DNA of 64,000 bases from Nitrosarchaeum sp. GTDB lineage: Archaea; Thermoproteota; Nitrososphaeria; Nitrososphaerales; Nitrosopumilaceae. The DNA lies in the NCBI RefSeq assembly GCF_035968265.1, contig NZ_JAVYIM010000006.1:1-64000 (forward strand), given 5' to 3'. A model generated the notes under the pieces. The model did not search any database. It was not told where the DNA came from and was given only the letters and a program-made list of their open reading frames with translations. Shown in pieces: positions 1 to 64,000 of the stretch. How positions within the stretch are numbered: the first letter of the stretch is position 1; each line of letters opens with the position of its first letter. A program made the translations under genes and the position numbers.

Positions 1-169
1 CAGTTGAAGTTATTTGCAAATTATTACTTACTTCGATATTTTCAAAATCAGTGTCAATGTTCTGATCGTTTATTCCAAACACGGAAGTGTCTGTAATTGA
101 AAATAATGATGAAAATAATATTCCAATGAAAAACAGTGATGGAATTATATGAGTTATGAATCGACTCAT
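1..169 (-). CDS. Partial secreted protein (N-terminus only)
   Basis: The complement opens with an ATG at 167-169 and stays open to the window edge, giving 56 residues. It begins MSRFITHIIPSLFF and has a hydrophobic stretch of about 25 residues, typical of a signal peptide or membrane anchor. A polar Asp/Asn-rich segment follows (residues 31-56). No family can be assigned from so short a piece. It is the last visible gene of a minus-strand group that includes 566-1267. Confidence 0.6.
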   Translation of the reverse strand, partial: MSRFITHIIPSLFFIGILFSSLFSITDTSVFGINDQNIDTDFENIEVSNNLQITST

Positions 170-565
170 TATAACAGTAATAAACTAGATGAATTTATGT
201 TTGGATCAAAATTTTATACCTACTTTTATTCATTTATATAACTTTAACAAGAAATTGTATTTCTAGTATCATAAAATTAGTTATTTGATTTTATTTATTA
301 TTACCAGAATTATTTTAAAGACTGTTGAGATCTATGTATAGTTGCTGTATATGCAGTAATATTATCTTTATATTACTAAGATGTATTCAAAATAATTTAA
401 ATTTGAATTATTGATTAAATCAGATAATTGCCAACTAAATTTTAAATTAATAAAAAATTATGATTAAGAATTTGTTTGATTTGATATGTCACATAACAAT
501 TTTCTTTAATTTGAAATTAATCATAGATTGTTTAAAATAAAAAAATAAAAAATAGGTTTTTAGAA
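170..565. other. AT-rich intergenic stretch, no gene seen
   Basis: This 396-bp stretch is very AT-rich, with long A/T runs and frequent stops in all frames. It separates two minus-strand genes, so it should hold the terminator of the 566-1267 gene and the promoter of the partial gene at 1-169. I saw no strong hairpin, no GC-rich RNA-like block and no repeat. Confidence 0.5.
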
Positions 566-1267
566 CTAAGCGGCGCTGCCAACAGTTATTGTCCAAGTAA
601 CAGATAAACTGTCACCATCGGAAACTGCAACAGATATTGACTGTGCGGAGAACATGTTCATTACTCCAGAGTTAGCAGTACATACACCAGTAGTAGTAGA
701 TTGTGCACTACATCTATTGTCAAATAGTCCTGCTGCTGTAACTGTAGTTGCGTTTGTGGCTGCTCCAGAAGTAGAGAATGTGAATGGTGATTCAGTAGCA
801 ATAACTACGGTTCCACCGTTACTTGATGCAGTTGCAGCTGTGTTGTTATCCCATCTTACTGACATGAGACCGCCTACACCTGATGATGCTACTGTTGTAG
901 CACCGCCATCAAGCAGAGTTGTATCAGCAGCATCTACTGTGATTGTACCGTTTCCAATTCCAATGAAGTGAAATCCTGCTGGATTGAAGTTTGTACATAC
1001 ATCTGCACCACCAGTTGCACTAGTTGGTTGGAACATGTATGCAATTGAACAATCATCTCCTCTGTTGACAACCATATTATCACCTTGGACATATGATTTG
1101 ATGTTACCGTCCGCGTCGTGTACAATGTATTCTACATGTCCCATCATTGTACCACTTTCTTGATTAGAAGCGATAGCTAATGGAACAGTAAATCCATTCA
1201 TAGAAATAGCACCTATTGAAACAGCTGATATAGCTGCAATAAGGGCTATCACGTATGTAGTTTTCAT
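566..1267 (-). CDS. Secreted Ala/Ser/Thr/Gly-rich protein
   Basis: The product is 233 residues. It starts with a signal peptide or N-terminal anchor (residues 1-33, hydrophobic and Ala/Ile-rich). The mature part is rich in Thr, Ser, Ala, Gly and Val and poor in Lys, as in exported beta-rich surface proteins. It has several scattered cysteines (DDCSIAY, ADVCTNF, DNRCSAQ, GVCTAN) that could form disulfides. The coding region is clearly more GC-rich than its flanks, consistent with a highly expressed exported protein. No enzymatic motif is visible. A pilin-like or surface-appendage role is possible but only a guess. Confidence 0.8.
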   Translation of the reverse strand: MKTTYVIALIAAISAVSIGAISMNGFTVPLAIASNQESGTMMGHVEYIVHDADGNIKSYVQGDNMVVNRGDDCSIAYMFQPTSATGGADVCTNFNPAGFHFIGIGNGTITVDAADTTLLDGGATTVASSGVGGLMSVRWDNNTAATASSNGGTVVIATESPFTFSTSGAATNATTVTAAGLFDNRCSAQSTTTGVCTANSGVMNMFSAQSISVAVSDGDSLSVTWTITVGSAA

Positions 1268-1342
1268 TAATGTGATTATGAATTAATCATTATTAAATAA
1301 TTACGGTAAAAGTATAAACAAAATAGCTCCAATATGGTCAAT

Positions 1343-1534
1343 TTACGGCGATGGCGATGTCATGGTCAAGCCTTCAGATAATTCAATTGAATGATTTACT
1401 CCAGTTGTCTTTGGAATAGCATCAGATGGAATAATCTCGTCAGTATTTGAATTTTGAACAATTACAGAGTATGCAGATATTGTGCCAATAATTACAACAG
1501 CAATAATTATTCCAATTACAATTCCTTTGTTCAC
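1343..1534 (-). CDS. Small single-pass membrane protein
   Basis: This 63-residue protein begins MNKGIVIGIIIAVVIIGT, a single N-terminal transmembrane helix or uncleaved signal anchor. A polar tail of about 40 residues rich in Ser, Thr, Pro and acidic residues follows. It lies 75 bp upstream of the 566-1267 gene on the same strand and may be co-transcribed with it. No family is recognised. Confidence 0.6.
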   Translation of the reverse strand: MNKGIVIGIIIAVVIIGTISAYSVIVQNSNTDEIIPSDAIPKTTGVNHSIELSEGLTMTSPSP

Positions 1535-1618
1535 AAATAGTATTTATTTTATTATATGTATAAAGTTGTCTGTAAATTATAAGATAATGTTTTATTTTAA
1601 ACAACAATCAATAGTAAT

Positions 1619-2464
1619 ATGAAAAAGTTCTATTTTGTTTTGATATTTATTTTTTTATTATTATCTCCAAATCAAATTTACGGTATTAGTGAAATAAATA
1701 ATGAGAAAAATATTCTTATTACAAAATCAAATTCTATGAAAGAGATTAACTTTGATGGAAAATGGACTTTCCAGAGTGAATGGAAACAAACATCATGGAA
1801 TCCTATAACGTCTGGTGAAAATACTGTATTTCATTTAAGAACAGCTCATCAAGAAGATTTTATTTATATTTTGATAGATGTCATATCAGATACAAATGCA
1901 GACGTAGGATCTGATAAAGCGACAGTTTGTATAGATTCAAAAAATAACAAGAGTGAATTTTTTGATGATGACTATTGTTTTATTGTACACTTAGAAGAGA
2001 GAAATTTCATTGATACATTGCTAAACAAGCAAAATAATTTTGTAATACAAGGAGATACACAATCAAAAAAAATTGAGGAATTAGAAAAAATTAAAGTAAA
2101 AGATTTTGTTGGAGTTGGAACAATGTCAGATAAAGAAGACAAGTATAGTGGAATTTCGCATGCAAGTTATGAATTTAAAATTCCTATTGAATTAATAGGA
2201 AGATCAGATATCTATGGATTTTATGTAAATGTATTTGATGCTAATTCGAATGTTGTATATTCGTGGCCAGAAGATATTAAATTAGAGAATTTTGACATAC
2301 CAAGTTCTTCACTATGGGGAAATCTAATTTCGCCTGATAAATCACTTTTAGAAAATTCTGTAAATGAATCGATTGATTCTTTTATTATTCTACTTGTGAT
2401 AGTGATATCAGCATCAATTTTCTTTATAATATTTAAGAAAAGACTACTTAAAAGAGTAAAATAA
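1619..2464 (+). CDS. Exported protein with CBM9/DOMON-like domain and C-terminal membrane anchor
   Basis: The 281-residue product has an N-terminal signal peptide (residues 1-22), a large extracellular region and a C-terminal transmembrane helix (about 253-273) followed by a basic KKRLLKRVK tail. It should therefore be anchored outside the cell with a short cytoplasmic tail. The central part (WTFQSEW, then VFHLRTAHQEDFIYILIDV) resembles family 9 carbohydrate-binding or DOMON-like beta sandwiches, as seen in archaeal surface proteins. This is fold-level resemblance by eye. The ligand is unknown. Confidence 0.7.
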   Translation: MKKFYFVLIFIFLLLSPNQIYGISEINNEKNILITKSNSMKEINFDGKWTFQSEWKQTSWNPITSGENTVFHLRTAHQEDFIYILIDVISDTNADVGSDKATVCIDSKNNKSEFFDDDYCFIVHLEERNFIDTLLNKQNNFVIQGDTQSKKIEELEKIKVKDFVGVGTMSDKEDKYSGISHASYEFKIPIELIGRSDIYGFYVNVFDANSNVVYSWPEDIKLENFDIPSSSLWGNLISPDKSLLENSVNESIDSFIILLVIVISASIFFIIFKKRLLKRVK

Positions 2465-2491
2465 AAAGTGACAGTCGTCCTTTCCTAGATT

Positions 2492-3139
2492 CTAATATGT
2501 AGAAGTAGAGGATTGGGACGATAGTCCAGTTGAAGTTGGTACAGAGGGGAATTTGTCTCCAATCTGTTGCTCTGCTACTGCAGATGCTTCTTGCAGGATT
2601 CTTTCGGTTTCCTCACTTGAAGCTCCAGTCTCCATGCTAAATGAGTCTCCTGCCAAGGAGTCCATCATTAGACCATTGAGTGTCTGTGTCATGGAATTCA
2701 GTTCAGAGTCTGCTTCCGGCATGAATCTTCCTAGTGATGACTTCAATCCCTTCATTGTAGACATCGCTGGGCCGATTGCTACCATAGCATCGCCTAGATC
2801 ATGAATAGTTGTCAGTCTTAATTGGACTTGTTCCAATGACATTCTTGCATTGCCGAGCATCTTTGTAACCTTACGAATTTCAGCTAATTCGTTTGACAAA
2901 ACTCTGCTTGTACTTGTATCATGTTGTTGCATTGCAGTCACGACTCTTTGGAAGAGTTGCGCGTCTCTTTCACGTAGTTTACCAAGCATAGAGTCCATTT
3001 TAGATATCTGGACTTGTAGTTTGTTTACTGCCGTTTGGATTCGTGGTTTTAATGCACCTTGAGGTTTTATTGTCTCACGGAGTTTATCGGTTACACCTGG
3101 TGTCTCTTGTCGAGCCCAAGTCTTATCGAAGTTTGGCAT
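2492..3139 (-). CDS. cdvB: CdvB-family (ESCRT-III/Snf7-like) protein
   Basis: This 215-residue, highly charged, alpha-helical protein has the Snf7 core: a basic first helix with IQTAVNKLQVQISKMDSML, then long helices containing ERDAQLFQ and ELAEIRKVTKML, and a Gly/Ser-rich C-terminus. CdvB proteins polymerise at mid-cell and drive membrane constriction in Thaumarchaeota and Sulfolobales. A second paralogue at 49931-50569 shares the same layout and many identical positions. Neither has an obvious MIM2-type proline motif, so which paralogue acts with CdvC cannot be told. It is divergent from the MurI-like gene, with a repeat-rich intergenic region between them. Confidence 0.9.
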   Translation of the reverse strand: MPNFDKTWARQETPGVTDKLRETIKPQGALKPRIQTAVNKLQVQISKMDSMLGKLRERDAQLFQRVVTAMQQHDTSTSRVLSNELAEIRKVTKMLGNARMSLEQVQLRLTTIHDLGDAMVAIGPAMSTMKGLKSSLGRFMPEADSELNSMTQTLNGLMMDSLAGDSFSMETGASSEETERILQEASAVAEQQIGDKFPSVPTSTGLSSQSSTSTY

Positions 3140-3155
3140 GTCAGATGATTCAGAA

Positions 3156-3212
3156 GTTAGCTCTTAATGGACAGAGTAAATTTAGATAAACTTTAGAGTA
3201 AATTTAGCTAAC
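3156..3212. promoter_or_regulatory. Repeat cluster in the cdvB/MurI-like divergent promoter
   Basis: The 13-bp sequence AGAGTAAATTTAG occurs at 3173-3185 and again at 3195-3207, exactly 22 bp apart, about two helical turns. The pair is framed by GTTAGCT (3156-3162) and its complement AGCTAAC (3206-3212). The cluster lies between the divergent starts at 3139 and 3244. Helical phasing suggests a site bound on one DNA face, but the regulator is unknown. Confidence 0.5.
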
Positions 3213-3243
3213 AAACTAATTCTAGATATAGATTCAACAAATT

Positions 3244-4005
3244 ATGGTCAGGATAGTAGTTTTTGATTCTGGATTAGGCTCGTTATCTATAATTAATGCA
3301 ATACAAAAGATCTGTAAATCAGAGATTATCTATTTTGCAGACCAGAAAAATTTCCCATATGGAAATAAATCAAAAAAAGAATTAACAGTGATAATTAAGC
3401 AGACAATAAAACTCTTAGAGAAAAATTTCTCGCCTGATCTAATTGTAATGGCATCAAATACTCCAAGTCTAATGATCAAAATAAAAAATAAAAAACTAAT
3501 TGGAGTATATCCACCAATTAAAGAAGCTATGAAGATTTCTAAAACAAAAAACATTGCAGTACTTGGAACAAAAACTGCTATTGTAAGTAAAAGCTTGTCA
3601 AATTACATAAAAAAATTTAATTTTTCAAAAGAAAAAAAAATTTATAAAATAAATTCATCGCAACTTGTAGAACTTGTTGAATCAAATAAATTTATAACAA
3701 GTAAATCATACTGTAGAAAAATTATCAAGAAAACTCTAAATAAAATTTCTAAAAATCAAATAGATACAGCAACTTTGTCAAGTACTCACTTGTCATTTTT
3801 AAAACCACAGTTGAATTCAGAATTTCCACAAGTACATTTTGTTGATCCTGCAGAAATTGTGGCAAATAATGTTCTTACAAATATCAAAAAAAATAAATCA
3901 AAAAAAAATACCATCAAAATTTTTACATCGGGAGACGTAACGCTATTTCAAAATAATCTATACAAACTTGGGATAAGAAATAAAGTTAATTTTTTATCTA
4001 CTTGA
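3244..4005 (+). CDS. Glutamate racemase (MurI)-like protein lacking both catalytic cysteines
   Basis: The 253-residue protein has the Asp/Glu racemase layout: VFDSGLGSLSI at the N-terminus (residues 6-16), FADQKNFPYG in the region that binds substrate, and the two half-site loops. In active MurI these loops carry the catalytic cysteines (ACNTAS and GCTHYP). Here they read MASNTPS and LSSTHLS, with serine in both places, and the DNA (gcatcaaat and tcaagtact) confirms it. Cysteine-dependent racemisation is therefore unlikely. A Ser-based or non-catalytic role is possible. The gene overlaps the 3' end of cbiF by 8 bp tail to tail. Confidence 0.75.
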   Translation: MVRIVVFDSGLGSLSIINAIQKICKSEIIYFADQKNFPYGNKSKKELTVIIKQTIKLLEKNFSPDLIVMASNTPSLMIKIKNKKLIGVYPPIKEAMKISKTKNIAVLGTKTAIVSKSLSNYIKKFNFSKEKKIYKINSSQLVELVESNKFITSKSYCRKIIKKTLNKISKNQIDTATLSSTHLSFLKPQLNSEFPQVHFVDPAEIVANNVLTNIKKNKSKKNTIKIFTSGDVTLFQNNLYKLGIRNKVNFLST

Positions 4006-4762
4006 CTTTAGCCTTTCTGTATCCATGACTAAATTTCTTGTCATAGAGTTTTGAATACTCATAAGTTTTAGGATCAATTACATCACTAATAATTACAATT
4101 GCAGTTCTTGTTATTTTTTCGTCTCTTACTTTTTTTACAATATCATCAAGAGTTCCTTTGATAATTTTTTGATCGTTCCAACTTGCTCTATAGACTACAG
4201 CTACAGGAGTAGATTTTTTGTATCCACCAGCAATTGCTTCTTTTACAATATTAGAAAGTAAATGAACGCTAAGGTAAAAAATCAAAGTTGCTTTGTGTTT
4301 TGCAAGCTCTGAGATTTTTTCTCGCTTTGGAACTTTTGTTCTAGATTCTGCCCTTGTAACAATAATGGTTTGCGTCACACCTGGAAGTGTTAGCTGAGTT
4401 CCTAGTGCAGCTGCTGAGGCTAAAAATGCAGTAACGCCGGGAACTACTACGGATTCAATTCCTTTTTTTTCTAGATTATCAATTTGTTCTTTGATTGCTC
4501 CATAAATTGACGGATCACCATCATGTAATCTGATAACTAGTTTGTCACTCTTTGCATTTTTGTAAAGCAGATCAAAGATTTCTTCTCTAACCAAACCAGC
4601 AGCATCATGTAGTTTGCCTTTCTTGCATAGTTTTAGAATTGGTGGCGGGATCAGAGAACCAGAATAAACTACAATGTCTGCCTTTTGAATTAATTTTTTG
4701 GCTTTTACTGTAATTAATTCAGGGTCACCAGGACCACACCCAACAAAGTATACTTTAGACAC
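3998..4762 (-). CDS. cbiF: Cobalt-precorrin-4 C11-methyltransferase
   Basis: This 254-residue tetrapyrrole methylase uses SAM to methylate C11 of cobalt-precorrin-4 in anaerobic-type cobalamin biosynthesis. Visible hallmarks are the N-terminal VGCGPGDPELITVKA loop, the VVYSGSLIPP segment typical of CbiF/CobM, RLHDGDPSIYGA and the VPGVTAFLASAAALG motif. The start is GTG at 4762. It overlaps the cbiL stop by 8 bp, so the two are probably translationally coupled. Thaumarchaeota are known cobalamin producers. Confidence 0.93.
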   Translation of the reverse strand: MSKVYFVGCGPGDPELITVKAKKLIQKADIVVYSGSLIPPPILKLCKKGKLHDAAGLVREEIFDLLYKNAKSDKLVIRLHDGDPSIYGAIKEQIDNLEKKGIESVVVPGVTAFLASAAALGTQLTLPGVTQTIIVTRAESRTKVPKREKISELAKHKATLIFYLSVHLLSNIVKEAIAGGYKKSTPVAVVYRASWNDQKIIKGTLDDIVKKVRDEKITRTAIVIISDVIDPKTYEYSKLYDKKFSHGYRKAKVK

Positions 4763-5477
4763 GTTTTACCACCAAAATTGAAAAATATTTTGTAGTTAAT
4801 GTCCCATCATTTACTTCACCTAGTGTTAGTTTTCGAATAATTTCGTTTTCTGTTCCAAGATCTTGTCCAATTGCAAAGATAGAATTATCAGGAAAGCCAG
4901 ATTCTTTTAGCAAATCTATCACTTTATCAAAATATCTTCCATCTTTTAGAAAAACCATTGTTTCAGAATTTTTTGCAATTTCTTTAACTGTACTCAAATC
5001 ATAACATGATGGAATTATTGCAACTTTTTCTGAACCTTCTGCAATACTTATTCCTACTTTAGCTGCAAATGTAAACATAGAAACAATTCCAGGAATGACA
5101 CTAATTTTTATTTCTGGATGATTCAGCTCGATATCTTTATGCATGTAAATCCAAGTACTGTATAGATATGGATCACCAATAGTAAGATAAACAACATTTT
5201 TTCCTGTTAAAACTTTTTCTGCCATTATCTTTGCATTTTTTTTCCAAGTTGCTTCAAGCACATCTTTGTCTTTTGTCATTGGAAAGATCAATTTTACTAT
5301 CTCTTGGTTTTTTGATTTATCAATTAATGACGATACTATGGATAATGCTATGCTTGGTCTATCTTCACCAGAGGCAGGACACATTATAGTGTCAGCATTT
5401 TGAATTGCTTTGGCTGCCTTTACTGTAAGTAGTTCAGGATCTCCAGGACCCACTCCTATTCCAATTAATTCAGGCAT
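4755..5477 (-). CDS. cbiL: Cobalt-precorrin-2 C20-methyltransferase
   Basis: The 240-residue SAM-dependent methylase acts on C20 of (cobalt-)precorrin-2. It shows IGVGPGDPELLTVKAAKAI at the N-terminus, MCPASGEDRPSIAL as in CbiL/CobI enzymes, LTIGDPYLYSTW and VIPGIVSMFTFAAKVG. It sits between cbiT and cbiF in a minus-strand cobalamin operon: 35 bp after cbiT and overlapping cbiF by 8 bp. Confidence 0.93.
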   Translation of the reverse strand: MPELIGIGVGPGDPELLTVKAAKAIQNADTIMCPASGEDRPSIALSIVSSLIDKSKNQEIVKLIFPMTKDKDVLEATWKKNAKIMAEKVLTGKNVVYLTIGDPYLYSTWIYMHKDIELNHPEIKISVIPGIVSMFTFAAKVGISIAEGSEKVAIIPSCYDLSTVKEIAKNSETMVFLKDGRYFDKVIDLLKESGFPDNSIFAIGQDLGTENEIIRKLTLGEVNDGTLTTKYFSILVVKRV

Positions 5478-5512
5478 GAAAATTCTAGTTTATCCCCAAT
5501 TAAAAATCTAGA

Positions 5513-6100
5513 TTAATTTTTAGTTGCAGAAATTACTGTAATTGGATTTCTAGCAAGCATCATTGTACCTGTTGAGGTCTTTCTACTCTTAGAAATGGTT
5601 ATTTGTGTCAAATCTACTGAATTGAATTTTAATTTCTCAATAATTTGCAGAACTGAATACAATGTTTCTATTAATATTACTCCAATTACTATTCTTCCTC
5701 CAGATTTGAGTTTGTCTTGACACATCTTTACTATATCTTCTGTATCTCCACCTGTTCCCCCTATGAATATTGCATCAGCTTGTTCTAATTCAGAAATCTT
5801 TTCCTTTGCATTTCCAAGAATTATAGAAATATTTGTTAAGCCAAATTTTTCTACGTTTCTTTTTGTTAATTCAATCGCACTAGGATCATAGTCTATAGAT
5901 ATTACTTTGCCTGATTCAACTTGAATAGCTGCTTCAATTGATATTGAACCACTCCCACATCCAATATCATATACAGTATATCCGGGACAAAGTCTTGCTT
6001 TACTAATTTGTACAACTCTTACCTCTTCTTTTGTAATTGGTACATTCTCTGATCGCTCAAAAAGTTCATCTGGAATTCCAGGTGTTTTATAATTCCACAT
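5513..6100 (-). CDS. cbiT: Cobalt-precorrin-6B C15-methyltransferase (decarboxylating)
   Basis: The 195-residue class I methyltransferase has the CbiT N-terminus (TPGIPDELFERSENVPITKEEVR) and the SAM-binding motif VYDIGCGSGSISIEAA (about 43-58). DYDPSAIELTKRN and the FIGGTGGD segment follow. CbiT methylates C15 and decarboxylates the acetate side chain at C12 of the corrin ring. No CbiE domain is fused, as usual for archaeal CbiT. It is the first recognisable cobalamin gene of the operon. Confidence 0.92.
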   Translation of the reverse strand: MWNYKTPGIPDELFERSENVPITKEEVRVVQISKARLCPGYTVYDIGCGSGSISIEAAIQVESGKVISIDYDPSAIELTKRNVEKFGLTNISIILGNAKEKISELEQADAIFIGGTGGDTEDIVKMCQDKLKSGGRIVIGVILIETLYSVLQIIEKLKFNSVDLTQITISKSRKTSTGTMMLARNPITVISATKN

Positions 6101-6120
6101 AAAACTAATCCCAAAATTCG

Positions 6121-6594
6121 TTATGATATTGGTATGATACCTGTAGTAACACTACCAGCATGCACAATCGTATATGTTAGAATCCAAACAAACAGGTACA
6201 GGAAAACATAACTACCTATTCCCTGTGTCACAATTTTTTTCCTATCCGATGATGGTAATTGTATATTCATTGACTTTGCAATGAATATAGTTACAATAAA
6301 TACAATGATCATAAATGCGATTGATGCCCATCGTCTCTCTTCTCCCTGGATATCTTCAAAGATAAAAGTTGCAATAGTACCAGCAATTACTGCACAAGCA
6401 ACTCTTAACCAAAATAATCTGTTTAATTTTTTATCTTTTTCACTTTTTTCTTCGTGATTTATGGTAGGTTCTGACGCTTCAACATCATTTGATTCTGTCT
6501 CTGGAATCTTGTTATTTTCCTCTTTAATTGACTCTTTTTTAGAGTCTTTAGGATCAGGTGTTGGTTCAGATTTCTTTTTTTTAAATTTTGCCAA
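6121..6594 (-). CDS. Membrane protein with three helices, possibly EMC6-like
   Basis: The 157-residue protein has a highly charged Lys/Glu-rich cytoplasmic N-terminus (residues 1-60) and three hydrophobic helices (about 66-82, 91-108 and 128-150). The pattern is a first helix ending in FIFED, an Ile-rich second helix, then QGIGSYVFLYLFVWILTYT. It resembles archaeal EMC6-like membrane insertase partners of the Oxa1/EMC family. That resemblance is from memory of the pattern and is tentative. It lies 20 bp upstream of cbiT on the same strand. Confidence 0.6.
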   Translation of the reverse strand: MAKFKKKKSEPTPDPKDSKKESIKEENNKIPETESNDVEASEPTINHEEKSEKDKKLNRLFWLRVACAVIAGTIATFIFEDIQGEERRWASIAFMIIVFIVTIFIAKSMNIQLPSSDRKKIVTQGIGSYVFLYLFVWILTYTIVHAGSVTTGIIPIS

Positions 6595-6698
6595 GTAAAT
6601 TTCTAGGTTGACTTCATTAAGCCTTGTTTAAAATCTTTGGTCATAAAATGAGCATAAAATAGAGTAAGAGTATAATTTCGGATACTGAATAGATTATT

Positions 6699-8612
6699 GT
6701 GACTCTTGCAGGAATAGAACTCAGGTATTTAGTAAATCAAATTTCAGAGGCAACGCAGGACTACTATGTCAGTAACATCTACGGTGTCACAAAGGATAGC
6801 ATATTGTTTAAACTTCATCATACTGAAAAATCAGATCTTTTTATGATGTTATCTACATCTGGTGTTTGGTTAACATCTGTTAAAATTGATCAGATGGAAC
6901 CAAATAGATTACTAAAACGATTACGAAGTGATCTCTTACGATTAAAAATAAAAAAAATAGAACAGATAGCATCAGAACGAATTGCATATTTTACATTTGC
7001 AGGATTTGATAAGGAATACGTAATTGTGGCAGAATTTTTTGGCGAAGGGAATATCTTACTATGTAACAATGAAATGAAGATACTTGCATTACAACATTCT
7101 ATTGATGTAAGGCACAGAAAGCTTGGTGTTGGTTTAGTGTATACACCACCACCCCAAAATGGTTTAGATGTAATTAAAGTAACAGAAAATGACTTTGAAG
7201 AATTAAAAACGTCGGATTTAGCTGCTGCAAAATGGCTTGGACGCACATTGGGATTGCCAAAAAAATACGTAGAAGGAATATTTCAAATCTCTGATATTGA
7301 TTCAAAATCTATTGGAACTAATTTAACACCTGAACAAACAAAAAAACTATACGATACAACAAAAAATATTGTTACCAATGTTGTTAGCGGTAAACATGAA
7401 CCTGTAATTATTAGAGATGAAAAAACTGAGATAATTCCTGTCAGATTAGGAAACTTGGATGATAAATGTACTGTTGTTAATAGCTTTATTGAAGGATTAG
7501 ATACTGTTTTTACAGAAAACATTGTAGAGATTGGCAAATCAATTCAAACTGGCGGATCTGATAAAAAAATTAAAGAACTTGAGACTCAACTTTCTGAACA
7601 AGAAAAAGCAATTGATACAGTAAAAGAAAAATCAAGTCACATAACTAATACTGCAAATTCACTTTTTGAAATGATCTCAAAGGGCATTACATCAATTGAA
7701 GATTCAAGAGCTCAGGAAATTTTATCAACTCACAATTCAAAGATAATCAAAGAAAAGGGCATTACACTTATCATAGTTGATGATGAAAAAATAAAGATAA
7801 ACACACAATCTTCATTGCAATCAATTGCATCTTTATTATTTAATGAAGCAAAACGTAAATCAGCCGCAATAAAATCAATTGAGCAGATTAAAATCAATAC
7901 GCAAAAAAAATTATCAAAGCTACAAAATAAAGCTGAAACTGAAAAAGATTCAGTTTCATTTACAGAGATTAGAAAAAAGAATTGGTATGAAAGATATAGA
8001 TGGTTCTTCACATCGGATGGAATTCTTGCAATAGGAGGTAGAGATGCACCTTCAAATTCTGCTGTAGTAAGAAAACATTTAGAAAAAAATGACAAGATAT
8101 TTCATGGTGATATTTTTGGTTCTCCTTTTTTTATTCTAAAGGGATCAGAGAATCCACCCACAGCTAGCTTAAATGAAGTTGCTCATGCAACTGTTTGTTT
8201 TAGCAGAGCGTGGAGAGAAGGTATGTACGGTGTTAGTGCATTCTGGGTAAATCCAGAACAAGTAAAAAAATCAGCGCCAAGCGGACAATTTCTTCCAAAA
8301 GGATCTTTTACTATTGAAGGACAAAGAAATTTTGTTAAGATATCTACTCTCAAGTTAGCTGTTGGATTATTACCACAGGGAGATGATTATGTTGTGACAT
8401 GTGGTCCTCCTGATACTATTAAGAAAAATTCTATTTGTTATGCAATAATTGAACCACATGGATTAGAAATGGTGGATGCAGCGAAAAAAATTCGACTAGA
8501 GTTTTTAAAGTTAGAAGAAGAAATTACAAAGAAAATAAACATTGATGATTTTGTTAGAGCACTACCAGCAGGAGCAAGTCAGATTACAGAAGTGGGTTTA
8601 GGGGATGCCTAG
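6699..8612 (+). CDS. rqcH: NFACT family protein, archaeal RqcH/NEMF homologue
   Basis: This 637-residue protein is of Rqc2/NEMF/RqcH type, which binds split large ribosomal subunits carrying stalled peptidyl-tRNA and adds C-terminal tails. The N-terminal NFACT domain begins TLAGIELRYLV and includes IDVRHRKLG. Two coiled-coil segments (about 287-315 and 380-405) come next. The C-terminal NFACT-R domain begins near residue 427 with WYERYRWFFTSDG and includes IGGRDAPSN, the conserved DR-type RNA-binding loop. The start is GTG at 6699. Confidence 0.92.
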   Translation: MTLAGIELRYLVNQISEATQDYYVSNIYGVTKDSILFKLHHTEKSDLFMMLSTSGVWLTSVKIDQMEPNRLLKRLRSDLLRLKIKKIEQIASERIAYFTFAGFDKEYVIVAEFFGEGNILLCNNEMKILALQHSIDVRHRKLGVGLVYTPPPQNGLDVIKVTENDFEELKTSDLAAAKWLGRTLGLPKKYVEGIFQISDIDSKSIGTNLTPEQTKKLYDTTKNIVTNVVSGKHEPVIIRDEKTEIIPVRLGNLDDKCTVVNSFIEGLDTVFTENIVEIGKSIQTGGSDKKIKELETQLSEQEKAIDTVKEKSSHITNTANSLFEMISKGITSIEDSRAQEILSTHNSKIIKEKGITLIIVDDEKIKINTQSSLQSIASLLFNEAKRKSAAIKSIEQIKINTQKKLSKLQNKAETEKDSVSFTEIRKKNWYERYRWFFTSDGILAIGGRDAPSNSAVVRKHLEKNDKIFHGDIFGSPFFILKGSENPPTASLNEVAHATVCFSRAWREGMYGVSAFWVNPEQVKKSAPSGQFLPKGSFTIEGQRNFVKISTLKLAVGLLPQGDDYVVTCGPPDTIKKNSICYAIIEPHGLEMVDAAKKIRLEFLKLEEEITKKINIDDFVRALPAGASQITEVGLGDA

Positions 8613-8712
8613 TAAAATAAAAAATAAATTGTATTTTTTATATGAATATTGTTATAAGATTATTGAAAATAATCATAGATTAAAAATTTACAACATTTTA
8701 CAGGTAAAATAA

Positions 8713-9330
8713 ATGAAAAATTACGATACCATATCAGAAAAAGATGGAGATAATATTGTAAAAACTGCAAGAGTGATTGTTACTGAATATCTAAAAAATG
8801 GCATAACGATAAAACCAAAAAAAGAATTTATAGATAATTTTTCTTTTAAGTCAGGTGTTTTTGTCACTTTGAATAATAATCAAGAATTAAGAGGGTGTAT
8901 TGGATATCCTTTACCAGATAAATTATTGTTTAATGCTTTAGAAGATGCAGCAATTTCAGCTGCAACAAAAGATCCTAGATTTGAACCTGTCAAATATAGC
9001 GAATTAAATTCAATTACATTTGAAGTAACCATACTGACATCACCCAAAAAAATTAATGTATCTAAACCTGAAGAATATTTGTCTCAGATAAAAGTAGGAA
9101 GAGATGGTTTAATTGTGAAACATGGATTTTATTCTGGTTTATTGTTGCCACAGGTCCCAATTGAATATGGATGGAATGAAGAAGAATTTTTAGAACACAC
9201 ATGTGAAAAAGCAGGATTGCCAAAAAATCATTGGAAAAATTTAGAAACAGAGATTCAAAAATTTGAAGGAATTGTTTTCAAAGAAGAAAAACCAAATGGC
9301 ATAGTAATTAAAGAAGCGTTATGGGATTAG
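8713..9330 (+). CDS. AMMECR1 domain protein
   Basis: The 205-residue protein has the invariant AMMECR1 signature LRGCIGYP (residues about 57-64), then AAISAATKDPRF and GLLLPQVPIEYGW. AMMECR1 proteins are universal in archaea and are often fused to or next to Memo or radical SAM genes. A role in dioxygenase-type or RNA-related chemistry has been proposed, but the biochemical function is unsettled. Its 3' end overlaps the convergent phosphomevalonate dehydratase small-subunit gene by 23 bp. Confidence 0.9.
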   Translation: MKNYDTISEKDGDNIVKTARVIVTEYLKNGITIKPKKEFIDNFSFKSGVFVTLNNNQELRGCIGYPLPDKLLFNALEDAAISAATKDPRFEPVKYSELNSITFEVTILTSPKKINVSKPEEYLSQIKVGRDGLIVKHGFYSGLLLPQVPIEYGWNEEEFLEHTCEKAGLPKNHWKNLETEIQKFEGIVFKEEKPNGIVIKEALWD

Positions 9331-9694
9331 GAGATTTAGTATCTATTGATATTTTTTGCCCTGTTTTGAATGATGTAAATTTTTCATTATCTACTATTAC
9401 AAGTGGAATATTAGCTAGAGCACAACCAGTAGCAACAGTAAGATCTGCTTTTTGACAAATCATTGCAAGCGGTGCAGCGTCATTTGATTTGATAGAATAG
9501 ATAGTATAAGCACCAACACTACTTCCCACACCAGAGGGAAAGACCAAGATGGAGTCTTTGATTGATTTATCAAAAAGTTCATGGTTTTTATCACTAATAA
9601 TTCCAGTTTTTTTATCAACTGTGCCTAGAAAATTAATTGGGTTTTGTGATTTTAGAATTATTCCTTGTGTTTTTCCTTGAACCAAAATTTTCAT
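9308..9694 (-). CDS. Phosphomevalonate dehydratase small subunit (aconitase X swivel, DUF126)
   Basis: The 128-residue protein is a stand-alone swivelling domain of the aconitase X family. It has the conserved PSGVGSSVGAY loop (about residues 53-63), where the second serine is in the active site. With the large subunit it dehydrates mevalonate 5-phosphate to trans-anhydromevalonate 5-phosphate in the archaeal modified mevalonate pathway to isoprenoid lipids. It overlaps the end of the large-subunit gene by 4 bp (ATGA), which fixes the start. Confidence 0.88.
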   Translation of the reverse strand: MKILVQGKTQGIILKSQNPINFLGTVDKKTGIISDKNHELFDKSIKDSILVFPSGVGSSVGAYTIYSIKSNDAAPLAMICQKADLTVATGCALANIPLVIVDNEKFTSFKTGQKISIDTKSPNPITLL

Positions 9695-10851
9695 CTTGTT
9701 TCATCTTCAACTATTTGTGATAGTGATTTTAAATTAACATTTACACCATTAGAGTTTTTGAGATAAAATGCGCCTTTGATGCTATTTGTGGTAACAGCAT
9801 CAACATCATCTTTACTTATTAATGGAGTCAAACACGTACAACAATCAGAAAGAATTTCGCATCCTGCTCTTTCAAGTTCATTAGCATAACCAATTTTTCT
9901 TGCTTGTTCCTTTACAATTCTAGGACAAAAAACCATGCATCTCTTTTTAAAAGATCTACCTTTTAGCTTGCCTATAAGATCAGATATTTCTTCTAATCCC
10001 AATTGAGGACTACCAAGTGTAATCAAATCACCTCTCTCAGCAGTGTTTAGCTCATCATGAACATTTTGCATCTCTCTTTCATCAAAATCTATTTTTTCAC
10101 AATCTGAATTTCCATCACCAAAAAGAAATTTGGCACAGGTTCCAGATGTTCCCATTCCTCCACACATTGCTTTACATTGTCTCTTGTCCATTTCTCCAAG
10201 ACCAGAAATATTCACAGATGTATCTCCAACTTTTCCCGCAAAAAATCCAAGCATTCCATATGTTAACTCATTAGGATTTTTTACTTTCATTCTAATTGTT
10301 AGATTGGGGGAATCTTCTTTTCTTAATGAAGAATATGGGCTTTTTCCAGTTATTGCACTGGCAAGTGCACTAAATGCACTTTCTTTGTTTGTTTTTAGAT
10401 TATCGTATGAATTTGCATGAATTGCAGCATTACTTTCTGCAAATGCAACTTGGGTTCCACTTTTTGGTATATCAAAAATTTCGTAAGGAATACATGAAAA
10501 TGAAGGAGTAACTCCCATTGTTTCATATGAATTTTTTATAGAGAGTTGTTTTGAAATGAAATTATCATCCAGATTGTAATTTGATACATTATCAATATCA
10601 AACCCCATTGGATTAAGAGTTGTTTTGACTTTTACGCGAGTATTTTTACTAATACTGGATAAAAATTCCTCACCTGCATCTCCAATTGTGTTATAATTTA
10701 CACCAGAAAGATGTGCCCAATCGATAGGAATTAGTTTCTCTGCCTCTGTTGCCTCACCAGTTGCAACCAAAATTCTGTATGCCATCTGCATAATTTCACC
10801 TTGCTCACCTTTCAGAGCAGATTCTTCGTCTCTTGTTAACTCCAACAGCAC
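9691..10851 (-). CDS. Phosphomevalonate dehydratase large subunit (aconitase X, DUF521)
   Basis: The catalytic aconitase X subunit is about 387 residues from the GTG at 10851. The reading frame stays open to 11115, but the extra 88 residues are hydrophobic, non-homologous in look and antisense to the endonuclease III gene. Family members start at the motif LTRDEESALKGEQGE, so I place the start here (TTG at 10845 is also possible). Cysteines in CKAMCGGMG and CCTCLTPL probably bind the Fe-S cluster. The enzyme acts in isoprenoid precursor synthesis with the 9308-9694 product. Confidence 0.88.
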   Translation of the reverse strand: MLLELTRDEESALKGEQGEIMQMAYRILVATGEATEAEKLIPIDWAHLSGVNYNTIGDAGEEFLSSISKNTRVKVKTTLNPMGFDIDNVSNYNLDDNFISKQLSIKNSYETMGVTPSFSCIPYEIFDIPKSGTQVAFAESNAAIHANSYDNLKTNKESAFSALASAITGKSPYSSLRKEDSPNLTIRMKVKNPNELTYGMLGFFAGKVGDTSVNISGLGEMDKRQCKAMCGGMGTSGTCAKFLFGDGNSDCEKIDFDEREMQNVHDELNTAERGDLITLGSPQLGLEEISDLIGKLKGRSFKKRCMVFCPRIVKEQARKIGYANELERAGCEILSDCCTCLTPLISKDDVDAVTTNSIKGAFYLKNSNGVNVNLKSLSQIVEDETR

Positions 10852-10900
10852 TAGTTTGACTATTACAGATATAATACTTGTACGTAGAATTTCATATAAG

Positions 10901-11551
10901 ATGCAGAAAATTCTTAATGGGATGATGAAAACAATGATTTCCGTAAAGCCTCCTAGAATGACTGCATTAAGAGAGTTGCATGAAGCAGAAACGGGAGCGT
11001 TTAGTATTCTAATTGGAACAATACTTTCAGCAAGAACAAAAGATGAGACTACAACAAAAGCAGTGAAAGTATTATTTTCAAAATATAAAAATGCAAAAGA
11101 ACTTGCCAATGCCAAAACAAAAGATGTTGAGAAAATTATAAAATCAATAGGATTCTATCATGTAAAATCAAAAAGAATAATCGAAGTTGCTAAAATCATT
11201 AATTCTAAATATAAAGGAAAAGTTCCAGACAATTTAGAAAAACTAGTAGAGCTGCCAGGAGTTGGGAGAAAAACTGCAAATTGTGTACTAGTTTATGCAT
11301 TTGACAAACCTGCTATTCCAGTAGACATTCATGTACATAGAATCTCAAATAGATTAGGATTAGTAAATACAAAAACGCCTGAAGAAACAGAGCAAGAATT
11401 AATGAAAAACATTCCTAAAAAATATTGGATTGATATCAACGATACTTTTGTAATGTATGGTCAAAATATTTGTAAACCAATATCACCAATGTGTAGTGTA
11501 TGCAAAATTAAAAGAGACTGTAAATATTATAAAACTAAGAACGCTTCTTAG
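10901..11551 (+). CDS. nth: Endonuclease III (DNA glycosylase/AP lyase)
   Basis: The 216-residue enzyme removes oxidised pyrimidines and nicks AP sites in base excision repair. It carries the helix-hairpin-helix LPGVGRKTANCV with the catalytic lysine, the VDIHVHRISNRLGL loop with the catalytic aspartate, and a C-terminal [4Fe-4S] motif C-X6-C-X2-C-X5-C (CKPISPMCSVCKIKRDC). The frame is open from 10856, but the ATG at 10901 gives the usual length and leaves a 49-bp divergent promoter to the dehydratase gene. Confidence 0.93.
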   Translation: MQKILNGMMKTMISVKPPRMTALRELHEAETGAFSILIGTILSARTKDETTTKAVKVLFSKYKNAKELANAKTKDVEKIIKSIGFYHVKSKRIIEVAKIINSKYKGKVPDNLEKLVELPGVGRKTANCVLVYAFDKPAIPVDIHVHRISNRLGLVNTKTPEETEQELMKNIPKKYWIDINDTFVMYGQNICKPISPMCSVCKIKRDCKYYKTKNAS

Positions 11552-12209
11552 TCAAGTACAAAATACCGACTAAAATGCCAACACCAGCTGCTATATAAAA
11601 TGGAAAGAAGGCTATAGGATTTTTTGCAGGATCACCTGAAATAAATTCCAGAATCATACTTCCAGAATTTACTGCTGGTGGATCAGTAGGACTCTCCATT
11701 CCATAGACAGAATATGATCCAATTGCAAATGCACCAATATCAAGATTAGATACAACTATTCTTGCGCCATTGTTAACTGTTAATCCCGCTCTTTCTGTGT
11801 ATGATGCTATTGTTTTAGATGCAGGAGACCATCCTCTCTCCAAGTCACTATGTACAACAACGTATCCTTCTTTAGGAGTATTTACTGCAATCCAAAATTT
11901 GTCATTAGGTTTGGCACCCATTCCTATTTCAACTAATTGTTCTGGATTGTCTTTATCATAAATTCTCAAAACTGCATTTCCGTTAGGATTTGCATATAAA
12001 AGATTGTTATCAATAGTAACTTGCCAGCTTACTCCATGGATGTTTTCCATTTGAATAATATCTGCATCTCTAAGAATTTTATTAAATTCGTATGATGGGA
12101 TCTCAATTGTATCTATAATTAATGATGGATTCTTTGATTCTTGGGCAAAAACTGGTGTTATGATTAATCCAGAAAATAAAATTAATACAATAAGATACTT
12201 CACAAGCAA
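11535..12209 (-). CDS. Exported protein with C-terminal membrane anchor
   Basis: The 224-residue product has a signal peptide ending near PVFAQ (residue 23), an extracellular domain of about 170 residues and a C-terminal transmembrane helix (FFPFYIAAGVGILVGILYL) followed by TKKRS. The outside domain looks beta-rich (DTIEIPSYEF, IVVSNLDIGAFAIG). The architecture is common among thaumarchaeal envelope proteins and the function is unknown. It overlaps the convergent nth gene by 17 bp. Confidence 0.78.
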   Translation of the reverse strand: MLVKYLIVLILFSGLIITPVFAQESKNPSLIIDTIEIPSYEFNKILRDADIIQMENIHGVSWQVTIDNNLLYANPNGNAVLRIYDKDNPEQLVEIGMGAKPNDKFWIAVNTPKEGYVVVHSDLERGWSPASKTIASYTERAGLTVNNGARIVVSNLDIGAFAIGSYSVYGMESPTDPPAVNSGSMILEFISGDPAKNPIAFFPFYIAAGVGILVGILYLTKKRS

Positions 12210-12233
12210 AGTATAGTTTCAGTGAATAAATAT

Positions 12234-13370
12234 CTAATCAACAAATGGGTGTGGATAATCTAGAATTACCTTTGAGACTTCAGGTCTTAAGATAAACTCA
12301 GAGGGAGATTTACCATCATCAATCATTTGTCGCAGTTTAGTTCCACTGATTTGCTCTTTTGCATCATCACCATGTGGACAAGCCTTTGGATTTGTATATG
12401 TCAAACATTTTCTACAATAGAAAAATGCTGGGAAAAATACTGGAGTTATTTCTAATTCGGGGTAATCTTCAAAGATTTTTTGAGCAGCAAATGGATCATA
12501 AAATGTTCCAACACCTGCATGATCTCGGCCAATAATGATATGTGTGCAGCCATAATTTTGTCTCATAATAGCATGATGTATTGCTTCTTTTGGTCCAGCA
12601 TACTTCATTTCCGTATGTAGTGTTCCAAGCTTGCATCTGTTTTCTGGATAATAATGAGCAATCATTGTTTCATAGCATTTTACAATTACTTCATCTACAA
12701 AGTCGCCAGACTTTTTCTTGCCAATTACTGGATTTACAAATACGCCATCTCTTGTTGTAATTGATGTTTTTTGAAGCATCTCGTGAGCTACGTGTGGTGG
12801 ATTTCTTGTTTGAAAAGCCACAATTGTATTCCATCCTGCTTTTGCAAATGCTTCTCTGGTTTGAAGAGGAGTTAATCTATATTTTCTGATTTCGGTTTCT
12901 TCAGGTCTTGCAATGTAATCTATTTTTCCACCAACTAGATATTCTTGCATAGACATTGTCTTTGCAACGCCGGGATGTGAGGAATCAGTTGTTCCATATA
13001 CTCCCTTTGCAGTTTTTTCTTTATCAAAAGTAAAAGTATCTTTAACATGTAAAATTGCAATTCCTAATCCTTGATGGTTTTGTAGTAAAACTTTACCAGC
13101 TTTCTTCATTTTTGCAGCTGTTGATTCATCAACATCTAAAACTATGGGAATCGTCCAAGCTAAACCATTTGCTAGCCTACCTTTTGATATGACATGCTCA
13201 AAATCTTTTTTCTCTAAAAATCCCTCTAGAGGGCTAAAAATTCCATCTGCAATGTTTTCAACATCATTTGCAAGATCTTCAGATATCTGTATTGAGTATA
13301 ATCCAGATGGATCAGATTTGGTAATTCTATTTACTAGTTTTCCACCATGTGGTTTAATTGAATCAGACAT
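12234..13370 (-). CDS. sat: Sulfate adenylyltransferase (ATP sulfurylase)
   Basis: The 378-residue monofunctional enzyme makes APS from sulfate and ATP. It contains the [12 protein letters not shown] active-site motif (about 188-199) and the [10 protein letters not shown] motif (about 276-285), plus a Cys/His set typical of archaeal ATP sulfurylases ([16 protein letters not shown]) that probably binds zinc. No APS kinase domain is fused. The gene follows the reductase gene at 13382-14098 by 11 bp in a two-gene minus-strand operon for assimilatory sulfate reduction. Confidence 0.95.
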
Positions 13371-13381
13371 TACTAAATTGC

Positions 13382-14098
13382 CTAATTATGGTCTATATGA
13401 AGGCCACACTCTTTGTGTTCACCATGTTCCCACCACCAACGTCCTGCTCTCAAGTCCTCTCCAGGTTTGATTGCTCTGGTACATGGCTCACATCCAATAC
13501 TTGGGTAGCCCTTATCAAGAAGTTTATTGTATGGTAAATTATTTTTTTTAATATATTCTTGAATTTGTTCCCAAGTCCAATTTACAATTGGATTAATTTT
13601 TAGGATTCCACCATGTCCATGATCAATTTGAAAAATATTCACATCCTTTCTTACTTCAGTTTGATCACGTCTTAATCCAGTAATCCAACCATCTAATGTA
13701 GATAGTATTCTATTGATTGGATGTACCTTACGGATTTCACAACACAGTTTTCTGTTTTCCACACTGTCATAGAAAAGATTTATTCCTTTTTCTTTAACCA
13801 TTTCTTCAACTTCCTTAGTATCAGGAAATAAAACTTCAATTGATATGTTGTATTTTTTTCTAACAATATCCATAATATCATATGTTTCTTGAGGTAATCT
13901 TCCAGTGTCTAATGTAAAGAATCTAAATTTTGGATTAATCTTGTGCATGATGTCCATTATTACTGCATCTTCAGCACCAAAGCTAGATGCTTTAGCAACT
14001 CGTGGATGTAAATTATCAGAAACCCATTGAAGTGCTTCTTCTGTTGTTTTTATTTTGGAGTTAAGTTCATCCACTTGTTCTTGAGTAAATTTTTTCAC
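13382..14098 (-). CDS. cysH: Assimilatory APS (adenylylsulfate) reductase
   Basis: The 238-residue PAPS-reductase-family enzyme has [14 protein letters not shown] and [12 protein letters not shown]. It has both cysteine pairs that ligate a [4Fe-4S] cluster (LCCEIRK and CEPC) and the catalytic cysteine in the C-terminal KECGLH. The cluster cysteines mark it as an APS-type rather than a PAPS-type reductase. It reduces APS to sulfite and AMP. It lies immediately upstream of sat. The APS kinase gene is elsewhere in the window (54469-54984). Confidence 0.92.
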
Positions 14099-14184
14099 AA
14101 ATACACATGAATTGTTTTGTTTTATATTGATTACCCAAATATCTTATCCTAAATTATAAACAGGTACATAACTAAAATGAAAAT

Positions 14185-15297
14185 ATGGAAGATGTTTCTT
14201 ATGTGATAGTTTTTCCAACTGTATTTTCAAAAAATAAAATTCCACAGTTAATTGTAAATATTAAAAAAATTCTAAAAATTCAAAATCAGGAATTTAAATC
14301 AGTAAAACGCGATGGAGATATTATTTTAGTGGATGCAAATGATCCTGTATTTGCTTCGTCTGCTATCAACTTACTTTTTGGTATTCAAAAAATAGCAATT
14401 GCAAGACAAATAAAAAATGATTTTCAAAACATAGTCTCAGAAATTACATCAGTAGGTGGGAATTTACTCTTAAAAGGTGAAAAATTTCTTGTCAGAGTTG
14501 AAGGAGCAACAAAGGGATTTTTTCCAAAAGATATTGAAATTGCAGCTACATCAAGCATTATAGAAAAAAAATCAAACATGGGTGCTCGTCCTGGAACAGA
14601 TGAAAATTTCGATAAGTTACTTTACACATATCTAACAAAAAATTATGCATATGTCTGTATTTTTTCAGATAATGGACAAGGAGGTATACCATCACAAAAT
14701 AAAAATACCATATGTTGCGTATATGATGAAATTTCTGCAATTTCTTGTTTTGAAACAATAAAGCAGGGATATGATTCAAAAATAATTATCTGCTATAGAC
14801 AAAAATCAGAATTGATGAATTTAGCTAAAATAATTAATCAATTAATCCCAAGACTTGTAAAGCAAGAAATTCAGTTAGAATTCTTTCATTTAAAGATAAA
14901 TCAGATCGGAATTAAAAATTATCTTATCTTTGTTAATTCAATTTTAGAAATTATGCTTCATGAAGGAAGATCAAATAAACTAAGTCATGTATCTCTTGCA
15001 TTGTCTCCATTAATTTTTTCTACAAAATTTATTGATTATTCAATGAAACATGTATTTCAAAATGATATGATTCCAATAATTCCATTAAGTGGAGTTGATT
15101 CAAAACTTTTTGAAGAAGCAAAAGAGATTGGACTAGAAAAACAAATTCCAAAATTGGAAAAATTATTTATGATTAATTCTGATGAAATGCCCAAGTTTTC
15201 AAGCAAAGACGTTGATTTTGCTATAAAAACAAAGAAAAGTGTGACAGTTAGGATTGGACCAAATAATGTGCATGATATACTTGACGCATTAGAATAA
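14185..15297 (+). CDS. ThiI-like THUMP protein with a degenerate PP-loop
   Basis: The 370-residue protein follows the ThiI layout: an N-terminal ferredoxin-like region, a THUMP domain (about 55-135; LLLKGEKFLVRVEGATKGFF) and a C-terminal Rossmann-like AANH region. In ThiI a GSQGK segment is followed by the ATP-binding SGGxDS loop. Here the equivalent position reads NTICCVYDEISAISC, with no SGG-D-S. ATP-dependent 4-thiouridine or thiazole chemistry is therefore doubtful. THUMP domains bind the tRNA acceptor end, so a tRNA-binding role may remain. Confidence 0.75.
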   Translation: MEDVSYVIVFPTVFSKNKIPQLIVNIKKILKIQNQEFKSVKRDGDIILVDANDPVFASSAINLLFGIQKIAIARQIKNDFQNIVSEITSVGGNLLLKGEKFLVRVEGATKGFFPKDIEIAATSSIIEKKSNMGARPGTDENFDKLLYTYLTKNYAYVCIFSDNGQGGIPSQNKNTICCVYDEISAISCFETIKQGYDSKIIICYRQKSELMNLAKIINQLIPRLVKQEIQLEFFHLKINQIGIKNYLIFVNSILEIMLHEGRSNKLSHVSLALSPLIFSTKFIDYSMKHVFQNDMIPIIPLSGVDSKLFEEAKEIGLEKQIPKLEKLFMINSDEMPKFSSKDVDFAIKTKKSVTVRIGPNNVHDILDALE

Positions 15298-15337
15298 AAT
15301 CACTGGGAATTTAAACGGCATTTGAGGATTAATTTTT

Positions 15338-16573
15338 GTGCTAAAAATAGGTCAATTTATCTATCCTTGGGGAAGTGGACACTATTCTCGAATGATGAGG
15401 CTAAATGAAGTATTAACAGATCATATCAAAGAGGAATTTGAAGTTCATTTTTCAAGTAAAGATCATGTCTATCAAAAGTTATTAGAAAAATTTCCAAATC
15501 AAAAAGATCAAATTCATGAGATTTTAATGCCAACTCCAATTGACGGAAAGCTAGGACCAAGTATCTTATTATCAATGCTAAATTTTTTACTACCTGTTTC
15601 AAAAAATCCTCCCCTTGTAAAACAAGTTACAAGTTATTTGATACAGGAAAGAAAGTTGTATGATAAAGAAAAATTTGATCTGGTAATTAATGATGGAGAT
15701 ATGGGTTCAAATATCATTGCAAAAAATCGTAAAGTATCAAGTTTATTTATTACAAATCAATTTAGACCAAAATTGTATAAATCAAGATCTTATTTTTATC
15801 CAGCTGTAAATTACATTTCAAAACAAATTGGAAAAGCTTCCAAAATTATTGTTGCAGATTCCCCACCTCCATATACCTTATGTGAATATAATCTAAATTT
15901 TACAAAAGAAATTAAAGATAAAGTATCATATGTAGGTCATTTCACAAACGGTAAAAATATCGAGAGAAAAACAACATCTGATTTTGAGAGATTGATTGAA
16001 GATACAGAATTTGGATATTGGATGCGAACAGGAAATAAATCAACTAATGATGGAACAGGTAAAAGATATGAACAGGTATTTCATCAAAATGAAATGAAAA
16101 ATGAAAAAAGGATAATCTCTCATGCAAGAAATGATCCAAAAATTGATTATGTTTTAGGAAAGGACGGAAAAAGATACACGATATCTGATGCTTTGGATAA
16201 AAAAATCGATTGGATTCAAATAGATATAGGTTTTCTAACCGAACAACAAAAAGAAACAGTTTTGAGTTTAACTAAATATGCTGTAGTAAATGGTTCTCAT
16301 ACTGTAATGGGTGAGATTCTTGGAGGAAAGGCAAAACCAATTATCGGCATTCCAGTTTATGATGAGCATACAAACAACATTAAATGGGCAGATGATAAAA
16401 AATTAGGAGTATTAGCAGTTAAGACAAAGCAAGTAATTGAGGCTATTTCAAAAATTAAAAATAATTATACTAAATTTGAAGAAAATTTAGCTGATTTTTC
16501 CAAGAATTTTGTTCCTAATGGAGCTGAAAATACAGCAATAATAACGGCTGAAATTCTAGAAGAAAAGAAATAA
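15338..16573 (+). CDS. GT-B glycosyltransferase-like protein
   Basis: The 411-residue protein starts at GTG 15338 and begins with YPWGSGHYSRMMRLNEVL, matching the GxGHxxR loop of MurG/GT28-type GT-B enzymes. The C-terminal half has the donor-binding pattern VVNGSHTVMGEILGGKAKPIIGIPVYDEHTN, which resembles the GGxxTxxEAL...P..EQ..N motif. Donor and acceptor are unknown, and glycolipid or cell-surface glycan synthesis is a reasonable guess. It lies 40 bp after the ThiI-like gene. Confidence 0.75.
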   Translation: MLKIGQFIYPWGSGHYSRMMRLNEVLTDHIKEEFEVHFSSKDHVYQKLLEKFPNQKDQIHEILMPTPIDGKLGPSILLSMLNFLLPVSKNPPLVKQVTSYLIQERKLYDKEKFDLVINDGDMGSNIIAKNRKVSSLFITNQFRPKLYKSRSYFYPAVNYISKQIGKASKIIVADSPPPYTLCEYNLNFTKEIKDKVSYVGHFTNGKNIERKTTSDFERLIEDTEFGYWMRTGNKSTNDGTGKRYEQVFHQNEMKNEKRIISHARNDPKIDYVLGKDGKRYTISDALDKKIDWIQIDIGFLTEQQKETVLSLTKYAVVNGSHTVMGEILGGKAKPIIGIPVYDEHTNNIKWADDKKLGVLAVKTKQVIEAISKIKNNYTKFEENLADFSKNFVPNGAENTAIITAEILEEKK

Positions 16574-16598
16574 TACTTTATTTTGGGTTTGTTTAATA

Positions 16599-16705
16599 TC
16601 TGGCACGCGGGATGTTCGATGGGCGAACTGACCGCAAGGGATGACGATAAAATCCGCGTGTCAGATTTTAAGTCGATCAGATGATAACGTGGGAACGCTT
16701 TTATG
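16599..16705 (+). ncRNA. Structured intergenic RNA candidate (strand uncertain)
   Basis: This GC-rich block lies in an otherwise AT-rich gap. A 12-bp stem pairs 16599-16610 with 16654-16665 (one G-U pair). Inside it GTTCG (16614-16618) pairs with CGAAC (16624-16628) around an ATGGG loop, and a CCGCAAGG mini-hairpin follows. The sequence downstream to about 16705 includes GATTTTAAGTCGAT, almost identical to a motif in the RNA candidate at 52257-52388. There is no tRNA T-arm. It could be a free small RNA or the 5' leader of the gene at 16729. The plus strand is assumed from the flanking genes. Confidence 0.5.
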
Positions 16706-16728
16706 GAAAAAATTAAGCCAAAATATTA

Positions 16729-17037
16729 GTGCCTAACTGTCCAGAATGTACTGCAAGAGAAAGAAAGAAAATTCAAGCAAAGTATGAAGCTGAAACAGCA
16801 GAAGAAAATAGGGGTAGAGATGATTTATTCAAGTTATTTGATGAAGTAGAAATTCCTATGAAACTGGACTCGGCTACAAAACATTTCATTTGTAAGAGAT
16901 GTGGATTATATGCTACACGAGAACAAGTTTCTGACATCAAATACAGATTAAATCAGAAAGAAAAGACACGTGAAGATAAACAAGATGATTATCTTGAATG
17001 GTGGCAGAAAAGTAAGAAAGATAAAGAATTGATCTAG
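16729..17037 (+). CDS. Small zinc-binding protein with two CxxC knuckles
   Basis: The 102-residue protein starts at GTG and has CPEC at residues 4-7 and CKRC at about 54-57, giving a four-cysteine zinc site split by a charged helical segment. The C-terminal third (DIKYRLNQKEKTREDKQDDYLEWW) is a charged helix. It resembles small thaumarchaeal zinc-ribbon proteins of unknown function. It is followed 12 bp later by the acidic/basic protein at 17050. Confidence 0.75.
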   Translation: MPNCPECTARERKKIQAKYEAETAEENRGRDDLFKLFDEVEIPMKLDSATKHFICKRCGLYATREQVSDIKYRLNQKEKTREDKQDDYLEWWQKSKKDKELI

Positions 17038-17049
17038 AGTTGTTGTTCT

Positions 17050-17493
17050 ATGGTTAAAAAGACTGACGAAGAAAAATCATCGAAAAAAGAAAAAAAATCA
17101 TCTAAGAAAGATGACATTCCAAATTGGGTTACAGATGAAATCCAAAATGCAAAGTTTGAGAAACCTGAAGAACTAAAAAGAGCTGGATATATTCTAGAGA
17201 TTTATGACTCTGATAATAAAATTGATGCACAATTGTATGATCCAGTTGAAGACGGTAGACATATTGTCACACTTGATTTACCAAAAAAAATTAAGACTTC
17301 AGATTTAGAAAAAGGAGTAGTTTATGAATTTATTTTTGATCAACATAAAGCACCTTTAAGTAAAAAAGTATCTGAATTTCTTCAAAAAGAAAAAGAGATC
17401 GATATGAATGCCATCTATCAATTCGACTTAAAGTCAATGGAATTACTTGATGTAGGCTCTAGTGAATCTTCAGATGAGGATTTAGAAGAATAA
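17050..17493 (+). CDS. Charged hypothetical protein
   Basis: The 147-residue protein has a Lys/Ser-rich N-terminus (residues 1-25), a central folded-looking segment (about 28-125) and an acidic tail ending SSESSDEDLEE. The middle has alternating hydrophobic strands (YILEIYDSD, HIVTLDLP, VVYEFIFDQHKAPLSKKV) suggestive of a small beta barrel, perhaps OB-like. No family is recognised. It follows the zinc protein at 16729 and probably shares its transcript. Confidence 0.75.
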   Translation: MVKKTDEEKSSKKEKKSSKKDDIPNWVTDEIQNAKFEKPEELKRAGYILEIYDSDNKIDAQLYDPVEDGRHIVTLDLPKKIKTSDLEKGVVYEFIFDQHKAPLSKKVSEFLQKEKEIDMNAIYQFDLKSMELLDVGSSESSDEDLEE

Positions 17494-17495
17494 AA

Positions 17496-18293
17496 TTAGT
17501 TTTTTTTAGCATCTAATTGTTTTTTAAAAGCCATACCTAATATCGGATTTATCAAATAAGGAAACGTGTTTTTCATCCAGACAGCACCGCGAACTACTGA
17601 AGGAACAATAATTTCTAGTCGTGGTGAATTTGCAGCTCTTAAGATTGTTTTTGCAATTGTTTTGTCACTAAGCGATGTTGGGGAATATTTTGGCATATGT
17701 TGAAAAGATGGATGATCAAAAAAGCTAGTTCTAACCATGATTGGACTTACAACAGTTATTCCAACACCAGTTCCTTTCAATTCATGTTTCAAACCTTCTG
17801 AAAAACCTAACATGGCAAACTTTGATGCGCAGTAAGATACAATTCCTGGTAAACCAAAACTTGCTGCAACAGAAGCTACATTAACAATATGCCCCGATTT
17901 TTTTTTGAGCATTAATGGAAGAAAGTTTTTGATACAATAAATCATTCCAAAATAATTTGTTGCCATTTGAGATTCAATTTCTTCAGTTGATAAATCAGAA
18001 AAAGAACCATAAATTGCAAAACCTGCATTATTTACCAAAATATCAATAGACCCATATTTTTCTAAAACAAGTTTTGAAGTTTTTTCTACTTGTGATTTAT
18101 CTGATACGTCACATTCGCAAACAAGTGTGGATATATTAAATTTTTTTAAATCATTTGCTAATTCTTCTAATTTTTGTTTTCTTCTTGCAATCAAAATTAC
18201 ATTAGAACCTTTTTTAGCAAATTGAATAGCAGTTTCCCTACCGATTCCAGATGATGCACCAGTGATTAGTACAACTTTGTCTTTGAAATCCAT
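17496..18293 (-). CDS. Short-chain dehydrogenase/reductase
   Basis: The 265-residue classical SDR has the TGASSGIGRE cofactor-binding motif (about residues 11-20), a NNAG motif near residue 89 and the catalytic Ser plus Y-x3-K (YCASK). The basic residues after the first strand (ARRKQK) favour NADPH. The C-terminal part resembles membrane-associated or lipid-handling SDRs (PYLINPILGMAFKK). Its upstream region carries one copy of the 13-bp repeat that may be an island attachment site. Confidence 0.88.
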   Translation of the reverse strand: MDFKDKVVLITGASSGIGRETAIQFAKKGSNVILIARRKQKLEELANDLKKFNISTLVCECDVSDKSQVEKTSKLVLEKYGSIDILVNNAGFAIYGSFSDLSTEEIESQMATNYFGMIYCIKNFLPLMLKKKSGHIVNVASVAASFGLPGIVSYCASKFAMLGFSEGLKHELKGTGVGITVVSPIMVRTSFFDHPSFQHMPKYSPTSLSDKTIAKTILRAANSPRLEIIVPSVVRGAVWMKNTFPYLINPILGMAFKKQLDAKKN

Positions 18294-18319
18294 AAATCAA
18301 AAAATCCATTAAAAGATAA

Positions 18320-18332
18320 AGTGCTTTCTATG
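18320..18332. repeat. Candidate attachment site, left copy of 13-bp direct repeat
   Basis: The sequence AGTGCTTTCTATG here is repeated in the same orientation at 40770-40782, next to the integrase. It lies 27 bp upstream of the SDR start. A 13-bp match could arise by chance in this AT-rich window, so the call rests mainly on position. Confidence 0.4.
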
Positions 18333-18422
18333 TGCTTATTTTGCCATATAAACAAGGAAATTTTTGGTTTGTAATAGAAATTCCACCGAATTTATCTTAT
18401 AAGTAATCTATTCTGAATAAAT

Positions 18423-19391
18423 TTATTTTTTAAATAAATGGTCTATTGCCGACTTAAAATCAGATTTTTTATAAATCAAGGTTCCCTTAGCCGCAGGTTT
18501 GTCTAATCCTAGATCTGTACGTGAAGTTATCTTCATAAATTTAGGCCATGATACAAATGAATAATCATAAACATTTGTTCCTTTTTCACAATTATAATAA
18601 TGAAAATCTTTTGAAACATCAACAAATTTTCTGAATGAAACAGGTGAAAAAAGTTCAGCTATATTTCCTAATACTTCAAATTCTTTTCCAGCTAATGGTT
18701 TATTTTGTATAGTCATTAATTTTTGAAATAATTTGAATTTCTCAGCTCTTCCTTTCTTCTTTGTTAACTGTGACAGAGTTTCTACTTGATCTTTAAAACC
18801 GTCTGGAATTTTTGTATTCACATCTTGATGCACACCAACGTTCACATTGAAATCCACATCTCGTAAATCAATTCTTCCATATTCACTCTTCAAAGATTCT
18901 AAATGTTTTAACTGTGCTACCATCCAATATTCTGTTGAATCATCATTAGGTGTTTCATTAACTACTTCTCTGTTTACCAAACTATCAAGAAAATTTGGAT
19001 CTTCTATAGAATATTCTATGTCCAGATTGTAACGTTCACCACTCTTGAGCTTTTTTAGATCTATTTCAAAACCATTATCTATAGTATTGATTGCATTGAT
19101 CGATTCTAGACCTACAAGAGATCTAATGTTAGCTCTACGCACCTTGCCTAATTCAAATCTGGCTTTATTGTGAAAGAAACTAGATTTTTTTGAAATAATA
19201 GATATTGAATATTTTTGAATGGATTCAGGACACAAAACAGTCATTTCTCTACCTGTGATTTGAAACGTATCGGAGATATTTTGATCTATTTTTGCTGCAC
19301 GTGTCGTCATTTTTTCTACAACTTTTTGAATAATTGGTTTTGCAACAGCTCCTGCAATTGTTGCTGATGTTTTTATAATCTCATCTTCCAA
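18423..19391 (-). CDS. Hypothetical protein, partner of the 19392 gene
   Basis: The 322-residue protein begins at TTG 19391, directly abutting the TAA of the upstream gene (TAATTG), so the two are probably translationally coupled. The N-terminus has a small helical region (AGAVAKPIIQKVVEKM). The rest is mixed alpha/beta with no motif I recognise. There is no signal peptide or membrane helix. It has two Cys residues only (VLCPES, YYNCEKG), too far apart for a zinc knuckle. Confidence 0.7.
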   Translation of the reverse strand: MEDEIIKTSATIAGAVAKPIIQKVVEKMTTRAAKIDQNISDTFQITGREMTVLCPESIQKYSISIISKKSSFFHNKARFELGKVRRANIRSLVGLESINAINTIDNGFEIDLKKLKSGERYNLDIEYSIEDPNFLDSLVNREVVNETPNDDSTEYWMVAQLKHLESLKSEYGRIDLRDVDFNVNVGVHQDVNTKIPDGFKDQVETLSQLTKKKGRAEKFKLFQKLMTIQNKPLAGKEFEVLGNIAELFSPVSFRKFVDVSKDFHYYNCEKGTNVYDYSFVSWPKFMKITSRTDLGLDKPAAKGTLIYKKSDFKSAIDHLFKK

Positions 19392-20411
19392 TTAACTCAC
19401 CTTTGGAGAATTAAGAATTTGATAAAAAGGAATGTTGTATTTTCCATCTGAAATAATTTTTATGGGTTTTAATTTTACTGAAGGGTATTTGTTTTGTGCC
19501 AAATCTGTTGTAAGTATTTCAGCATTTAATATTTGTGATGATTCAGAAACTGAAAATACTTTCATAGAATCTAAAATTAAAATTTTATTTTCTCCAACTG
19601 ATTTAAGAAATGCAAGAAATGCATCAGCATCTGTCATGATTGATACATTTTTGAGATATGCATTTGCTATTCCCTGTGAAAATTGTGTAAGAAAGTCTTC
19701 GTTATTATCAAATGCATGTTCCAGCTGCTCTATTGTATCTTTTACTTGATTTTGTTTCTCTTTATCTTCCGGAAGTGGATCTTGTGAAACTTGTATTAAT
19801 GATTCTAAAAGTAATTCATATTGTGAAAATTTTTTCTTCAAATCTGAAAAAGCTTTATTCAGATCCTGCAAAAATTTTATCTTAAATTCTTCAAATCCTT
19901 CAGGTTGTCCTTCTTTAACTTCACTATTTTCTAAAATTTTTATTCTTACAATAGCTGTACCTTTTCCTAAATTAGAAATTTTTATTTTTCCAGTAACTAT
20001 GGGTCTGTTGTTTTTGTCGTTTTTAATAATAACAGTATCAACACTATCATCAATTTTAATATCTGGTCTAAAAAGTTCAATTTGTTTTGTAACGCTTTCC
20101 TTTATATTTTCAGTAGTAATAACAAATTCTACTTTTTTTATGGTTGATGGATTATCATATAATTTTGAACCAAAAACTCCTCCTAGATATCCGTCTGTCT
20201 CAAAATTATTTATTTGGTAAAGATTATTTTTAATTTCTAAATCCTTAGAATCAACATTATAGATTTCTTCAAGATCTATTCCTTCTGGAAGAATGATAGA
20301 TATTTTGGGTTTTACTTGTTCGTTCCATAACATATAGAATGGTACTCGTTCCCCTTGTACACAATATTCTGGAACATAGAGTTCCATTGTACTTAGTTTT
20401 GTTTGAGACAT
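19392..20411 (-). CDS. Hypothetical protein with beta-rich N-terminus and coiled coil
   Basis: The 339-residue protein has an N-terminal half of beta-strand character resembling two tandem immunoglobulin-like segments (MELYVPEYCVQGERVPFYMLW; GKIKISNLGKGTAIVRIKIL). A helical Lys/Glu-rich middle follows (about 165-235), then a C-terminal mixed region. It lacks a signal peptide, so it is likely cytoplasmic. It forms an operon with the 18423-19391 gene. Function unknown. Confidence 0.7.
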   Translation of the reverse strand: MSQTKLSTMELYVPEYCVQGERVPFYMLWNEQVKPKISIILPEGIDLEEIYNVDSKDLEIKNNLYQINNFETDGYLGGVFGSKLYDNPSTIKKVEFVITTENIKESVTKQIELFRPDIKIDDSVDTVIIKNDKNNRPIVTGKIKISNLGKGTAIVRIKILENSEVKEGQPEGFEEFKIKFLQDLNKAFSDLKKKFSQYELLLESLIQVSQDPLPEDKEKQNQVKDTIEQLEHAFDNNEDFLTQFSQGIANAYLKNVSIMTDADAFLAFLKSVGENKILILDSMKVFSVSESSQILNAEILTTDLAQNKYPSVKLKPIKIISDGKYNIPFYQILNSPKVS

Positions 20412-20538
20412 TCATACTTTCATAGTGATGGATCAATAAAAACAGTCAGTTCATGTGGATAATATTTCATACATAAAATAACCGCTGCCATAATTTGATA
20501 CTAGTTAATCTTAATAATTTATTAAGTCGTAAAACAAT

Positions 20539-20841
20539 ATGAAATATCTTTTTGATGAAAACTGCTCTCCTACAGATAAGTTTCTAGATGCACATCCGGG
20601 ATGCATGAATGTAAAGTATCGACTTGGACAGGGAGCAAAAGATGAAACCATTCTTCAACAGGCAGACAAGAATGAATTTGTGATAGTAACAAGAGATATC
20701 GAGTTTGCACTTGATGCGCTAATTGATGGGTTTTATGTGATATATCGCGATGTTGATAAACAAAAAACTTCTTTTCTTAAAACAACAGGATTTGATGATA
20801 GCATAGTTTCTGATTTTAACAAATTCGATATAAAATTATAA
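20539..20841 (+). CDS. DUF5615-type PIN-like protein
   Basis: The 100-residue protein has the compact PIN-like pattern of the DUF5615/Mut7-C group: FDENCSP at residues 5-11 with the first acidic residues, then KDETILQQADKNEFVIVTRDIEFA with the TRD motif (residues 52-54). Such proteins are often toxin-like RNases paired with small antitoxins, but no obvious antitoxin gene precedes it. A TATA-like TTAATAATTTATTAA stretch lies just upstream of the ATG. Acidic residues compatible with metal binding are present. Confidence 0.75.
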   Translation: MKYLFDENCSPTDKFLDAHPGCMNVKYRLGQGAKDETILQQADKNEFVIVTRDIEFALDALIDGFYVIYRDVDKQKTSFLKTTGFDDSIVSDFNKFDIKL

Positions 20842-20850
20842 AATTCACGC

Positions 20851-21831
20851 CTAATGCTTAAGATAATTACCTTTTCCAGGAATGACATTCCTAACTCCTC
20901 CAACAGGGTTCTCAACGTCTCCTTTTCTTCTAGGTATCAGGTGAATGTGGCAGTGAGGAACTGTCTGTCCTGCATCGCTTGAATCATTAATTCCAATATT
21001 GAATCCTGTTACCGTTGAATCTTTTTTCTTGATCTCTTCTTGCAGTTTGTGCAGCAGGTTCATGCATGCTTTGTGTTCCGATGTGCCAAGATCAAAAAAA
21101 GATTGCACATGCCTCTTTGGAACAATTAGGTGATGCAGTTCAGTTACAGGATACTTGTCCTTGACTGCAAATGCAAGTGTGTTTTCTATTTTCGATAATT
21201 TTTCTAGTTTGCACAAGGCGCAATTGCTGTCTCTGTTCTCATACATTCCTTTCCACAGTCTGAAGTCTGTGCTGTCTGTGTCTCTTTTCTGTGAATTGCA
21301 TGTATAGCATAAAGCCTGCATGTTCTCAATTACGTTTGGACCTCCCTTGTTTATCGGAACAATGTGATCAATGTCCAGAGCCTTTTCTTTTGCGTCTATC
21401 CCGCACAGCTCGCATTTGTATTTTGCATTGCTGAGAACCTTGTACCTGATGTTGCCTGAAATTATTCTGGAATCTCTTGCACGGTGTATCCAGATGTTTT
21501 TTCCAAACCTGTCTTCGTATTTTTTTATCTCTTCGTCACAAAGTCTGGTGATGTTTTCTTTCTGCGAGTCCGTAAAGTTTGAGATGTCCATGACAAAGTT
21601 ATCGCCTTTGTAATCTACGATCTTGTGTTTCCGCAAGACCTTGCCTGGCATTATCTTTGTGATCATGGTATAGTAGTCGATCTGGCTCTGGTCTTTTGCA
21701 AGAAATGCCTTGGCAATCTTTTCAGGTGTCGCCTTTCCGTTTGACTGGATCAGGGTCTTTATCATTACCGGCTGGTAGATGTGCTGCATCTTCATTTTTT
21801 TAATAAATTTCTCGAGTTCCGAATAGTTCAA
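20851..21831 (-). CDS. wHTH-HNH endonuclease-HIT domain fusion
   Basis: The 326-residue protein joins three parts. Residues 1-70 look like a winged-helix segment (MIKTLIQSNGKATPEKIAKA). About 130-185 is an HNH nuclease with CELCG, DIDHIVPINKGG and ALCYTCNSQK, including two zinc CxxC pairs and the catalytic His. About 205-326 is a HIT domain with CALC, ELHHLIVPKRH and the triad GQTVPHCHIHLIPR. HIT proteins hydrolyse nucleotides, and HNH domains cut nucleic acid. The gene is more GC-rich than core genes. It ends close to the convergent DUF5615 gene. Confidence 0.88.
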   Translation of the reverse strand: MNYSELEKFIKKMKMQHIYQPVMIKTLIQSNGKATPEKIAKAFLAKDQSQIDYYTMITKIMPGKVLRKHKIVDYKGDNFVMDISNFTDSQKENITRLCDEEIKKYEDRFGKNIWIHRARDSRIISGNIRYKVLSNAKYKCELCGIDAKEKALDIDHIVPINKGGPNVIENMQALCYTCNSQKRDTDSTDFRLWKGMYENRDSNCALCKLEKLSKIENTLAFAVKDKYPVTELHHLIVPKRHVQSFFDLGTSEHKACMNLLHKLQEEIKKKDSTVTGFNIGINDSSDAGQTVPHCHIHLIPRRKGDVENPVGGVRNVIPGKGNYLKH

Positions 21832-21935
21832 TGAGAAAGATTTTCAAATCTACTAGTAAAGCATAATGGAGATATAGGCGTAAAATACTTGAATTTGTGC
21901 GTAATTTTTGGCGTAATTTCAAGAAAAATTATTTT

Positions 21936-22877
21936 TTATAGGTTTTGTATTATTGGATTAAAGGTGCTTTCAAAAGCCTGCATGTTTTTGCTAAACCATT
22001 CCATTACATCTTTTCGATTCTCTTCAGAAAAATCATACTCTTTATCTATGTAATACTCAATCGATTTGGATTTGTTTCCGGGATTATCATACCAATCAAG
22101 TTCAGGAAATTTTGAATTTAGTTCTGATTGGTGTGTCTGCAGTTTCTCAAATGTTTTTTTGTTTTCATCTTTTGTTCCACCCACAATTCCTAATGATATT
22201 GTCGGATACTTTCCTTTCCAAAAATAGAATGTAAACTGTAATCCCGGCTTTGCTGAAGGAAAATTTATCCAGCTGTCATAAGGAGGAGTTCTATTTTTGA
22301 ATCCCGGTTTTACTGAATCAAAATACGGAATGAAGTGAGTCCAAAATTCATTGTATTTTTTGGCTTTGTCTGATTTCTCTCTTGAGATTCTAGCTACCTT
22401 TTCTTGTCTTGTCCATTGATCAGGACGAACAATGGGATTCACTTCTAAGGCGGGATTCGAGTCATCGATTTTGATTAGATTAATTTTTAGTGCAAAAAAT
22501 GACGGACTGTCTTCTTCTGATGCAATGCTGTTAAGCCAGTTTAGTGCTGCAATATGTTCTGGAAGGAAATCTTCAGCAATCCAGATTAAAATATCTGCTT
22601 CTAGTCCTGCTGCATATGTTAAGATTTTTCCTAGATGATCATGATCTGCGTTTCCGAATTGATTCTCAATTACTATCCTTCTTTCGTCAGAATCATGTGC
22701 CAAAATATCACAAGAGTAACGACCTACAGACACTTCTGTTTGTGCATCTAGAAAATTCAAATCCAGTTTTTCCCCTATGTGATGAAGATTTTCCTTCAAC
22801 CAAGGGGTAAAATTACGTGCTTCGTCTGGGAATTCGTCCCTTACTGATATTCTTGTAATTTTTCCAATGTTGGCCAA
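21936..22877 (-). CDS. PD-(D/E)XK nuclease-like protein with DUF4268-type C-terminus
   Basis: The 313-residue protein has an N-terminal nuclease-like fold (about 30-105): VSVGRYSCDILAHD, then RRIVIENQFGNADHDHLGKILTYAAGL. The core reads D...E-N-Q, the variant in which Gln replaces the usual Lys. The C-terminal half (about 175-313; FWTHFIPYFDSVKPGFKNRTPP, ISLGIVG) matches the DUF4268 group found beside restriction and defence genes. No methyltransferase is adjacent. A solitary defence or DNA-processing nuclease is likely. Confidence 0.75.
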   Translation of the reverse strand: MANIGKITRISVRDEFPDEARNFTPWLKENLHHIGEKLDLNFLDAQTEVSVGRYSCDILAHDSDERRIVIENQFGNADHDHLGKILTYAAGLEADILIWIAEDFLPEHIAALNWLNSIASEEDSPSFFALKINLIKIDDSNPALEVNPIVRPDQWTRQEKVARISREKSDKAKKYNEFWTHFIPYFDSVKPGFKNRTPPYDSWINFPSAKPGLQFTFYFWKGKYPTISLGIVGGTKDENKKTFEKLQTHQSELNSKFPELDWYDNPGNKSKSIEYYIDKEYDFSEENRKDVMEWFSKNMQAFESTFNPIIQNL

Positions 22878-22960
22878 TGTTCGACAAATGACATTATTCT
22901 TCTTATAGTTTTAATGTCACTAATTTTTTTAAAGAAAAACCAAGTCAGATCATTAAAAAT

Positions 22961-23018
22961 CATGCCTGAGATTTGAGATGATTTCCTTTTCTGAGTATGA
23001 CATTACTTACGCTCCTAC
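22961..23018 (-). pseudogene. Degenerate copy of the HNH-HIT gene 3' end
   Basis: On the complement this stretch reads, after a frame shift, NVILRKGNHLKSQA. It closely matches the NVIPGKGNYLKH terminus of the HNH-HIT protein (DNA at about 20846-20903). Roughly three quarters of the 58 bases align with two small gaps. It is preceded by an in-frame stop and lacks the rest of the gene, so it is a remnant. Confidence 0.55.
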
Positions 23019-23103
23019 AATTTTGAGAAAAATAAAGTTAATTAAATCATATTTTCATAAGAATGATCGCCAAGTTTGAATAAAACAAAATTCATTAGAA
23101 GAC

Positions 23104-23457
23104 ATGAAATTTGAAGAGTTTTGGATGAAGTTACAAGATGAGCTAAGGCATGAAAAAAAATTTATGACTTTGAAGAAGAAAAAGAAATTCAATGTACGTG
23201 TAGGTTACAATAAACAAGGGAGAACAACGGTATTTGTGACGTTAGAAACTGGAATTCCTAGAGGTCAAATACGATCTAATGAGTTTGAGGGAGTATGGAA
23301 TAATGCAAAGAAATATTCGCCTGAAACTAGGTTTGTAAACAAGGGTAAACGGTTAGAATCGTATGTGAAGAAAAACGGGGATGAGGGTAAATCCGTACAG
23401 ATATCGTATATCACTACGCTGATTAATTACATCGTGCAGAAGCAGAAAATGGAATGA
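23104..23457 (+). CDS. Small basic hypothetical protein
   Basis: The 117-residue, Lys-rich protein begins MKFEEFWMKLQDELRHEKKF and continues with alternating strands (FNVRVGYNKQGRTTVFVTLE) and a helical C-terminus. It is strongly basic, which suggests nucleic-acid binding. I recognise no family. It stands alone between the HIT remnant and an antisense AbrB gene, inside the accessory region. Confidence 0.6.
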   Translation: MKFEEFWMKLQDELRHEKKFMTLKKKKKFNVRVGYNKQGRTTVFVTLETGIPRGQIRSNEFEGVWNNAKKYSPETRFVNKGKRLESYVKKNGDEGKSVQISYITTLINYIVQKQKME

Positions 23458-23590
23458 TAAAATGCTCATCTTCATCCGTAGGAATTTTAGTTAGAAATTG
23501 AATTAAAAATTCATCGTTGGGGCATATTTTGTTAATTTTTCTTTTAACTCTTCAATCCAAAATTCTTCAACTTTGGTGTAAGACAAATAA

Positions 23591-23755
23591 CTATGACACG
23601 TCAGTGCTTTTCTTCAGAAACACTTTGCCGTCTTCCTCGACAAAGATTATTGTATCACCCTCTTCAAGACGATGCTTCTCCCTCAGCTTCTTTGGAATGG
23701 TCACCTGGTACTTGTATGTAATGGTGGTCATTCCAAGGATCTCTTTTTTTGCCAT
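23591..23755 (-). CDS. AbrB/SpoVT-type DNA-binding protein
   Basis: This 54-residue protein has the swapped-hairpin AbrB signature: TTITYKYQVTIPKKLREKH followed by EEGDTIIFVEEDGKVFLKK. Such proteins bind DNA as dimers and often act as antitoxins or transition-state regulators. No toxin gene is adjacent, and the nearest gene on the same strand is the distant 21936 nuclease. Start and length fit the family exactly. Confidence 0.85.
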   Translation of the reverse strand: MAKKEILGMTTITYKYQVTIPKKLREKHRLEEGDTIIFVEEDGKVFLKKSTDVS

Positions 23756-23957
23756 TCTTACAAGTAAGGGAAGTAAGAAAAGACTGATTAACTAGACCAA
23801 GGAAAGTAAGGAGGTCTTGGAAAGCAATGCACATTTGAGGCTGGAATATAGAGGAAGACTAATGAGTAAATTAAAGAAAAACGGCACAGGTTTTGGCATT
23901 ACTGCCAGATATTTCCGACTTGACTGCATAATTGGTACAAGGAGCAAATGAATAGAG

Positions 23958-24443
23958 ATGGGAAAGAACAAAGATGCTGCAATAGGTTTTGGCGTAATCA
24001 TAGTAATCATTGTCATAGTGATAGGAGTTGTCATCTGGGCAATGGGCCCTGGCGAAACAGAATCTGCGGAACAGGACAGGACAGATACGCAAGAACTTAG
24101 CTACATGGAAAAGTTTGAGATAAAGGAGAAGGAAGTTCTGGATCTGATCAAGGACTACAGGGGAAAGGACAACTCTGGCCTGACTCTGACTGAGGTCATT
24201 GCAATGTCTATGCTGGTTGCGTATCCTGGCGAGGACATCATCAAGAATCCATCTACAGTGTTGGGATGGTCCGCACTTCCAGTAAATGGCAATCCTGATG
24301 CGGACACAAGCTGGGATGCGGAATTTTATTTGGAAACATACAGGGAGACTACGAGTTTTGAGTGGACAGTGGATATGGAAACAAAGACGATATACCCAAA
24401 GAATGAGAACGGCAAGGAAATCTTGGATTTATTGAATGACTGA
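23958..24443 (+). CDS. Membrane-anchored protein, island cargo
   Basis: The 161-residue protein has one N-terminal transmembrane helix (residues 8-30, Ile/Val-rich), an acidic linker (ESAEQDRTDTQEL) and a soluble domain with many acidic and aromatic residues (WDAEFYLETYRETTSFEWTVDMETKTIYP). The soluble part would face outside. It is distinctly more GC-rich than the flanks. No family is recognised. Confidence 0.7.
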   Translation: MGKNKDAAIGFGVIIVIIVIVIGVVIWAMGPGETESAEQDRTDTQELSYMEKFEIKEKEVLDLIKDYRGKDNSGLTLTEVIAMSMLVAYPGEDIIKNPSTVLGWSALPVNGNPDADTSWDAEFYLETYRETTSFEWTVDMETKTIYPKNENGKEILDLLND

Positions 24444-24994
24444 TTAGTTTTGTTTTGAAAAAATCACAGACATACTCTTCAGGTCAATGTTGTAGTAAAA
24501 AAATAAGCAGGAATCATTTCATAACTTATGTTCGCTTGTATTAAGATGTCATTATGATCTGCAAAACTTTGTTGCCTTTTCAAAAGGAAAAAATTGCACG
24601 GATATTTTTTGCGTGTTTACACGCCAAAGTGAAGAAGTTTATTTCAGAGTTCGATGTTGAAAGCGCACAAATTAGACGCAAACATGCCGTAAACTTTGCA
24701 AGCAGGCTGAAAACAGGCAGATATGTTCATCTGTTACGGTTTTTTCGCTTCAAAACTTTTGCATATATGTATATGTATATTTTTTTAATTTGTGAAAACA
24801 GGGCTTTTTTTATTGGTCAGTTTATTTTCATATATAAACAAGTAGTCCAAAAATAAATTGAATTCTGCTATACCACAGCATATGAGAATTATAAAATTAT
24901 ACATATACATATATGGAAATTGTCAAATCCCATGTTCTCGTCGAACTTAATTTAAAAGATAACACGTATATACAAAATATGGCATATATTTTTT
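24444..24994. other. Gap without a convincing gene
   Basis: A 100-residue frame at 24554-24856 is open, but its second half is a low-complexity aromatic run over AT-rich DNA (repeated TATATG units near 24765 and 24900), so I do not call it. The 3' part holds TATA-like elements. One at about 24966-24972 lies some 27 bp before the ATG at 24995, suggesting a leaderless transcript for the RHH gene. Confidence 0.45.
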
Positions 24995-25144
24995 ATGGTA
25001 AAGACAATTCGAATAGTTGATCACAAGCTGCATTCGGAGCTACTGAAGATCCAGGGAGAGATGCAGGCAAAATCAGGACAGGTGGAAAACATTGATGCTG
25101 TGATAAGAGCTCTGCTGATCAAGTACGGAAGAAAGATAAAGTAG
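24995..25144 (+). CDS. Small RHH-like (antitoxin-type) protein
   Basis: The 49-residue protein begins VKTIRIVDHKLHSELLKIQGEM and ends NIDAVIRALLIKYGRKIK. A short beta strand followed by two helices is the ribbon-helix-helix pattern of VapB/CopG-like DNA-binding proteins. A TATA-like element about 27 bp upstream fits leaderless expression. No toxin gene is adjacent. Confidence 0.7.
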   Translation: MVKTIRIVDHKLHSELLKIQGEMQAKSGQVENIDAVIRALLIKYGRKIK

Positions 25145-25347
25145 AAAAAAGTTTTCAAAAGAATATTTCAAGTTAAAAAAAGAAAAAAAGTTTTACAAAT
25201 TCCAAGTTTTGTAAAAGCAAAATTGGCAATTTGTTAAATACATTACATCAATATATTTTCTCAATGATAAAACAAAGCCATCGAACAAAAACAAAAAACA
25301 TTTCTGTACTGCAAAACAGTCAGAACAAAAATGGATCGTCATGCCTT

Positions 25348-25503
25348 ATGAGATCAAAAATAGAAATCGATCAGGCAACAAAAGACGAGATGAAAAAATA
25401 CGGCGAAAAGGATTCCACGTGGGATCAGATCATCAGAGAGCTGGTGAATCATGCAGCAATCTGCGACAGGTATTGGGAGGAGAAGGAATGGAACGTCTTA
25501 TGA
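25348..25503 (+). CDS. Small antitoxin-like protein (RHH/VapB type)
   Basis: The 51-residue protein starts MRSKIEIDQATKDEMKKYGEK and continues TWDQIIRELVNHAAICDRYW, the typical strand-helix-helix of archaeal VapB-like antitoxins. The frame is open back to 25231, but the upstream part is low-complexity, so I use the ATG at 25348. It overlaps the next gene by 16 bp. Confidence 0.75.
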   Translation: MRSKIEIDQATKDEMKKYGEKDSTWDQIIRELVNHAAICDRYWEEKEWNVL

Positions 25504-25643
25504 TCCCGTACAAGTTTGAGGGATTCTGGGTCCTGTCACTGGACAACAAGATAGTCTCTGCATTCGAAGGAAAGCTGTCGTTTCGGGCGTTCATTGACAG
25601 AAGCAGAAAGCTGCACATAGTTTCAGAGGAGCGACTGCTATGA
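25488..25643 (+). CDS. Tiny hypothetical protein in the antitoxin/WYL-like operon
   Basis: The 51-residue product (MERLMIPYKFEGFWVLSLDN...) overlaps the 25348 gene by 16 bp. A strong GGGAGGAGAAGG ribosome-binding sequence precedes its ATG inside the upstream gene. Its TGA overlaps the ATG of the next gene (ATGA). The overlaps and GC-rich codon use support a real gene. No family is recognised. Confidence 0.65.
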   Translation: MERLMIPYKFEGFWVLSLDNKIVSAFEGKLSFRAFIDRSRKLHIVSEERLL

Positions 25644-26002
25644 AGCTGATACTCGAACACAGAATGGCAGATCTTGCTGGCATTCTGGGAAGCAGCTCTA
25701 CGCAGCGTACAATGGATGAAATGATCAGGGAGGCAATGAGTGAAAAGAAACTGGTGTCATTTGACTACGACAGCTTTCACAGGATTGCCGAACTACATGT
25801 CTATGGAAGACAGAACGACAAAAACGGAATTCTTGCGCACCAGATAGGAGGCCAGAGCTCTGATGGGGATCTCGGATGGAAGATAATGTACGTGAACAAG
25901 ATCACGAACATGAAGGTTCTGGACGAGACGTTTCAGGGAAAGAGGGAAACAACTGGAAAGCACACCTCGTGGGAAATTCGCTATTTTGTCATAGACTGGT
26001 AA
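25640..26002 (+). CDS. Small WYL-like domain protein
   Basis: The 120-residue protein has the beta-rich pattern SFDYDSFHRIAELHVYGRQ, then LAHQIGGQSSDGDLGWKIMYVNKI and a C-terminal strand. It resembles short stand-alone WYL-type or WYL-related proteins (LVSFDY; HVYG; Q..G.S..G). WYL domains sense ligands, often in phage-defence regulators. It ends the three-gene overlapping operon begun at 25348 and is followed by a terminator hairpin. Confidence 0.7.
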   Translation: MKLILEHRMADLAGILGSSSTQRTMDEMIREAMSEKKLVSFDYDSFHRIAELHVYGRQNDKNGILAHQIGGQSSDGDLGWKIMYVNKITNMKVLDETFQGKRETTGKHTSWEIRYFVIDW

Positions 26003-26011
26003 GGTAGTAGA

Positions 26012-26051
26012 TGGCGGCGGGCCTTTTATTCCGCTGCCATTTCATTTTTTT
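26012..26051 (+). terminator. Hairpin terminator with T-run
   Basis: TGGCGGCGG (26012-26020) pairs with CCGCTGCCA (26031-26039), one G-U pair, around a 10-base loop. A T-rich tract follows (to 26051). It lies 10 bp after the WYL-like gene. The hairpin form is unusual for archaea, which mostly use plain T-runs. Confidence 0.65.
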
Positions 26052-26162
26052 AAAGATATAGATCATCACTGTAAGTTATTTTTTATTTTGACAAATCATG
26101 TTTCATGTTCTTAACTTATGAAATACAGAAAACCCTATTAACCGACAGTTCAAGATGCATCG

Positions 26163-26645
26163 TTGAGATTTACAATACTGCAGCATTCAATTCTTTTTGT
26201 ATGTGTTATCACACTTGTATTACAGTCTACATACGCCCAGGAGTCCAGATCGATACAGCAAAACACATCGTCTGGAAATGAAACCAACGATGGATATTTT
26301 TCTCAGGATCAACAAAATAAAATAAAAGATATTGTAAAAAATGAGATCCAAGAAGAAGTGAAAGGAACACTGAAGGACATCATAAAAAATGAAGTAACAA
26401 CACAATTGACAAACAGCACCCAATGCAACATATGCAAACAGGAGACAGTTACACCTACAAGTAATTTTTGGACAGTGGTCATAGGATATTTTGCTGCTGG
26501 TGCTAGCGGAGGAATAGTAGCAATCACAACTATTTTCAGAGAAAAAATTTACAGACGACTAAAAACATTCAGATTGTTCAAAACTAAAACCGAGGATGTA
26601 AAAGAAAGAAAACCGGCATGGATTGGAAATAGCAAACAGGAATGA
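26163..26645 (+). CDS. Exported/membrane protein with charged coiled segment
   Basis: The 160-residue protein starts at TTG and has a signal peptide ending near TYAQ (residue 25). A polar region with repeated NEIQEEV/NEVTTQL helical units (about 47-80) and a CNICKQ knuckle come next, then a transmembrane helix (about 99-121) and a basic cytoplasmic tail. It would sit in the membrane with a coiled ectodomain. Function unknown. Confidence 0.65.
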   Translation: MRFTILQHSILFVCVITLVLQSTYAQESRSIQQNTSSGNETNDGYFSQDQQNKIKDIVKNEIQEEVKGTLKDIIKNEVTTQLTNSTQCNICKQETVTPTSNFWTVVIGYFAAGASGGIVAITTIFREKIYRRLKTFRLFKTKTEDVKERKPAWIGNSKQE

Positions 26646-26705
26646 CATTTTTCAGTTCGTCATAATTGTTTGAAAAAATCTCTGATGAATCAGATCATTT
26701 GTATT

Positions 26706-26831
26706 CTACTCCGTCTGAGAGACCCGCATTACCTTCCAGTCATAAGACTTGTTTTTTACTGCCTTCGCGATTGCGTTATGAAGATCTTTCTGTGATAAGA
26801 TGTACAGTTGCTGAATGGAAAATGATTTCAT
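26706..26831 (-). CDS. Micro-ORF 9 of the small-gene operon
   Basis: This 41-residue basic protein begins MKSFSIQQLYILSQKDLHNA. Its ATG overlaps the TGA of the preceding gene (ATGA at 26828-26831), as elsewhere in this operon, which supports it being translated by coupling. No domain is recognised. It is the most distal gene of the nine. Confidence 0.55.
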   Translation of the reverse strand: MKSFSIQQLYILSQKDLHNAIAKAVKNKSYDWKVMRVSQTE

Positions 26832-26980
26832 GCGTTCTTGTTCTCTAGCAGAATGTATTCAAGAATCTGGATCTGTCCCCACTTTTCTGCCTCGGTTGTC
26901 AAGTCTTCCTTGAAATAGCCTACCATGTAGACTGATTTTATATCGTCCAGCAAAATTTTGATCTGCTCCTCACTCATCAT
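26828..26980 (-). CDS. Micro-ORF 8 of the small-gene operon
   Basis: The ATG at 26980 (or the adjacent one at 26977) gives a 49-50-residue protein with MSEEQIKILLDDIKSVYMVG and an acidic C-terminus. The open frame to 27073 is an overlap shadow of the zinc-ribbon gene. The start sits inside the end of the upstream gene (ATGATGAGTGA). A helical, acidic protein of unknown function. Confidence 0.6.
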   Translation of the reverse strand: MMSEEQIKILLDDIKSVYMVGYFKEDLTTEAEKWGQIQILEYILLENKNA

Positions 26981-27179
26981 CGTCTCTTTCACCCCATCTG
27001 TGATGGCAGTTATTGCATTGCCATTTAGGATCATTATTTGACACAAGACATCCTCCCAAAACAATTTCGCCATTGTCTAATTCTTTTTCAAGGCTAGCCA
27101 TGTCTGCAGGTAATCCCCACAATATCCATGCAACGTTTTTGCTATTGCATTGTGGACATGTTGGATGTTTTTCAGTCAT
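26970..27179 (-). CDS. Zinc-ribbon protein, micro-ORF 7
   Basis: The 69-residue protein has CPQC at residues 8-11 and CNNC near residue 60, flanking a conserved-looking core (NVAWILWGLPADMASLEKEL, then GEIVLGGC). The core reads like a widely distributed short zinc-ribbon family in which the metal site is built from both ends. The ATG lies within the end of the upstream gene (8-bp overlap, ATGACTGA). Nucleic-acid binding is plausible but unproven. Confidence 0.8.
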   Translation of the reverse strand: MTEKHPTCPQCNSKNVAWILWGLPADMASLEKELDNGEIVLGGCLVSNNDPKWQCNNCHHRWGERDDDE

Positions 27180-27660
27180 TGGCGTATTTTCCTATCCTTT
27201 TTAATTTCCAAGAAAGCATTTGGGACCATGATACTTCTTCAAAAAATAATTCTAACATGTTTTCTATTGTTTTGAATTCGGAATAGCAACACCAGACATA
27301 ACCATTCCAGTTTCCATCGGGTTTGATTAGTGTCTCTGCATACCACTTGTCTTGTTCTGTACGAGAAAATTGGACGTTTTCTTGCGTGTTATTGTTGGTA
27401 AATCCAATATAATTTGGAGAATACTTCCAGTCTAATTTTTGCATTTCGTCAATTGCTTTAAAGAAGTTAATTGGTTCGTTTTGGACAGTTTTGGTTCTGG
27501 TATGCATGTAGTACACTATGTCTTGAAATTTTACATCCGAATCGGTTTTTTGATCAACTGTTTCATCTGAGATATTTTTTTGGAGAACAGGTGGTTTTAA
27601 AACATCAAGCAATCTCAATTTTAAAACCTCCAGTATTCTCCAAGATTGTTTCCATTCCAT
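27172..27660 (-). CDS. Hypothetical protein, micro-operon gene 6
   Basis: The frame codes for up to 162 residues. The ATG at 27660 overlaps the preceding gene by 40 bp. A TTG start near 27612 would remove the overlap and the unpromising N-terminal residues. The core (FQDIVYYMHTRTKTV; FFKAIDEMQKLDWKYSP; NWNGYVWCCYSEF) is aromatic-rich and looks like a real folded domain. No family is recognised. It is the largest gene in the operon. Confidence 0.65.
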   Translation of the reverse strand: MEWKQSWRILEVLKLRLLDVLKPPVLQKNISDETVDQKTDSDVKFQDIVYYMHTRTKTVQNEPINFFKAIDEMQKLDWKYSPNYIGFTNNNTQENVQFSRTEQDKWYAETLIKPDGNWNGYVWCCYSEFKTIENMLELFFEEVSWSQMLSWKLKRIGKYAND

Positions 27661-27767
27661 GTAAACAGATCAATTAGTTGACCACAGATCCTGCAAGCCT
27701 GGTTTTCTAACCACAGATCATGCTTGCCAGTGTTCCTATGTGAAATATCACAGATTCTGCATCTCAT
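27621..27767 (-). CDS. Zinc-ribbon micro-protein, micro-operon gene 5
   Basis: This 48-residue protein has two identical CRIC knuckles (residues 3-6 and 25-28), an ideal four-cysteine zinc site, with a short Trp/Phe-rich tail (FTWNGNNLGEYWRF). Its ATG overlaps the stop of gene 4 as ATGA. The combination of zinc site and coupling makes it a confident gene despite its size. Confidence 0.75.
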   Translation of the reverse strand: MRCRICDISHRNTGKHDLWLENQACRICGQLIDLFTWNGNNLGEYWRF

Positions 27768-28135
27768 TTCGTTTCCTCAGGAGTTGTTTTCCAGATTGAT
27801 TGAGACTTGATCCACTTTGCAAGTTCTCGGAATCTAGGGAAATTGTTATAATTTCGTAACATGAGTTCATAGTTTCCACCATTCCATTTTACGCTCTTTG
27901 TATATTTTGGATATTTCACAAAGACTATTCTTTCAAAATATTTGATGTTTTTGATAGATTGTTCTGAACTTACATCAGGCGAACTCATCGAAGTTAGATC
28001 AACGATGATCCCATCGACCCATATTGATGAAGTGACGCTATATACATAGGAGACATGAAGAAAATTTTCTAGTTCCTCGTGAATTAGATCATGAATTATC
28101 ACTTGCTGTACTGGTTCTATTTTAAACTCAGTCAT
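27764..28135 (-). CDS. Hypothetical protein, micro-operon gene 4
   Basis: I place the start at the ATG at 28135, which overlaps the stop of gene 3 as ATGA. The frame extends to 28210 inside gene 3. The 123-residue product begins MTEFKIEPVQQVIIHDL and contains SVTSSIWVDGIIVDLTSM and IVFVKYPKYTKSVKW. It looks like a small alpha/beta protein with no motif I can name. Confidence 0.65.
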   Translation of the reverse strand: MTEFKIEPVQQVIIHDLIHEELENFLHVSYVYSVTSSIWVDGIIVDLTSMSSPDVSSEQSIKNIKYFERIVFVKYPKYTKSVKWNGGNYELMLRNYNNFPRFRELAKWIKSQSIWKTTPEETK

Positions 28136-28317
28136 TTTCTTTTCTCCTGTATTTTCAAATATTCTTGCAACGATTTTTTCAGGTATTTTCCAATGTTGTG
28201 ATTTTTCCAAGAAATATGAGATTTGTCTTTCTCTTCATTTTGTTTTTTAATTTTATAATACTCTTTTACATGAGCATCATGTTGTTTTTGTTTTGATTTC
28301 TTTTCATTTTCTGCCAT
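28132..28317 (-). CDS. Lys-rich micro-ORF, micro-operon gene 3
   Basis: The 61-residue protein is highly charged (KKSKQKQHDAHVKEYYKIKK), helical and strongly basic, so it may bind nucleic acid or simply be disordered. It starts 3 bp after the stop of gene 2 and overlaps gene 4 by ATGA. No family is recognised. Confidence 0.55.
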   Translation of the reverse strand: MAENEKKSKQKQHDAHVKEYYKIKKQNEEKDKSHISWKNHNIGKYLKKSLQEYLKIQEKRK

Positions 28318-28320
28318 TGA

Positions 28321-28518
28321 TCATATCACTCCTGGTATTTTCCCCAACAAGCTATCAATGGTTTCTGTTTTAGATTTCAATGTGATAGAAATCATCTTAC
28401 TTTCTTTTTGGTTGATTCCACCGCTTGATCTTACTACAGAGATTTCTGAACCAGCATCAAATTTTGATTCAGATTTCAGTTTAGATTTTTCTTTTGTATT
28501 TCTAAAGAAATTTCTCAT
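28321..28518 (-). CDS. Micro-operon gene 2
   Basis: The 65-residue protein begins MRNFFRNTKEKSKLKSES and ends with a beta-like segment (KMISITLKSKTETIDSLLG). A GGAGG sequence lies 11 bp upstream of the ATG, and its start overlaps the stop of gene 1 (TAATG). No family is recognised. Confidence 0.55.
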   Translation of the reverse strand: MRNFFRNTKEKSKLKSESKFDAGSEISVVRSSGGINQKESKMISITLKSKTETIDSLLGKIPGVI

Positions 28519-28643
28519 TAATTTTTACCTCCATAAATCATTGGTTTTTCGTCCGTACCATCGTCGAACTCACGAATAATTCTAGGATAGAAAAAAACCT
28601 TAGAATTTAATTCGTTATTTTGAATCATGTTTTCTTGTTTCAT
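28518..28643 (-). CDS. Micro-operon gene 1 (first gene)
   Basis: This 41-residue ORF (MKQENMIQNNELNSKVFFYP...) opens the micro-operon and ends in TAATG, sharing its last base with the start of gene 2. It lies 65 bp from the divergent CARF-regulator start. It is too short for family assignment and could be a leader peptide. Confidence 0.5.
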   Translation of the reverse strand: MKQENMIQNNELNSKVFFYPRIIREFDDGTDEKPMIYGGKN

Positions 28644-28666
28644 GTTTTAGTTACGCAATAGAAATT

Positions 28667-28707
28667 ATTATATAACATCAAATTAGTATGCATACTGAAC
28701 ATACTAA
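28667..28707. promoter_or_regulatory. TATA element and three-half-site operator candidate
   Basis: A TATA-like ATTATATAAC (28667-28676) precedes a repeat built from one half-site. TTAGTATG (28683-28690) abuts CATACT (28691-28696), forming a perfect 12-bp palindrome, and CATACTAA follows at 28700-28707. The site covers the expected transcription start of the CARF regulator, so autoregulation is plausible. Confidence 0.6.
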
Positions 28708-28708
28708 A

Positions 28709-29449
28709 ATGAGTAATTTATCAAAATTGCGCGTGCACATTGTCCCTTTAGGCTTTGAAATAGACAGAATTCTATTACCGGCAAAGCAAATGAAGGCAGA
28801 TAAAATTTGGCTTGTCAGACACAATGATCCTGGTCAGGACAAAGCAAAGATCTATTCTGATGCAATCCTAAAGGATTTGAAGAAAAACAAGATTCAAGTA
28901 GAATTTGCAGAGGCGGATAGAAACAATGTTTTTAATATATTAAAAATTGTTAAAGAAATTTTTGAACAGGAAAAAGAAAACGATATTTATGTTAATGTTT
29001 CATCAGGTTCAAAAATTCAAGCAATAGCATGCATGATGGCCTGCATGATTTTCAAAGAATGTAATGTAACGCCATATTATGCTGAACCTGAAAGCTATCC
29101 ATCAACTCAAGGCAGACAACAATCAGCAGGTCTGAAAAGTATTAGATCATTGCCAAAATACGAAATACAGAAGCCAAGGCAAGACTTGATTGATGCCTTG
29201 AAAATTATAAAATCTCATGACGGAAAGATTACAAAAAAAGAAATGGCGCTGTTAGCTGAAGAGGCGAAAATAATTACAATTGGAGCAAAAGATGAGAATC
29301 AGTCCCAAGCTAGATTTGCAAGTCTGGATAAAAATATTATTCAACCTCTGCAGGATCAGTGGAAGTTTATCCATGTTGAAAAAATTGGACGCAATAGATG
29401 GATAAAAATTACTCAGGAAGGAATAGATGCATCAGAATTCTTAATCTAG
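28709..29449 (+). CDS. CARF-type winged-helix regulator (HFX_2341/DUF6293-like)
   Basis: The protein has an N-terminal CARF-like Rossmann domain (VHIVPLGFEIDRILLPAKQM; DKIWLVRH; then the ligand-loop motif VNVSSGSKIQAIACMMA at about 96-112) and a C-terminal winged helix (about 165-246; IKSHDGKITKKEMALLAEEA). CARF domains bind cyclic oligoadenylates or related nucleotides. The frame opens at ATG 28688, inside the operator palindrome and upstream of the transcription start expected from the TATA box, so I use ATG 28709. There is no CRISPR-cas gene in the window. It is divergent from the micro-ORF operon, its likely target. Confidence 0.8.
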   Translation: MSNLSKLRVHIVPLGFEIDRILLPAKQMKADKIWLVRHNDPGQDKAKIYSDAILKDLKKNKIQVEFAEADRNNVFNILKIVKEIFEQEKENDIYVNVSSGSKIQAIACMMACMIFKECNVTPYYAEPESYPSTQGRQQSAGLKSIRSLPKYEIQKPRQDLIDALKIIKSHDGKITKKEMALLAEEAKIITIGAKDENQSQARFASLDKNIIQPLQDQWKFIHVEKIGRNRWIKITQEGIDASEFLI

Positions 29450-29473
29450 TCCAAGTAAAATTATTTTTAGATT

Positions 29474-29584
29474 TTAAGTTTCTTCGACGGTCCAAGAAAG
29501 TGCATCTCTTCCACACATTTTACAAGAATGTCTTGTCTCATTTAACCAACTTTCGCCGCACTTGCACCTATAGCGCCAACCCAT
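29474..29584 (-). CDS. 36-residue zinc-ribbon micro-protein
   Basis: The complement encodes MGWRYRCKCGESWLNETRHS followed by CKMCGRDALSW, giving a CxC plus CxxC zinc site with an aromatic N-terminus. It begins 45 bp after the helicase-nuclease gene on the same strand and could be its last gene. Confidence 0.6.
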   Translation of the reverse strand: MGWRYRCKCGESWLNETRHSCKMCGRDALSWTVEET

Positions 29585-29629
29585 GTCAACTATATTTTGA
29601 ATAAATCTAAAAACTTATCTGCATGGATC

Positions 29630-32600
29630 TTACTTTTCAGCTTCATCACAAATATCTGAATATTCGCACCATTTGCAAGTAAACATCTCAGGTTTTGCGT
29701 CAAACTCTTTGTTTTGGATAGATTTGACATGCTCTTCCAGTTTATTTTTAATCTCGTCAACTTTAGCTGGATCTACTTTATACTCAAACAACTGCTCGCC
29801 TTCAGGCTTTTCAACATAGAAAAATATTGCTTTGACTGGATACTTACCAAAGTCTGGATTTTCCTTTAAAGCGAGGCTATACAGATTCAATTGGGCACTG
29901 TTTTGGGCATCGACTTTCTTATTTTTTCCGCCTGTTTTGTAATCTACTATTACATATTCGCCGTCTGAAGTTTTTTCAATTCTGTCTATCACTCCGTTTA
30001 CAGGAAATCCCCCAATATGGATAGTAAATGGTAGCTCCAGTGCAACTATCTCATTTGGATTTGAGCTAGACCATTTTTGATATGCTTCTAATGCCGGCAA
30101 AAGTGATTTTTTGTCCTGTTGTTCTTTCTGAATTGGACTTGTTAGATACTGCTTTGGATCCCATAATGATTCTAGTTCGTCTAATAATTTTTTAGCATCA
30201 TCAGTATGTCCTTCTTTTTGTCTTTTTGCTGAATCTTCAACAATCTTGTGAAATGTGCTTCCTTTGTAAAGTGGGGCTGCCTCTTGATTCTCAGGTAATG
30301 CATTTAGTACATATTGATACCAAAATTGCTTTGGACATTTCTCATACGTCTCGAATTTTGAAAATGAAAGATTTTTCTTTGAAAATCCTAGTCTCTCTGG
30401 CTGAGTTCCAAGTAATCGTGATTCTAATTCTTCACTAGGTGATTGCTCGAGAAATTTGTCAAAAGAGAATCCATCTACAGTGTGCTTTTTTTGGAAAAAT
30501 CTAATCTTTGCTAAATCCAAAATTTTCTGAATTGCACTCTCATATTGCTCACTGTGTAAATTCTTGATTACCGAATTGATCTGCTCATTTTTGAGAATCT
30601 CGACTGCATCAAATGTAGTTGAAATCTCAGAGCTTGCATTTGCATCATATTTTATAAAATCTACATCGTTATTTTTTTCAGGCTTCAGTGCAACGAGAAA
30701 CTTTGATGCTTTGTTTGCCTTGCTTCTATCCTCGTATTGTGTAGGATACATCAAAAACAGGTTTTCTATGGTTCTAGTCATGCCTACATAAAGCACTCTT
30801 CTTTCTTCTCTCAAGAATTCTTCTTTTGGATCGGCTGAAGGAAATACGCCTTTTGAGAGTTCGCGTGGGACAAAAAACGGTTTTTCTGTATATTTTAGCG
30901 GAATTTTGTATGTTGCAACATCTATGATAAATACAGTTTTGTATTCTAGTCCCTTGCTTTTATGAATTGTAGATACCTGAACTGAATCAGAGTCAAGTGC
31001 ATCACGTTTTGTTTCAATGTCAAACTTGTCAAGCTCTTCTGCAAAATCTAAAAATTCTTTGATTCCAGCTTGAGAATTTATCTTTTCAAAATCATACGCG
31101 CTACTCAGAATATCATTTAGAATTGAACGCTCTATGAAATTTTCTATAGAGTCATCGTTTGCAATCTTTTTGTAAATGTCTGTCTTGTTTCTAATAATTT
31201 GATAGATAGTTTGCGATGGCGAGAGATTTTTTGCAATGTTGATAAATTCCTGAATCATTGAAAAAATTTCGGCAATCTCTTTTTTCTGAGTCAGATCCTT
31301 TACATCCAAATCACAGAGCACGTCAAATGTGTAATCCCCATCGGTTTTACTTCGGGCTCTGATTGTTGCTTCGTGATTAATTTTGGAAATGTTTTGCTCA
31401 GAAATTCCATACTCTTGTAAAATTCTGGTGATACTTGTCATTGATTTCATTGGATTTGCAATGATGCGAAGAAATGAAAACAACACCTTTGCATTGACCG
31501 AGTTTCGAATCTCTGATTTTCCAATGTATTTTACAGGTATTCCATCTGAAGCTAGAATTTGTGCGACATTTAGTCCATCTTTTTGTTTTCTGGACAAGAT
31601 TGCAAAATCACTAAACTTGTAGCCTGATTTTTTGATTAGCTCATGAATCTTATTTTTGATAAACTCAGCCTGGGCATATTCTGATGTGCATTCTATCACT
31701 TTTACCATCTGTTTGTCGTCTTTTGTAGGCACGATTTTCTTTGGTGCTCTGAATTTGTCTTGCTCTAACAGTTGATTTGAGAGATTGATTACGTGTTGCG
31801 GGTTTCTCCAGTTTTTTACTAATTGTACTTCGGTATAATCTGGAAATGATTTTTTAAAATCCTCAAAGATTTGTGTGTATGCTCCCTGGAATCTGTAAAT
31901 GTTTTGGTCTGCATCGCCTACTGCTGTAACGTTTCCATCTTTGGCTAGTTTTTTTACAACTGAAAACTGTGCAAAGTTGTTGTCTTGAAATTCATCGATT
32001 AGAATGTGCTTGTATTGTTGTTGAGCTAGATTTAGGGCATGAGGCTTGCTTTTGTTTCCAAGTAAATTGTTTGTCTCTACTATAAGATCATCAAAATCCA
32101 TTATGTCATTTTCTTTTTTGAATTTGACATATTCTCTGTACATCTTTACAAGATTGTCCAGCATGTGAATGTACTCTGCTTCCTCAACATCCTTCATTGT
32201 TCCAGGATCATCTAATTTTGATTTGACATATTTTTCCAATTCGTCTGGTGTGACCAGCTCATCAGTGAATACGCTAATTCCGTCAATCATTTTTTCAACT
32301 AAATCTGCAGCGTTGTTTCCAATCTCGATATGATCATCAAATCCAAACTTGTCAATGTTTTGAACACCCCAGACCAGAAACACTGGACGATCTAAAATTC
32401 CGCCTCGCATCCCCAATCCGGTTGAAGTTGTGTTATCCATCAACAAATCTCTACAAAAAGAATGATAGGTACTAATCCGCATCTCTGAGATGTCAATTTT
32501 TTCTTTAATGTCATCGTCATTTTCCAGTCTTTCTTTGAGATCTTGTGCAGCTTTTTCTGAAAATGTAAGACATAGAATCTCTGATGGCTTTAGACCTGAT

Positions 32601-32722
32601 TTCATCAAAAATTTAATTCTCTCTGTAATGACTCTGGTTTTGCCGCTTCCAGGACCTGCGGTTACTAGTAAAGGGGAGCCTGTATGTTCAATTGCTAATA
32701 GTTTTTCTTTATCGAATTTCAT
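29630..32722 (-). CDS. UvrD/Rep-family helicase fused to a Cas4/RecB-type Fe-S nuclease
   Basis: The 1030-residue protein has SF1A helicase motifs: Walker A AGPGSGKT (about 22-29), ILIDEFQDNN (Walker B), VGDADQNIYRFQGA (motif III), STIHKSKGLEYKTVFI and YVGMTRTIENL. The C-terminal PD-(D/E)XK nuclease contains GVIDRIE and VIVDYKTGG. Its iron-sulfur cysteines are one in YEKCPKQF and three in CKWCEYSDIC, as in AddB and Cas4. It probably unwinds and resects DNA ends. RecB-like proteins of this layout act in archaeal double-strand break processing and in defence. It is well preserved. Confidence 0.92.
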   Translation of the reverse strand: MKFDKEKLLAIEHTGSPLLVTAGPGSGKTRVITERIKFLMKSGLKPSEILCLTFSEKAAQDLKERLENDDDIKEKIDISEMRISTYHSFCRDLLMDNTTSTGLGMRGGILDRPVFLVWGVQNIDKFGFDDHIEIGNNAADLVEKMIDGISVFTDELVTPDELEKYVKSKLDDPGTMKDVEEAEYIHMLDNLVKMYREYVKFKKENDIMDFDDLIVETNNLLGNKSKPHALNLAQQQYKHILIDEFQDNNFAQFSVVKKLAKDGNVTAVGDADQNIYRFQGAYTQIFEDFKKSFPDYTEVQLVKNWRNPQHVINLSNQLLEQDKFRAPKKIVPTKDDKQMVKVIECTSEYAQAEFIKNKIHELIKKSGYKFSDFAILSRKQKDGLNVAQILASDGIPVKYIGKSEIRNSVNAKVLFSFLRIIANPMKSMTSITRILQEYGISEQNISKINHEATIRARSKTDGDYTFDVLCDLDVKDLTQKKEIAEIFSMIQEFINIAKNLSPSQTIYQIIRNKTDIYKKIANDDSIENFIERSILNDILSSAYDFEKINSQAGIKEFLDFAEELDKFDIETKRDALDSDSVQVSTIHKSKGLEYKTVFIIDVATYKIPLKYTEKPFFVPRELSKGVFPSADPKEEFLREERRVLYVGMTRTIENLFLMYPTQYEDRSKANKASKFLVALKPEKNNDVDFIKYDANASSEISTTFDAVEILKNEQINSVIKNLHSEQYESAIQKILDLAKIRFFQKKHTVDGFSFDKFLEQSPSEELESRLLGTQPERLGFSKKNLSFSKFETYEKCPKQFWYQYVLNALPENQEAAPLYKGSTFHKIVEDSAKRQKEGHTDDAKKLLDELESLWDPKQYLTSPIQKEQQDKKSLLPALEAYQKWSSSNPNEIVALELPFTIHIGGFPVNGVIDRIEKTSDGEYVIVDYKTGGKNKKVDAQNSAQLNLYSLALKENPDFGKYPVKAIFFYVEKPEGEQLFEYKVDPAKVDEIKNKLEEHVKSIQNKEFDAKPEMFTCKWCEYSDICDEAEK

Positions 32723-32835
32723 TAGATTTCACCACTGCCTGGAACTGTAACTATGAGAAGAGAACTGTCTTTATATTCAATTGACATTTTTTGATTAGCA
32801 TTAATAGTTGGGGACATTCATTTTATACGATAAAT

Positions 32836-32973
32836 CTAATGTAAAAAGTAATCTTCTCTTCCGTCAAAGCGAAATGCTTGCGACATTGTGAATTCGCTAC
32901 AGCATGGTGATGCAACCAAATTTGGTTTATTCAGTATTTTGACCAGACCAGAAACATCAAGTGGCAGAAAGTA
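32836..32973 (-). CDS. Possible small or truncated gene
   Basis: An open frame on the complement reads LDVSGLVKILNKPNLV, then CCSEFTMSQAFRFDGREDYF, which looks like coding sequence. It has no ATG; a non-standard start or a lost 5' end would be needed. An ATG lies just upstream in another frame, so a single frameshift is possible. It sits between vsr and the helicase-nuclease. Confidence 0.3.
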   Translation of the reverse strand, partial: YFLPLDVSGLVKILNKPNLVASPCCSEFTMSQAFRFDGREDYFLH

Positions 32974-32992
32974 TCATGGCATGATCGATATA

Positions 32993-33397
32993 TCATTTTT
33001 CTAGTATTTTTCTAGTGATTCTGTTGATGCATGTGTTGGTTTTTTTCTCAATGTCATGCTCCCAAAATCTAAGCACGGACCATCCATCTCTTCGCAGTTT
33101 CCTTGTAATTCTTCTGTCTCGTCTCATGTTTGTCTCGATCTTGTCGCGCCAGTATTTCTTTGGCAGTCTTTTTTTCTCATGATACTTGTAGCCGTGCCAA
33201 AAGTCGCCGTCACAAAAGATTATGATTTTCTTTTTTCTAATTACAAAGTCAGGATTTCCAAACATCTTGGGATACATCTCAAATTTGATTTTGTTTTCTT
33301 GCAGCATCTTTTTCATCTTGATATCGATCTTTGTGTTTGTCCCCCTGATCCGTGACATGACCCATGATCTTTTTTCAGGAGTGAATATGTCTGCCAT
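32993..33397 (-). CDS. vsr: Very short patch repair (Vsr) endonuclease
   Basis: The 134-residue protein has the Vsr core: MSRIRGTNTKID at the N-terminus, then YPKMFGNPDFVIRKKKIIIFCDGDFWHGY, with catalytic Asp and His, and VLRFWEHDIEK. Vsr nicks at T:G mismatches produced by deamination of 5-methylcytosine, so it fits the two C5 methyltransferases nearby. It is monocistronic and divergent from the wHTH gene at 33480. Confidence 0.93.
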   Translation of the reverse strand: MADIFTPEKRSWVMSRIRGTNTKIDIKMKKMLQENKIKFEMYPKMFGNPDFVIRKKKIIIFCDGDFWHGYKYHEKKRLPKKYWRDKIETNMRRDRRITRKLRRDGWSVLRFWEHDIEKKTNTCINRITRKILEK

Positions 33398-33479
33398 GTT
33401 GCTTTAAAACATGAACATGTTATTTTGATTTTAAGTTCGAATAGAAATTTTAAGAGGATACTGTTCAAGAGTATTGTAT

Positions 33480-33710
33480 ATGAAAAAGCCTGCAATGGGG
33501 AGCAAAGAGTCTCTTACATCTAAAGAATTGTTCGAGATTCTCAAGACAAGAGATCAGTGGACATCCTCGGAACTGTTAAACTCGCTTTTGCCAACATACA
33601 CAGGTTATGACAGAGAAGGCTTGGGGCACAGAATTCGCCAAATTCTCTCCGCGTATACAGAAAAGGGGCTGATTAAAAGGGTGGCAAAGGGGACATATTC
33701 TATTTCGTAG
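33480..33710 (+). CDS. Small winged-helix protein
   Basis: The 76-residue protein has a helix-turn-helix with a wing (LTSKELFEILKTRDQWTSSELL; GLGHRIRQILSAYTEKGLIKRVAKGTYSI). The start is taken at ATG 33480 (TTG 33474 is open in frame). Its end overlaps the nuclease gene at 33700 by 11 bp tail to tail. It may regulate the restriction-modification genes around it. Confidence 0.75.
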   Translation: MKKPAMGSKESLTSKELFEILKTRDQWTSSELLNSLLPTYTGYDREGLGHRIRQILSAYTEKGLIKRVAKGTYSIS

Positions 33711-34464
33711 ATCTTTGATTTTCAGAGTCATACAACCGCTTAATCAATTTTAGAGATTTTTTGTAGTGTTGGTTATTTTTATCATCATAATGAATTACTC
33801 GTATTCTTTTTGGTTTGTCTTTTAGAAGTTCAAAGTCCATACAGTTTGACCAGCGAAATCTAGCTTCTGTTTCTTTGGGGTTTTTCCCTGCACTGAGGGG
33901 TCTTGCTTTGTAATGTTTTCTCAAAATTCCGTTTGGCATGCAAAGAATGTTTATGTTTAAGATATTGAGATTATGTTTTTCATAAAGTATGGTAATGAAA
34001 TATGTAAGACATGGTTTTGTTTTTGTTCCAACAGTATAAGTGGGAGGCAAATTTGGAGCCCATTTTCTGATTTTATTTTTTACTTTGTATGGTCCTTTGT
34101 AGCTTGTCTGGTTAGGACCGATATTACATTTATTGTTATGATCACGAATGTTTGTTTCTGCTTTTACAGTTTTTAGATCAATGTGGATGAACGCATCTTT
34201 TGTTTCAAAGAACATGTCAGAGCCGACAGGTGCGGAATTATGAATTCCAAATCCCTGCGTGTTAAAGAAAGAATAGACTATTCTTTCAGCTCCTTTATCA
34301 AAATCAGATTTTGCACCCCATCTGGTTTTCCAGAATGTTCGAATCTTTTCGCCGGTTTGTAATCCTTCAATTAATGCTTCAGTCGCAAACATCATAAAAT
34401 GATAATATTGATCGAGGTATTTTTTTTCTAGTTTTTCTATTTTTATTAAATTAGAAGATATCAT
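33700..34464 (-). CDS. Restriction endonuclease-like protein, paralogue 2
   Basis: The 254-residue protein is a paralogue of the 34466 product. Both contain GAERIVY-FFNTQGFG, NSAPVGSD-FFET and FIHIDxKTV, an acidic-...-DxK arrangement typical of PD-(D/E)XK nucleases, and CLTYFITILYE. It starts 2 bp after the upstream stop. Two distinct subunits suggest a heteromeric enzyme. The recognition sequence is unknown. Confidence 0.75.
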   Translation of the reverse strand: MISSNLIKIEKLEKKYLDQYYHFMMFATEALIEGLQTGEKIRTFWKTRWGAKSDFDKGAERIVYSFFNTQGFGIHNSAPVGSDMFFETKDAFIHIDLKTVKAETNIRDHNNKCNIGPNQTSYKGPYKVKNKIRKWAPNLPPTYTVGTKTKPCLTYFITILYEKHNLNILNINILCMPNGILRKHYKARPLSAGKNPKETEARFRWSNCMDFELLKDKPKRIRVIHYDDKNNQHYKKSLKLIKRLYDSENQRSTK

Positions 34465-34465
34465 G

Positions 34466-35218
34466 TCAAGTTGTTTGTTGATCGTAAACGCTTTTCAGAT
34501 ACTTTAGTTTCTTCATCCATTTGTTTGACGGACTTTCGTTGAGGTAAACTACGCGGACTCGTTTCTGTTTTTTTGGAAGAAGTTCGAATGTATCTACTTC
34601 TGAGAAGTTGAACCGTGTCTTGTCAGGATTTTTTCCTGCCTTAAGGACTCTCGTTCCATAATGCGGTTCTAAAATTCCGTTTGGCATGCAGAGAAGAGTA
34701 ATGCATAAGACGTTGAGATTTTCTTCCTCGTAAAGTATTGTAATAAAATATGTGAGGCATGGCTTGGGATTGCCATTGTTTTTGTATTCCGTCGGAAGTA
34801 CTCCCTTGTAATCTCTAAGAGTCTGATTGGGTCTTCCTTTGTTCACTATCATTTTTCCCTTGTAGCTGTTTTGGTTTCTTCCTACAAAGATGTCAGTAGG
34901 ATAGTCTCCTATGTTCCTAGTTTGAACTGTCTTCATGTCAATGTGGATAAATGCATCGTCTGTCTCAAAGAAAAGGTCAGATCCTACTGGCGCAGAGTTT
35001 GGCTGTCCGAATCCTTGGGTATTAAAAAATGCATAGACAATTCTTTCAGCTCCAACTGCAAAAGAGGATATTCCTTTTCCCTCTTTGTCAGGGCTCCATT
35101 CTTTTTTCCAGTCGTCTTTTATTTTTGCCTGAGTATCAAGACCACTCAGGATTCTGCGCTTTGCAAACTTTAGAAAATAATAAAATTCGTCAAGATAGGT
35201 ACATTCTAGTTCTTCCAT
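34466..35218 (-). CDS. Restriction endonuclease-like protein, paralogue 1
   Basis: The 250-residue protein has SSFAVGAERIVYAFFNTQGF, SAPVGSDLFFETDDAFIHIDM and LTYFITILYEEENL, with the DxK-type catalytic motif of PD-(D/E)XK nucleases. By eye the two copies share around 40-50% of their residues, so the duplication is old. It follows the C5 methyltransferase at 35324 by 105 bp on the same strand, as expected of a restriction-modification operon. Confidence 0.75.
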   Translation of the reverse strand: MEELECTYLDEFYYFLKFAKRRILSGLDTQAKIKDDWKKEWSPDKEGKGISSFAVGAERIVYAFFNTQGFGQPNSAPVGSDLFFETDDAFIHIDMKTVQTRNIGDYPTDIFVGRNQNSYKGKMIVNKGRPNQTLRDYKGVLPTEYKNNGNPKPCLTYFITILYEEENLNVLCITLLCMPNGILEPHYGTRVLKAGKNPDKTRFNFSEVDTFELLPKKQKRVRVVYLNESPSNKWMKKLKYLKSVYDQQTT

Positions 35219-35323
35219 TTCTTTTTTGTTTAGCAGAAGTATACTTGATTTTAGAAACTATTAGGCATTTCTGTCATGATTATATTTGAAAGGTTTTAAG
35301 ATTTCAGAACAGTAATTTTAAAG

Positions 35324-36568
35324 TTAGTTACGATATTTTTTTCTTGCAGGCTGCTGCTTTATCATCATAGGTTTCCTCAGTTCGTCCTTGATGCACTTTG
35401 CTAATTTTTTTGCAAACAGTACAGGTACTGCGTTTCCTATCTGCGTATGCATTGCATCTATCTTTCCTGTAAACTTGAAGCTGTCCGGGAACGTCTGAAT
35501 TATTGCGCACTCCCTTACTGAAAGTCGTCTTGGTGCCTTTGGATGAATCTCTGATCCTGTTGCAATTATTGTGTCGTTTGGTTCATCCCAGTTGTTTATG
35601 CGGAGACTTGTCTCGTATGTTATCTTTTTTCTCACCATTGTAGTTACCTGCTTGTCATAGGTGTCATCAAATCCTAGAATTTCCTTTAGCTTCCACCAAT
35701 CATCAGGATTTGGAATGCTGCCCGAGTTGTTGTCCTTTCTAAACCAGTGTCCAGCAGTATACGAATATCCGAACATGTCATCGATCTGCTTTGTTCCGTA
35801 TCCTGCCTTGTTTCTCCAGTGTTTCAGATAGTCGCATATCTCAAACTGATCGACATCATATTTTCTTCCCCAGAACTCGTCATCGATCTTTGTCTTTGCC
35901 CAGTGATTATAGTATTTTTTTTCCTTTCCTGTCTTTGGGTCTAAAGCTGTAACAGGTTCTTCTCTTGTATGCACATTGCAGAGATGACCTATGGTTTCTT
36001 TTGTAGTTGCAGGCCTCTTGAGGCCTTTTTCATATCCATGAGTTTCTTTTGGGAATGGATTCTCAGCTCCGATTCTGTTTCCGATTATTATCACGCGCTC
36101 CCTTGTCTGCGGAACGCCATAGTTTATCATGTTCAGTAGTTTGTAATCCAGCTTGTATCCTGCGTCTCTGAAGTCAGAGATGATATTTTTGAGAAATTGT
36201 CCGTCCATTAAAGATGTCATTCCTTTTACATTCTCTGCAACGAAGAACTTTGGTCGCTTGTCCTTGATAATGCGAACCATCTCAAGATAAAGATAGTTTC
36301 TCTGATCGTATGCAGGCTTCTTCGAGTTTGCAATTGAAAATCCTTGACAGGGGAATCCTCCAAGAATCACGTCAGGGTTGTCCGGGATTTTGCTGCTTGG
36401 GATTTCCGTGATGTCTCCAAGCACTATGTGTTTGCCGATATTTTTTTTGTAAGTGTTAACTGCATCCCTGAAAAAGTCATTCGCCCAAATTATTTCGAAG
36501 CCGGCCTTCTTGAATCCTAGATCCATTCCGCCGCATCCAGAAAACAGCGATACAACAGTAGGCTTCAT
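35324..36568 (-). CDS. DNA cytosine-5 methyltransferase, system 1
   Basis: The 414-residue enzyme has the C5-MTase motifs: SLFSGCGGMDLGFKKAGF (I), GGFPCQGFS with catalytic Cys (IV, about 70-78), FVAENVKGM (VI), TRERVIIIG (VIII) and IGNAVPVLFAKKLA (X). The region before motif IX holds an inserted helical segment (CDYLKHWRNKAGYGTKQID) that probably belongs to target recognition. It overlaps the AbrB-like gene by ATGA and precedes the two nuclease genes. Confidence 0.93.
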   Translation of the reverse strand: MKPTVVSLFSGCGGMDLGFKKAGFEIIWANDFFRDAVNTYKKNIGKHIVLGDITEIPSSKIPDNPDVILGGFPCQGFSIANSKKPAYDQRNYLYLEMVRIIKDKRPKFFVAENVKGMTSLMDGQFLKNIISDFRDAGYKLDYKLLNMINYGVPQTRERVIIIGNRIGAENPFPKETHGYEKGLKRPATTKETIGHLCNVHTREEPVTALDPKTGKEKKYYNHWAKTKIDDEFWGRKYDVDQFEICDYLKHWRNKAGYGTKQIDDMFGYSYTAGHWFRKDNNSGSIPNPDDWWKLKEILGFDDTYDKQVTTMVRKKITYETSLRINNWDEPNDTIIATGSEIHPKAPRRLSVRECAIIQTFPDSFKFTGKIDAMHTQIGNAVPVLFAKKLAKCIKDELRKPMMIKQQPARKKYRN

Positions 36569-36741
36569 TTCTTGTCTCCTGCAACGATAACTATTCTTTT
36601 GCCCTGGATCAGGAATTTTATTCCGTCTGGTTTTCCCAGCATGTCAACGATGGGTTTTGGAATTCTGCAGATCAGACTGCCAGTTTTGTCGTTGTTCAGA
36701 CTTACGCCGAATTCTTTCTCATCCTTTTTCCATCGCGTCAT
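36565..36741 (-). CDS. AbrB-like protein coupled to the methyltransferase
   Basis: The 58-residue protein (GSLICRIPKPIVDMLGKPDG, then IKFLIQGKRIVIVAG) has the AbrB swapped-hairpin pattern. Its TGA overlaps the methyltransferase ATG (ATGA at 36565-36568). As first gene of the operon it may act like a control protein for restriction-modification expression. That role is an inference. Confidence 0.8.
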   Translation of the reverse strand: MTRWKKDEKEFGVSLNNDKTGSLICRIPKPIVDMLGKPDGIKFLIQGKRIVIVAGDKK

Positions 36742-36951
36742 GATTCATCACTGTTCATGTTCAACTAAATAAAAATATTTATCCGATCTGATAAAAATAT
36801 GATTGTAAGCTGGATGTTGACAAAGTATCATCTTTTGATCGACAAATTTCTGGGTCATAAATGTATACAGATGCTGATAGAACATAATAACAAGCCGTAA
36901 CAAATAAAATTTAGATGGTTCAAAAGAGAATCAACTTTAAGGTGAGAAGAG

Positions 36952-37314
36952 ATGGCTATTCCTAATCAGAAAGATATTGGGCTTCCAATACTTGAGCTAT
37001 TGAAGGACCGAAAAAACCATCACGTAGAGGAGATCTCGAAAACACTTGCAGAACGTTTTGGGTTGTCTGAGGAGGAAAGAAGCCTGCAAAAGTCATCTGG
37101 CGGAGAGGGGCTTTTTCACAACAGAATAAGATGGGCAAACTTCTATTTGCGCAAGGCAGGGCTTGTTGAATCTGCAAAGGGTACAGGAAACTCGAAAATT
37201 ACTCAGGAGGGAATCAATCTGTTAAAAGAAAAGCCAGACTGTATCAATGCAGAATTTTTGATGCGGTACCCTATGTTTGTTGAATATAAAAAATCAGTTA
37301 GTAGAAAAAAGTGA
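36952..37314 (+). CDS. Stand-alone Mrr N-terminal winged-helix protein
   Basis: The 120-residue protein matches the Mrr_N winged helix: IPNQKDIGLPILELLKDRKN, then LFHNRIRWANFYLRKAGLVE and the wing GNSKITQEG. Mrr enzymes cut methylated DNA, but the nuclease domain is absent here, so this would only bind DNA. It is one of three plus-strand genes between the two methyltransferases. Confidence 0.8.
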   Translation: MAIPNQKDIGLPILELLKDRKNHHVEEISKTLAERFGLSEEERSLQKSSGGEGLFHNRIRWANFYLRKAGLVESAKGTGNSKITQEGINLLKEKPDCINAEFLMRYPMFVEYKKSVSRKK

Positions 37315-37318
37315 TTGA

Positions 37319-37516
37319 ATGTCAAGGCCATGCCACGGAATATGCAAAAGGTATGAAGTGAAGAACCATTTGCAAGTATATCATCCAGGACTGAAGAGAT
37401 GTTCAGTATGCGTTGTGTTTCTTAGGACAGATAAGTGGTTTTGTTTTTGTTGCGGTAGTGCAATGCGGGCAAAACCAAGGGTCTCTAGAAAGAAAGTTGA
37501 ACACGCAAGGATTTAG
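37319..37516 (+). CDS. Cys-rich zinc-ribbon protein of thaumarchaeal type
   Basis: The 65-residue protein has PCHGICKRY, GLKRCSVC and FCFCCG, ending with RAKPRVSRK. This arrangement (C...C, CxxC, CxCC) recurs in many small thaumarchaeal proteins, where it probably binds one or two zinc ions. The start follows the 36952 stop by 4 bp. Function unknown. Confidence 0.75.
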   Translation: MSRPCHGICKRYEVKNHLQVYHPGLKRCSVCVVFLRTDKWFCFCCGSAMRAKPRVSRKKVEHARI

Positions 37517-37592
37517 GATTGTAACAATTTTGTATGATCATGATATTTTTCTCTATTGTTGCAAAGTTAGGTTTTGTTGTTGATTTTGAGGA

Positions 37593-38309
37593 ATGATAAA
37601 AGCTGGATTATTGGTTAAATCCCTAACACATAGAAGTAACCATTCCATCAATAATGTTGAAGGAAAATTGTCATTTCAAGATGATGAAAGGGAAGAAGAC
37701 ACTAGAAAATTGTTCAAGTTACAAAAGGATGCGAAAGCAGGAAGGAGCGGTGTGGATGCAGTCTTAAAGATAAAAGGAAAGGTTTTGGATTTTGAGCTAA
37801 AAACAACATCTACTGGAAGTGTGACTACGGTAAGAGATTTTGGGCCAGATCACATAGAAAAATGGAAAGGAAAGCACTGGCTCATAGGGATGTATTCTAA
37901 CGGAAAGCCCAAGTATTTTCTTTATGGTTCACCAGATGACATGAAGGCATGGATTGATGAAAAAGCTAATTACGTAAAACCTGATTTTGATTTATCTAAA
38001 ATTATTTCCAAAAAGATTTCTTTGGAAGATATGTATTTGATTTTAGGAAAAAAGGACAAATACACTTTGGAAGATGCAGAAAAACTGCACAAGAAACAAT
38101 ACAAGAAAGAAGAATATCGAAAGATGATGGACGTTGTGAACGGTTACTCTCCAAAAAGGATGTTAAAAATTTTAAAGGAGCGCTCTGAATACTTGATGAA
38201 GAGGGGAAGTACGTTAAACAATCCTCACATACCTGCGTCGTATTTTAAGGGATGGATTAAGATCGAAAAGAACCATGCAAAGAATTTACGTAAGATGATT
38301 AAACTCTAA
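37593..38309 (+). CDS. Type II restriction endonuclease-like protein, system 2
   Basis: The 238-residue protein contains GRSGVDAVLKIKGKVLDFELKTTSTGS (about 52-78 in part), a PD-(D/E)XK core with Asp then E-L-K, followed by DFGPDHIEKWKGKHWLIGMY. The Lys-rich C-terminus probably contacts DNA. It overlaps the methyltransferase gene tail to tail by 4 bp, so the two form a convergent restriction-modification pair. Confidence 0.75.
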   Translation: MIKAGLLVKSLTHRSNHSINNVEGKLSFQDDEREEDTRKLFKLQKDAKAGRSGVDAVLKIKGKVLDFELKTTSTGSVTTVRDFGPDHIEKWKGKHWLIGMYSNGKPKYFLYGSPDDMKAWIDEKANYVKPDFDLSKIISKKISLEDMYLILGKKDKYTLEDAEKLHKKQYKKEEYRKMMDVVNGYSPKRMLKILKERSEYLMKRGSTLNNPHIPASYFKGWIKIEKNHAKNLRKMIKL

Positions 38310-39457
38310 TCTTTTTTCAATGTATTTGCAACAGCTTTTGCCACAACATAAGCTACGGGAGGAGCCACCGAGTTTCCTATTTGTCCGAGAATTTGATATA
38401 CGGCTCCTTTGAATTTCCATGAATTGGGAAATCCTTGCATTATTGCACAGTCTTGTACTGATAGTCTGAAGTGTTTGTTATCAGGAACAAAGAGTTTTGC
38501 TTTTTCTCGATCTTCAGCAACTCCGCTAGGCCATATCTGTAGATTTGACCAGAACTTTTGACCGCTAGAGCCATTAAGAATCGAAGTAGTATTTCTTTTT
38601 CCAGTGAAACCGCTGCGTACAGTGGGAGCAAGTGAATCAATGCCTATGTTAGAAAGACCGAGGGATTCTCTTATTCCCATTGTTTTGGATAATTTTTCTT
38701 TAGAGTACGTCTGTTGTTTTTTCTTCATTAGATGATCTGGTGTATGTGTAGGTGCAGGTTCTACAAAGTTTCTGGCATCACTCTCCTTTTGAAATCCGAT
38801 AAACACTACGCGTTTTCGATTTTGAGGAACGCCGAAGTGTGCAGCATTAAGATTCAGCAAGGTGATCTTGTAATCTTTTAGTGGTGAAATAATATCATCC
38901 TGAATAAATTTTGAAAATTTTGGGCTCATCATTCCAGGTACATTTTCTGCAACAAATGCTCGGGGTTTGATTTTATTTACAGCGTCAATGAATTGTGGCC
39001 ACATGTTTCTTTCATCGTCAGTTCCTTTTTGTTGTCCATTGATTGAAAACGGTTGGCACGGAGGTCCTCCATGAACCACATCTACTTTGTTTTTGTATTG
39101 AGACCAGTCAACTTTTCTAACATCTCCGGATTCGTTTCCAAAAAAAACTTTCCAGTTAGGTTTGTTATTCAATATTGTTTCACCACAGATTGGAATTATG
39201 TCATAAGAAGCAACATGAGTAAATCCAGCTCTGTCAAATCCCAAATCTAGTCCACCGCATCCACTGAATAAAGAGAGGGCACGCAAGCCATTGGTTGGTA
39301 ATTGAGGCATTAATTTTTCTGGATTTAATTTTGGTGTGTTTATTGGATGCACAGGTTTTGGGCCTTTACCACTTAATGCTGCTTTTTTTGCTTCTCTTGA
39401 TTTGTTTGAAATTCTTCTGTATTCGCTTCGTTTTTTCTCAGTTATGGTGTACTCCAT
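38306..39457 (-). CDS. DNA cytosine-5 methyltransferase, system 2
   Basis: The 383-residue enzyme has a basic 60-residue N-terminal extension, then SLFSGCGGLDLGFDRAGF (I), GGPPCQPFSI with catalytic Cys (IV), FVAENVPGM (VI), NRKRVVFIG (VIII) and LGQIGNSVAPPVAYVVAKA (X). It differs from the 35324 enzyme in extension, target-recognition region and motif IV, so it probably methylates another sequence. The convergent partner is the nuclease-like gene at 37593. Confidence 0.93.
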   Translation of the reverse strand: MEYTITEKKRSEYRRISNKSREAKKAALSGKGPKPVHPINTPKLNPEKLMPQLPTNGLRALSLFSGCGGLDLGFDRAGFTHVASYDIIPICGETILNNKPNWKVFFGNESGDVRKVDWSQYKNKVDVVHGGPPCQPFSINGQQKGTDDERNMWPQFIDAVNKIKPRAFVAENVPGMMSPKFSKFIQDDIISPLKDYKITLLNLNAAHFGVPQNRKRVVFIGFQKESDARNFVEPAPTHTPDHLMKKKQQTYSKEKLSKTMGIRESLGLSNIGIDSLAPTVRSGFTGKRNTTSILNGSSGQKFWSNLQIWPSGVAEDREKAKLFVPDNKHFRLSVQDCAIMQGFPNSWKFKGAVYQILGQIGNSVAPPVAYVVAKAVANTLKKD

Positions 39458-39574
39458 TCCTTACCAGAATTATTTTATCATTGTATATTAACTCAATTTT
39501 TGAAAATCTGTAGATCTAAGATCATAAGTTTTTAATTTTGTCATCGATAGTTCCTTGTTTAATCAAATTGTTAT

Positions 39575-40705
39575 TCAGAGGTTTGGTACTTCAATTTTAT
39601 TTGTCCTCAAGTATTGTAATAAATCGTTGAACTTTTCTTCCAACTGAGTGTTCTTTGCAGACAGTATCTTGATGTTCTTCTCAACCGTCTTAAAATCAGA
39701 AATTGTTAGGTATGGCTCGACCTCAAGGTACATTTCTTTTTTCTTCTCGTCATTTAGCTGATAGTATGTGCTCATATAGAATTGGTGACCAATCAACGCT
39801 TCAGCAAAATCTCTGCCTGATACGTTGCCCACGGTAGTCCTGAAGAATTTTCTCAGTGCATGATAGTGGATTACCCTTATTCCGTTGGTGTTTGTCTTGT
39901 TCAGGTCAGGGATCTTTTCAAGATAGTATTTTAGCTGTCTCATCAGCAAGCCTTCCGCTATAAGGTGATCAGGCTGCTTTGGGTTTTCTTTTCTCTTGCG
40001 CCCGTTGAAGTTGTCTCTTCCAAAAATAATCACATCATTGAGATGAGAATTATCTTTTTTCTCGTCCCACTTTAGAAATCTTGAGAGATAGTCCTTGAGC
40101 GAGTCTGTTGCTTCTGCAGTGATGAAAGTTTCTCTTGCGTGTCTTGTCTTTGTAATCTGTGCACGCAATCTGATTGTTGTAGGTGTTGTTGTAAAATCAA
40201 TGTCAGATAATTTTAGTTGTACCAATTCTCCTATTCGCATTCCGCTTGATGACAGAACAAGCATTACAGTCTGAAGTCTTGGTGGTGCGTTTCTTAACAC
40301 TCTAAGAATTATTTCTTTTGTCAATGCAACTTCAGGTTCCTGAATATTTTTTGGAACTCTGATGATGTGCTTGCAGTCCTCTGTGTAAATTTTCAATCCC
40401 AAGAATCTGAGATAGCCTTTGATTGCTGCAAGTCTTGACGTGATTGTCTTTGGCTTGTAGTTGTTCTTGTCAAGAAAGACAACATAGTCTCTCATGACTT
40501 CATAGACGTCAAACTTTTCTTGTTTGATCTGTTCTGCAAATTCCAGTTCGTTAATTTTGTATCTTTGCAAGAGAAAGTCTCTGAATCCTGTATTGTTTTT
40601 GTTTGATATTGCAAGCCTGTAGGAACTGACCGTGCTGTAGCTGTGCGACATGATGAACACAGAGTCAAAGAATGCCTGCGCCTTTTGGTCTGGGAGTTCT
40701 TGCAT
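39575..40705 (-). CDS. Tyrosine recombinase (integrase)
   Basis: The 376-residue integrase has an N-terminal SAM-like core-binding domain and a C-terminal catalytic domain. The catalytic residues are R157 in SSGMRIGEL, a lysine in the KTRHAR region, HYHALRKFF (H-x2-R), LIGHQ and the nucleophile in STYYQL. A short C-terminal coiled coil (KTVEKNIKILSAKNTQLEEKF) is extra. Its start is 64 bp from the right copy of the 13-bp direct repeat. No tRNA gene is adjacent. Confidence 0.92.
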   Translation of the reverse strand: MQELPDQKAQAFFDSVFIMSHSYSTVSSYRLAISNKNNTGFRDFLLQRYKINELEFAEQIKQEKFDVYEVMRDYVVFLDKNNYKPKTITSRLAAIKGYLRFLGLKIYTEDCKHIIRVPKNIQEPEVALTKEIILRVLRNAPPRLQTVMLVLSSSGMRIGELVQLKLSDIDFTTTPTTIRLRAQITKTRHARETFITAEATDSLKDYLSRFLKWDEKKDNSHLNDVIIFGRDNFNGRKRKENPKQPDHLIAEGLLMRQLKYYLEKIPDLNKTNTNGIRVIHYHALRKFFRTTVGNVSGRDFAEALIGHQFYMSTYYQLNDEKKKEMYLEVEPYLTISDFKTVEKNIKILSAKNTQLEEKFNDLLQYLRTNKIEVPNL

Positions 40706-40769
40706 GCATGTGTATAGGTTCCAATATATATAATCTCTACTGTCTATATGGTATATATTTCATATATAG

Positions 40770-40782
40770 AGTGCTTTCTATG
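40770..40782. repeat. Candidate attachment site, right copy of 13-bp direct repeat
   Basis: This AGTGCTTTCTATG copy lies just upstream of the integrase start and includes the stop codon of the flippase-like gene, a typical position for an integration site at a gene 3' end. The left copy is at 18320-18332. Confidence 0.4.
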
Positions 40783-41794
40783 ATTTTTCTGCCTTTGGAA
40801 TTTTACTCAAGGCTAATTTTACCAATAATAGCCAAGTTACTGCAATAGGGACATAATACGTAGCAATTCTCCAACCAATTACTGCATCCCATGCAACTGT
40901 TCCTTCAGGAATTACAAGATTAAACGGATCCAAATTATTGAGATATGCAATGATTCCAAATTCTGCCAATCCAGAACCGCCAACTGTTATTGGCAAGTTA
41001 GCAATTGCATTTGCACCCATTACAGCCATAATTGAATCAAAAATGCCAACTATGTATCCTGTTCCCATTGCAATTACCATAAATGATATTCCATAAAACA
41101 ACCAAGATGCAAGTGAGAATAGAAAAGATATTGTAAAGACTTTTTTTGATTCTGTTGTTCTAAGATTTTTTCTACTCATTGTACATACTTCTTCCATCCA
41201 CGAATTTGTCTGGTCAATGTATTTTGCTCCTTTTTCTTTACCAAATCGCTTTGTTAAACTAACAAGAATTTTTGGCACTTGAAAAGTTCTTCTCGATGAT
41301 AAAAAGAATAAAACCATCCATAATGAAGTTATAGTAATACTAATTCCCAAAATCAGAGCACCTATTACATATGCTCCATGCATCAATGCAATAATACCTG
41401 CCATAATTGATAACAAACCACCTGCAAAAACTTCAGTAACTATATCCATTATCGCAATCCATGTTGATTTTGATGGTGCAACTCCTTTTTTATGCAAATA
41501 ATAAATTACAACAAATTCTGCACCCACAAACATTGGAGTAGTGAATTTGATAAATTCACTTCCTATTCTAACACCACATAACTTCCAAAAAGAATCAAAT
41601 TTTCCCAAATATTTGTGCGAAATATATGCAAATTTTATTCCTTGAAGACCGAGTTTTATCATCATAGCAATTACAGCAAGTACGAATGGAATAATTCCAA
41701 TTGCCAATACATCTTCAAATTTTATATCAAATTGAATTGCTATAACGAAAATAGGAATAAGAGTTGCCGGAATAGCGATAATTCTCCAATTCAT
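40778..41794 (-). CDS. UPF0104/LPG-synthase-TM-like membrane protein
   Basis: The multi-pass protein (about 338 residues from ATG 41794; open to 41872) has eight or more hydrophobic helices with the family segments RIGSEFIKFTTPMFVGAEFVV and MGANAIANLPITVGGSGLAEFG. These resemble the lysylphosphatidylglycerol synthase transmembrane/UPF0104 group, implicated in flipping or moving isoprenoid lipids and glycolipids. The later ATG starts directly before the first clear helix. The 3' end carries the candidate attachment site. Confidence 0.85.
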   Translation of the reverse strand: MNWRIIAIPATLIPIFVIAIQFDIKFEDVLAIGIIPFVLAVIAMMIKLGLQGIKFAYISHKYLGKFDSFWKLCGVRIGSEFIKFTTPMFVGAEFVVIYYLHKKGVAPSKSTWIAIMDIVTEVFAGGLLSIMAGIIALMHGAYVIGALILGISITITSLWMVLFFLSSRRTFQVPKILVSLTKRFGKEKGAKYIDQTNSWMEEVCTMSRKNLRTTESKKVFTISFLFSLASWLFYGISFMVIAMGTGYIVGIFDSIMAVMGANAIANLPITVGGSGLAEFGIIAYLNNLDPFNLVIPEGTVAWDAVIGWRIATYYVPIAVTWLLLVKLALSKIPKAEKS

Positions 41795-41893
41795 TGATAA
41801 TTTTTTTAAGGATTCAAATATGAAAGTTGAGTAAATAGAAATCAAATATTGAATGCCTGTATCTAGGCACAAATTTTGAAAAACTACAAGAAA

Positions 41894-42058
41894 TTAACAG
41901 GTATTGTTAGCGTGTTTTTGAATTTCTTGCTTGACTTCAGTAAATAATGAATCTAAAACGTCATAATCTGAAAAGTTTTTTTCTTCTAATAATTTGATAA
42001 CTAGTTCTTTTAGATATTTCTCTTTTTCTTCAATAGATGTATGAGTCATAAATTTCAT
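41894..42058 (-). CDS. Small charged protein
   Basis: A 54-residue ORF (MKFMTHTSIEEKEKYLKELV, then DVLDSLFTEVKQEIQKHAN) with strongly helical, acidic character. The alternative start at the second Met (MTHTS) would remove three residues. It precedes the flippase-like gene on the same strand. Function unknown. Confidence 0.6.
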   Translation of the reverse strand: MKFMTHTSIEEKEKYLKELVIKLLEEKNFSDYDVLDSLFTEVKQEIQKHANNTC

Positions 42059-42152
42059 GTATTATTACATGTTATAGATCAAGCGGAATTTTTTTTGATA
42101 ATTGATTACCATAATGGCATGTTTTGAAGAAGTTTTATGAAAAGTAACTAGT

Positions 42153-42947
42153 TTGAAATATAAGCCAAGAGAGAAAATTCAGACAGGATTGAAAACAATT
42201 TTTGTAACAGGAACAGCAGGAGCTGGAAAATCTCTTTTAACATCTAAACTATACGAGTATTACACAAAAAATGGCACGTTTGCAGCTGTATTGAATTTGG
42301 ATCCTGGTGTTAGAGATCTGCCTTATACGTGTGATATTGATGTTAGAGATTATGTTGACATTATAGACATAATGCAACAATATGATCTAGGTCCAAATGG
42401 TGCGGTAGTCATGGCAAACGATCTGATTGCATCTAAGATTGATGAGATTCAAGAACAGATAGGTAAAGTGAATCCGGATTATCTAATTGTAGACACTCCA
42501 GGTCAAATTGAATTGTTTGCATACCGTTCCAGTGGTCGCTTTGTTACGGAAAATATTTTGTCTGAAGAAAAAATGAACATATTTCTTTTTGATGGTGCAC
42601 TAATTACCACTCCAGTAAACTTTGTATCAATTGCGCTTCTTGCAACATCAATAAGATTACGCTTGAACTTACCAACAATTAACATCATTACCAAAACAGA
42701 TCTAATAGGTTCTAAACTAAAAGAGATTCTAGAATGGTCAGGTAATCTGAAAGTATTAGAAAATGCCATTGCAAGGGAGGCAGATGGGGAGACATACAGT
42801 TTAACTACCAATATTCTGAGAGGTCTGAATCTTGGGGGTTTTGCTCAAGGATTAATTCCAGTCTCTAATGCCACAGGAGATGGATTGGTAAATTTAGAGG
42901 GAGCACTAAGCAGAATTCTTAACTTGGGTGAAGAGGTAGAAGATTAG
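42153..42947 (+). CDS. GPN-loop GTPase
   Basis: The 264-residue protein has the P-loop GTAGAGKS (about 21-28), the LNLDPGV switch region, the diagnostic LGPNGAVV (GPN loop), DTPGQIELF and the TKTDL specificity motif. It starts at TTG. GPN GTPases dimerise and, in eukaryotes, assist RNA polymerase II assembly; the archaeal target is not settled. The homoserine kinase gene follows without a gap. Confidence 0.93.
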   Translation: MKYKPREKIQTGLKTIFVTGTAGAGKSLLTSKLYEYYTKNGTFAAVLNLDPGVRDLPYTCDIDVRDYVDIIDIMQQYDLGPNGAVVMANDLIASKIDEIQEQIGKVNPDYLIVDTPGQIELFAYRSSGRFVTENILSEEKMNIFLFDGALITTPVNFVSIALLATSIRLRLNLPTINIITKTDLIGSKLKEILEWSGNLKVLENAIAREADGETYSLTTNILRGLNLGGFAQGLIPVSNATGDGLVNLEGALSRILNLGEEVED

Positions 42948-43868
42948 TTGGAATCAATAACTGTCAAAGCACCATCGTCTACTGCAAATTTAGGTCCAGG
43001 TTTTGACGTATTTGGATTAGCAGTTGACGCTTTTTTTGACGAAATTACTTTAACAAAAAAGAAAAGTGGGGTAAGCATAGTCACTAAAGACAACATTCCA
43101 ACAAATCCGGACAACAACACTGCAGGATTGGTTGTTAAAAACATGTTAAAAAAATTGAAAATTAAAGACGGTGTAGAAATTAAAATAAAAAAAGGTGTCC
43201 CTGCAGGGTTTGGAATGGGAAGTAGTGCGGCTTCTGCAGCTGCATCTGTAATTGCATTTAATCAGATGTTTGAATTAAAATTAGATGATAGTGCACTTGT
43301 AGAATTTGCAGGATTTGGAGAAAAAGCTAGTGCGGGCTCTGTTCATTATGATAATGTAGCAGCATCAGTATTGGGAGGATTTGTAATAGTCAGGACAAAT
43401 CCTCTAGACATAATCAAGATTGAACCTCCAATGAATCTAAGAATGTGTATTGCAGTTCCAACACTAGAAGTTCCAAAAAAGAAAACCAAGGTATCACGAG
43501 GTGTAATACCTAAGAAAGTTAGATTAAGTGATAGTATTGCAAATTTGTCAAATGCTGCAGCAATTGTTGCAGGATTTATGAGAAAAGATCCTGATCTGAT
43601 AGGTAAGTCCATTAAAGATGTAATTGTAGAGCCTGCAAGACAACACATGATACCAGGATTTATCAAGGTTAAAGAAAATGCTCTAAAGGCAGGAGCGTTG
43701 GGTGTAACAATAAGCGGAGCAGGTCCCTCAGTAATCGCATTTTCAAAAAGTTCTGCAGATCTAAAGAAGATATCTTTAGCAATGTCTAAAGGATTTGCAT
43801 CGACAGATACCAAATGTAAAACTGTAATTTGCAAACCAAGTAAAGGTGCAATAGTAATAAAAAAATAA
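42948..43868 (+). CDS. thrB: Homoserine kinase
   Basis: The 306-residue GHMP kinase begins ESITVKAPSSTANLGPGFDVFGLA and has the ATP loop KKGVPAGFGMGSSAASAAAS. The C-terminal SGAGPSVIAFS loop is also present. It phosphorylates homoserine in threonine synthesis. The start is TTG immediately after the stop of the GPN GTPase gene, and no other threonine genes are near. Confidence 0.92.
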   Translation: MESITVKAPSSTANLGPGFDVFGLAVDAFFDEITLTKKKSGVSIVTKDNIPTNPDNNTAGLVVKNMLKKLKIKDGVEIKIKKGVPAGFGMGSSAASAAASVIAFNQMFELKLDDSALVEFAGFGEKASAGSVHYDNVAASVLGGFVIVRTNPLDIIKIEPPMNLRMCIAVPTLEVPKKKTKVSRGVIPKKVRLSDSIANLSNAAAIVAGFMRKDPDLIGKSIKDVIVEPARQHMIPGFIKVKENALKAGALGVTISGAGPSVIAFSKSSADLKKISLAMSKGFASTDTKCKTVICKPSKGAIVIKK

Positions 43869-43880
43869 TCTGAAAGAATT

Positions 43881-44555
43881 ATGAAAAAAGCTGTTATTGT
43901 GTTTAGTGGTGGGATAGATTCAGTTTGTGTAGCTAGCTATCTAAAACCAAAGTATGAGCTTTACGGAATTACATTTTCATATGGTCAAAAAGCTAACAGG
44001 GAAGTTATTGCAGCAAAGACTTTTGCAAAAAAATTTGAATTAAAACAGCATAAAATTATCGACATTGGATTTATGAAAGAATTGTATGGAGATTCTAATG
44101 TTTTAACTAGTCCAAAAAGGAAAATTCCAAGCAAGTTTGATTATTCTATCGTTGTTCCAATCAGAAATGCCGTATTTCTCTCAATTGCTTCTGCATGGGC
44201 ATTTACTCTAAATGCATCATTTGTGGCATACGGTGCACATACAGGCGATAATAATTATCCTGATTGTAGACCAATATTTACCAAAAAATTAGAGTCCGCT
44301 TTTAATCAGGGCGAGATTGATGGAATAAACTTGGGACTACGAAAAAGTATCAAAATATGGTCACCATACAAAGAAGGTCTTTCAAAAAGGGATTTAATAC
44401 AAAATGGTATGAAAACTTTGGGAGATTCAATCTTTAAAACATGGAGTTGTTATTCTAGTAAAAAAGATCATTGTGGAATTTGTGAATCTTGTAATAATAG
44501 AAAAAGAGCCTTTCAAAGAGCTGGAATTATAGATAAAACAAAATATCTAGTCTAG
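43881..44555 (+). CDS. queC: 7-cyano-7-deazaguanine (preQ0) synthase
   Basis: The 224-residue enzyme has the ATP-binding PP-loop VFSGGIDSVCVASY and a C-terminal four-cysteine zinc site (SCYSSKKDHCGICESCNNRK). QueC converts 7-carboxy-7-deazaguanine to preQ0, the precursor of archaeosine in archaeal tRNA. FolE and QueE are encoded on the opposite strand nearby, so the cluster makes preQ0 except for the missing QueD step. Confidence 0.93.
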   Translation: MKKAVIVFSGGIDSVCVASYLKPKYELYGITFSYGQKANREVIAAKTFAKKFELKQHKIIDIGFMKELYGDSNVLTSPKRKIPSKFDYSIVVPIRNAVFLSIASAWAFTLNASFVAYGAHTGDNNYPDCRPIFTKKLESAFNQGEIDGINLGLRKSIKIWSPYKEGLSKRDLIQNGMKTLGDSIFKTWSCYSSKKDHCGICESCNNRKRAFQRAGIIDKTKYLV

Positions 44556-44803
44556 TATTTGTTATCAAGAATCTTCTTTTTGAAGACAAAGTTTCTAATA
44601 ATCAGATACCAAATAAAGAATATTCCACCAACAATGCCCATAAATACATAATTTTGGATTTCTAGAGTTAATCCTTCTATAGAATTAGTAATTTCTCTTG
44701 AGACTAGCATGGAAATTGCAATTACAATTCCAAATTCAATCGCATACCATGTCCAATTAGGCCATGATTCTTTTGGAATGTGAACATTAGGATTAGCGCC
44801 CAT
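44552..44803 (-). CDS. Small two-helix membrane protein
   Basis: The 83-residue protein has two hydrophobic helices (about 20-36 and 52-70) joined by an acidic turn, and a basic C-terminus (VFKKKILDNKY). It overlaps queC by 4 bp tail to tail. It lies directly downstream of folE and may share its transcript. Function unknown. Confidence 0.65.
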   Translation of the reverse strand: MGANPNVHIPKESWPNWTWYAIEFGIVIAISMLVSREITNSIEGLTLEIQNYVFMGIVGGIFFIWYLIIRNFVFKKKILDNKY

Positions 44804-44843
44804 GAGTTTTATCTAAAAGATTGATTATTTAATTTTTCAGAAT

Positions 44844-45401
44844 CTAAAATGATGTTTCTGGGGTACGTCGTCTAATCATAGTCATAATACTCTCTTTTTC
44901 TTCCTTGTTTTCATAGATTCCTCTATATGCAGATGATGTAAGAGTTGCATCGTTTCTAACACCACGCATTTTCATACAAAGATGCTCTGCATCAGCTAAA
45001 ACTACTACTCCTTTTACACCCTGAGCAAATAGCTCATCAGCTATATTCTTGGTTAATCGTTCTTGAATTTGTAATCGTTTTGAGTACTTTTCAACTAATC
45101 GTACCAGTTTTGAGATTCCAAAGACTCTACCGTTGGGAGAATAGGCTATGTGAATTTTTCCAAAAAATGGTAACATATGGTGCTCACACATTGAATAAAA
45201 CTGAATATTACGTGCAACTACTACATCAGAATCTTCAGAGAATTGTACTGATAATTCTGAATCAGATTCATATCCATCAAAAATTTCTTCATACATATTT
45301 GCAATTCTTTGAGGAGTGTCTTTAAGACCTTCACGAGTAGGATCCTCTCCAATTTCTATAATTAATTCCCGAACAAGTTTTTTTACGCGTTCTTTATCCA
45401 T
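44844..45401 (-). CDS. folE: GTP cyclohydrolase I
   Basis: The 185-residue protein is a type IA enzyme. It has DPTREGLKDTPQRIA, the zinc/active-site motif YSMCEHHMLPFFGK, RLQIQERLTKNIA and HLCMKMRGV. The frame opens at 45503, but the first 34 residues lie inside queE, so I use the ATG at 45401. It makes dihydroneopterin triphosphate, the first step toward preQ0 via QueD and QueE. A folate or pterin role is also possible. Confidence 0.9.
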   Translation of the reverse strand: MDKERVKKLVRELIIEIGEDPTREGLKDTPQRIANMYEEIFDGYESDSELSVQFSEDSDVVVARNIQFYSMCEHHMLPFFGKIHIAYSPNGRVFGISKLVRLVEKYSKRLQIQERLTKNIADELFAQGVKGVVVLADAEHLCMKMRGVRNDATLTSSAYRGIYENKEEKESIMTMIRRRTPETSF

Positions 45402-45465
45402 CTGATATTTTGAATAATTTTTTCTAGTATTTGAACCTAATCTAGTTTTTAGGCAGGTACTATGA

Positions 45466-46179
45466 TTATGGTGCTCCAATAAATTTGTGAAGTTGCGGTA
45501 CAACTTTCACATCAATATAATATGGATAAACTATATCATACAAACTTAGCAGTAGATCCAAAGAAGGTTCTGCAATACCATATGTAGGCTGTATGATAAA
45601 TCCATCAATGTCATGTTTTGAAATGTTTTGAAATATTTTATTAACTAAATCTTTAAAATCTTCTAATCTAGTTTTAGAGCTTACAACTATTTTGATATAC
45701 GTGGTTTTTTTAGATGCTACTGATGATTTAAGACATTTCATTGCATTTTCAATTAATCTTTCATAGTGTTTAGAATCTACAAAATCGGAATCCTTTGTTT
45801 TAAATTCTATTTTAATAATGTCAAAAAACGGTAATACATGATTAAATCTATCAGAATCAAAGCATGATGATTCTAGATATGTTGGAATTTTTTTAGTTTG
45901 AATATATTTTGCAAGTTCAGCTACTGCATCATGTTGAATTAATGGATCACCTCCTGTAAAATTCACTTTATATGTTTGATTTTTAAGATTAGAATCAATT
46001 AACTTGCATGCTTCCTCAATAGAATATTCATTACCTGAATCTAATGGAAGAGATTCTTTTGTATCACAATAAAAACAAGTAAATGGACAACCAGCTAATC
46101 TAACAAAAAGTGTTTTTGTACCATAAAGAATTCCTTCTCCTTCAACTGATGTAAATATCTCAAATAATCTAACTTTCAA
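45466..46179 (-). CDS. queE: 7-carboxy-7-deazaguanine synthase (radical SAM)
   Basis: The 237-residue protein has IFTSVEGEGILYGTKTLFVR and the radical SAM motif CPFTCFYCDT (C-x3-C-x2-C), followed by VNFTGGDPLIQ. It converts 6-carboxy-tetrahydropterin to 7-carboxy-7-deazaguanine. It lies upstream of folE on the same strand, and queC is divergent across the membrane-protein gene. Confidence 0.92.
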   Translation of the reverse strand: MKVRLFEIFTSVEGEGILYGTKTLFVRLAGCPFTCFYCDTKESLPLDSGNEYSIEEACKLIDSNLKNQTYKVNFTGGDPLIQHDAVAELAKYIQTKKIPTYLESSCFDSDRFNHVLPFFDIIKIEFKTKDSDFVDSKHYERLIENAMKCLKSSVASKKTTYIKIVVSSKTRLEDFKDLVNKIFQNISKHDIDGFIIQPTYGIAEPSLDLLLSLYDIVYPYYIDVKVVPQLHKFIGAP

Positions 46180-46223
46180 GTAATAATGGTGTATTTTTTC
46201 ATTATTTATTCAATGAGTTTTGA

Positions 46224-46436
46224 TTAGTGCATTACAGGTTCTTTTGTATAAAATAAACCAGAAATAAAGAAAACTACACCTAAAATTCCTATCAAACTTC
46301 CTACAAATTCTACTGTGTTTTGCATGCCACTTTGAAATGGAGCCAATAACCATGCCATCAAAGCTCCTACTATGATCATTGGAATCCCTACTCCAACAGT
46401 AATTGCTTTAGAAGCCATGGTAATTTCTGTTTGCAA
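46224..46436 (-). CDS. Small two-helix membrane protein
   Basis: The 70-residue protein has two hydrophobic segments (about 12-31 and 42-60). It precedes queE by 44 bp. The middle loop (APFQSGMQNTVE) is short, so it is a hairpin in the membrane. An internal ATG at codon 7 is also possible. Function unknown. Confidence 0.65.
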   Translation of the reverse strand: MQTEITMASKAITVGVGIPMIIVGALMAWLLAPFQSGMQNTVEFVGSLIGILGVVFFISGLFYTKEPVMH

Positions 46437-46465
46437 AATGTATATGAAGTTTATGATAAGAATGA

Positions 46466-47464
46466 TTAATTTTGAGTCATATTCAATAAAGCTGCTAATG
46501 AACGAAGTAATTCATTTGCTTTTTCAAATTCACCTGTAGCTAAATTACGTTTAATTATTTGAATTGTTTTTTTTGCTTCATCGATTTTAGATTTGCTTAT
46601 TTTATCGGAGTTAGATAGATTAAGTAGTGTTTTTTCAATTTGCATGACTCGAGATTCTAATCGATCATTTTTTGTTAATTCAAATTGTTCTTTAATTGAT
46701 ATAATTTCTCTTATTTGTTTGATTATTTCTTGTGGATCGGTTGTTGATGAGAGATTTTCTTTAGCGGTTTCAAGTTTTTCGATGATGTTTTCAGATAATC
46801 CTTGACTCTTTGCATTTTCAATCAATCTATCAAGTTGTTCTAGATATGTTTGGGCGTATGCTCTTGCACGTGATTGTTCTTGTTGGGAAGCATATTCACG
46901 AATTTTATTATTCAAATCTACAGTAATTTGTTTAATTTTACCAATTGTTTCTACTGCATCATCAAATTGTTTATCAGAAACTTGTTTTCTTGCAGTGACA
47001 AACAGATTATCTAATTCAGAAAAGTCAATTGATGTACTATACTTTTTAGCAATTATCTTGAGATTATTAGCATAATCTTGCATTCTTTTAAGATCAACTG
47101 AAGGATCTTTAGTTGAAGCTTTAAGAGTAGCCATTTCGGATTGTGTAGAATTGATGTTTGATAGTTGTTGAGAAATTTCTTTGAAAATTCTCATTGCAGA
47201 AAGAAATTGGTTTTTGGCTGAATCCGCATCATTGTTTTTAATAGATTCTTCTAAATTCTTAATTTCTTGTGTACCTTCTTTGAAAAGTTGTTTTATTTTA
47301 TCGGATACGTCTTTATTCATTTGATTTTCAAGTTGTCTTTGTGCTTGCTTTGCAATTTTTAGTAGAATTGATGGATCAGTTTCTGCTTGAGCAGTATGAG
47401 TTATGCCACCTAAAACTAAACTAGATACTAAAATCAATAATGCAAATGAGGTTATTTTATTCAT
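46466..47464 (-). CDS. Secreted coiled-coil protein
   Basis: The 332-residue protein has a signal peptide ending at TAQA (residues 1-27) followed by about 300 residues of amphipathic helix rich in Lys, Glu, Gln and Leu. It has repeated LEQLDRLIENAKSQG-type units. It should be an extended extracytoplasmic coiled coil or helical-bundle protein. Its start overlaps the stop of the membrane wHTH gene by 4 bp, so it is the last gene of a three-gene module. Confidence 0.8.
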   Translation of the reverse strand: MNKITSFALLILVSSLVLGGITHTAQAETDPSILLKIAKQAQRQLENQMNKDVSDKIKQLFKEGTQEIKNLEESIKNNDADSAKNQFLSAMRIFKEISQQLSNINSTQSEMATLKASTKDPSVDLKRMQDYANNLKIIAKKYSTSIDFSELDNLFVTARKQVSDKQFDDAVETIGKIKQITVDLNNKIREYASQQEQSRARAYAQTYLEQLDRLIENAKSQGLSENIIEKLETAKENLSSTTDPQEIIKQIREIISIKEQFELTKNDRLESRVMQIEKTLLNLSNSDKISKSKIDEAKKTIQIIKRNLATGEFEKANELLRSLAALLNMTQN

Positions 47465-48483
47465 TTTTCTTCCTCCAAATCTTTTTTCAGTTTTACTAAA
47501 TTTTGTAGATCTTTTTTATCAATTTCAATAACACCTAGTCGTTCTAATCTTTTTACAGCTCTCCACATAGTAGTTCTTGGTTGAAGAAATTTCTTTCTTA
47601 ATTCACTTTCCAGTGCTTGGCCTCCATTATCAGAAATAAATTTTATAATTTCTTTATCATCTTCTCGCATTTCAGGTCTAAAATTGAATATAGTTTCTGT
47701 ATCAACAGATGTAGTTTCAGATTGTTTTTCAGGAACAGATTCTGATTGTATTAATGTAGAGGATTTTGATTGTTTTCTTTTTAGTATGATTACAGCACCA
47801 GTAACTGCTGCTATGATTGGACCGGCAATAATTGCAGCGGTAGAATAACTAAATGATGATTCATTTGAAATTGTTGGATTAGTAGGATTTATGGATGAAA
47901 AGATATAGTTTATTTCTGATAATCCTGCAGAAAGTTCAAGTTTTGGTTGGTCATCGATTATTTCCATATTAGTTGGTAAACCACTCATTCCAACTATAAC
48001 AGAATTTTTTGGCATTAGTAAAGTGTAATCAGATGGAGAATTAAATGAAAATGTCCAAACTCTACCTTCTTTGGAAATTAAATCATGAACATCATAATCA
48101 ATTGTTATACTTGCAGATCCAAATTTGTCTATGATCGCTTTATTTCCAATTATTTCTTCAGATAGTAAAAATCCAGTATCACCAATTGCAACAAAATTAT
48201 CTATTGATTGTCCAAACAAATCAAGCTCAAAGTCAGGTTCTAATGGATCTACGTCTATTTGTCTTGATACATGTGTAGAGCCATCTGAATAAATGATAAG
48301 TTCAAGAGTTCGAGTAGAGCTGAATGAGGTCTGAATAGGCATCACGATTATAGCAATAATTAAGCCAGCAATTATCAAAGGCGTCTTAACCATTGTTTCG
48401 AGGATACTATCAGTCCTTACAAAAAGCATTCCATCTTCTCGAATAGACTCTTCTATGGGAGTCAGCTCCAATTCCGGGTTCAT
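47461..48483 (-). CDS. Membrane-anchored protein with C-terminal winged helix
   Basis: The 340-residue protein has two transmembrane segments (about 33-52 and 213-233) enclosing an extracytoplasmic beta-rich region (LELIIYSDGSTHVSRQIDVD). The cytoplasmic C-terminus is a MarR-like winged helix (about 275-340; DDKEIIKFISDNGGQALESE, RTTMWRAVKRLERLGVIEID). It resembles one-component membrane regulators that sense outside signals. The next gene encodes a secreted coiled-coil protein, the previous one a second wHTH. Confidence 0.85.
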   Translation of the reverse strand: MNPELELTPIEESIREDGMLFVRTDSILETMVKTPLIIAGLIIAIIVMPIQTSFSSTRTLELIIYSDGSTHVSRQIDVDPLEPDFELDLFGQSIDNFVAIGDTGFLLSEEIIGNKAIIDKFGSASITIDYDVHDLISKEGRVWTFSFNSPSDYTLLMPKNSVIVGMSGLPTNMEIIDDQPKLELSAGLSEINYIFSSINPTNPTISNESSFSYSTAAIIAGPIIAAVTGAVIILKRKQSKSSTLIQSESVPEKQSETTSVDTETIFNFRPEMREDDKEIIKFISDNGGQALESELRKKFLQPRTTMWRAVKRLERLGVIEIDKKDLQNLVKLKKDLEEEK

Positions 48484-48485
48484 GG

Positions 48486-48773
48486 CTAGTACCTCAAATT
48501 CATACTTTCGACAAGTCCCTGGAATCTCTTGAATTCCTGGAAAAATTGCAGTCCCTTTTCGGTAATTAAGAAGACTCTATTCCTGTCGTTTTTGACTGAC
48601 TCGACTAAGCCTGCTTCTACCAGTTTCTCACATTTGTCTAGTACTGCATAGTGAGATAGGTTGGCTTTGCGAGATATTGCAGATACAATGACTCCAGAAC
48701 GACCACCATCGGCAGTAACGTCAAGGATATCACCCATTATGCCCATTTCGGACCTGTATTGTTGTTTTGACAT
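48486..48773 (-). CDS. Small winged-helix transcription regulator
   Basis: The 95-residue protein is a wHTH domain (MGDILDVTADGGRSGVIVSA, then KANLSHYAVLDKCEKLVEAG and a wing) of the type abundant in Thaumarchaeota. It is the first gene of the module that ends with the secreted coiled-coil protein. The upstream region has tandem 12-bp repeats, a possible operator for autoregulation. Confidence 0.85.
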   Translation of the reverse strand: MSKQQYRSEMGIMGDILDVTADGGRSGVIVSAISRKANLSHYAVLDKCEKLVEAGLVESVKNDRNRVFLITEKGLQFFQEFKRFQGLVESMNLRY

Positions 48774-48820
48774 GGATTAGTATAGAGTTACTTGGTTAAT
48801 GAGGAACATTTTGAAACTTT

Positions 48821-48843
48821 AAAGCGGAACGCAAAGCGGAACG
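48821..48843. promoter_or_regulatory. Tandem 12-bp repeat upstream of the wHTH gene
   Basis: AAAGCGGAACGC is followed immediately by AAAGCGGAACG, two direct copies 12 bp apart, 48 bp upstream of the wHTH start. The block is GC-richer than its surroundings. Direct repeats about one helical turn apart are typical of archaeal regulator sites, but no protein has been assigned. Confidence 0.45.
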
Positions 48844-49460
48844 GGTAGTTCATCCCTTAAAATGAGTAATTTTTGGTAAAATCACGAAAATCAGTGAAAA
48901 TTTCAATTTTTCTCATGCCTAAGAATTTAATGTAAAAATTTAATTTTTTTAAAAATTCCAGAAAAAATTCTTTTTATCAAAGTTTTCAATTATTTTAATG
49001 GTTTTTGATGATTTTTGGCTAATTTTGATATATAAAGAACGACACTGAAACATGTTTTTGGCATAGATTAATCATAAAAATAAGAATTATTGACTTTTTT
49101 TTGAGATAAACTATCATTAAAAATCACATAGGCAATTAAAAAATGAAAGATATGAGTTGGTTAATTCATGTTTTAAACAAAAACAGGCTAAAATGTCATC
49201 TATAGTAGATTAAACACGATAAGGTAAATTGCTACCTTTCTTTGATACATCTAGAAAATACGATTCATCAAATAATTACAGATCTTTGTATCAATAGTTC
49301 TCAAACCATGGATATCTTATTCTATTAAAAAATTACATAAATACAGAAATTGGATTTTAATGGAATCGGTATAATTTTTTAATGAACAAAAAATCAGTCA
49401 CTAGGTCAGCTTTGAGATTCATAGTAACTTTTTATTCCCATTTTGAAAATAGATGGTAAA
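48844..49460. other. Long AT-rich gap, no gene seen
   Basis: Apart from a 20-residue frame at 49143, nothing here looks coding on either strand. It holds the promoters of the divergent wHTH and coiled-coil genes, with T-runs near 48935-48960. I saw no strong hairpin. Confidence 0.5.
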
Positions 49461-49934
49461 ATGTTTGATAAATTCAAAAAAGATGAAGGTATGGAAGCTA
49501 CAGAAGAGAGAACTGTAGAACATACTAGTATGAAATCTAATGAAAGTTCATCTAATGAAACAGTAAGAGAGATCGGTATTGTAGAATTGATGGATAAGCG
49601 TGTCAAATTGGAAGAAGCTATTGATTATGTAGGTCTAATGATTAAAAATTTGAAGGATAAAAGAACTGTTTTAGAGAAAGATATTGAAGAAGAGTCAGTT
49701 GATATTAAAAATTTGAAGGAAAAATTACAAAAAGTAAGTCAATACATAGAAGAGGAAAATAGAGGAATTAAAGAATTAGCTCACAAAAGACAGCAAGTTG
49801 AAAACGAAGCAGATGAGGTAGGCTCAATTATCAATAATTTAAGAGATAGATTGGCAGGAATTGATAGAATAATTGATAATGAAGGTAGTAGAGTTAAGAA
49901 AATTAAAGAATCCAGAGAATCTATAGAAAGTTAA
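49461..49934 (+). CDS. Coiled-coil protein
   Basis: The protein (about 157 residues from ATG 49461; a TTG at 49443 is open in frame) is almost entirely charged alpha helix with heptad-like spacing (VELMDKRVKLEEAI; KDKRTVLEKDIEEESVDIKN; IINNLRDRLAGI). It lacks a signal peptide and is probably cytoplasmic. It ends inside the last codons of the convergent cdvB gene (4-bp overlap), so an association with Cdv function is possible by proximity only. Confidence 0.7.
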   Translation: MFDKFKKDEGMEATEERTVEHTSMKSNESSSNETVREIGIVELMDKRVKLEEAIDYVGLMIKNLKDKRTVLEKDIEEESVDIKNLKEKLQKVSQYIEEENRGIKELAHKRQQVENEADEVGSIINNLRDRLAGIDRIIDNEGSRVKKIKESRESIES

Positions 49935-50569
49935 TAGAATTTACTTTTTGAAGCCATAGTATTTGTAGGTGTTGAAGGCAATCTAGTTCCAACAGAACTT
50001 TCAGCTACTGCTGCAGCTTCTTGTAGAATTTTTTCAGATTCAGAATTAGTTGTTTCATCCATTCCAAATGTAGCATCGCTTGAAAAACTATCTGTCATAA
50101 ATCCTCCTAACATTTGTGCCATTTGATTAATTTCTTTATCGGCACTTGGCATGAATTTTACAAGAGAAGATTTTAGATTTTTCATCAGACCTATTGTAGG
50201 CATAATAGTAACTACTGTGTCACCAAGATCATGATAAGTTGTTAATCTTAATTCGATTTGTTCTAATGCTATTCTTGCATTGCTTAGAATTTTTGTAGTT
50301 TTTCTTACCTCAACTAATTCTTTTGATAAAACTCTACTAGTGTTCACATCGTGTGATTGAGTTGCTTCAACAATTCTTTTGAAAAGTTTACTATCTCTTT
50401 CATTTAATTTTACAAGCATTGAATCAAGTTTGGCAATCTGTACTTGTAATTTTTTAATTCCATTTTGAATTTTTGGTTTTAAAGCTCCTTTAGGATTAAT
50501 GGTGTCACTAATTTTATCTGTAATTCCAGGTTTTTGTTGCCTATTCCATTTATTTTGTAAGTTTGACAA
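49931..50569 (-). CDS. cdvB: CdvB-family (ESCRT-III/Snf7-like) protein, second paralogue
   Basis: The 212-residue protein has the same helical Snf7 core as the 2492-3139 product: KIQNGIKKLQVQIAKLDSML, ERDSKLFKRIVE, ELVEVRKTTKIL and IALEQIELRLTTYHDLGD, with a Ser/Thr-rich C-terminus. It starts at TTG. Thaumarchaea usually encode several CdvB paralogues that differ at the C-terminus. Both copies are conserved enough that each is likely functional. Confidence 0.9.
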   Translation of the reverse strand: MSNLQNKWNRQQKPGITDKISDTINPKGALKPKIQNGIKKLQVQIAKLDSMLVKLNERDSKLFKRIVEATQSHDVNTSRVLSKELVEVRKTTKILSNARIALEQIELRLTTYHDLGDTVVTIMPTIGLMKNLKSSLVKFMPSADKEINQMAQMLGGFMTDSFSSDATFGMDETTNSESEKILQEAAAVAESSVGTRLPSTPTNTMASKSKFY

Positions 50570-50657
50570 TAGTTTAGATCATATAGTTTGTACTTAATTT
50601 CAGGTGTAAATATTGCTTAACAGTAAATAAAATATAACTAACAAGAGTATGCTATAC

Positions 50658-50762
50658 CTAAAGATTTAGGACAGATACTCTTTGTGGATGGATTTTTTGT
50701 ATGTGATTTTGAATCACAGAATTGCTGTTTAGCGATTCTCCGCATAGAGGACATTTTACCAT
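50658..50762 (-). CDS. Classical C2H2 zinc-finger micro-protein
   Basis: A 34-residue ORF encodes one perfect C2H2 finger: CPLC, 12 residues, HIQKIH (C-X2-C-X12-H-X4-H). The helix position (SNSVIQNH) matches the DNA- or RNA-reading helix. It lies in the gap between cdvB and TFB on the minus strand. The match to a strict motif makes coding likely in spite of the length. Confidence 0.65.
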   Translation of the reverse strand: MVKCPLCGESLNSNSVIQNHIQKIHPQRVSVLNL

Positions 50763-50880
50763 TATATGCTTGTGTGGATAAAAAAATTGTATTTAAATAT
50801 TTTTTTTAGGCTAAATTAACAAAAAATACTCAATTTTTCAAATCTTTTTAAGCATAGAATGAAGATGAATTTCTGAATTT

Positions 50881-51792
<912 letters not shown>

Positions 51793-51827
51793 TTTATTTT
51801 TATAATGGAACTGATTATTGAAATTAA

Positions 51828-52256
51828 ATGAATAAAATAATAATCATAATTCCAATAATATTGATTATAATTGTTATAGGATTATCTGTTAATTCCTCTG
51901 AGAAGATTAGTAATAATACAGTTTTTCATGTAACTTTAGCGGATCCTAGTTTATACAAGAATGGAATTTACTCTAATACATTTACAATAAATGAAGGAAA
52001 TTATGTTTTAAAATTTATTCCAAATGGGGATAGTCCTCAATCTCTAAATATTTTATTAAAAGGAGAAAAGTATAACTTTTCGGAAAATTTCAAGCTAAAT
52101 GGAACATTACATCAAACAGGAATGTCTGAATATTATACATGGGATTACGATGGCCAAAAAGAAATTACAATTCCTGCGTCTCAAAAAATACTAATTGAAA
52201 TTAATCCAAATGGAAATGAATTAGGTTCGGTATCAGTCTATATTATTGAAAATTAA
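51828..52256 (+). CDS. Exported or membrane-anchored small protein
   Basis: The 142-residue protein has an Ile-rich N-terminal helix (residues 3-21) and a beta-rich domain (VFHVTLADPSLYKNGIYSN, LNILLKGEKYNFSENF, KEITIPASQKILIEINPNG). It is probably anchored by the N-terminus and faces outside. The stop codon sits exactly at the start of the structured RNA candidate at 52257. No family is recognised. Confidence 0.7.
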   Translation: MNKIIIIIPIILIIIVIGLSVNSSEKISNNTVFHVTLADPSLYKNGIYSNTFTINEGNYVLKFIPNGDSPQSLNILLKGEKYNFSENFKLNGTLHQTGMSEYYTWDYDGQKEITIPASQKILIEINPNGNELGSVSVYIIEN

Positions 52257-52388
52257 AGGCGTTTACCCCTTTACTGCAGAACCCTGAGAGATTTCCTCTC
52301 GTGGACAGGTCGTTAAAACGCCTGAATGCCTTTTCTGTTCTGCGGGGCAACGCGATTTTAGTCGATAGGAATTATATCCTTCGGCATT
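52257..52388 (+). ncRNA. Highly structured pseudoknotted RNA candidate (strand uncertain)
   Basis: AGGCGTTT (52257-52264) pairs with AAACGCCT (52316-52323). CCCC plus GCAGAAC (52266-52269, 52276-52282) pair with GTTCTGC-GGGG (52337-52347), crossing the first helix. CCT-GAGAG (52283-52290) folds back on CTCTC (52296-52300) and AGG (52307-52309). AATGCC (52325-52330) pairs with GGCATT (52383-52388). Two small hairpins (CGA/TCG, AGGA/TCCT) fill the 3' part. Crossing pairs of this number are unlikely by chance in AT-rich DNA. It begins at the stop of the 51828 gene and might be a 3' UTR element or a free RNA. It does not match tRNA, 5S, SRP or RNase P RNA patterns. Confidence 0.6.
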
Positions 52389-52658
52389 AATTCTTATAGT
52401 TACTTTAACTATTTAAGATTTAACACAAAAAAATTATAAGAATTTATAGATCTTTATAAGATTTTTATCTATTCTTAGAATTGATTTTTGAGATTTAGAT
52501 ACAAAAAAATTATTTTGAATATACAGATTTTATAAAAATTTACAAAATAAATTAACTCTTGAAATAAAATTTGGCTTTTACCAATGATTATAATTTTAAA
52601 ATTTATGAATAATTTTTTCTTATACTGCTATAAATTACGAAATTCATTGAATAAAATA
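52389..52658. other. AT-rich spacer upstream of the SDR gene
   Basis: This stretch is extremely AT-rich, with repeated ATTTATAAG/TTTATAAG-like motifs that may be TATA elements. A frame from 52584 is open, but its product before residue 26 looks unlike an SDR, so it is treated as non-coding leader. Confidence 0.45.
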
Positions 52659-53402
52659 TTGAAATTATCTGGAAAAGTTGCTATTATAACTGGTGGAAGT
52701 AGAGGCATTGGTTTTGCAACTGCAAAAATTTTTGTAGAAAATGGTGCAAAAGTAGTGATAACAGCAAAAGATTCAAAACGATTAGAAAAAGCTGCTAGTC
52801 AACTTGCAAATACAATAGGAATAACAGCAGATATTAGAAATAAAAATGATGTCAAAAAAGTAGTAGAACAAACGATTAAAAAATTTGGCAAGTTAGATAT
52901 TTTGATAAATAATGCGGGGGTATTTCCAAAAATAAAACAGTTGCATGAAATTGATGAATCGGAATGGAATGAAGTATTAGATGTGAATCTTACAGGACAA
53001 TTTAGATTTACAAAAGAAGCTATCCCTCACCTACGAAAAACAGCAGGGACAATAATTAATATTTCATCTGATGCGGGATTAAAAGCCTATCAAGGATTTA
53101 ATGCTGATGCGTATTCTGCATCAAAAGCTGGAATAATTATTCTTACAAAATGTTGGGCATTAGAGTATGCAAAAGACAAAATTCGGGTTAATTGTATTTG
53201 TCCTGGTGTTGTTGATACTGATATGACAAAACCATTTTTAAAAACTCAAAAAGATAGAGAATTTATGGATAATGAACACCCCATAGGTAGAATTGGTAAG
53301 CCGGAGGAAGTAGCTAAAGCGATTTTATATTTTGCGTCTGATGATGCAGCATGGACAACAGGTGCAATTCTTGCAGTTGACGGTGGAGAATCAATCAAAT
53401 AA
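52659..53402 (+). CDS. Short-chain dehydrogenase/reductase (FabG-like)
   Basis: The protein (about 247 residues from TTG 52659) has TGGSRGIGFATA, NNAGVFPK, the Y-x3-K motif (YSASKAG) and the C-terminal CPGVVDTDM and TTGAILAVDGGE segments of FabG-type reductases. The TTG start at 52659 (KLSGKVAIITGG) gives the usual length; the frame begins at 52584. NAD(P)H-dependent reduction of a 3-oxo substrate is the general function. The true substrate is unknown. Confidence 0.85.
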   Translation: MKLSGKVAIITGGSRGIGFATAKIFVENGAKVVITAKDSKRLEKAASQLANTIGITADIRNKNDVKKVVEQTIKKFGKLDILINNAGVFPKIKQLHEIDESEWNEVLDVNLTGQFRFTKEAIPHLRKTAGTIINISSDAGLKAYQGFNADAYSASKAGIIILTKCWALEYAKDKIRVNCICPGVVDTDMTKPFLKTQKDREFMDNEHPIGRIGKPEEVAKAILYFASDDAAWTTGAILAVDGGESIK

Positions 53403-53435
53403 AATCCATATGGCTTTAATACTGTTCAATGAGTA

Positions 53436-53651
53436 ATGAAAATGATGACGGATAGAAAGAAAAAAGCGAAATTAATTATTTTATTAGGAATAATTTGGGT
53501 AGTAATTACACTTCCATTACCTTGGATTGTAAACAACCCACAAGTATCAGAATCTCAATTTAATATCATACTTGGAATTATCGGAATAATGTCTATTCCA
53601 TTTATTGTCCTAGGAGTTGTTTGGACATTAAAACCAGAATTAACAACCTAG
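53436..53651 (+). CDS. Small two-helix membrane protein
   Basis: The 71-residue protein has a Lys-rich start (MTDRKKKAKL) and two hydrophobic helices (about 13-31 and 45-63) joined by a short polar loop (NNPQVSESQF). It lies 33 bp downstream of the SDR and 10 bp upstream of cysQ. Function unknown. Confidence 0.65.
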   Translation: MKMMTDRKKKAKLIILLGIIWVVITLPLPWIVNNPQVSESQFNIILGIIGIMSIPFIVLGVVWTLKPELTT

Positions 53652-53661
53652 GTAATTACCA

Positions 53662-54477
53662 TTGAAAAGCATTCCAATTTTAGATAAAATGCCAGAATTA
53701 GATGTGGCTATTGAAGCTGCATATGAGGCTGGAAATTCAATTTTAGAGATATACAAAAGCAAATATGAAACATTTACAAAAAGTGATGACTCACCAATTA
53801 CTGAAGCCGATTTAAAAAGTAATGAGATCATTAAGACTATTTTATCAAAAACTAATCATAAAATTTTATCAGAAGAAGATAAAGATGATCAAAAACGATT
53901 ATCAGAAGAAATTATTTGGATAGTTGATCCTCTTGATGGTACTTCTGATTTCATAGATAAAACTGGAGAATTTACAGTTATGATTGCATTAATTAAAAAT
54001 AAAAAACCAATTATTGGTGTTATAGGATGGCCAACAGAAAAAACAATTTTTGCAGCACAAAAAGGATGTGGTGCTTTTAAATTTTCAGAAGATAAATGGA
54101 AGGAAATATCAGTTACAAAAATATCAGAACTTTCAAAATGTAAAGCAGTTGGTTCAAGACATCATCTTTCAGAAAAGGAAAAAATGTTTATCAAAAAATT
54201 AGGAATTAAAAACTTCACTAGTATTGGAAGCTCATTAAAAGTAGGAAAGATTAGTTCTGGAGAAGCTGAAGTATACATAACTACAACAGATAAAATGAAA
54301 GAATGGGATTCAGCTGCATCTCATTGTTTAATTTCTGAAGCAGGTGGAAAAATGACCGATATGTCAGGTAATGACATTACATACAATAACAAAATTGTAA
54401 ATCATAAAAATGGAATTTTAGTAACTAATGGACTAATTCATGATCAAATAGTTAAAGAATTTAAAAAACTAAATTAG
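53662..54477 (+). CDS. cysQ: 3'-phosphoadenosine 5'-phosphate phosphatase / inositol monophosphatase family (CysQ-like)
   Basis: The 271-residue enzyme has the metal-binding motifs SPITEADLKSNEII, EEDK, WIVDPLDGTSDFI and the C-terminal MKEWDSAASHCLISEAGG. This pattern is typical of CysQ/SuhB phosphatases needing lithium-sensitive Mg ions. It overlaps the convergent APS kinase gene by 9 bp, which supports a CysQ role in removing PAP. An inositol monophosphatase or fructose-bisphosphatase activity is also possible. Confidence 0.85.
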   Translation: MKSIPILDKMPELDVAIEAAYEAGNSILEIYKSKYETFTKSDDSPITEADLKSNEIIKTILSKTNHKILSEEDKDDQKRLSEEIIWIVDPLDGTSDFIDKTGEFTVMIALIKNKKPIIGVIGWPTEKTIFAAQKGCGAFKFSEDKWKEISVTKISELSKCKAVGSRHHLSEKEKMFIKKLGIKNFTSIGSSLKVGKISSGEAEVYITTTDKMKEWDSAASHCLISEAGGKMTDMSGNDITYNNKIVNHKNGILVTNGLIHDQIVKEFKKLN

Positions 54478-54984
54478 ATTTCTTTTTTTAAGAAAATCCT
54501 TTATTTTGTTAGTACTATCTGTCAATTGTTCATGTTCTGTATCTATTAGCAAATCTGGATTTTGTGGAGCATCATAGGGATCATCGATCCCTGTAAATCC
54601 TTTAATCTCTCCTTTTCTTGCTTTGGCATACATTCCTTTGACATCTCTTTGTTCACATTTTTCAACTGAACATTTAACGTAACATTCAGCAAATTGATCA
54701 CCTGAATTAATGATCTCTCGTGCATTATCTCTATTTTCTTTGTATGGAGAAACCAGAGAGACTGCAGATGAAACTCCATGTTTTAACAATAATTTTGCTA
54801 GATGTGCAACTTTTTTGTTGTGTTCATCTCTGCCTGCCTTGGAAAAATCTTTAGGTGAAAACCACTCTCTTAGTTCATCTCCATCAAGCATAGCTAGATT
54901 AGGGATGTCTTTTTGGAGTTCTTTAACAATTGTAGTCTTTCCAGAACATGGTAAACCGGTCATCCATAAAACAAAAGGCTTCAT
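54469..54984 (-). CDS. cysC: Adenylylsulfate (APS) kinase
   Basis: The 171-residue kinase has the Walker A GLPCSGKT (residues 10-17), the DGDELREW motif, FSKAGRDEHNKKVA and VSLVSPYKENRDNAR. It makes PAPS from APS. PAPS would feed sulfotransferases or regulate sulfur flux, because the reductase at 13382 looks APS-specific. It is opposite the cysQ gene, whose product consumes the PAP by-product. Confidence 0.92.
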   Translation of the reverse strand: MKPFVLWMTGLPCSGKTTIVKELQKDIPNLAMLDGDELREWFSPKDFSKAGRDEHNKKVAHLAKLLLKHGVSSAVSLVSPYKENRDNAREIINSGDQFAECYVKCSVEKCEQRDVKGMYAKARKGEIKGFTGIDDPYDAPQNPDLLIDTEHEQLTDSTNKIKDFLKKRNLI

Positions 54985-55149
54985 AATTAGAATTTTCTCA
55001 AATAGGTCTTAAAGAGTTTACGTTAGAAATTAATTGTATTATTCAAGATACTTAATTTCTTATGTATTTGTAAAATTTTTGAATTTTTACCATAAAGCCC
55101 ATAATAACATAGAATAGTGATGTCACAATAATAATTTCAGGTGAAAATC

Positions 55150-56100
55150 ATGAAATTCATCAAGATTATGCCTTTGCTTCTTTTAGGATTTTTTGTTTTA
55201 ATATCAAGTGCACATGGTGAGACAATAAATCAGAGTATGGAAGGAAGTATGGATATTCAAATAACACATCCAGATGAAGTGATAGTTGGAAGAATAGCAT
55301 CAATTTCAGTATTAATAAAAAATAACGGTTGGGAAGACAAACAAGATATTTCATTTATCTTTACTAGTCAAGATAATTCCATGATTCCAGTTTTAGATAA
55401 TAATATAACAATAAAGAAATTATCTCAAGGTAGTTCATTTGGAGGAAGTATAGATTTTAAGATTTCATCAGATGTTAATCCAGGAATACATTTTCTTAAC
55501 GTAAAATATTCACAGGTTTTAGTAAGTAATAACCAAGAACCACAAAAACCAAGTGTTTATGATATTGCAATACCAATAGTTGTGAAGAATGAACCAAGTG
55601 TAATAATTCATACAATTACACCAGAAGCAATTTTTACAAATACTGAATTTCCATTTGTTGTCGAAATAGTTTCTAAAGATATAGAAATTTCAAATGTCAA
55701 TGTTGAGATAATTCCTCCAAGAGATATTCAATTTAGAGGAGAAACATCACACTCATTTTCAAATATACAAAAAAATTCTCCAATAATTATTAATTCAAGA
55801 ATTATTTCTCCAATTGAAGAAGTAAATATAGAATACAAGATACCATTTAACATCATAGTTAAATATACTGATGATATAGGAGAAGAAAAAATAGAATCTC
55901 AGGCTATTTCGGTCATATTACGTCCTAGAACATTTATGGAATTAACAACTGATGGTGGAATATGGATTGGAGATTTCTTTATAGCTCCATATGTAAGCAT
56001 TGGAACGATAATTGGAATTCCAGCTGGAGCAATTATCTCGTTATTAATTCGAAAAAATCAAAAATCAACAAAAAAGAGAGTTAAAAAGAAAAAAGAATAG
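55150..56100 (+). CDS. Exported protein with CARDB/S-layer-like domains
   Basis: The protein (about 316 residues from ATG 55150; GTG at 55141 also open) has a signal peptide ending SSAHGE, two beta-sandwich domains (TVE-type; IASISVLIKNNGWEDKQDIS and FPFVVEIVSKDIEISNVNVE), then a transmembrane helix (about 285-302) and a basic tail. An AGGTGA ribosome-binding site precedes ATG 55150. It is anchored outside the cell like COG1361-type envelope proteins. Confidence 0.75.
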   Translation: MKFIKIMPLLLLGFFVLISSAHGETINQSMEGSMDIQITHPDEVIVGRIASISVLIKNNGWEDKQDISFIFTSQDNSMIPVLDNNITIKKLSQGSSFGGSIDFKISSDVNPGIHFLNVKYSQVLVSNNQEPQKPSVYDIAIPIVVKNEPSVIIHTITPEAIFTNTEFPFVVEIVSKDIEISNVNVEIIPPRDIQFRGETSHSFSNIQKNSPIIINSRIISPIEEVNIEYKIPFNIIVKYTDDIGEEKIESQAISVILRPRTFMELTTDGGIWIGDFFIAPYVSIGTIIGIPAGAIISLLIRKNQKSTKKRVKKKKE

Positions 56101-56102
56101 AA

Positions 56103-56411
56103 TTAAGAATATAGTTTTTCAGTAATGATTTGCATGTATTTTTGATTATACTCTGTAAATAATCGAATTTTATCGTGTGCCAAGGCCATAGCACCAGGTC
56201 TACTATTGATTTGTTTATTTGCACTTTGCTGTTGTTCTAATAATTTTTTTAAATCATTTTTAGTTTGAAATTCAAGTTGATTAATCAAATTTTGATATTC
56301 ATTTTCTAATAATTTTTTTGTATCAATAGTAGGAGGAAATGCCCCTATGATTTCTTTTGTAGTGATTTTTCCAAATACTTTCAAATTTAAATCAGTCAAA
56401 AGTAAAAACAC
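56103..56411 (-). CDS. Hypothetical helical protein
   Basis: The 102-residue protein begins MFLLLTDLNLKVFGKITTKE, has a Gln/Asn-rich helical middle (YQNLINQLEFQTKNDLKKLL) and ends TEYNQKYMQIITEKLYS. It resembles the charged helical accessory proteins of thaumarchaeal chromosomes, and no family is recognised. It ends 2 bp after the convergent exported-protein gene. Confidence 0.65.
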   Translation of the reverse strand: MFLLLTDLNLKVFGKITTKEIIGAFPPTIDTKKLLENEYQNLINQLEFQTKNDLKKLLEQQQSANKQINSRPGAMALAHDKIRLFTEYNQKYMQIITEKLYS

Positions 56412-56603
56412 CAGTCAATATCATAAAAATAATTTGCAATTATGTAGAATTAATGTTTTTTTAAAGATTGATTTGAAGATATTAATGATAATTATTGCAT
56501 TAAAAAACACAAATAAATGAAAAAGTATTATTTTTCTAAATTTGAAAATCATATTAGAATTTAAAAAATCATGTAAAATGTATTTTTATTATATAAATGA
56601 AAA

Positions 56604-57188
56604 TCAATAATCGTGTTCATTAAAATCTGAACCAAGTGATATTGTTGCAATTACTGTATTTTTTGTAGTTTGAAATTTAATATTTTTGTTTGGCATAAAT
56701 TGATTAAAAATTTCTTTTAGTAATTGTTCTGTGAAAAATGACCAATTCATTCCTAATTCATGTTGAATAATAAAATGATGTAAATCTCCTTCAATTCTAT
56801 GATCTGATTTCATTCCAGATGCACGCATGTAATCTTCTAATGTTTCAATACAACGTTTCAGATCATATTTTCCTTTCATAAAAAGAACTGTATCTTTAAT
56901 AATTGGTAAAACTGATTTAATGATTTCATTGATATCATCTCCATTCATTTCAGCACCTAACGAATCCAAGATTCCTCTTGGAATTGGAATCATTCCAATT
57001 TTATCACCAAATCGATCCCAGTTTACATATTTTTCAAGAATTTGTTTTACCAAAACATTTTGTGAAATTTTGTTATTCATTGCTACTGTTTCTAATTCTT
57101 CAACAATTTTAGATGGTAGACGATAAGTAATACTACGTGTTTTTTCTTTTTGAATATTAGATTGGTTTTTTGAGGGAGTAGATTTCAC
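56604..57188 (-). CDS. RHH-domain protein with long C-terminal domain
   Basis: The 194-residue protein has a basic tail (residues 1-17), an RHH DNA-binding domain (about 18-55; SITYRLPSKIVEELETVAMN) and a mostly helical ligand- or dimerisation-like domain (MKGKYDLKRCIETLEDYMR; LHHFIIQHELG). Located downstream of amt on the same strand, it may regulate nitrogen genes, though this is positional inference. The family seems thaumarchaeal. Confidence 0.75.
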   Translation of the reverse strand: MKSTPSKNQSNIQKEKTRSITYRLPSKIVEELETVAMNNKISQNVLVKQILEKYVNWDRFGDKIGMIPIPRGILDSLGAEMNGDDINEIIKSVLPIIKDTVLFMKGKYDLKRCIETLEDYMRASGMKSDHRIEGDLHHFIIQHELGMNWSFFTEQLLKEIFNQFMPNKNIKFQTTKNTVIATISLGSDFNEHDY

Positions 57189-57238
57189 AAAGCTTTGATC
57201 GATTATGAGTATATAAGGTATGTTGAAAATTTTACAAA

Positions 57239-58555
57239 TTATTTAGATTTTTTTTTATTAAAGAAAAATTCTTTTTTGTCTTCTAAATCATCTACATATG
57301 TATCCATATCTAATTTGAATTCTTCCTCATCAGCATATGCTCGTTCTGCATGTTCACTAATATCTAATCCCGCATCTTCAACTTCTGGTGATACTCTAAC
57401 TCCAATTAAGAAATCCAGAATTTTCATAATTATCCATGTTCCACAAAAACCAAGAACTGCTGCTACACCAACTCCTATTGCTTGAATTCCTAATTGATCA
57501 GGATTACCAAATAGTAATCCATTTGGTCCAGCTGGATTAACTAATTTACTTGCAAAGAGTCCAATTGAAAGAGAACCAATAATTCCTGCAACGCCGTGAA
57601 CTGAACTAACATCTAGCGCATCATCTATCTTTAGTTTCTCTTTGAAGATTATAATTCCAGAATAGGATGCTATACCAATTGCTATACCAATAACGAAAGA
57701 ATGTTCTACACTAACAAATCCTGATGCTGGTGTAATTCCTGCAAGACCTGCAATGGCACCATTGACTGCTGCGACAACAGAAGGTTTGCCTGTTCTCATC
57801 CATGACAATCCGACCCAAATTAGTGCAGATACTGAAGATGCCATATGGGTTACAATAACTGTGTTACCTGCTAGAGAACCAGAAGCTAATGCACTACCTG
57901 CATTGAATCCAAACCAACCTAACCAAAGGAGTGATGAACCTACTACTGCCAAGGGTATACTATGAGGAATTTCAATTGCAGGACCAAAGAATCTTCTACG
58001 ACCAAGTACTATAGCTGCAGCTAGTGCACCCATTCCAACACTTGTATGAATAACTATTCCACCTGCAAAATCAACAACACCAAGTTCTGCTAACCAACCA
58101 CCTCCCCATACCCAATGAACAAGCGGGTAATAGATCAGAATAGACCAAGAAGCTATGAAGATAATAAATGAACTAAATTTCATTCTTTCTGCAATAGTAC
58201 CAGTTAGAAGTAATGGGGTAATTGCAGCAAACATCAATTGGAATTTTACAAACAATACACCTGGAATAGTTGGTGCATAATCAAGCGCTTCATCCCATGG
58301 AACTCCTTTTAGAAACACCCAATCCATATTTCCAATAAATCCACCTGATTCATCAGGACCAAATGATAAACTAAATCCAAAAACAAACCACATTACACTA
58401 AGTAAAGCTAATCCAAAAAAGATTTGCATAAAAACAGATACGGCGTTTTTCTTTCTCAATAATCCTGATTCAAAAAGTCCAAGGGCAGGTATCATTAAAA
58501 GAACTAAACTTCCGGCTACAAGCATCCATGCGGTATCACCTGTATCTATCGGCAT
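57239..58555 (-). CDS. amt: Ammonium transporter (Amt family)
   Basis: The protein is about 438 residues from ATG 58555 (TTG 58567 also open). It has eleven hydrophobic helices, the first histidine of the twin-His pore in IHTSVGMGAL, the second in VHGVAGIIG, and the GFNAGSAL segment. The C-terminal cytoplasmic tail is long and acidic (EDAGLDISEHAERAYADEEE), which could interact with P-II proteins. Ammonium uptake suits an ammonia oxidiser. It is divergent from glnK. Confidence 0.95.
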   Translation of the reverse strand: MPIDTGDTAWMLVAGSLVLLMIPALGLFESGLLRKKNAVSVFMQIFFGLALLSVMWFVFGFSLSFGPDESGGFIGNMDWVFLKGVPWDEALDYAPTIPGVLFVKFQLMFAAITPLLLTGTIAERMKFSSFIIFIASWSILIYYPLVHWVWGGGWLAELGVVDFAGGIVIHTSVGMGALAAAIVLGRRRFFGPAIEIPHSIPLAVVGSSLLWLGWFGFNAGSALASGSLAGNTVIVTHMASSVSALIWVGLSWMRTGKPSVVAAVNGAIAGLAGITPASGFVSVEHSFVIGIAIGIASYSGIIIFKEKLKIDDALDVSSVHGVAGIIGSLSIGLFASKLVNPAGPNGLLFGNPDQLGIQAIGVGVAAVLGFCGTWIIMKILDFLIGVRVSPEVEDAGLDISEHAERAYADEEEFKLDMDTYVDDLEDKKEFFFNKKKSK

Positions 58556-58607
58556 GCTAGTTTTCAAGGTCTAAAACTAAATAATAATAACGAAATTAGC
58601 TAACCAT

Positions 58608-58628
58608 TTGATTATCACTTGATTATCA
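58608..58628. promoter_or_regulatory. Two direct TTGATTATCA repeats in the amt/glnK divergent region
   Basis: TTGATTATCA occurs at 58608-58617 and 58619-58628, 11 bp apart (about one helical turn). They lie between the amt and glnK start codons. A similar TTGATTATTA sits at 59618-59627, upstream of the P-II-like gene, which supports a shared regulator site. Confidence 0.55.
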
Positions 58629-58672
58629 AAATCTGAAACTATTATTTGTGAAAAACCTTTTAGAATTATCAA

Positions 58673-59002
58673 ATGCTAAGAATTGAAGCACTATTAGGAA
58701 ATAATGATGTAATGGCGATAAGTGAAGCTTTAAGAAAAATTGAGATTGGTGGTTTAACGGTGGGTAAAGTTAGAGGAAGAGGAAAAAAACCACCAGCAGA
58801 AATTCATGCATCTAAAGGAAGTGCCATATTTCAGCCTCAATTCAGTGAAAAATATGTCATAGTAGTAATTATTCCAGAAAGTAAGGAAGAAGAAGTTATC
58901 AATATCATTAAAACAAAAGGAAGTGTTGGAAAGATCTTTGTTTCACCAATATTACGTGCCATAGATATTGGAACTGGGAAGGAAGGAGAAGAAACAATTT
59001 AA
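58673..59002 (+). CDS. glnK: P-II nitrogen regulatory protein
   Basis: The 109-residue P-II protein has LRIEALLGNNDVMAISEALR, the IGGLTVGKVRGRG start of the T-loop, YVIVVIIPESKEEEVI and the GSVGKIFVSPILRAI C-terminus. The T-loop (KKPPAEIHASKGSAIFQPQF) lacks the uridylylated tyrosine position of GlnB, as in many archaea. It probably senses ATP/ADP/2-oxoglutarate and controls Amt, whose gene is divergent. Confidence 0.93.
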   Translation: MLRIEALLGNNDVMAISEALRKIEIGGLTVGKVRGRGKKPPAEIHASKGSAIFQPQFSEKYVIVVIIPESKEEEVINIIKTKGSVGKIFVSPILRAIDIGTGKEGEETI

Positions 59003-59581
59003 CTAAAAATCATGAAAATTATTTTCATAAACAATTGTAGAGTGTTTTAGCTGTTTCTCAATAGTTGGAAGATATCCCATAATACAATAATTAACAAAAC
59101 TACTAAATGATTTAATTCTATAATCTGACTGTAATTTTTCTTGATTATCTTCATATATTTTTTCAAGTTTTATTAATGTAAACTTATGAAGTGGAACTAG
59201 TCTGCTTCTCTTAGTTTTTGGTTTGGAAGAGAAAAAGATTTTATCAGATTCAAGATCATGTTGTGCACTGAGTGTATTCATATCTACAACTTCTTCCATT
59301 TCTGAAATGAAGATTTTTCCTCCTTGTTTTTCAGAAAAACCAGAGTTCTTAGAAATTAAATTAATTACTTGTCTTGCATCTTTTTCTAAAACAACCAATT
59401 CTATTTTGGAAAGTGGAATTGCTTTAACATTAGTTGAACCAGCTTTTGCACCTGATTGTTTATCAAAAATTTTGTTATCTTCTAAATTTCGTTTATCAAT
59501 AATTGAATACCCCATACTACTTAATTCACTAATAATTACAGGGTATGTTGAACGCTTAATTATCGCTTCAATTTTTTTCAT
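59003..59581 (-). CDS. P-II-like protein with C-terminal extension
   Basis: The 192-residue protein has an N-terminal P-II-like fold (KKIEAIIKRSTYPVIISEL, then IELVVLEKDARQVINLI and GGKIFISEMEEVVDMN). A helical C-terminal extension (about 110-192; LHKFTLIKLEKIYEDNQEKL) follows, with some RHH-like character. The T-loop is short. It is convergent with glnK (stop codons abut) and may add another sensor output to the nitrogen module. DNA binding by the extension is only a guess. Confidence 0.75.
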   Translation of the reverse strand: MKKIEAIIKRSTYPVIISELSSMGYSIIDKRNLEDNKIFDKQSGAKAGSTNVKAIPLSKIELVVLEKDARQVINLISKNSGFSEKQGGKIFISEMEEVVDMNTLSAQHDLESDKIFFSSKPKTKRSRLVPLHKFTLIKLEKIYEDNQEKLQSDYRIKSFSSFVNYCIMGYLPTIEKQLKHSTIVYENNFHDF

Positions 59582-59787
59582 AAAAAAAATTTGAAAATAG
59601 GTTATTTATGTGTCTATTTGATTATTATTCATGATTTTCAAAATTATGTCTATGAAGTAAGAGTGGCTAAAAAATATCAAGAACAATTGAAGAATCTGAA
59701 TAAAATTTGTTTATTAGAATAGAAAAGAGGCTTAATTTACAGATTGAGTTAATAAAACATTATAAGAAATCACTACAGGTAAACAGT

Positions 59788-60060
59788 ATGGCAATTCCAG
59801 AAGATGTTCAAGAATATGTAGAAAAAAATGTTAAATTAATGATATCTCAGACTGAAACTTATCTTCCTTTTATCAAAATAGCATTTCCCTATTCACAAAA
59901 TTTGGCAGATGGTGTTTACAATCTAATTATAGGTAGTGCATTGTCTGTTTTTGTAAATCAGTATGCAATGAGGATGAAGTATCCATCAGCAGAAGATTTT
60001 GCAGATTTTGGAAGATTAACTTTCAAGTATAGGGAACAAATAGATAAATTCTTTAAATAA
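59788..60060 (+). CDS. Small helical hypothetical protein
   Basis: The 90-residue protein (ATG 59788; the frame is open from 59707) is helical with EYVEKNVKLMISQTETYLP and a hydrophobic middle (LADGVYNLIIGSALSVFVNQ). The upstream 27 codons are unlikely to be translated. It has no motif I recognise, but its length and codon use suggest a real gene. Confidence 0.65.
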   Translation: MAIPEDVQEYVEKNVKLMISQTETYLPFIKIAFPYSQNLADGVYNLIIGSALSVFVNQYAMRMKYPSAEDFADFGRLTFKYREQIDKFFK

Positions 60061-60139
60061 TTATTTTAGAATCTTAATTTACTAAAGATAAAAAAATTGT
60101 GTGATTATCTAAAAAATTTAAGAGAGTAATATCATATAC

Positions 60140-61306
60140 TTAGAATATAGGTAATCCAATTTTTCTAATACTATCTTTAGATCTATTTTTTGCTCGTTTA
60201 GATAATGTTCGTAATAATTTTTGGCTCAAATCTTCTAAAACCTCACTTAAATCAAACCCAATCGAACTGAAGATTAGTGGGGTATGATGTGAAATTATAA
60301 TCATAACTGCTACTTCAAATTTTCCTTCTTTTTTATTTCCAGTTCTTTGTTGTTTTATTGAAACTCTAGCTTCATGTATTTCAGAATATACGTTTTGTAA
60401 TCTTTTTAGAATTTTTGCAAATTTTGAATTAATTAATTCTATATTTTCTTGATCATCAGGCATGCCAACAATGTATAGTGGAATTTGAGTTTCGAGTTTA
60501 GATGCTAGTAAAACAAGTATGTCTCTATAAGTGATAATACCTTGGAGATTATCCCAGAGATTAACTAGACAACATGTAGTATTTGTTTTTAGCATTAAAT
60601 TGATAATTTTATTTAAATCATCATTAGCAGAACATAATGGAATTCTAGTACTTCCTAAATTACCAATATTAGATTCTAATGCATGAAGAGTTTTTGGGAT
60701 CATGGATTTTCGTCCTTGTTTTTCTGATGGAATAATTGATTGAAGTATATGGTATGATGTAAGAACTTGTTTAATCTTTCCCTGATTCAAAACTGGCAAA
60801 TGATCTATTCTTTTATTAGTCATAATTCGTCTTGCATTGCTAATAGATTCACTAGAAGAGATAGTTATAGGGTTTTTAGTATAAATCAAGTTAGCTTTAA
60901 TCCATTTGTTATCCTTTGATGATAGTAGTTTGATAATTTGTTTGGATGTCACAACACCAATTATTTGGTTTTTATCTACTACAGGTACGTCTCTTATTCT
61001 ATAATGTGCCATAATATTTGCTACTTTCTGGACAGATTCATTTTGTGTAACGTGTGGTATAGGATAAAGAAATGATTCAATTTTCATTTTATTAATATTT
61101 TTAGCGTTTAGAAGAGATCTAATATTTGTAGAAAGTACATTTTTATCTTTAAGATAAAAAACATCATAACAATTATTCTTAGTAATCTTATTGATTACAC
61201 TCGAAATGGTATCAGTAGGATCTATAGTTATTGCTTTTGAAATCAGGGATTTCACTTTAATCAATTGAATGGTTTTCATATGTTCATGAATTGTATCACT
61301 AATCAT
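60140..61306 (-). CDS. Four-CBS protein with HPF-like C-terminal domain
   Basis: The 388-residue protein has four CBS motifs in two pairs (about 15-130 and 135-270; VQKVANIMAHYRIRDVPVVD, ARRIMTNKRIDHLPVLNQGK). The C-terminal domain (about 282-375; INSKFAKILKRLQNVYSEIH; VAVMIIISHHTP; GFDLSEVLEDLSQKLLRTL) resembles the S30AE/HPF ribosome hibernation fold. Archaeal ribosome inhibitors with CBS domains have been described, so a hibernation role is plausible. The resemblance is by eye only. Confidence 0.75.
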   Translation of the reverse strand: MISDTIHEHMKTIQLIKVKSLISKAITIDPTDTISSVINKITKNNCYDVFYLKDKNVLSTNIRSLLNAKNINKMKIESFLYPIPHVTQNESVQKVANIMAHYRIRDVPVVDKNQIIGVVTSKQIIKLLSSKDNKWIKANLIYTKNPITISSSESISNARRIMTNKRIDHLPVLNQGKIKQVLTSYHILQSIIPSEKQGRKSMIPKTLHALESNIGNLGSTRIPLCSANDDLNKIINLMLKTNTTCCLVNLWDNLQGIITYRDILVLLASKLETQIPLYIVGMPDDQENIELINSKFAKILKRLQNVYSEIHEARVSIKQQRTGNKKEGKFEVAVMIIISHHTPLIFSSIGFDLSEVLEDLSQKLLRTLSKRAKNRSKDSIRKIGLPIF

Positions 61307-61428
61307 TTTGTTAATCTTATGTAAAAATAATTTAATAGTAAATTAAAGGTATTGTTATATTTTCATCGTTGATATTCATAAATGATTTTTTAGTCGATGT
61401 ATTTAACTAATAATATCAAAGCAAAATT

Positions 61429-62286
61429 ATGAGATTAAAAAATACAGATCTAAATAAAATAATTAAAAGAACCATTACAATTAGTCCAAATGCAAGTATA
61501 TTAGATGCAAGAGAAATTTTACTCAGACATAACTTAAAACGACTTGTAATAATAGATTCAAAAAAATGCCCTATTGGAATAATTACAGAAAAAGATATTG
61601 CAAAAACTATCTATGCTCTTGGTGATAAACCAATTAAATCTGTCAAAGTCTCTGGTTTTATGTCTAAAAAATTAATTACAGTAAAGAGAACAGATTCAAT
61701 TTATGATTGTGCTAAATTAATGAAAAAAAATCATATAGGTTCCATAATTGTATTAGGTAATAATGGTATTCTAGAGGGTTTAATCACAAAAACTGATCTT
61801 GCGTCTATCTTTTTGACACATGCAATTTCACCACTAAAAGTTTCAAAGATCATGACTAGAAATGTAATCACTGCTATGCCTGGAGATTCATTATTGTATG
61901 TAGAAAGTCTGTTAATTCATAATAGAATTTCAAGAATTGTAATTCAGAGAAATAGAATTCCTGTTGGAATTATCACATACAGAGATTTTGTTCCAGCAAA
62001 ATTACCCTATTGGTTATCTCAATCGGCTGATCCAAAAGAAGTTGAAAATTATAAAATGAATAGTCCTAATGAGTTTCAAGTAAATCAAATGAATCATCTA
62101 CTTCATTTCAAAGCTGTTGATATAATGTCGTCAAATCCAATTACAATTGAAGCTGATGAGGATGTTGGAATAGCTGTATTACTAATGATTAGAAATGGAA
62201 TTAGTGGATTACCAGTTGTAAAAAAATCAAAACTGGTAGGAATTATCACTAAAGCAGATATCGTAAATGCTATTGCACAAGCCTAG
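61429..62286 (+). CDS. Four-CBS domain protein
   Basis: The 285-residue protein has four CBS motifs (about 8-60, 72-125, 140-190 and 230-282; LDAREILLRHNLKRLVIIDS, DCAKLMKKNHIGSIIVLG, VGIAVLLMIRNGISGLPVVK). CBS pairs bind AMP, ATP or SAM. Without an attached enzyme it likely works as an energy-state sensor or binding partner. It is divergent from the 60140 CBS protein. Confidence 0.9.
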   Translation: MRLKNTDLNKIIKRTITISPNASILDAREILLRHNLKRLVIIDSKKCPIGIITEKDIAKTIYALGDKPIKSVKVSGFMSKKLITVKRTDSIYDCAKLMKKNHIGSIIVLGNNGILEGLITKTDLASIFLTHAISPLKVSKIMTRNVITAMPGDSLLYVESLLIHNRISRIVIQRNRIPVGIITYRDFVPAKLPYWLSQSADPKEVENYKMNSPNEFQVNQMNHLLHFKAVDIMSSNPITIEADEDVGIAVLLMIRNGISGLPVVKKSKLVGIITKADIVNAIAQA

Positions 62287-62350
62287 TTTGATTATTATGA
62301 TTGATAATCTTGATTTGGTGTTAAATCATAAAAATATAGGTTAAAAGTGA

Positions 62351-62773
62351 ATGATTAGAAAAAATATAAAAAAAATTCTTGTTCCTCTTGATGGTTCTAA
62401 AAATTCTATGAGAGGATTGGATGAGGCAATTTATCTTGCAAGACAATGTCATGCAACAATTACAGGATTGTATGTAATTCCAATTTATCCAAGAAATTTT
62501 AGTGATGCTATAATGCCATATCAGATGCACCTTACAAAATCGGCAAAAAAATTCATGGAGTCTTCAAAAACTAGATGTGCACAAAAAGGAATTGTGTTTA
62601 AATCTAAAATAATTTTTGGAAGCCCAATTGTAGAAATTATTGATATGGCAAAAGGATTTGATATCATTGTTATTGGATCTAGAGGTCAAAGTGGATTAAA
62701 AGAAATTTTCTTAGGGAGTGTTGCAAATGCCGTGGTACACAAATCAAAAATTCCGGTATTAGTCATAAAGTAG
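62351..62773 (+). CDS. Universal stress protein
   Basis: The 140-residue UspA-like protein begins KKILVPLDGSKNSMRGLDEA and has the ATP-binding GSRGQSGLKEIFLGSVANAVVHKSKIPVLV motif (G-2x-G-9x-G-S pattern in a part of it). USPs respond to stress and energy limitation. It is followed by a second Usp gene whose frame starts where this one stops (TAGTG). Confidence 0.9.
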   Translation: MIRKNIKKILVPLDGSKNSMRGLDEAIYLARQCHATITGLYVIPIYPRNFSDAIMPYQMHLTKSAKKFMESSKTRCAQKGIVFKSKIIFGSPIVEIIDMAKGFDIIVIGSRGQSGLKEIFLGSVANAVVHKSKIPVLVIK

Positions 62774-62793
62774 TGATCACATTGTTTTCAAAA

Positions 62794-63249
62794 ATGCTAA
62801 CCAAAATCCTTGTTCCATATGATGGTTCTAAATATTCAATAAAAGCATTAACTAGAGCTATGGAGCTTGCACATAATCTTGATTCAGAGATTTTTCTATT
62901 TTCTGTCATTTATTTAGATTATATTTCGCCACCAGGAATGTTAGGATTAACTAAAATAAAATCAGAAAAAGAGACTAGAAAAAAATGGAAAAAGTCAGTT
63001 ATGGCAGATTCAGAAAAAATGTTAAAAACAGCAATTAAAAGATGTAATGAGAAAGGAATTTCTGCAACATATCATATTACATATGGTAATGTTGTAAATG
63101 AAATTTTGAAATTTGCAAAAAGAAAGAATATTTCATTAATAGTAATTGGCAGTTATGGTTTGCATGGGATTAATAAATTAAAAACACTGGGAAGTACTAG
63201 TAGAAAAATTTCAGAATTAGCTAAATGCCCTGTATTATTAGTTAAATAA
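62794..63249 (+). CDS. Universal stress protein
   Basis: The protein (151 residues from ATG 62794; GTG 62773 is open in frame) begins LTKILVPYDGSKYSIKALTR and ends IVIGSYGLHGINKL, then STSRKISELAKCPVLLV. Compared with classical ATP-binding USPs the GSxGxxxL...GS motif is altered (GSYGLHGINKLKTLGSTSRK). It forms a tandem pair with the previous Usp and neighbours CBS proteins, a common stress-response grouping in archaea. Confidence 0.88.
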   Translation: MLTKILVPYDGSKYSIKALTRAMELAHNLDSEIFLFSVIYLDYISPPGMLGLTKIKSEKETRKKWKKSVMADSEKMLKTAIKRCNEKGISATYHITYGNVVNEILKFAKRKNISLIVIGSYGLHGINKLKTLGSTSRKISELAKCPVLLVK

Positions 63250-63252
63250 TTT

Positions 63253-63495
63253 TTAGACTAATTCGCCTAGAAAATGAACTACTTTGTTTACAACAATTAC
63301 TGTTCTATCTTTAGGAACATGAAATAATTTTTCTGAATTGTCCGATGTTTCAATTATCATTTTAGAATAAGGATCTTTAAGTGACTTGTATAAAACCCCC
63401 CTATCTCCCACTGATTGAGACCAATTTGTACCTTGTAAAAACGAAATTGATTCAAATTTAATGACATGATATGAAAAAACCATGTTTAAACTCAA
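63253..63495 (-). CDS. Hypothetical protein
   Basis: The 80-residue protein begins MSLNMVFSYHVIKFESISFL and has a beta-rich C-terminus (FHVPKDRTVIVVNKVVHFLG). No motif is recognised. It overlaps the stop of the upstream CBS gene by 4 bp, consistent with a small operon. Function unknown. Confidence 0.6.
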   Translation of the reverse strand: MSLNMVFSYHVIKFESISFLQGTNWSQSVGDRGVLYKSLKDPYSKMIIETSDNSEKLFHVPKDRTVIVVNKVVHFLGELV

Positions 63496-63935
63496 AAATT
63501 CTCTTTTTCCATTCTAGTAATAATTTGATCACATATTTTCCTCATTTCTGAATCAGATCCAACACTGCAAATTTTTACTAAATCAGTGGTTGTAACAATT
63601 CCAATAATCTGATTATCTTTTTTGACAGGTAATTTGTGAATATTATTTATTTTCATAATTTGGGCAGCTTCCCATACTGTTTCATTTGGGTCTATTTCAA
63701 TCAACGGTGAAGACATTACTTCTTCTAATACAATAGATAGTGGTTTTTCTTTAGCAGTTATTCGTTTAACGAAGTCTCTTTCGGTTAAAATTCCCACAGG
63801 TAATTGATTTTTAGTTACAATTATGCAACCAATGTTCTTTTCATCCATTAATTTTGCAGCATCTTTAATTGAAGTAGACACATCTAGTGTGGCTAAATCA
63901 TTAATCATTACATCTTTTACAAATGTATGTGTCAT
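63492..63935 (-). CDS. Two-CBS domain protein
   Basis: The protein is about 147 residues from ATG 63935 (the frame is open to 63986). It has a pair of CBS motifs (FVKDVMINDLATLDVSTSIK, CIIVTKNQLPVGILTERDFV; VWEAAQIMKINNIHKLPVKK, IIGIVTTTDLVK). It is a minimal adenosine-ligand sensor of a type common in Thaumarchaeota. The later ATG matches the start of the first CBS domain. Confidence 0.88.
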   Translation of the reverse strand: MTHTFVKDVMINDLATLDVSTSIKDAAKLMDEKNIGCIIVTKNQLPVGILTERDFVKRITAKEKPLSIVLEEVMSSPLIEIDPNETVWEAAQIMKINNIHKLPVKKDNQIIGIVTTTDLVKICSVGSDSEMRKICDQIITRMEKENF

Positions 63936-64000
63936 GTTATTTTCTATGATTTTCTTTTTATAAATAAGATCCTTATTTTCATACAAGAAAGTAACTGAAT

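Follow-up and report, generated by a model that had tools for sequence, protein, structure and literature searches.

The 64,000-nucleotide stretch of Nitrosarchaeum DNA analyzed here (hereafter, the window) comes from a 1.53-Mb genome assembled in 8 contigs. It contains nine linked minus-strand open reading frames (ORFs), g1 to g9 (26706-28643), opposite a divergent gene for a protein that combines a CARF domain with a winged helix, all within an integrated island:

28709..29449, plus strand: CARF + winged-helix regulator of the DUF6293 / HFX_2341 branch, PADLOC CARF3; the ORF opens at 28688, and 28709 is the likelier start
28683..28707, no strand assigned: the CARF box, a palindromic site of 25 bp and the sole match in this genome with at most 1 mismatch to the 21-base pattern (at 28684)
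28664..28677, no strand assigned: conserved TATA-like element common to both divergent genes, its function assumed from the sequence
28518..28643, minus strand: g1, conserved micropeptide of 41 aa with the core YPRIIREFDDGTDEKPMIY
28321..28518, minus strand: g2, 65 aa, orphan
28132..28317, minus strand: g3, 61 aa, orphan, charged
27764..28135, minus strand: g4, 123 aa, paralogous to a widespread Nitrosopumilaceae protein
27621..27767, minus strand: g5, four-cysteine protein of 48 aa, homologues in 9 loci
27172..27618, minus strand: g6, 148 aa from the presumed TTG start at 27618 (162 aa if from ATG 27660), homologues in 16 loci
26970..27179, minus strand: g7, zinc ribbon of 69 aa, the commonest cargo protein
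26828..26980, minus strand: g8, 50 aa, homologues in 9 loci
26706..26831, minus strand: g9, 41 aa, orphan
39575..40705, minus strand: tyrosine recombinase (Phage_integrase), located at the island's right end
18333..40782, no strand assigned: integrated island holding the operon, with the 13-bp repeat AGTGCTTTCTATG at 18320 and 40770 and an empty site in the relative G025

Organization and conservation of the operon

The nine minus-strand ORFs described in an earlier note on this DNA are all present where it placed them, each with an ATG start and a stop codon, and most are preceded by a Shine-Dalgarno-like sequence. From g1 to g9, the successive junctions are a 1-nt overlap (TAATG), a 3-nt gap and overlaps of 4, 4, 40, 8, 11 and 4 nt. 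Translation of g6 probably starts at TTG 27618 instead of ATG 27660, because a GGAGG sequence is located just upstream of this codon, 2 nt after the g5 stop; when g6 is read from TTG 27618, the 40-nt overlap with g5 disappears.

Six of the nine small ORFs (g1 and g4-g8) have homologues in the same type of locus in other Nitrosopumilaceae, and for these, conservation and, where measured, the codon pattern rule out chance ORFs; lack of such conservation was one of two grounds for doubt named in the earlier note. For g2, g3 and g9, there are no homologues among the loci collected, so that these three are orphans and putative genes. None of the nine ORFs scored above the cut-off in a Pfam scan, the nearest being g7 with a zinc ribbon match (24.9 vs 27.1 bits), which agrees with the description of most of these proteins as devoid of recognizable domains, and the two four-cysteine sites pointed out previously belong to g5 and g7.

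The CARF regulator and the palindromic box

The regulator is a known kind of protein. As proposed in the earlier note, it consists of a CARF domain (HFX_2341_N, PF19810, 1e-39) and a winged helix (DUF6293_C, PF22665, 8e-21); PADLOC assigns it to the CARF3 class (PDLC01847, 1.6e-76), the match to Csa3_N is weaker (2e-8), and a PDB sequence search returned solely Csm6, with an E-value of 0.6. The gene probably starts at 28709 rather than at ATG 28688, because the conserved box includes the latter codon and, in two related loci (L103 and L104), the corresponding stretch could not be aligned in frame. Homologues of this protein were detected in 69 of the 151 family genomes, representing 16 of 22 genera, and the presence of the CARF gene is therefore patchy; the median dN/dS is 0.11, a rough value given the high dS in many pairs. 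The second ground for doubt, a CARF domain without ligand-binding residues, does not apply: the two motifs of the pocket, G-[FY]-E-x-D-R and N..[ST]GSK, hardly vary among 88 CARF homologues. These motifs resemble the cA4-binding motifs of Csa3 (PMC8844856). No cas genes were seen among the window ORFs scanned, as the earlier note had it for the vicinity of the operon; of the cas families, the genome-wide search covered Cas10.

The intergenic DNA between g1 and the CARF gene is strikingly conserved and includes the TATA-like element and the 25-bp box (consensus ATAGTATGCATACTGTACATACTAT), which overlaps the first CARF ATG. With the 21-base pattern and at most 1 mismatch, 77 listed sites were found in 55 of 200 genomes, compared to 1 site for the reversed control. 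In 88 of 93 loci, the box lies at the start of the CARF gene, a position that is only suggestive of the CARF protein binding its own promoter; a Methanosarcina CARF protein does bind its own promoter (PMC7465815). Next to the genes for distant CARF proteins (30-37% identical; loci L130, L140 and L141), a different repeat, GTTAATAAAGTTAA, occupies the place of the box, as one would expect from joint changes in regulator and box.

The g1 micropeptide family

Judging from its codon pattern, g1 is a translated peptide under strong purifying selection, because the variation among 48 distinct DNA sequences is concentrated at third codon positions (mean heterozygosity of 0.089, 0.076 and 0.486 at positions 1, 2 and 3, respectively) and arginine at one conserved site is spelled by six different codons. 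Members of the family are 25-44 aa long and share the core [FY]P[RK]IIREF[DE]..DE.P[ML].Y, in which seven positions (P, I, R, E, F, P and Y) never vary. Matches at E <= 0.01, a few of them weak, come from 57 of 250 family genomes; a phylum-wide sample yielded nothing convincing outside Nitrosopumilaceae, and the named records with the family belong nearly all to ammonia-oxidizing archaea (Nitrosopumilus, Nitrosarchaeum, Nitrosotenuis and Cenarchaeum). In the genus labeled g9 (a genus label, not the gene g9), a shorter, diverged form, such as MQQKYKLDKTQVLFYPKVKSVFEES, takes the position of g1.

Of 53 g1 genes, 38 are arranged head-to-head with a CARF gene and 51 have the palindromic box within 650 bp upstream, including copies located away from CARF. 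The g1 gene is either the first one behind the box or directly follows a gene for a PIN-domain protein (PF01850) that, in several relatives, is inserted between the box and g1 and hence between CARF and g1. This insertion recalls VapC-like PIN toxins; unlike VapBC, the window operon has no PIN match among its nine ORFs in the Pfam scan and no recognized antitoxin.

Exchangeable cargo within an integrated island

Whereas g1 and the box are constant, the genes behind g1 differ from genome to genome. In gene maps of the relatives, which were made with a purpose-written, simple codon-score caller that may miss or mis-start short genes, the cargo includes the zinc ribbon g7, a DUF7220 membrane protein, small families named F5, F6, F8, F14 and F19 in this analysis, and relatives of g4, g5, g6 and g8. 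The median dN/dS values are 0.05 for g8, 0.13 for g5, 0.30 for g6 and 0.34 for g7, rough estimates because many pairs have high dS. Homologues of g4 were identified in 7 loci of the collected set, and its relatives are present in 96 of the 151 genomes, with two further copies in this genome. AlphaFold produced models of fair quality for g6 and g4 (mean pLDDT of 80 and 88, respectively), and a fold search with both produced no significant match to any solved fold; an immunity protein, the best fold match of g6, was rejected as unusable at an E-value of 0.58.

The window segments that end at 18356 and start at 40778 adjoin in the relative G025, and the 22.4-kb insert between them is bounded by the 13-bp direct repeat at both ends. 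The island thus has the hallmarks of an integrated element, namely, an integrase, direct repeats on either side and, in a relative, an unoccupied site. It contains, along with the integrase, methyltransferases, restriction-like nucleases, Vsr, a helicase-nuclease combining UvrD with PD-(D/E)XK, and PDC-S11; a scan of selected island genes pointed to defense and recombination families. Accordingly, the part of the earlier proposal that stands is that of a real small-protein operon coupled to a CARF + winged-helix regulator, with conservation that spans genera and a location in a defense-rich integrated island, whereas the notion of nine genes forming one fixed system does not hold.

The same integrase and repeats accommodate another reading, which we consider somewhat unlikely: the operon could belong to a family of mobile elements as their accessory or early region, with CARF as the element's own repressor and with small proteins that serve the element (in maintenance, host takeover or exclusion of rivals) rather than the cell. 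Under this scenario, one would also readily account for the DUF7220 cargo, which matches the phage protein family phrog_4276, for the patchy presence of both CARF and g1, and for the CARF remnants in some genomes, a sign of gain and loss. However, CARF and g1 are found beside ordinary chromosomal genes, such as those for ribonuclease J and Rad50/Mre11-like proteins, in several genomes and persist in the genus g9 without recognized cargo, and neither CARF nor g7 was confirmed in viral contigs with single-sequence queries, which reach close relatives only.

Boxes in front of nurA-herA

In 11 genomes, the box is located 143-161 bp before nurA in nurA-herA operons (domains checked); genes for an EVE-GmrSD protein and an HNH nuclease are also preceded by boxes. 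The box-associated nurA has no match in this genome. These boxes echo the Csa3 regulons of Sulfolobus, where overexpression of Csa3b raises nurA, rad50, mre11 and herA (PMC7480081), a notable parallel that could reflect a regulatory link.

The simple rule that the box stands at nurA where CARF is present failed: among the 11 genomes where a box precedes nurA, 7 (several of these about 99% complete) are without a DUF6293 CARF over the cut-off, and six related nurA genes that lack the box come from CARF-carrying genomes. The box may therefore be bound by another protein. Given that G048 has kept a 57-codon CARF remnant, loss of the regulator is one explanation for a box without CARF, and a second box-binding protein is another. 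Taken further, the latter would mean that some other regulator with a wider distribution recognizes the box and has CARF, the g1 operon and nurA-herA as its targets, CARF itself being an effector or a second sensor in this regulon. The seven genomes without a CARF over the cut-off are what such a regulator would predict, but we regard it as improbable considering that nearly all loci have the box at the start of CARF, that the distant CARF branches have a different repeat in the same place, and that the remnant in G048 makes a recent loss possible.

Candidate sources of a ligand

Type III CRISPR output can be rejected as the source of a signal: Cas10 (PF22335) was not detected over the cut-off in any of the 151 family genomes, with positive controls. 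The DAC cyclase (PF02457) was found in one of the 151 genomes, which is not the one analyzed here. A CD-NTase (SMODS) match in this genome scores 22.4 bits, below the cut-off of 26.5, and comes from a 446-aa frame; weak SMODS matches in similar frames of about 450 aa occur across 99 genomes and probably represent the CCA-adding enzyme. No convincing cyclase for c-di-AMP or CBASS signaling emerged in this genome, and the search for Cas10, DAC and SMODS identified no known maker of a CARF ligand there. Because the pocket residues are retained but Cas10 does not pass the cut-off in the entire family, the nucleotide control postulated in the earlier note is possible, as far as the sequences go.

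The g1 motif in viral contigs

In three viral contigs, of which two closely resemble each other, the motif FPRIIREFPDEK(D)EDPM[IV]Y is found within a protein of 400-510 aa that is encoded just after the terminase gene. The motif lies near WxxWLEK repeats. Neither Pfam nor the phage records yielded a match for the protein; for the terminase, the nearest relative is its counterpart in Halogranum tailed virus 1 (30% identity). Among 17 related contigs in which the next gene was read, only these three contain the motif, and one contig with a 99% identical terminase is without it; therefore, a variable viral protein has gained or lost a host-like motif. Such gain or loss, the direction of which we infer, points to mimicry or to competition over a common partner.

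Alternatively, g1 could be a regulatory leader peptide the translation of which, rather than the product, controls the genes behind it. Its small size and its place, first behind the box or directly behind the PIN gene, would suit this role, as would a second, unrelated short ORF (MKQVK..NSQIITL) that is located between the box and nurA. Nevertheless, we find this quite doubtful: the amino acids of g1 are conserved while synonymous change is free, and the occurrence of the same motif inside a large viral protein fits a binding peptide.

A proposed CARF-controlled micropeptide cassette

We interpret the locus as a CARF-controlled micropeptide cassette, a mobile accessory module of Nitrosopumilaceae that is probably involved in defense or DNA conflict, and give this interpretation about an even chance of being correct. 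The CARF + winged-helix protein would bind the palindromic box over its own start, repressing itself and controlling the divergent operon. A ligand that is produced or set free when a virus infects the cell or DNA is damaged would enter the CARF pocket and alter this binding, so that the operon is switched on. The predicted products would be the micropeptide g1, followed by exchangeable tiny proteins, including zinc ribbons and membrane proteins, with a PIN-domain protein encoded between the box and g1 in some genomes. The g1 peptide itself probably binds a protein partner that is also addressed by some viruses via the same short motif.

A more specific version of this interpretation, to which we assign a rather low probability, is an immune module of ammonia-oxidizing archaea in which a CRISPR-independent CARF sensor reads a nucleotide signal and elicits a conserved micropeptide together with interchangeable tiny effectors. 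The motif of the micropeptide would have been copied by some viruses in a hypervariable protein encoded beside the packaging motor, such that host and virus compete for one partner.

The closest analogues of the cassette are the Csa3-type regulators (Csa3a and Csa3b of Sulfolobus, Csa3 of Saccharolobus and MM_0565 of Methanosarcina), which share the CARF + winged-helix architecture, the conserved pocket motifs, a palindromic site at their own promoter and a possible link to nurA-herA. The regulator described here differs in its affiliation with the DUF6293 / CARF3 branch and its pairing with a micropeptide and small-ORF cargo, in a window where no CRISPR-cas genes were seen and a family in which no Cas10 was detected; the linkage to cas genes that is typical of Csa3 in type I-A CRISPR-Cas was not encountered among the window ORFs scanned. 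The ancillary modules of type III CRISPR that respond to cyclic oligoadenylates also rely on a CARF sensor with conserved pocket residues, but here Cas10 is missing at the cut-off used, and the predicted output is the transcription of small genes, not a CARF-fused nuclease. The thaumarchaeal integrated mobile elements (Krupovic et al. 2019, PMC6563490) similarly combine a tyrosine recombinase, direct repeats, an empty site and mixed cargo that includes defense genes; no CARF-micropeptide cassette is apparent there, the term CARF being found by a term search in the reference list of that article only.

The locus is real and unusual, and its combination of CARF-micropeptide pairing, box and exchangeable cargo was not found in the searchable literature, most subscription journals being outside it. 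CARF proteins have been studied mostly as readers of type III CRISPR signals. In this lineage, CARF is present in 69 of 151 genomes without Cas10 over the cut-off; this means that there is a different signal or that CARF regulators play an independent part. Hypotheses can be tested here through a single operator, a single micropeptide family, the preserved pocket residues and a possible regulatory connection with the resection of DNA ends that parallels Sulfolobus Csa3, and the motif shared with viruses is a rare pointer to a possible role of an archaeal protein of only 25-44 residues.

Genes around the CARF regulator

Shortly behind the gene for the CARF and winged-helix regulator, which is arranged head-to-head with the nine-gene operon (g1-g9), lies a gene for a large helicase-nuclease protein, and the short ORF between the two possibly encodes another zinc micro-protein. 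The integrated island that holds the operon also encodes a strong, full-length match to a candidate defence family and, near its left part, two further proteins.

Window positions:
20539-20841, DUF5615 PIN-like gene
20851-21831, HNH and HIT fusion protein
21936-22877, PADLOC candidate defence family PDC-S11 (DUF4268)
29474-29584 (-), 36-codon ORF with CxC...CxxC cysteines
29630-32722, UvrD helicase with PD-(D/E)XK (Cas4-like) domain, 1030 aa

In relatives, the CARF gene adjoins Rad50/Mre11-like or ribonuclease J genes. Remnants of it are present in one locus (L150, 2743-2916) and as matches in two genomes (G068 and G109), suggesting that CARF loss is frequent among relatives.

CARF boxes in other contexts

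The CARF box, the palindrome between CARF and g1, also precedes nurA-herA at about 150 bp, in the nurA promoters of L225, L229, L230, L238 and L103, where the intervening interval holds a second short conserved ORF (MKQVK..NSQIITL). Many genomes with such boxes lack a DUF6293 CARF over the cut-off. A contig labelled Porticoccus, a bacterium (L287, JALRJN010000037.1), carries g1, F14-like (small cargo) and g7-like (zinc ribbon) genes and the box, and is probably a wrongly binned archaeal contig.

In viral contigs, the terminase adjoins a variable, probably disordered protein (L222, 7950-9158; L223, 7287-8813; and L224) with an internal g1 motif and nearby WxxWLEK repeats. A related viral contig (L318) contains one exact CARF box (4924-4946) among other GATACTNTTGATAC-like repeats, which may be a hijacked operator or a chance occurrence.

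Follow-up and report, generated by a model that had tools for sequence, protein, structure and literature searches.

A previously undescribed structured small RNA, opening with a nine-codon reading frame, appears to be encoded in ammonia-oxidising archaea

The locus and its RNA gene

The window, by which we mean the whole 64,000-nucleotide stretch of Nitrosarchaeum DNA that was analysed, carries a compact block between a 142-aa open reading frame (ORF) and a short-chain dehydrogenase gene at 52584-53402 (Table 1). GC content is 0.395 in 52200-52399, against 0.15-0.34 in the overlapping or adjacent 200-base windows of 51700-52800, and 0.47 within the covariance model match, which agrees with a first-pass annotation that described the block as GC-richer than its surroundings. 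The complementary segments pointed out in that annotation are also present and exceed chance, with a fold z of -4.04 on the plus strand and -3.74 on the minus strand and none of 200 shuffles equalling the fold on either strand. The block had further been taken as part of a surface-protein-like gene; we find instead that the two are distinct genes facing each other. The 142-aa ORF has no Pfam match, and the same neighbour stands beside the RNA in distant genera.

Table 1. Coordinates of the RNA gene, its predicted parts and the convergent neighbour in the window
Feature	Position	Strand	Remarks
RNA gene (predicted)	52258..52388	minus	about 131 nt, followed by the T-rich tail; model match 52255-52388, E 4.6e-41; covariation; strand from G-U asymmetry
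BoxA promoter element TTAAATA	52410..52416	minus	conserved among 48 copies aligned with their flanks
Leaderless mini reading frame	52358..52387	minus	AUG CCG AAG GAU AUA AUU CCU AUC GAC UAA, nine codons
P1 hairpin	52363..52383	minus	52383-52378 with 52368-52363; entirely within the mini frame
P2 long closing helix	52259..52353	minus	52353-52350/52262-52259, 52348-52344/52269-52265, 52343-52337/52282-52276
P3 hairpin	52305..52325	minus	52325-52318 with 52313-52305; two-sided changes at 6/8 pairs (A2)
P4 hairpin GAGAGGAAAUCUCUC	52286..52300	minus	52300-52296 with 52290-52286; 100% of cells paired in A2, 97.4% in A4
T-rich stretch, probable terminator	52248..52257	minus	T-rich in aligned copies
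142-aa ORF, convergent neighbour	51828..52256	plus	outside the RNA; stop codon falls in the T-rich stretch

Two alignments of related copies underlie the comparative results. The first search located 51 loci by BLAST; dropping the near-duplicates L004, L006 and L022 left 48, and removing four that the aligner had misplaced (L047, L048, L049 and L031) left the 44 copies of alignment A2, aligned by sequence alone. The covariance model R1 was built from these 44 copies, and R2 is a second model. Alignment A4 holds 80 copies from 79 loci and is model-aligned, its pair counts leaning towards structure; a stricter cut-off excluded the match at L042 1555-1622 (E 0.0027). Dropped as weak were a fourth R2 match in the window's own genome (E 7.6) and R2 matches in four other genomes, G019, G029, G054 and G022 (E 0.013-0.72).

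The RNA lies on the minus strand because G-U pairs are asymmetric and because BoxA and the T-rich end fit that strand only. G-U pairs outnumber those pairs that the plus strand would make G-U by 105 to 12 in A2 and by 178 to 38 in A4. When the 48 copies were aligned with their flanks, BoxA stood beyond what the first-pass annotation, reading the plus strand, had presumed to be the 3′ side, and the T-rich stretch lay opposite; transcription from the plus strand is ruled out by the G-U asymmetry together with the promoter position. In the 15 nt beyond the model end the mean T fraction is 0.49, and archaeal terminators are described as U-rich (PMC7515710). Judged by sequence, BoxA and the T-rich end read on the minus strand are a normal archaeal promoter and terminator, and the distance to BoxA, which in the window copy stands 29 nt ahead of the mini-frame start, would place the transcription start at 52388. 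A scan of 52150-52700 for sigma-70 promoters and hairpin terminators gave 6 promoter-like sites against 3.7 in shuffles and 0 terminators, with a bacterial consensus that is uninformative for an archaeal host. The block is thus very likely a genuine structured-RNA gene of about 132 nt with its own BoxA promoter and T-rich end.

We considered whether such an RNA might instead be a cis-acting leader, either an attenuator or a riboswitch, of the gene downstream. A same-strand ORF does begin within 300 nt in 7 of 95 copies, among them genes for an Fe/Mn superoxide dismutase and a CorA-like transporter. The next ORF is convergent, however, in 81 of the 95, the window copy included, and the RNA end is T-rich; in the remaining copies the next ORF is more than 300 nt away (6) or absent (1). 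Since the nearest downstream ORF is convergent in so many copies, the RNA is its own gene and no leader, and we regard the cis-acting reading as highly improbable, the least likely of the rivals considered here.

Several genomic contexts deserve mention in their own right. In genus g19 (L105 141-270 and L111 1501-1629) a copy lies 33-35 nt upstream of the superoxide dismutase gene on the same strand, and these copies could be co-transcribed with it. In genus g16 (L098, L102, L108 and L122) a copy lies 94-102 nt upstream of a same-strand ORF of 339-340 aa; the one case tested, at L098, is the CorA-like transporter. Elsewhere in the window, a minus-strand ORF at 49931-50569 has a sub-threshold match to Snf7 (ESCRT-III-like; 23.2 bits against a cut-off of 27.3) and adjoins a TFIIB gene (50881-51792).

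Comparative fold and distribution

The comparative fold is, with high confidence from the alignments, nested: P1 comes first, followed by P2 enclosing P3 and P4. In A2, P1-P4 plus the pseudoknot proposed earlier had 92.0% of cells paired, with two-sided changes at 14 pairs against 5.6 in shuffles and a covariation score of 0.164 against 0.112 (reached in 0 of 500 shuffles); the score was at most 0.054 when the structure was slid along the alignment. RNAalifold recovered P1-P4 from A2 unaided, and folding the minus strand as a single sequence gave the same shape. In A4, which includes distant genera and was fitted by the model, 91.2% of cells were paired, two-sided changes occurred at 31 of 35 pairs, and covariation reached 0.355, compared with 0.161 in shuffles and no more than 0.085 when slid. 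Covariation among relatives, proposed in the first-pass annotation as a test that could refute the RNA, was thus run on both alignments, and the RNA passes in each.

Individual helices differ in how they pair. P1 had 87.5% of its cells paired in A2 and 75.5% in A4, where all 6 of its pairs showed two-sided changes. For P2 the figures were 96.9% and 99.7% in A2 and 95.6% and 95.9% in A4, and each of its four outer pairs was formed in 42-44 of the 44 rows of A2. P3 and the linker vary among copies. In the genome of the window, all three copies take a similar shape, though P4 and the 5′ part differ in the third. A third subtype (L133-L136, L138, L139 and L259) has AGAAUGCUUU or something similar in the P4 region in place of GAGAGGNAAUCUCUC and keeps the mini frame and P2. 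By eye, P4 also looks Shine-Dalgarno-like, GAGAGGUAAUC being compared with the complement of GGATCACCTCCT, a sequence found twice in the genome.

These results support one of the three crossing helices from which a double pseudoknot with HDV-like strand order had been proposed. Helix 2 (52266-52282/52337-52347) is real and covaries in the 44 relatives of A2. Helix 1 (52257-52264/52316-52323) has 252 of 349 cells paired with no compensation, one of its pairs being A-C in 18 of 44 rows; its halves belong instead to P2 and to the covarying P3. Helix 3 (52325-52330/52383-52388) has 212 of 264 cells paired, varies by wobble on one side only and contains a pair formed in just 4 of 44 rows, and its GGCAU/GGCAA half is missing from many divergent copies. 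With helices 1 and 3 unsupported, the double pseudoknot falls. An HDV-like ribozyme was rejected on the uncompensated helix 1, on the RNA's lying on the opposite strand and on the absence of a match to an Rfam ribozyme; the likeness had consisted solely in the order of strands read on the plus strand.

With model R1 the RNA was found in 223 of 250 genomes of the family, in 126 of the 131 good genomes and in 18 of 22 genera; a DNA search alone gave matches in 151 of the 250. In a class-level sample 159 of 300 genomes matched, and in an order-level sample searched with R2, 152 of 330. As far as searched, the RNA is confined to the archaeal family of Nitrosarchaeum and Nitrosopumilus: among the matches listed for the class- and order-level samples none lay outside it, and eight genomes of other families gave no match at E up to 1 under laxer filters. 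Named records with the core pattern are nearly all Nitrosopumilus, Nitrosarchaeum and other thaumarchaeal MAGs; two that carry it, L145 and L165, are labelled Nitrososphaeraceae. Two further records with the exact core pattern bear bacterial-MAG labels (L247 and L251; Hyphomicrobiales and Chitinophagaceae) and are probably mis-binned archaeal contigs. A search of viral contigs with one exact pattern returned 0 stretches.

The RNA is often present in two or three copies, and 36 selected genomes have two to four model matches apiece. Genome G087 carries it at C1:22397-22530, C1:690170-690300 and C1:488159-488280, each on the plus strand. Besides the window copy, the genome of the window has copies at G000:C3:455037-455167 and at G000:C2:385509-385630, the latter flanked by chorismate synthase and EPSP synthase genes, both on the opposite strand. 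One genome of genus g21 carries tandem copies about 190 nt apart (L101 1192-1312 and 1501-1620). In one Nitrosarchaeum assembly, two matches of equal score lie on different contigs (G026:C3:211724-211857 and G026:C6:16424-16557) and represent a duplication that is either recent in the genome or an artefact of assembly.

The mini reading frame

At the 5′ end of the RNA lies a feature absent from the first-pass annotation, a leaderless frame of nine codons. Divergent copies with flanks have a start codon where transcription is expected to begin, and a stop follows in the same frame. We modelled this in 98 copies by taking the BoxA whose distance ahead of the model start was closest to 28 nt and seeking ATG, GTG, TTG or CTG at 27-31 nt, frame length being unused in the choice. 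In all 98 the start codon falls 27-30 nt (mostly 29) past the first T of BoxA, and it is AUG in 91, GUG in 6 and UUG in 1. The stop follows after nine codons in 89, eight in 8 and ten in 1, so start-to-stop lengths are only 24, 27 or 30 nt; UAA is used in 57, UGA in 21 and UAG in 20, and 3-4 nt separate the stop from P2 in 91 of the 98. The copies are related, so that these counts are not independent events, and whether a start, stop or length had changed independently was assessed by eye.

Of 63 held-out rows, 56 passed a fixed frame rule, and these include the third copy from the window's genome. The rows were in neither model's alignment, many being close kin of rows used, and if more than one BoxA-like site was within range, one that passed was favoured. 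Three of the failures, L311-L313 (E 1.7e-4 to 0.025), were taken as false hits in coding-like sequence and still counted as failures. L267 keeps the frame with a changed BoxA, L274 and L282 have their AUG 31 nt past BoxA and eight codons, and in L299 ACU replaces AUG. Among control BoxA-like sites off the RNA, 10 of 605 in 118 named contigs passed (2 with exactly nine codons), as did 0 of 58 in the window.

Does this pattern reflect translation? The nucleotides of P1 and of the stop region are themselves under constraint, so the start and stop pattern could be partly structural, and taken to its end this would reduce the AUG at the 5′ end and the U-R-R ahead of P2 to structural or promoter-linked motifs that are never translated. 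Start codons, however, change only to GUG or UUG, with one loss, and the stops exchange among UAA, UAG and UGA. None of 68 distinct frames has UGG at the stop position despite 17 occurrences of G at each of two positions, an absence with a probability of 0.003 if the frames were independent, relatedness being uncorrected. The AUG-to-stop distances are those of a reading frame, and the spacing between AUG and BoxA is constant even where the sequence between them differs. We therefore consider a purely structural origin improbable.

If the frame is translated, its product could be what matters, the nine-residue peptide being the functional output and the remainder of the RNA a stabilising 3′ region. 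The kept start, stop and length would suit such a micropeptide gene, and some groups do have a peptide in common, for example MRKDVNPID. Across 60 distinct nine-codon peptides, however, similarity is 0.41 in frame but 0.83 and 1.25 when the same bases are read in the two other frames. Third codon positions are not those that vary most, and the larger and better conserved portion of the gene is the non-coding fold, all of which makes a micropeptide gene rather doubtful. The peptide being free while start, stop and length are kept, it would be the act of translation that matters, and translation is probably part of how the RNA functions.

How translation and fold might work together is suggested by their geometry. 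A ribosome would load at the RNA 5′ end on the leaderless start codon and, since P1 lies wholly inside the frame, would have to melt it while translating. The leading edge of a ribosome with a stop codon in its A site lies about 8-10 nt from that codon's first base. Here the edge would thus stand at the first P2 pair. Translation of the frame could then be completed with the folded domain left closed, the ribosome reaching the stop codon just as it meets the still-folded P2-P4. In computed folds, P2-P4 persists when nt 1-35 are held open, and outer P2 is lost when nt 1-43 are open. One initiating or terminating ribosome would in this way be positioned against the P2-P4 domain, with the RNA acting in trans.

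An alternative that shares the trans action is a small RNA whose P2-P4 domain base-pairs or binds protein, the frame merely letting a ribosome shield the 5′ end from decay. A stand-alone gene, several paralogues and the variable P3 and linker would suit it, but simple protection needs neither a fixed frame length nor a fixed distance to P2, and we hold it to be unlikely. Our preferred mechanism, which we regard as a fair possibility, is that the RNA regulates in trans and in association with ribosomes, serving as a sensor or brake with the ribosome docked on P2-P4. In its full form our preferred reading is more tentative: these genes may constitute a class of RNA translated for translation's sake, whose start-stop cassette parks or senses one ribosome and which serves marine and freshwater ammonia-oxidising archaea as a multi-paralogue docking regulator.

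A large share of marine ammonia oxidation is due to these archaea, and to our knowledge little is known of their regulatory RNA. If the full reading is true, an RNA that is near-universal and multi-copy, and that keeps its start-stop cassette while its peptide is free, would mean that ribosome traffic itself is the signal, and it would offer a direct handle on how translation is tuned in slow-growing ammonia-oxidising archaea. If the structural part alone holds, a lineage-wide RNA family without an Rfam entry is still gained.

Comparison with known RNA classes

Within the literature collection that was searched, no description of the RNA was found. A report on N. limnia refers to 'a conserved noncoding RNA with 93% identity to N. 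maritimus' that is left unspecified in the section considered here (PMC3043068), so the RNA may have been noticed before in part. Rfam 15 gave 0 matches in the window above the gathering threshold and one chance match under permissive settings, and at 16 divergent loci it found only a tRNA (L098 136-207) away from the RNA. The genome's single matches to RNase P RNA (RF00373) and SRP RNA (RF01857) sit elsewhere, at G000:C3:44929-45207 and G000:C2:1107-1418, which upholds the earlier judgement that this is a complex structured RNA and no known housekeeping RNA. Nor is it a tRNA, ARAGORN reporting 0 tRNA genes in the window.

One point of comparison is tmRNA, which has a tRNA-like domain and whose fold contains a frame roughly ten codons long that lacks a start codon. 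Both RNAs have a short frame of that order within the fold; the frame here, however, has a start codon, and ARAGORN found 0 tmRNA genes in the window. Leader-peptide attenuators control, in cis, the operon that follows them, and specific codons are needed for this. They too combine a very short ORF with a ribosome that meets folded RNA, whereas here the codons vary and the next gene is mostly convergent. Cis leaders of either kind were rejected on that convergent arrangement.

Dual-function small RNAs such as SgrS and RNAIII carry a short ORF and a structured regulatory part, and their peptide has a function of its own. The union of ORF and structured part on one RNA is common to them and to the RNA described here, but here the frame is leaderless, about nine codons long and unconserved in its peptide; a dual-function RNA with a conserved peptide is disfavoured by an in-frame peptide similarity below that out of frame. 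Guide RNAs of the H/ACA and C/D kinds carry a guide segment together with a k-turn and either ACA or C/D boxes. Rfam guide families gave no match in the window or at the 16 divergent loci, the boxes having been inspected by eye only.

Small RNAs of Haloferax volcanii have been reported to be occupied by ribosomes, most of them without evidence of a protein product (PMC12482152), which makes a ribosome-associated role plausible in archaea. They were found by Ribo-seq and belong to another phylum, whereas ribosome contact is here predicted from sequence, and the parts of that report considered here describe no kept leaderless nine-codon cassette (PMC12482152). Set against their own defining features, then, neither tmRNA, attenuator, riboswitch, dual-function small RNA, ribozyme nor housekeeping RNA fits the gene as its sequence presents it. 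Because no known kind that we considered has its defining features here, we rate the RNA, on this evidence, as new in kind.
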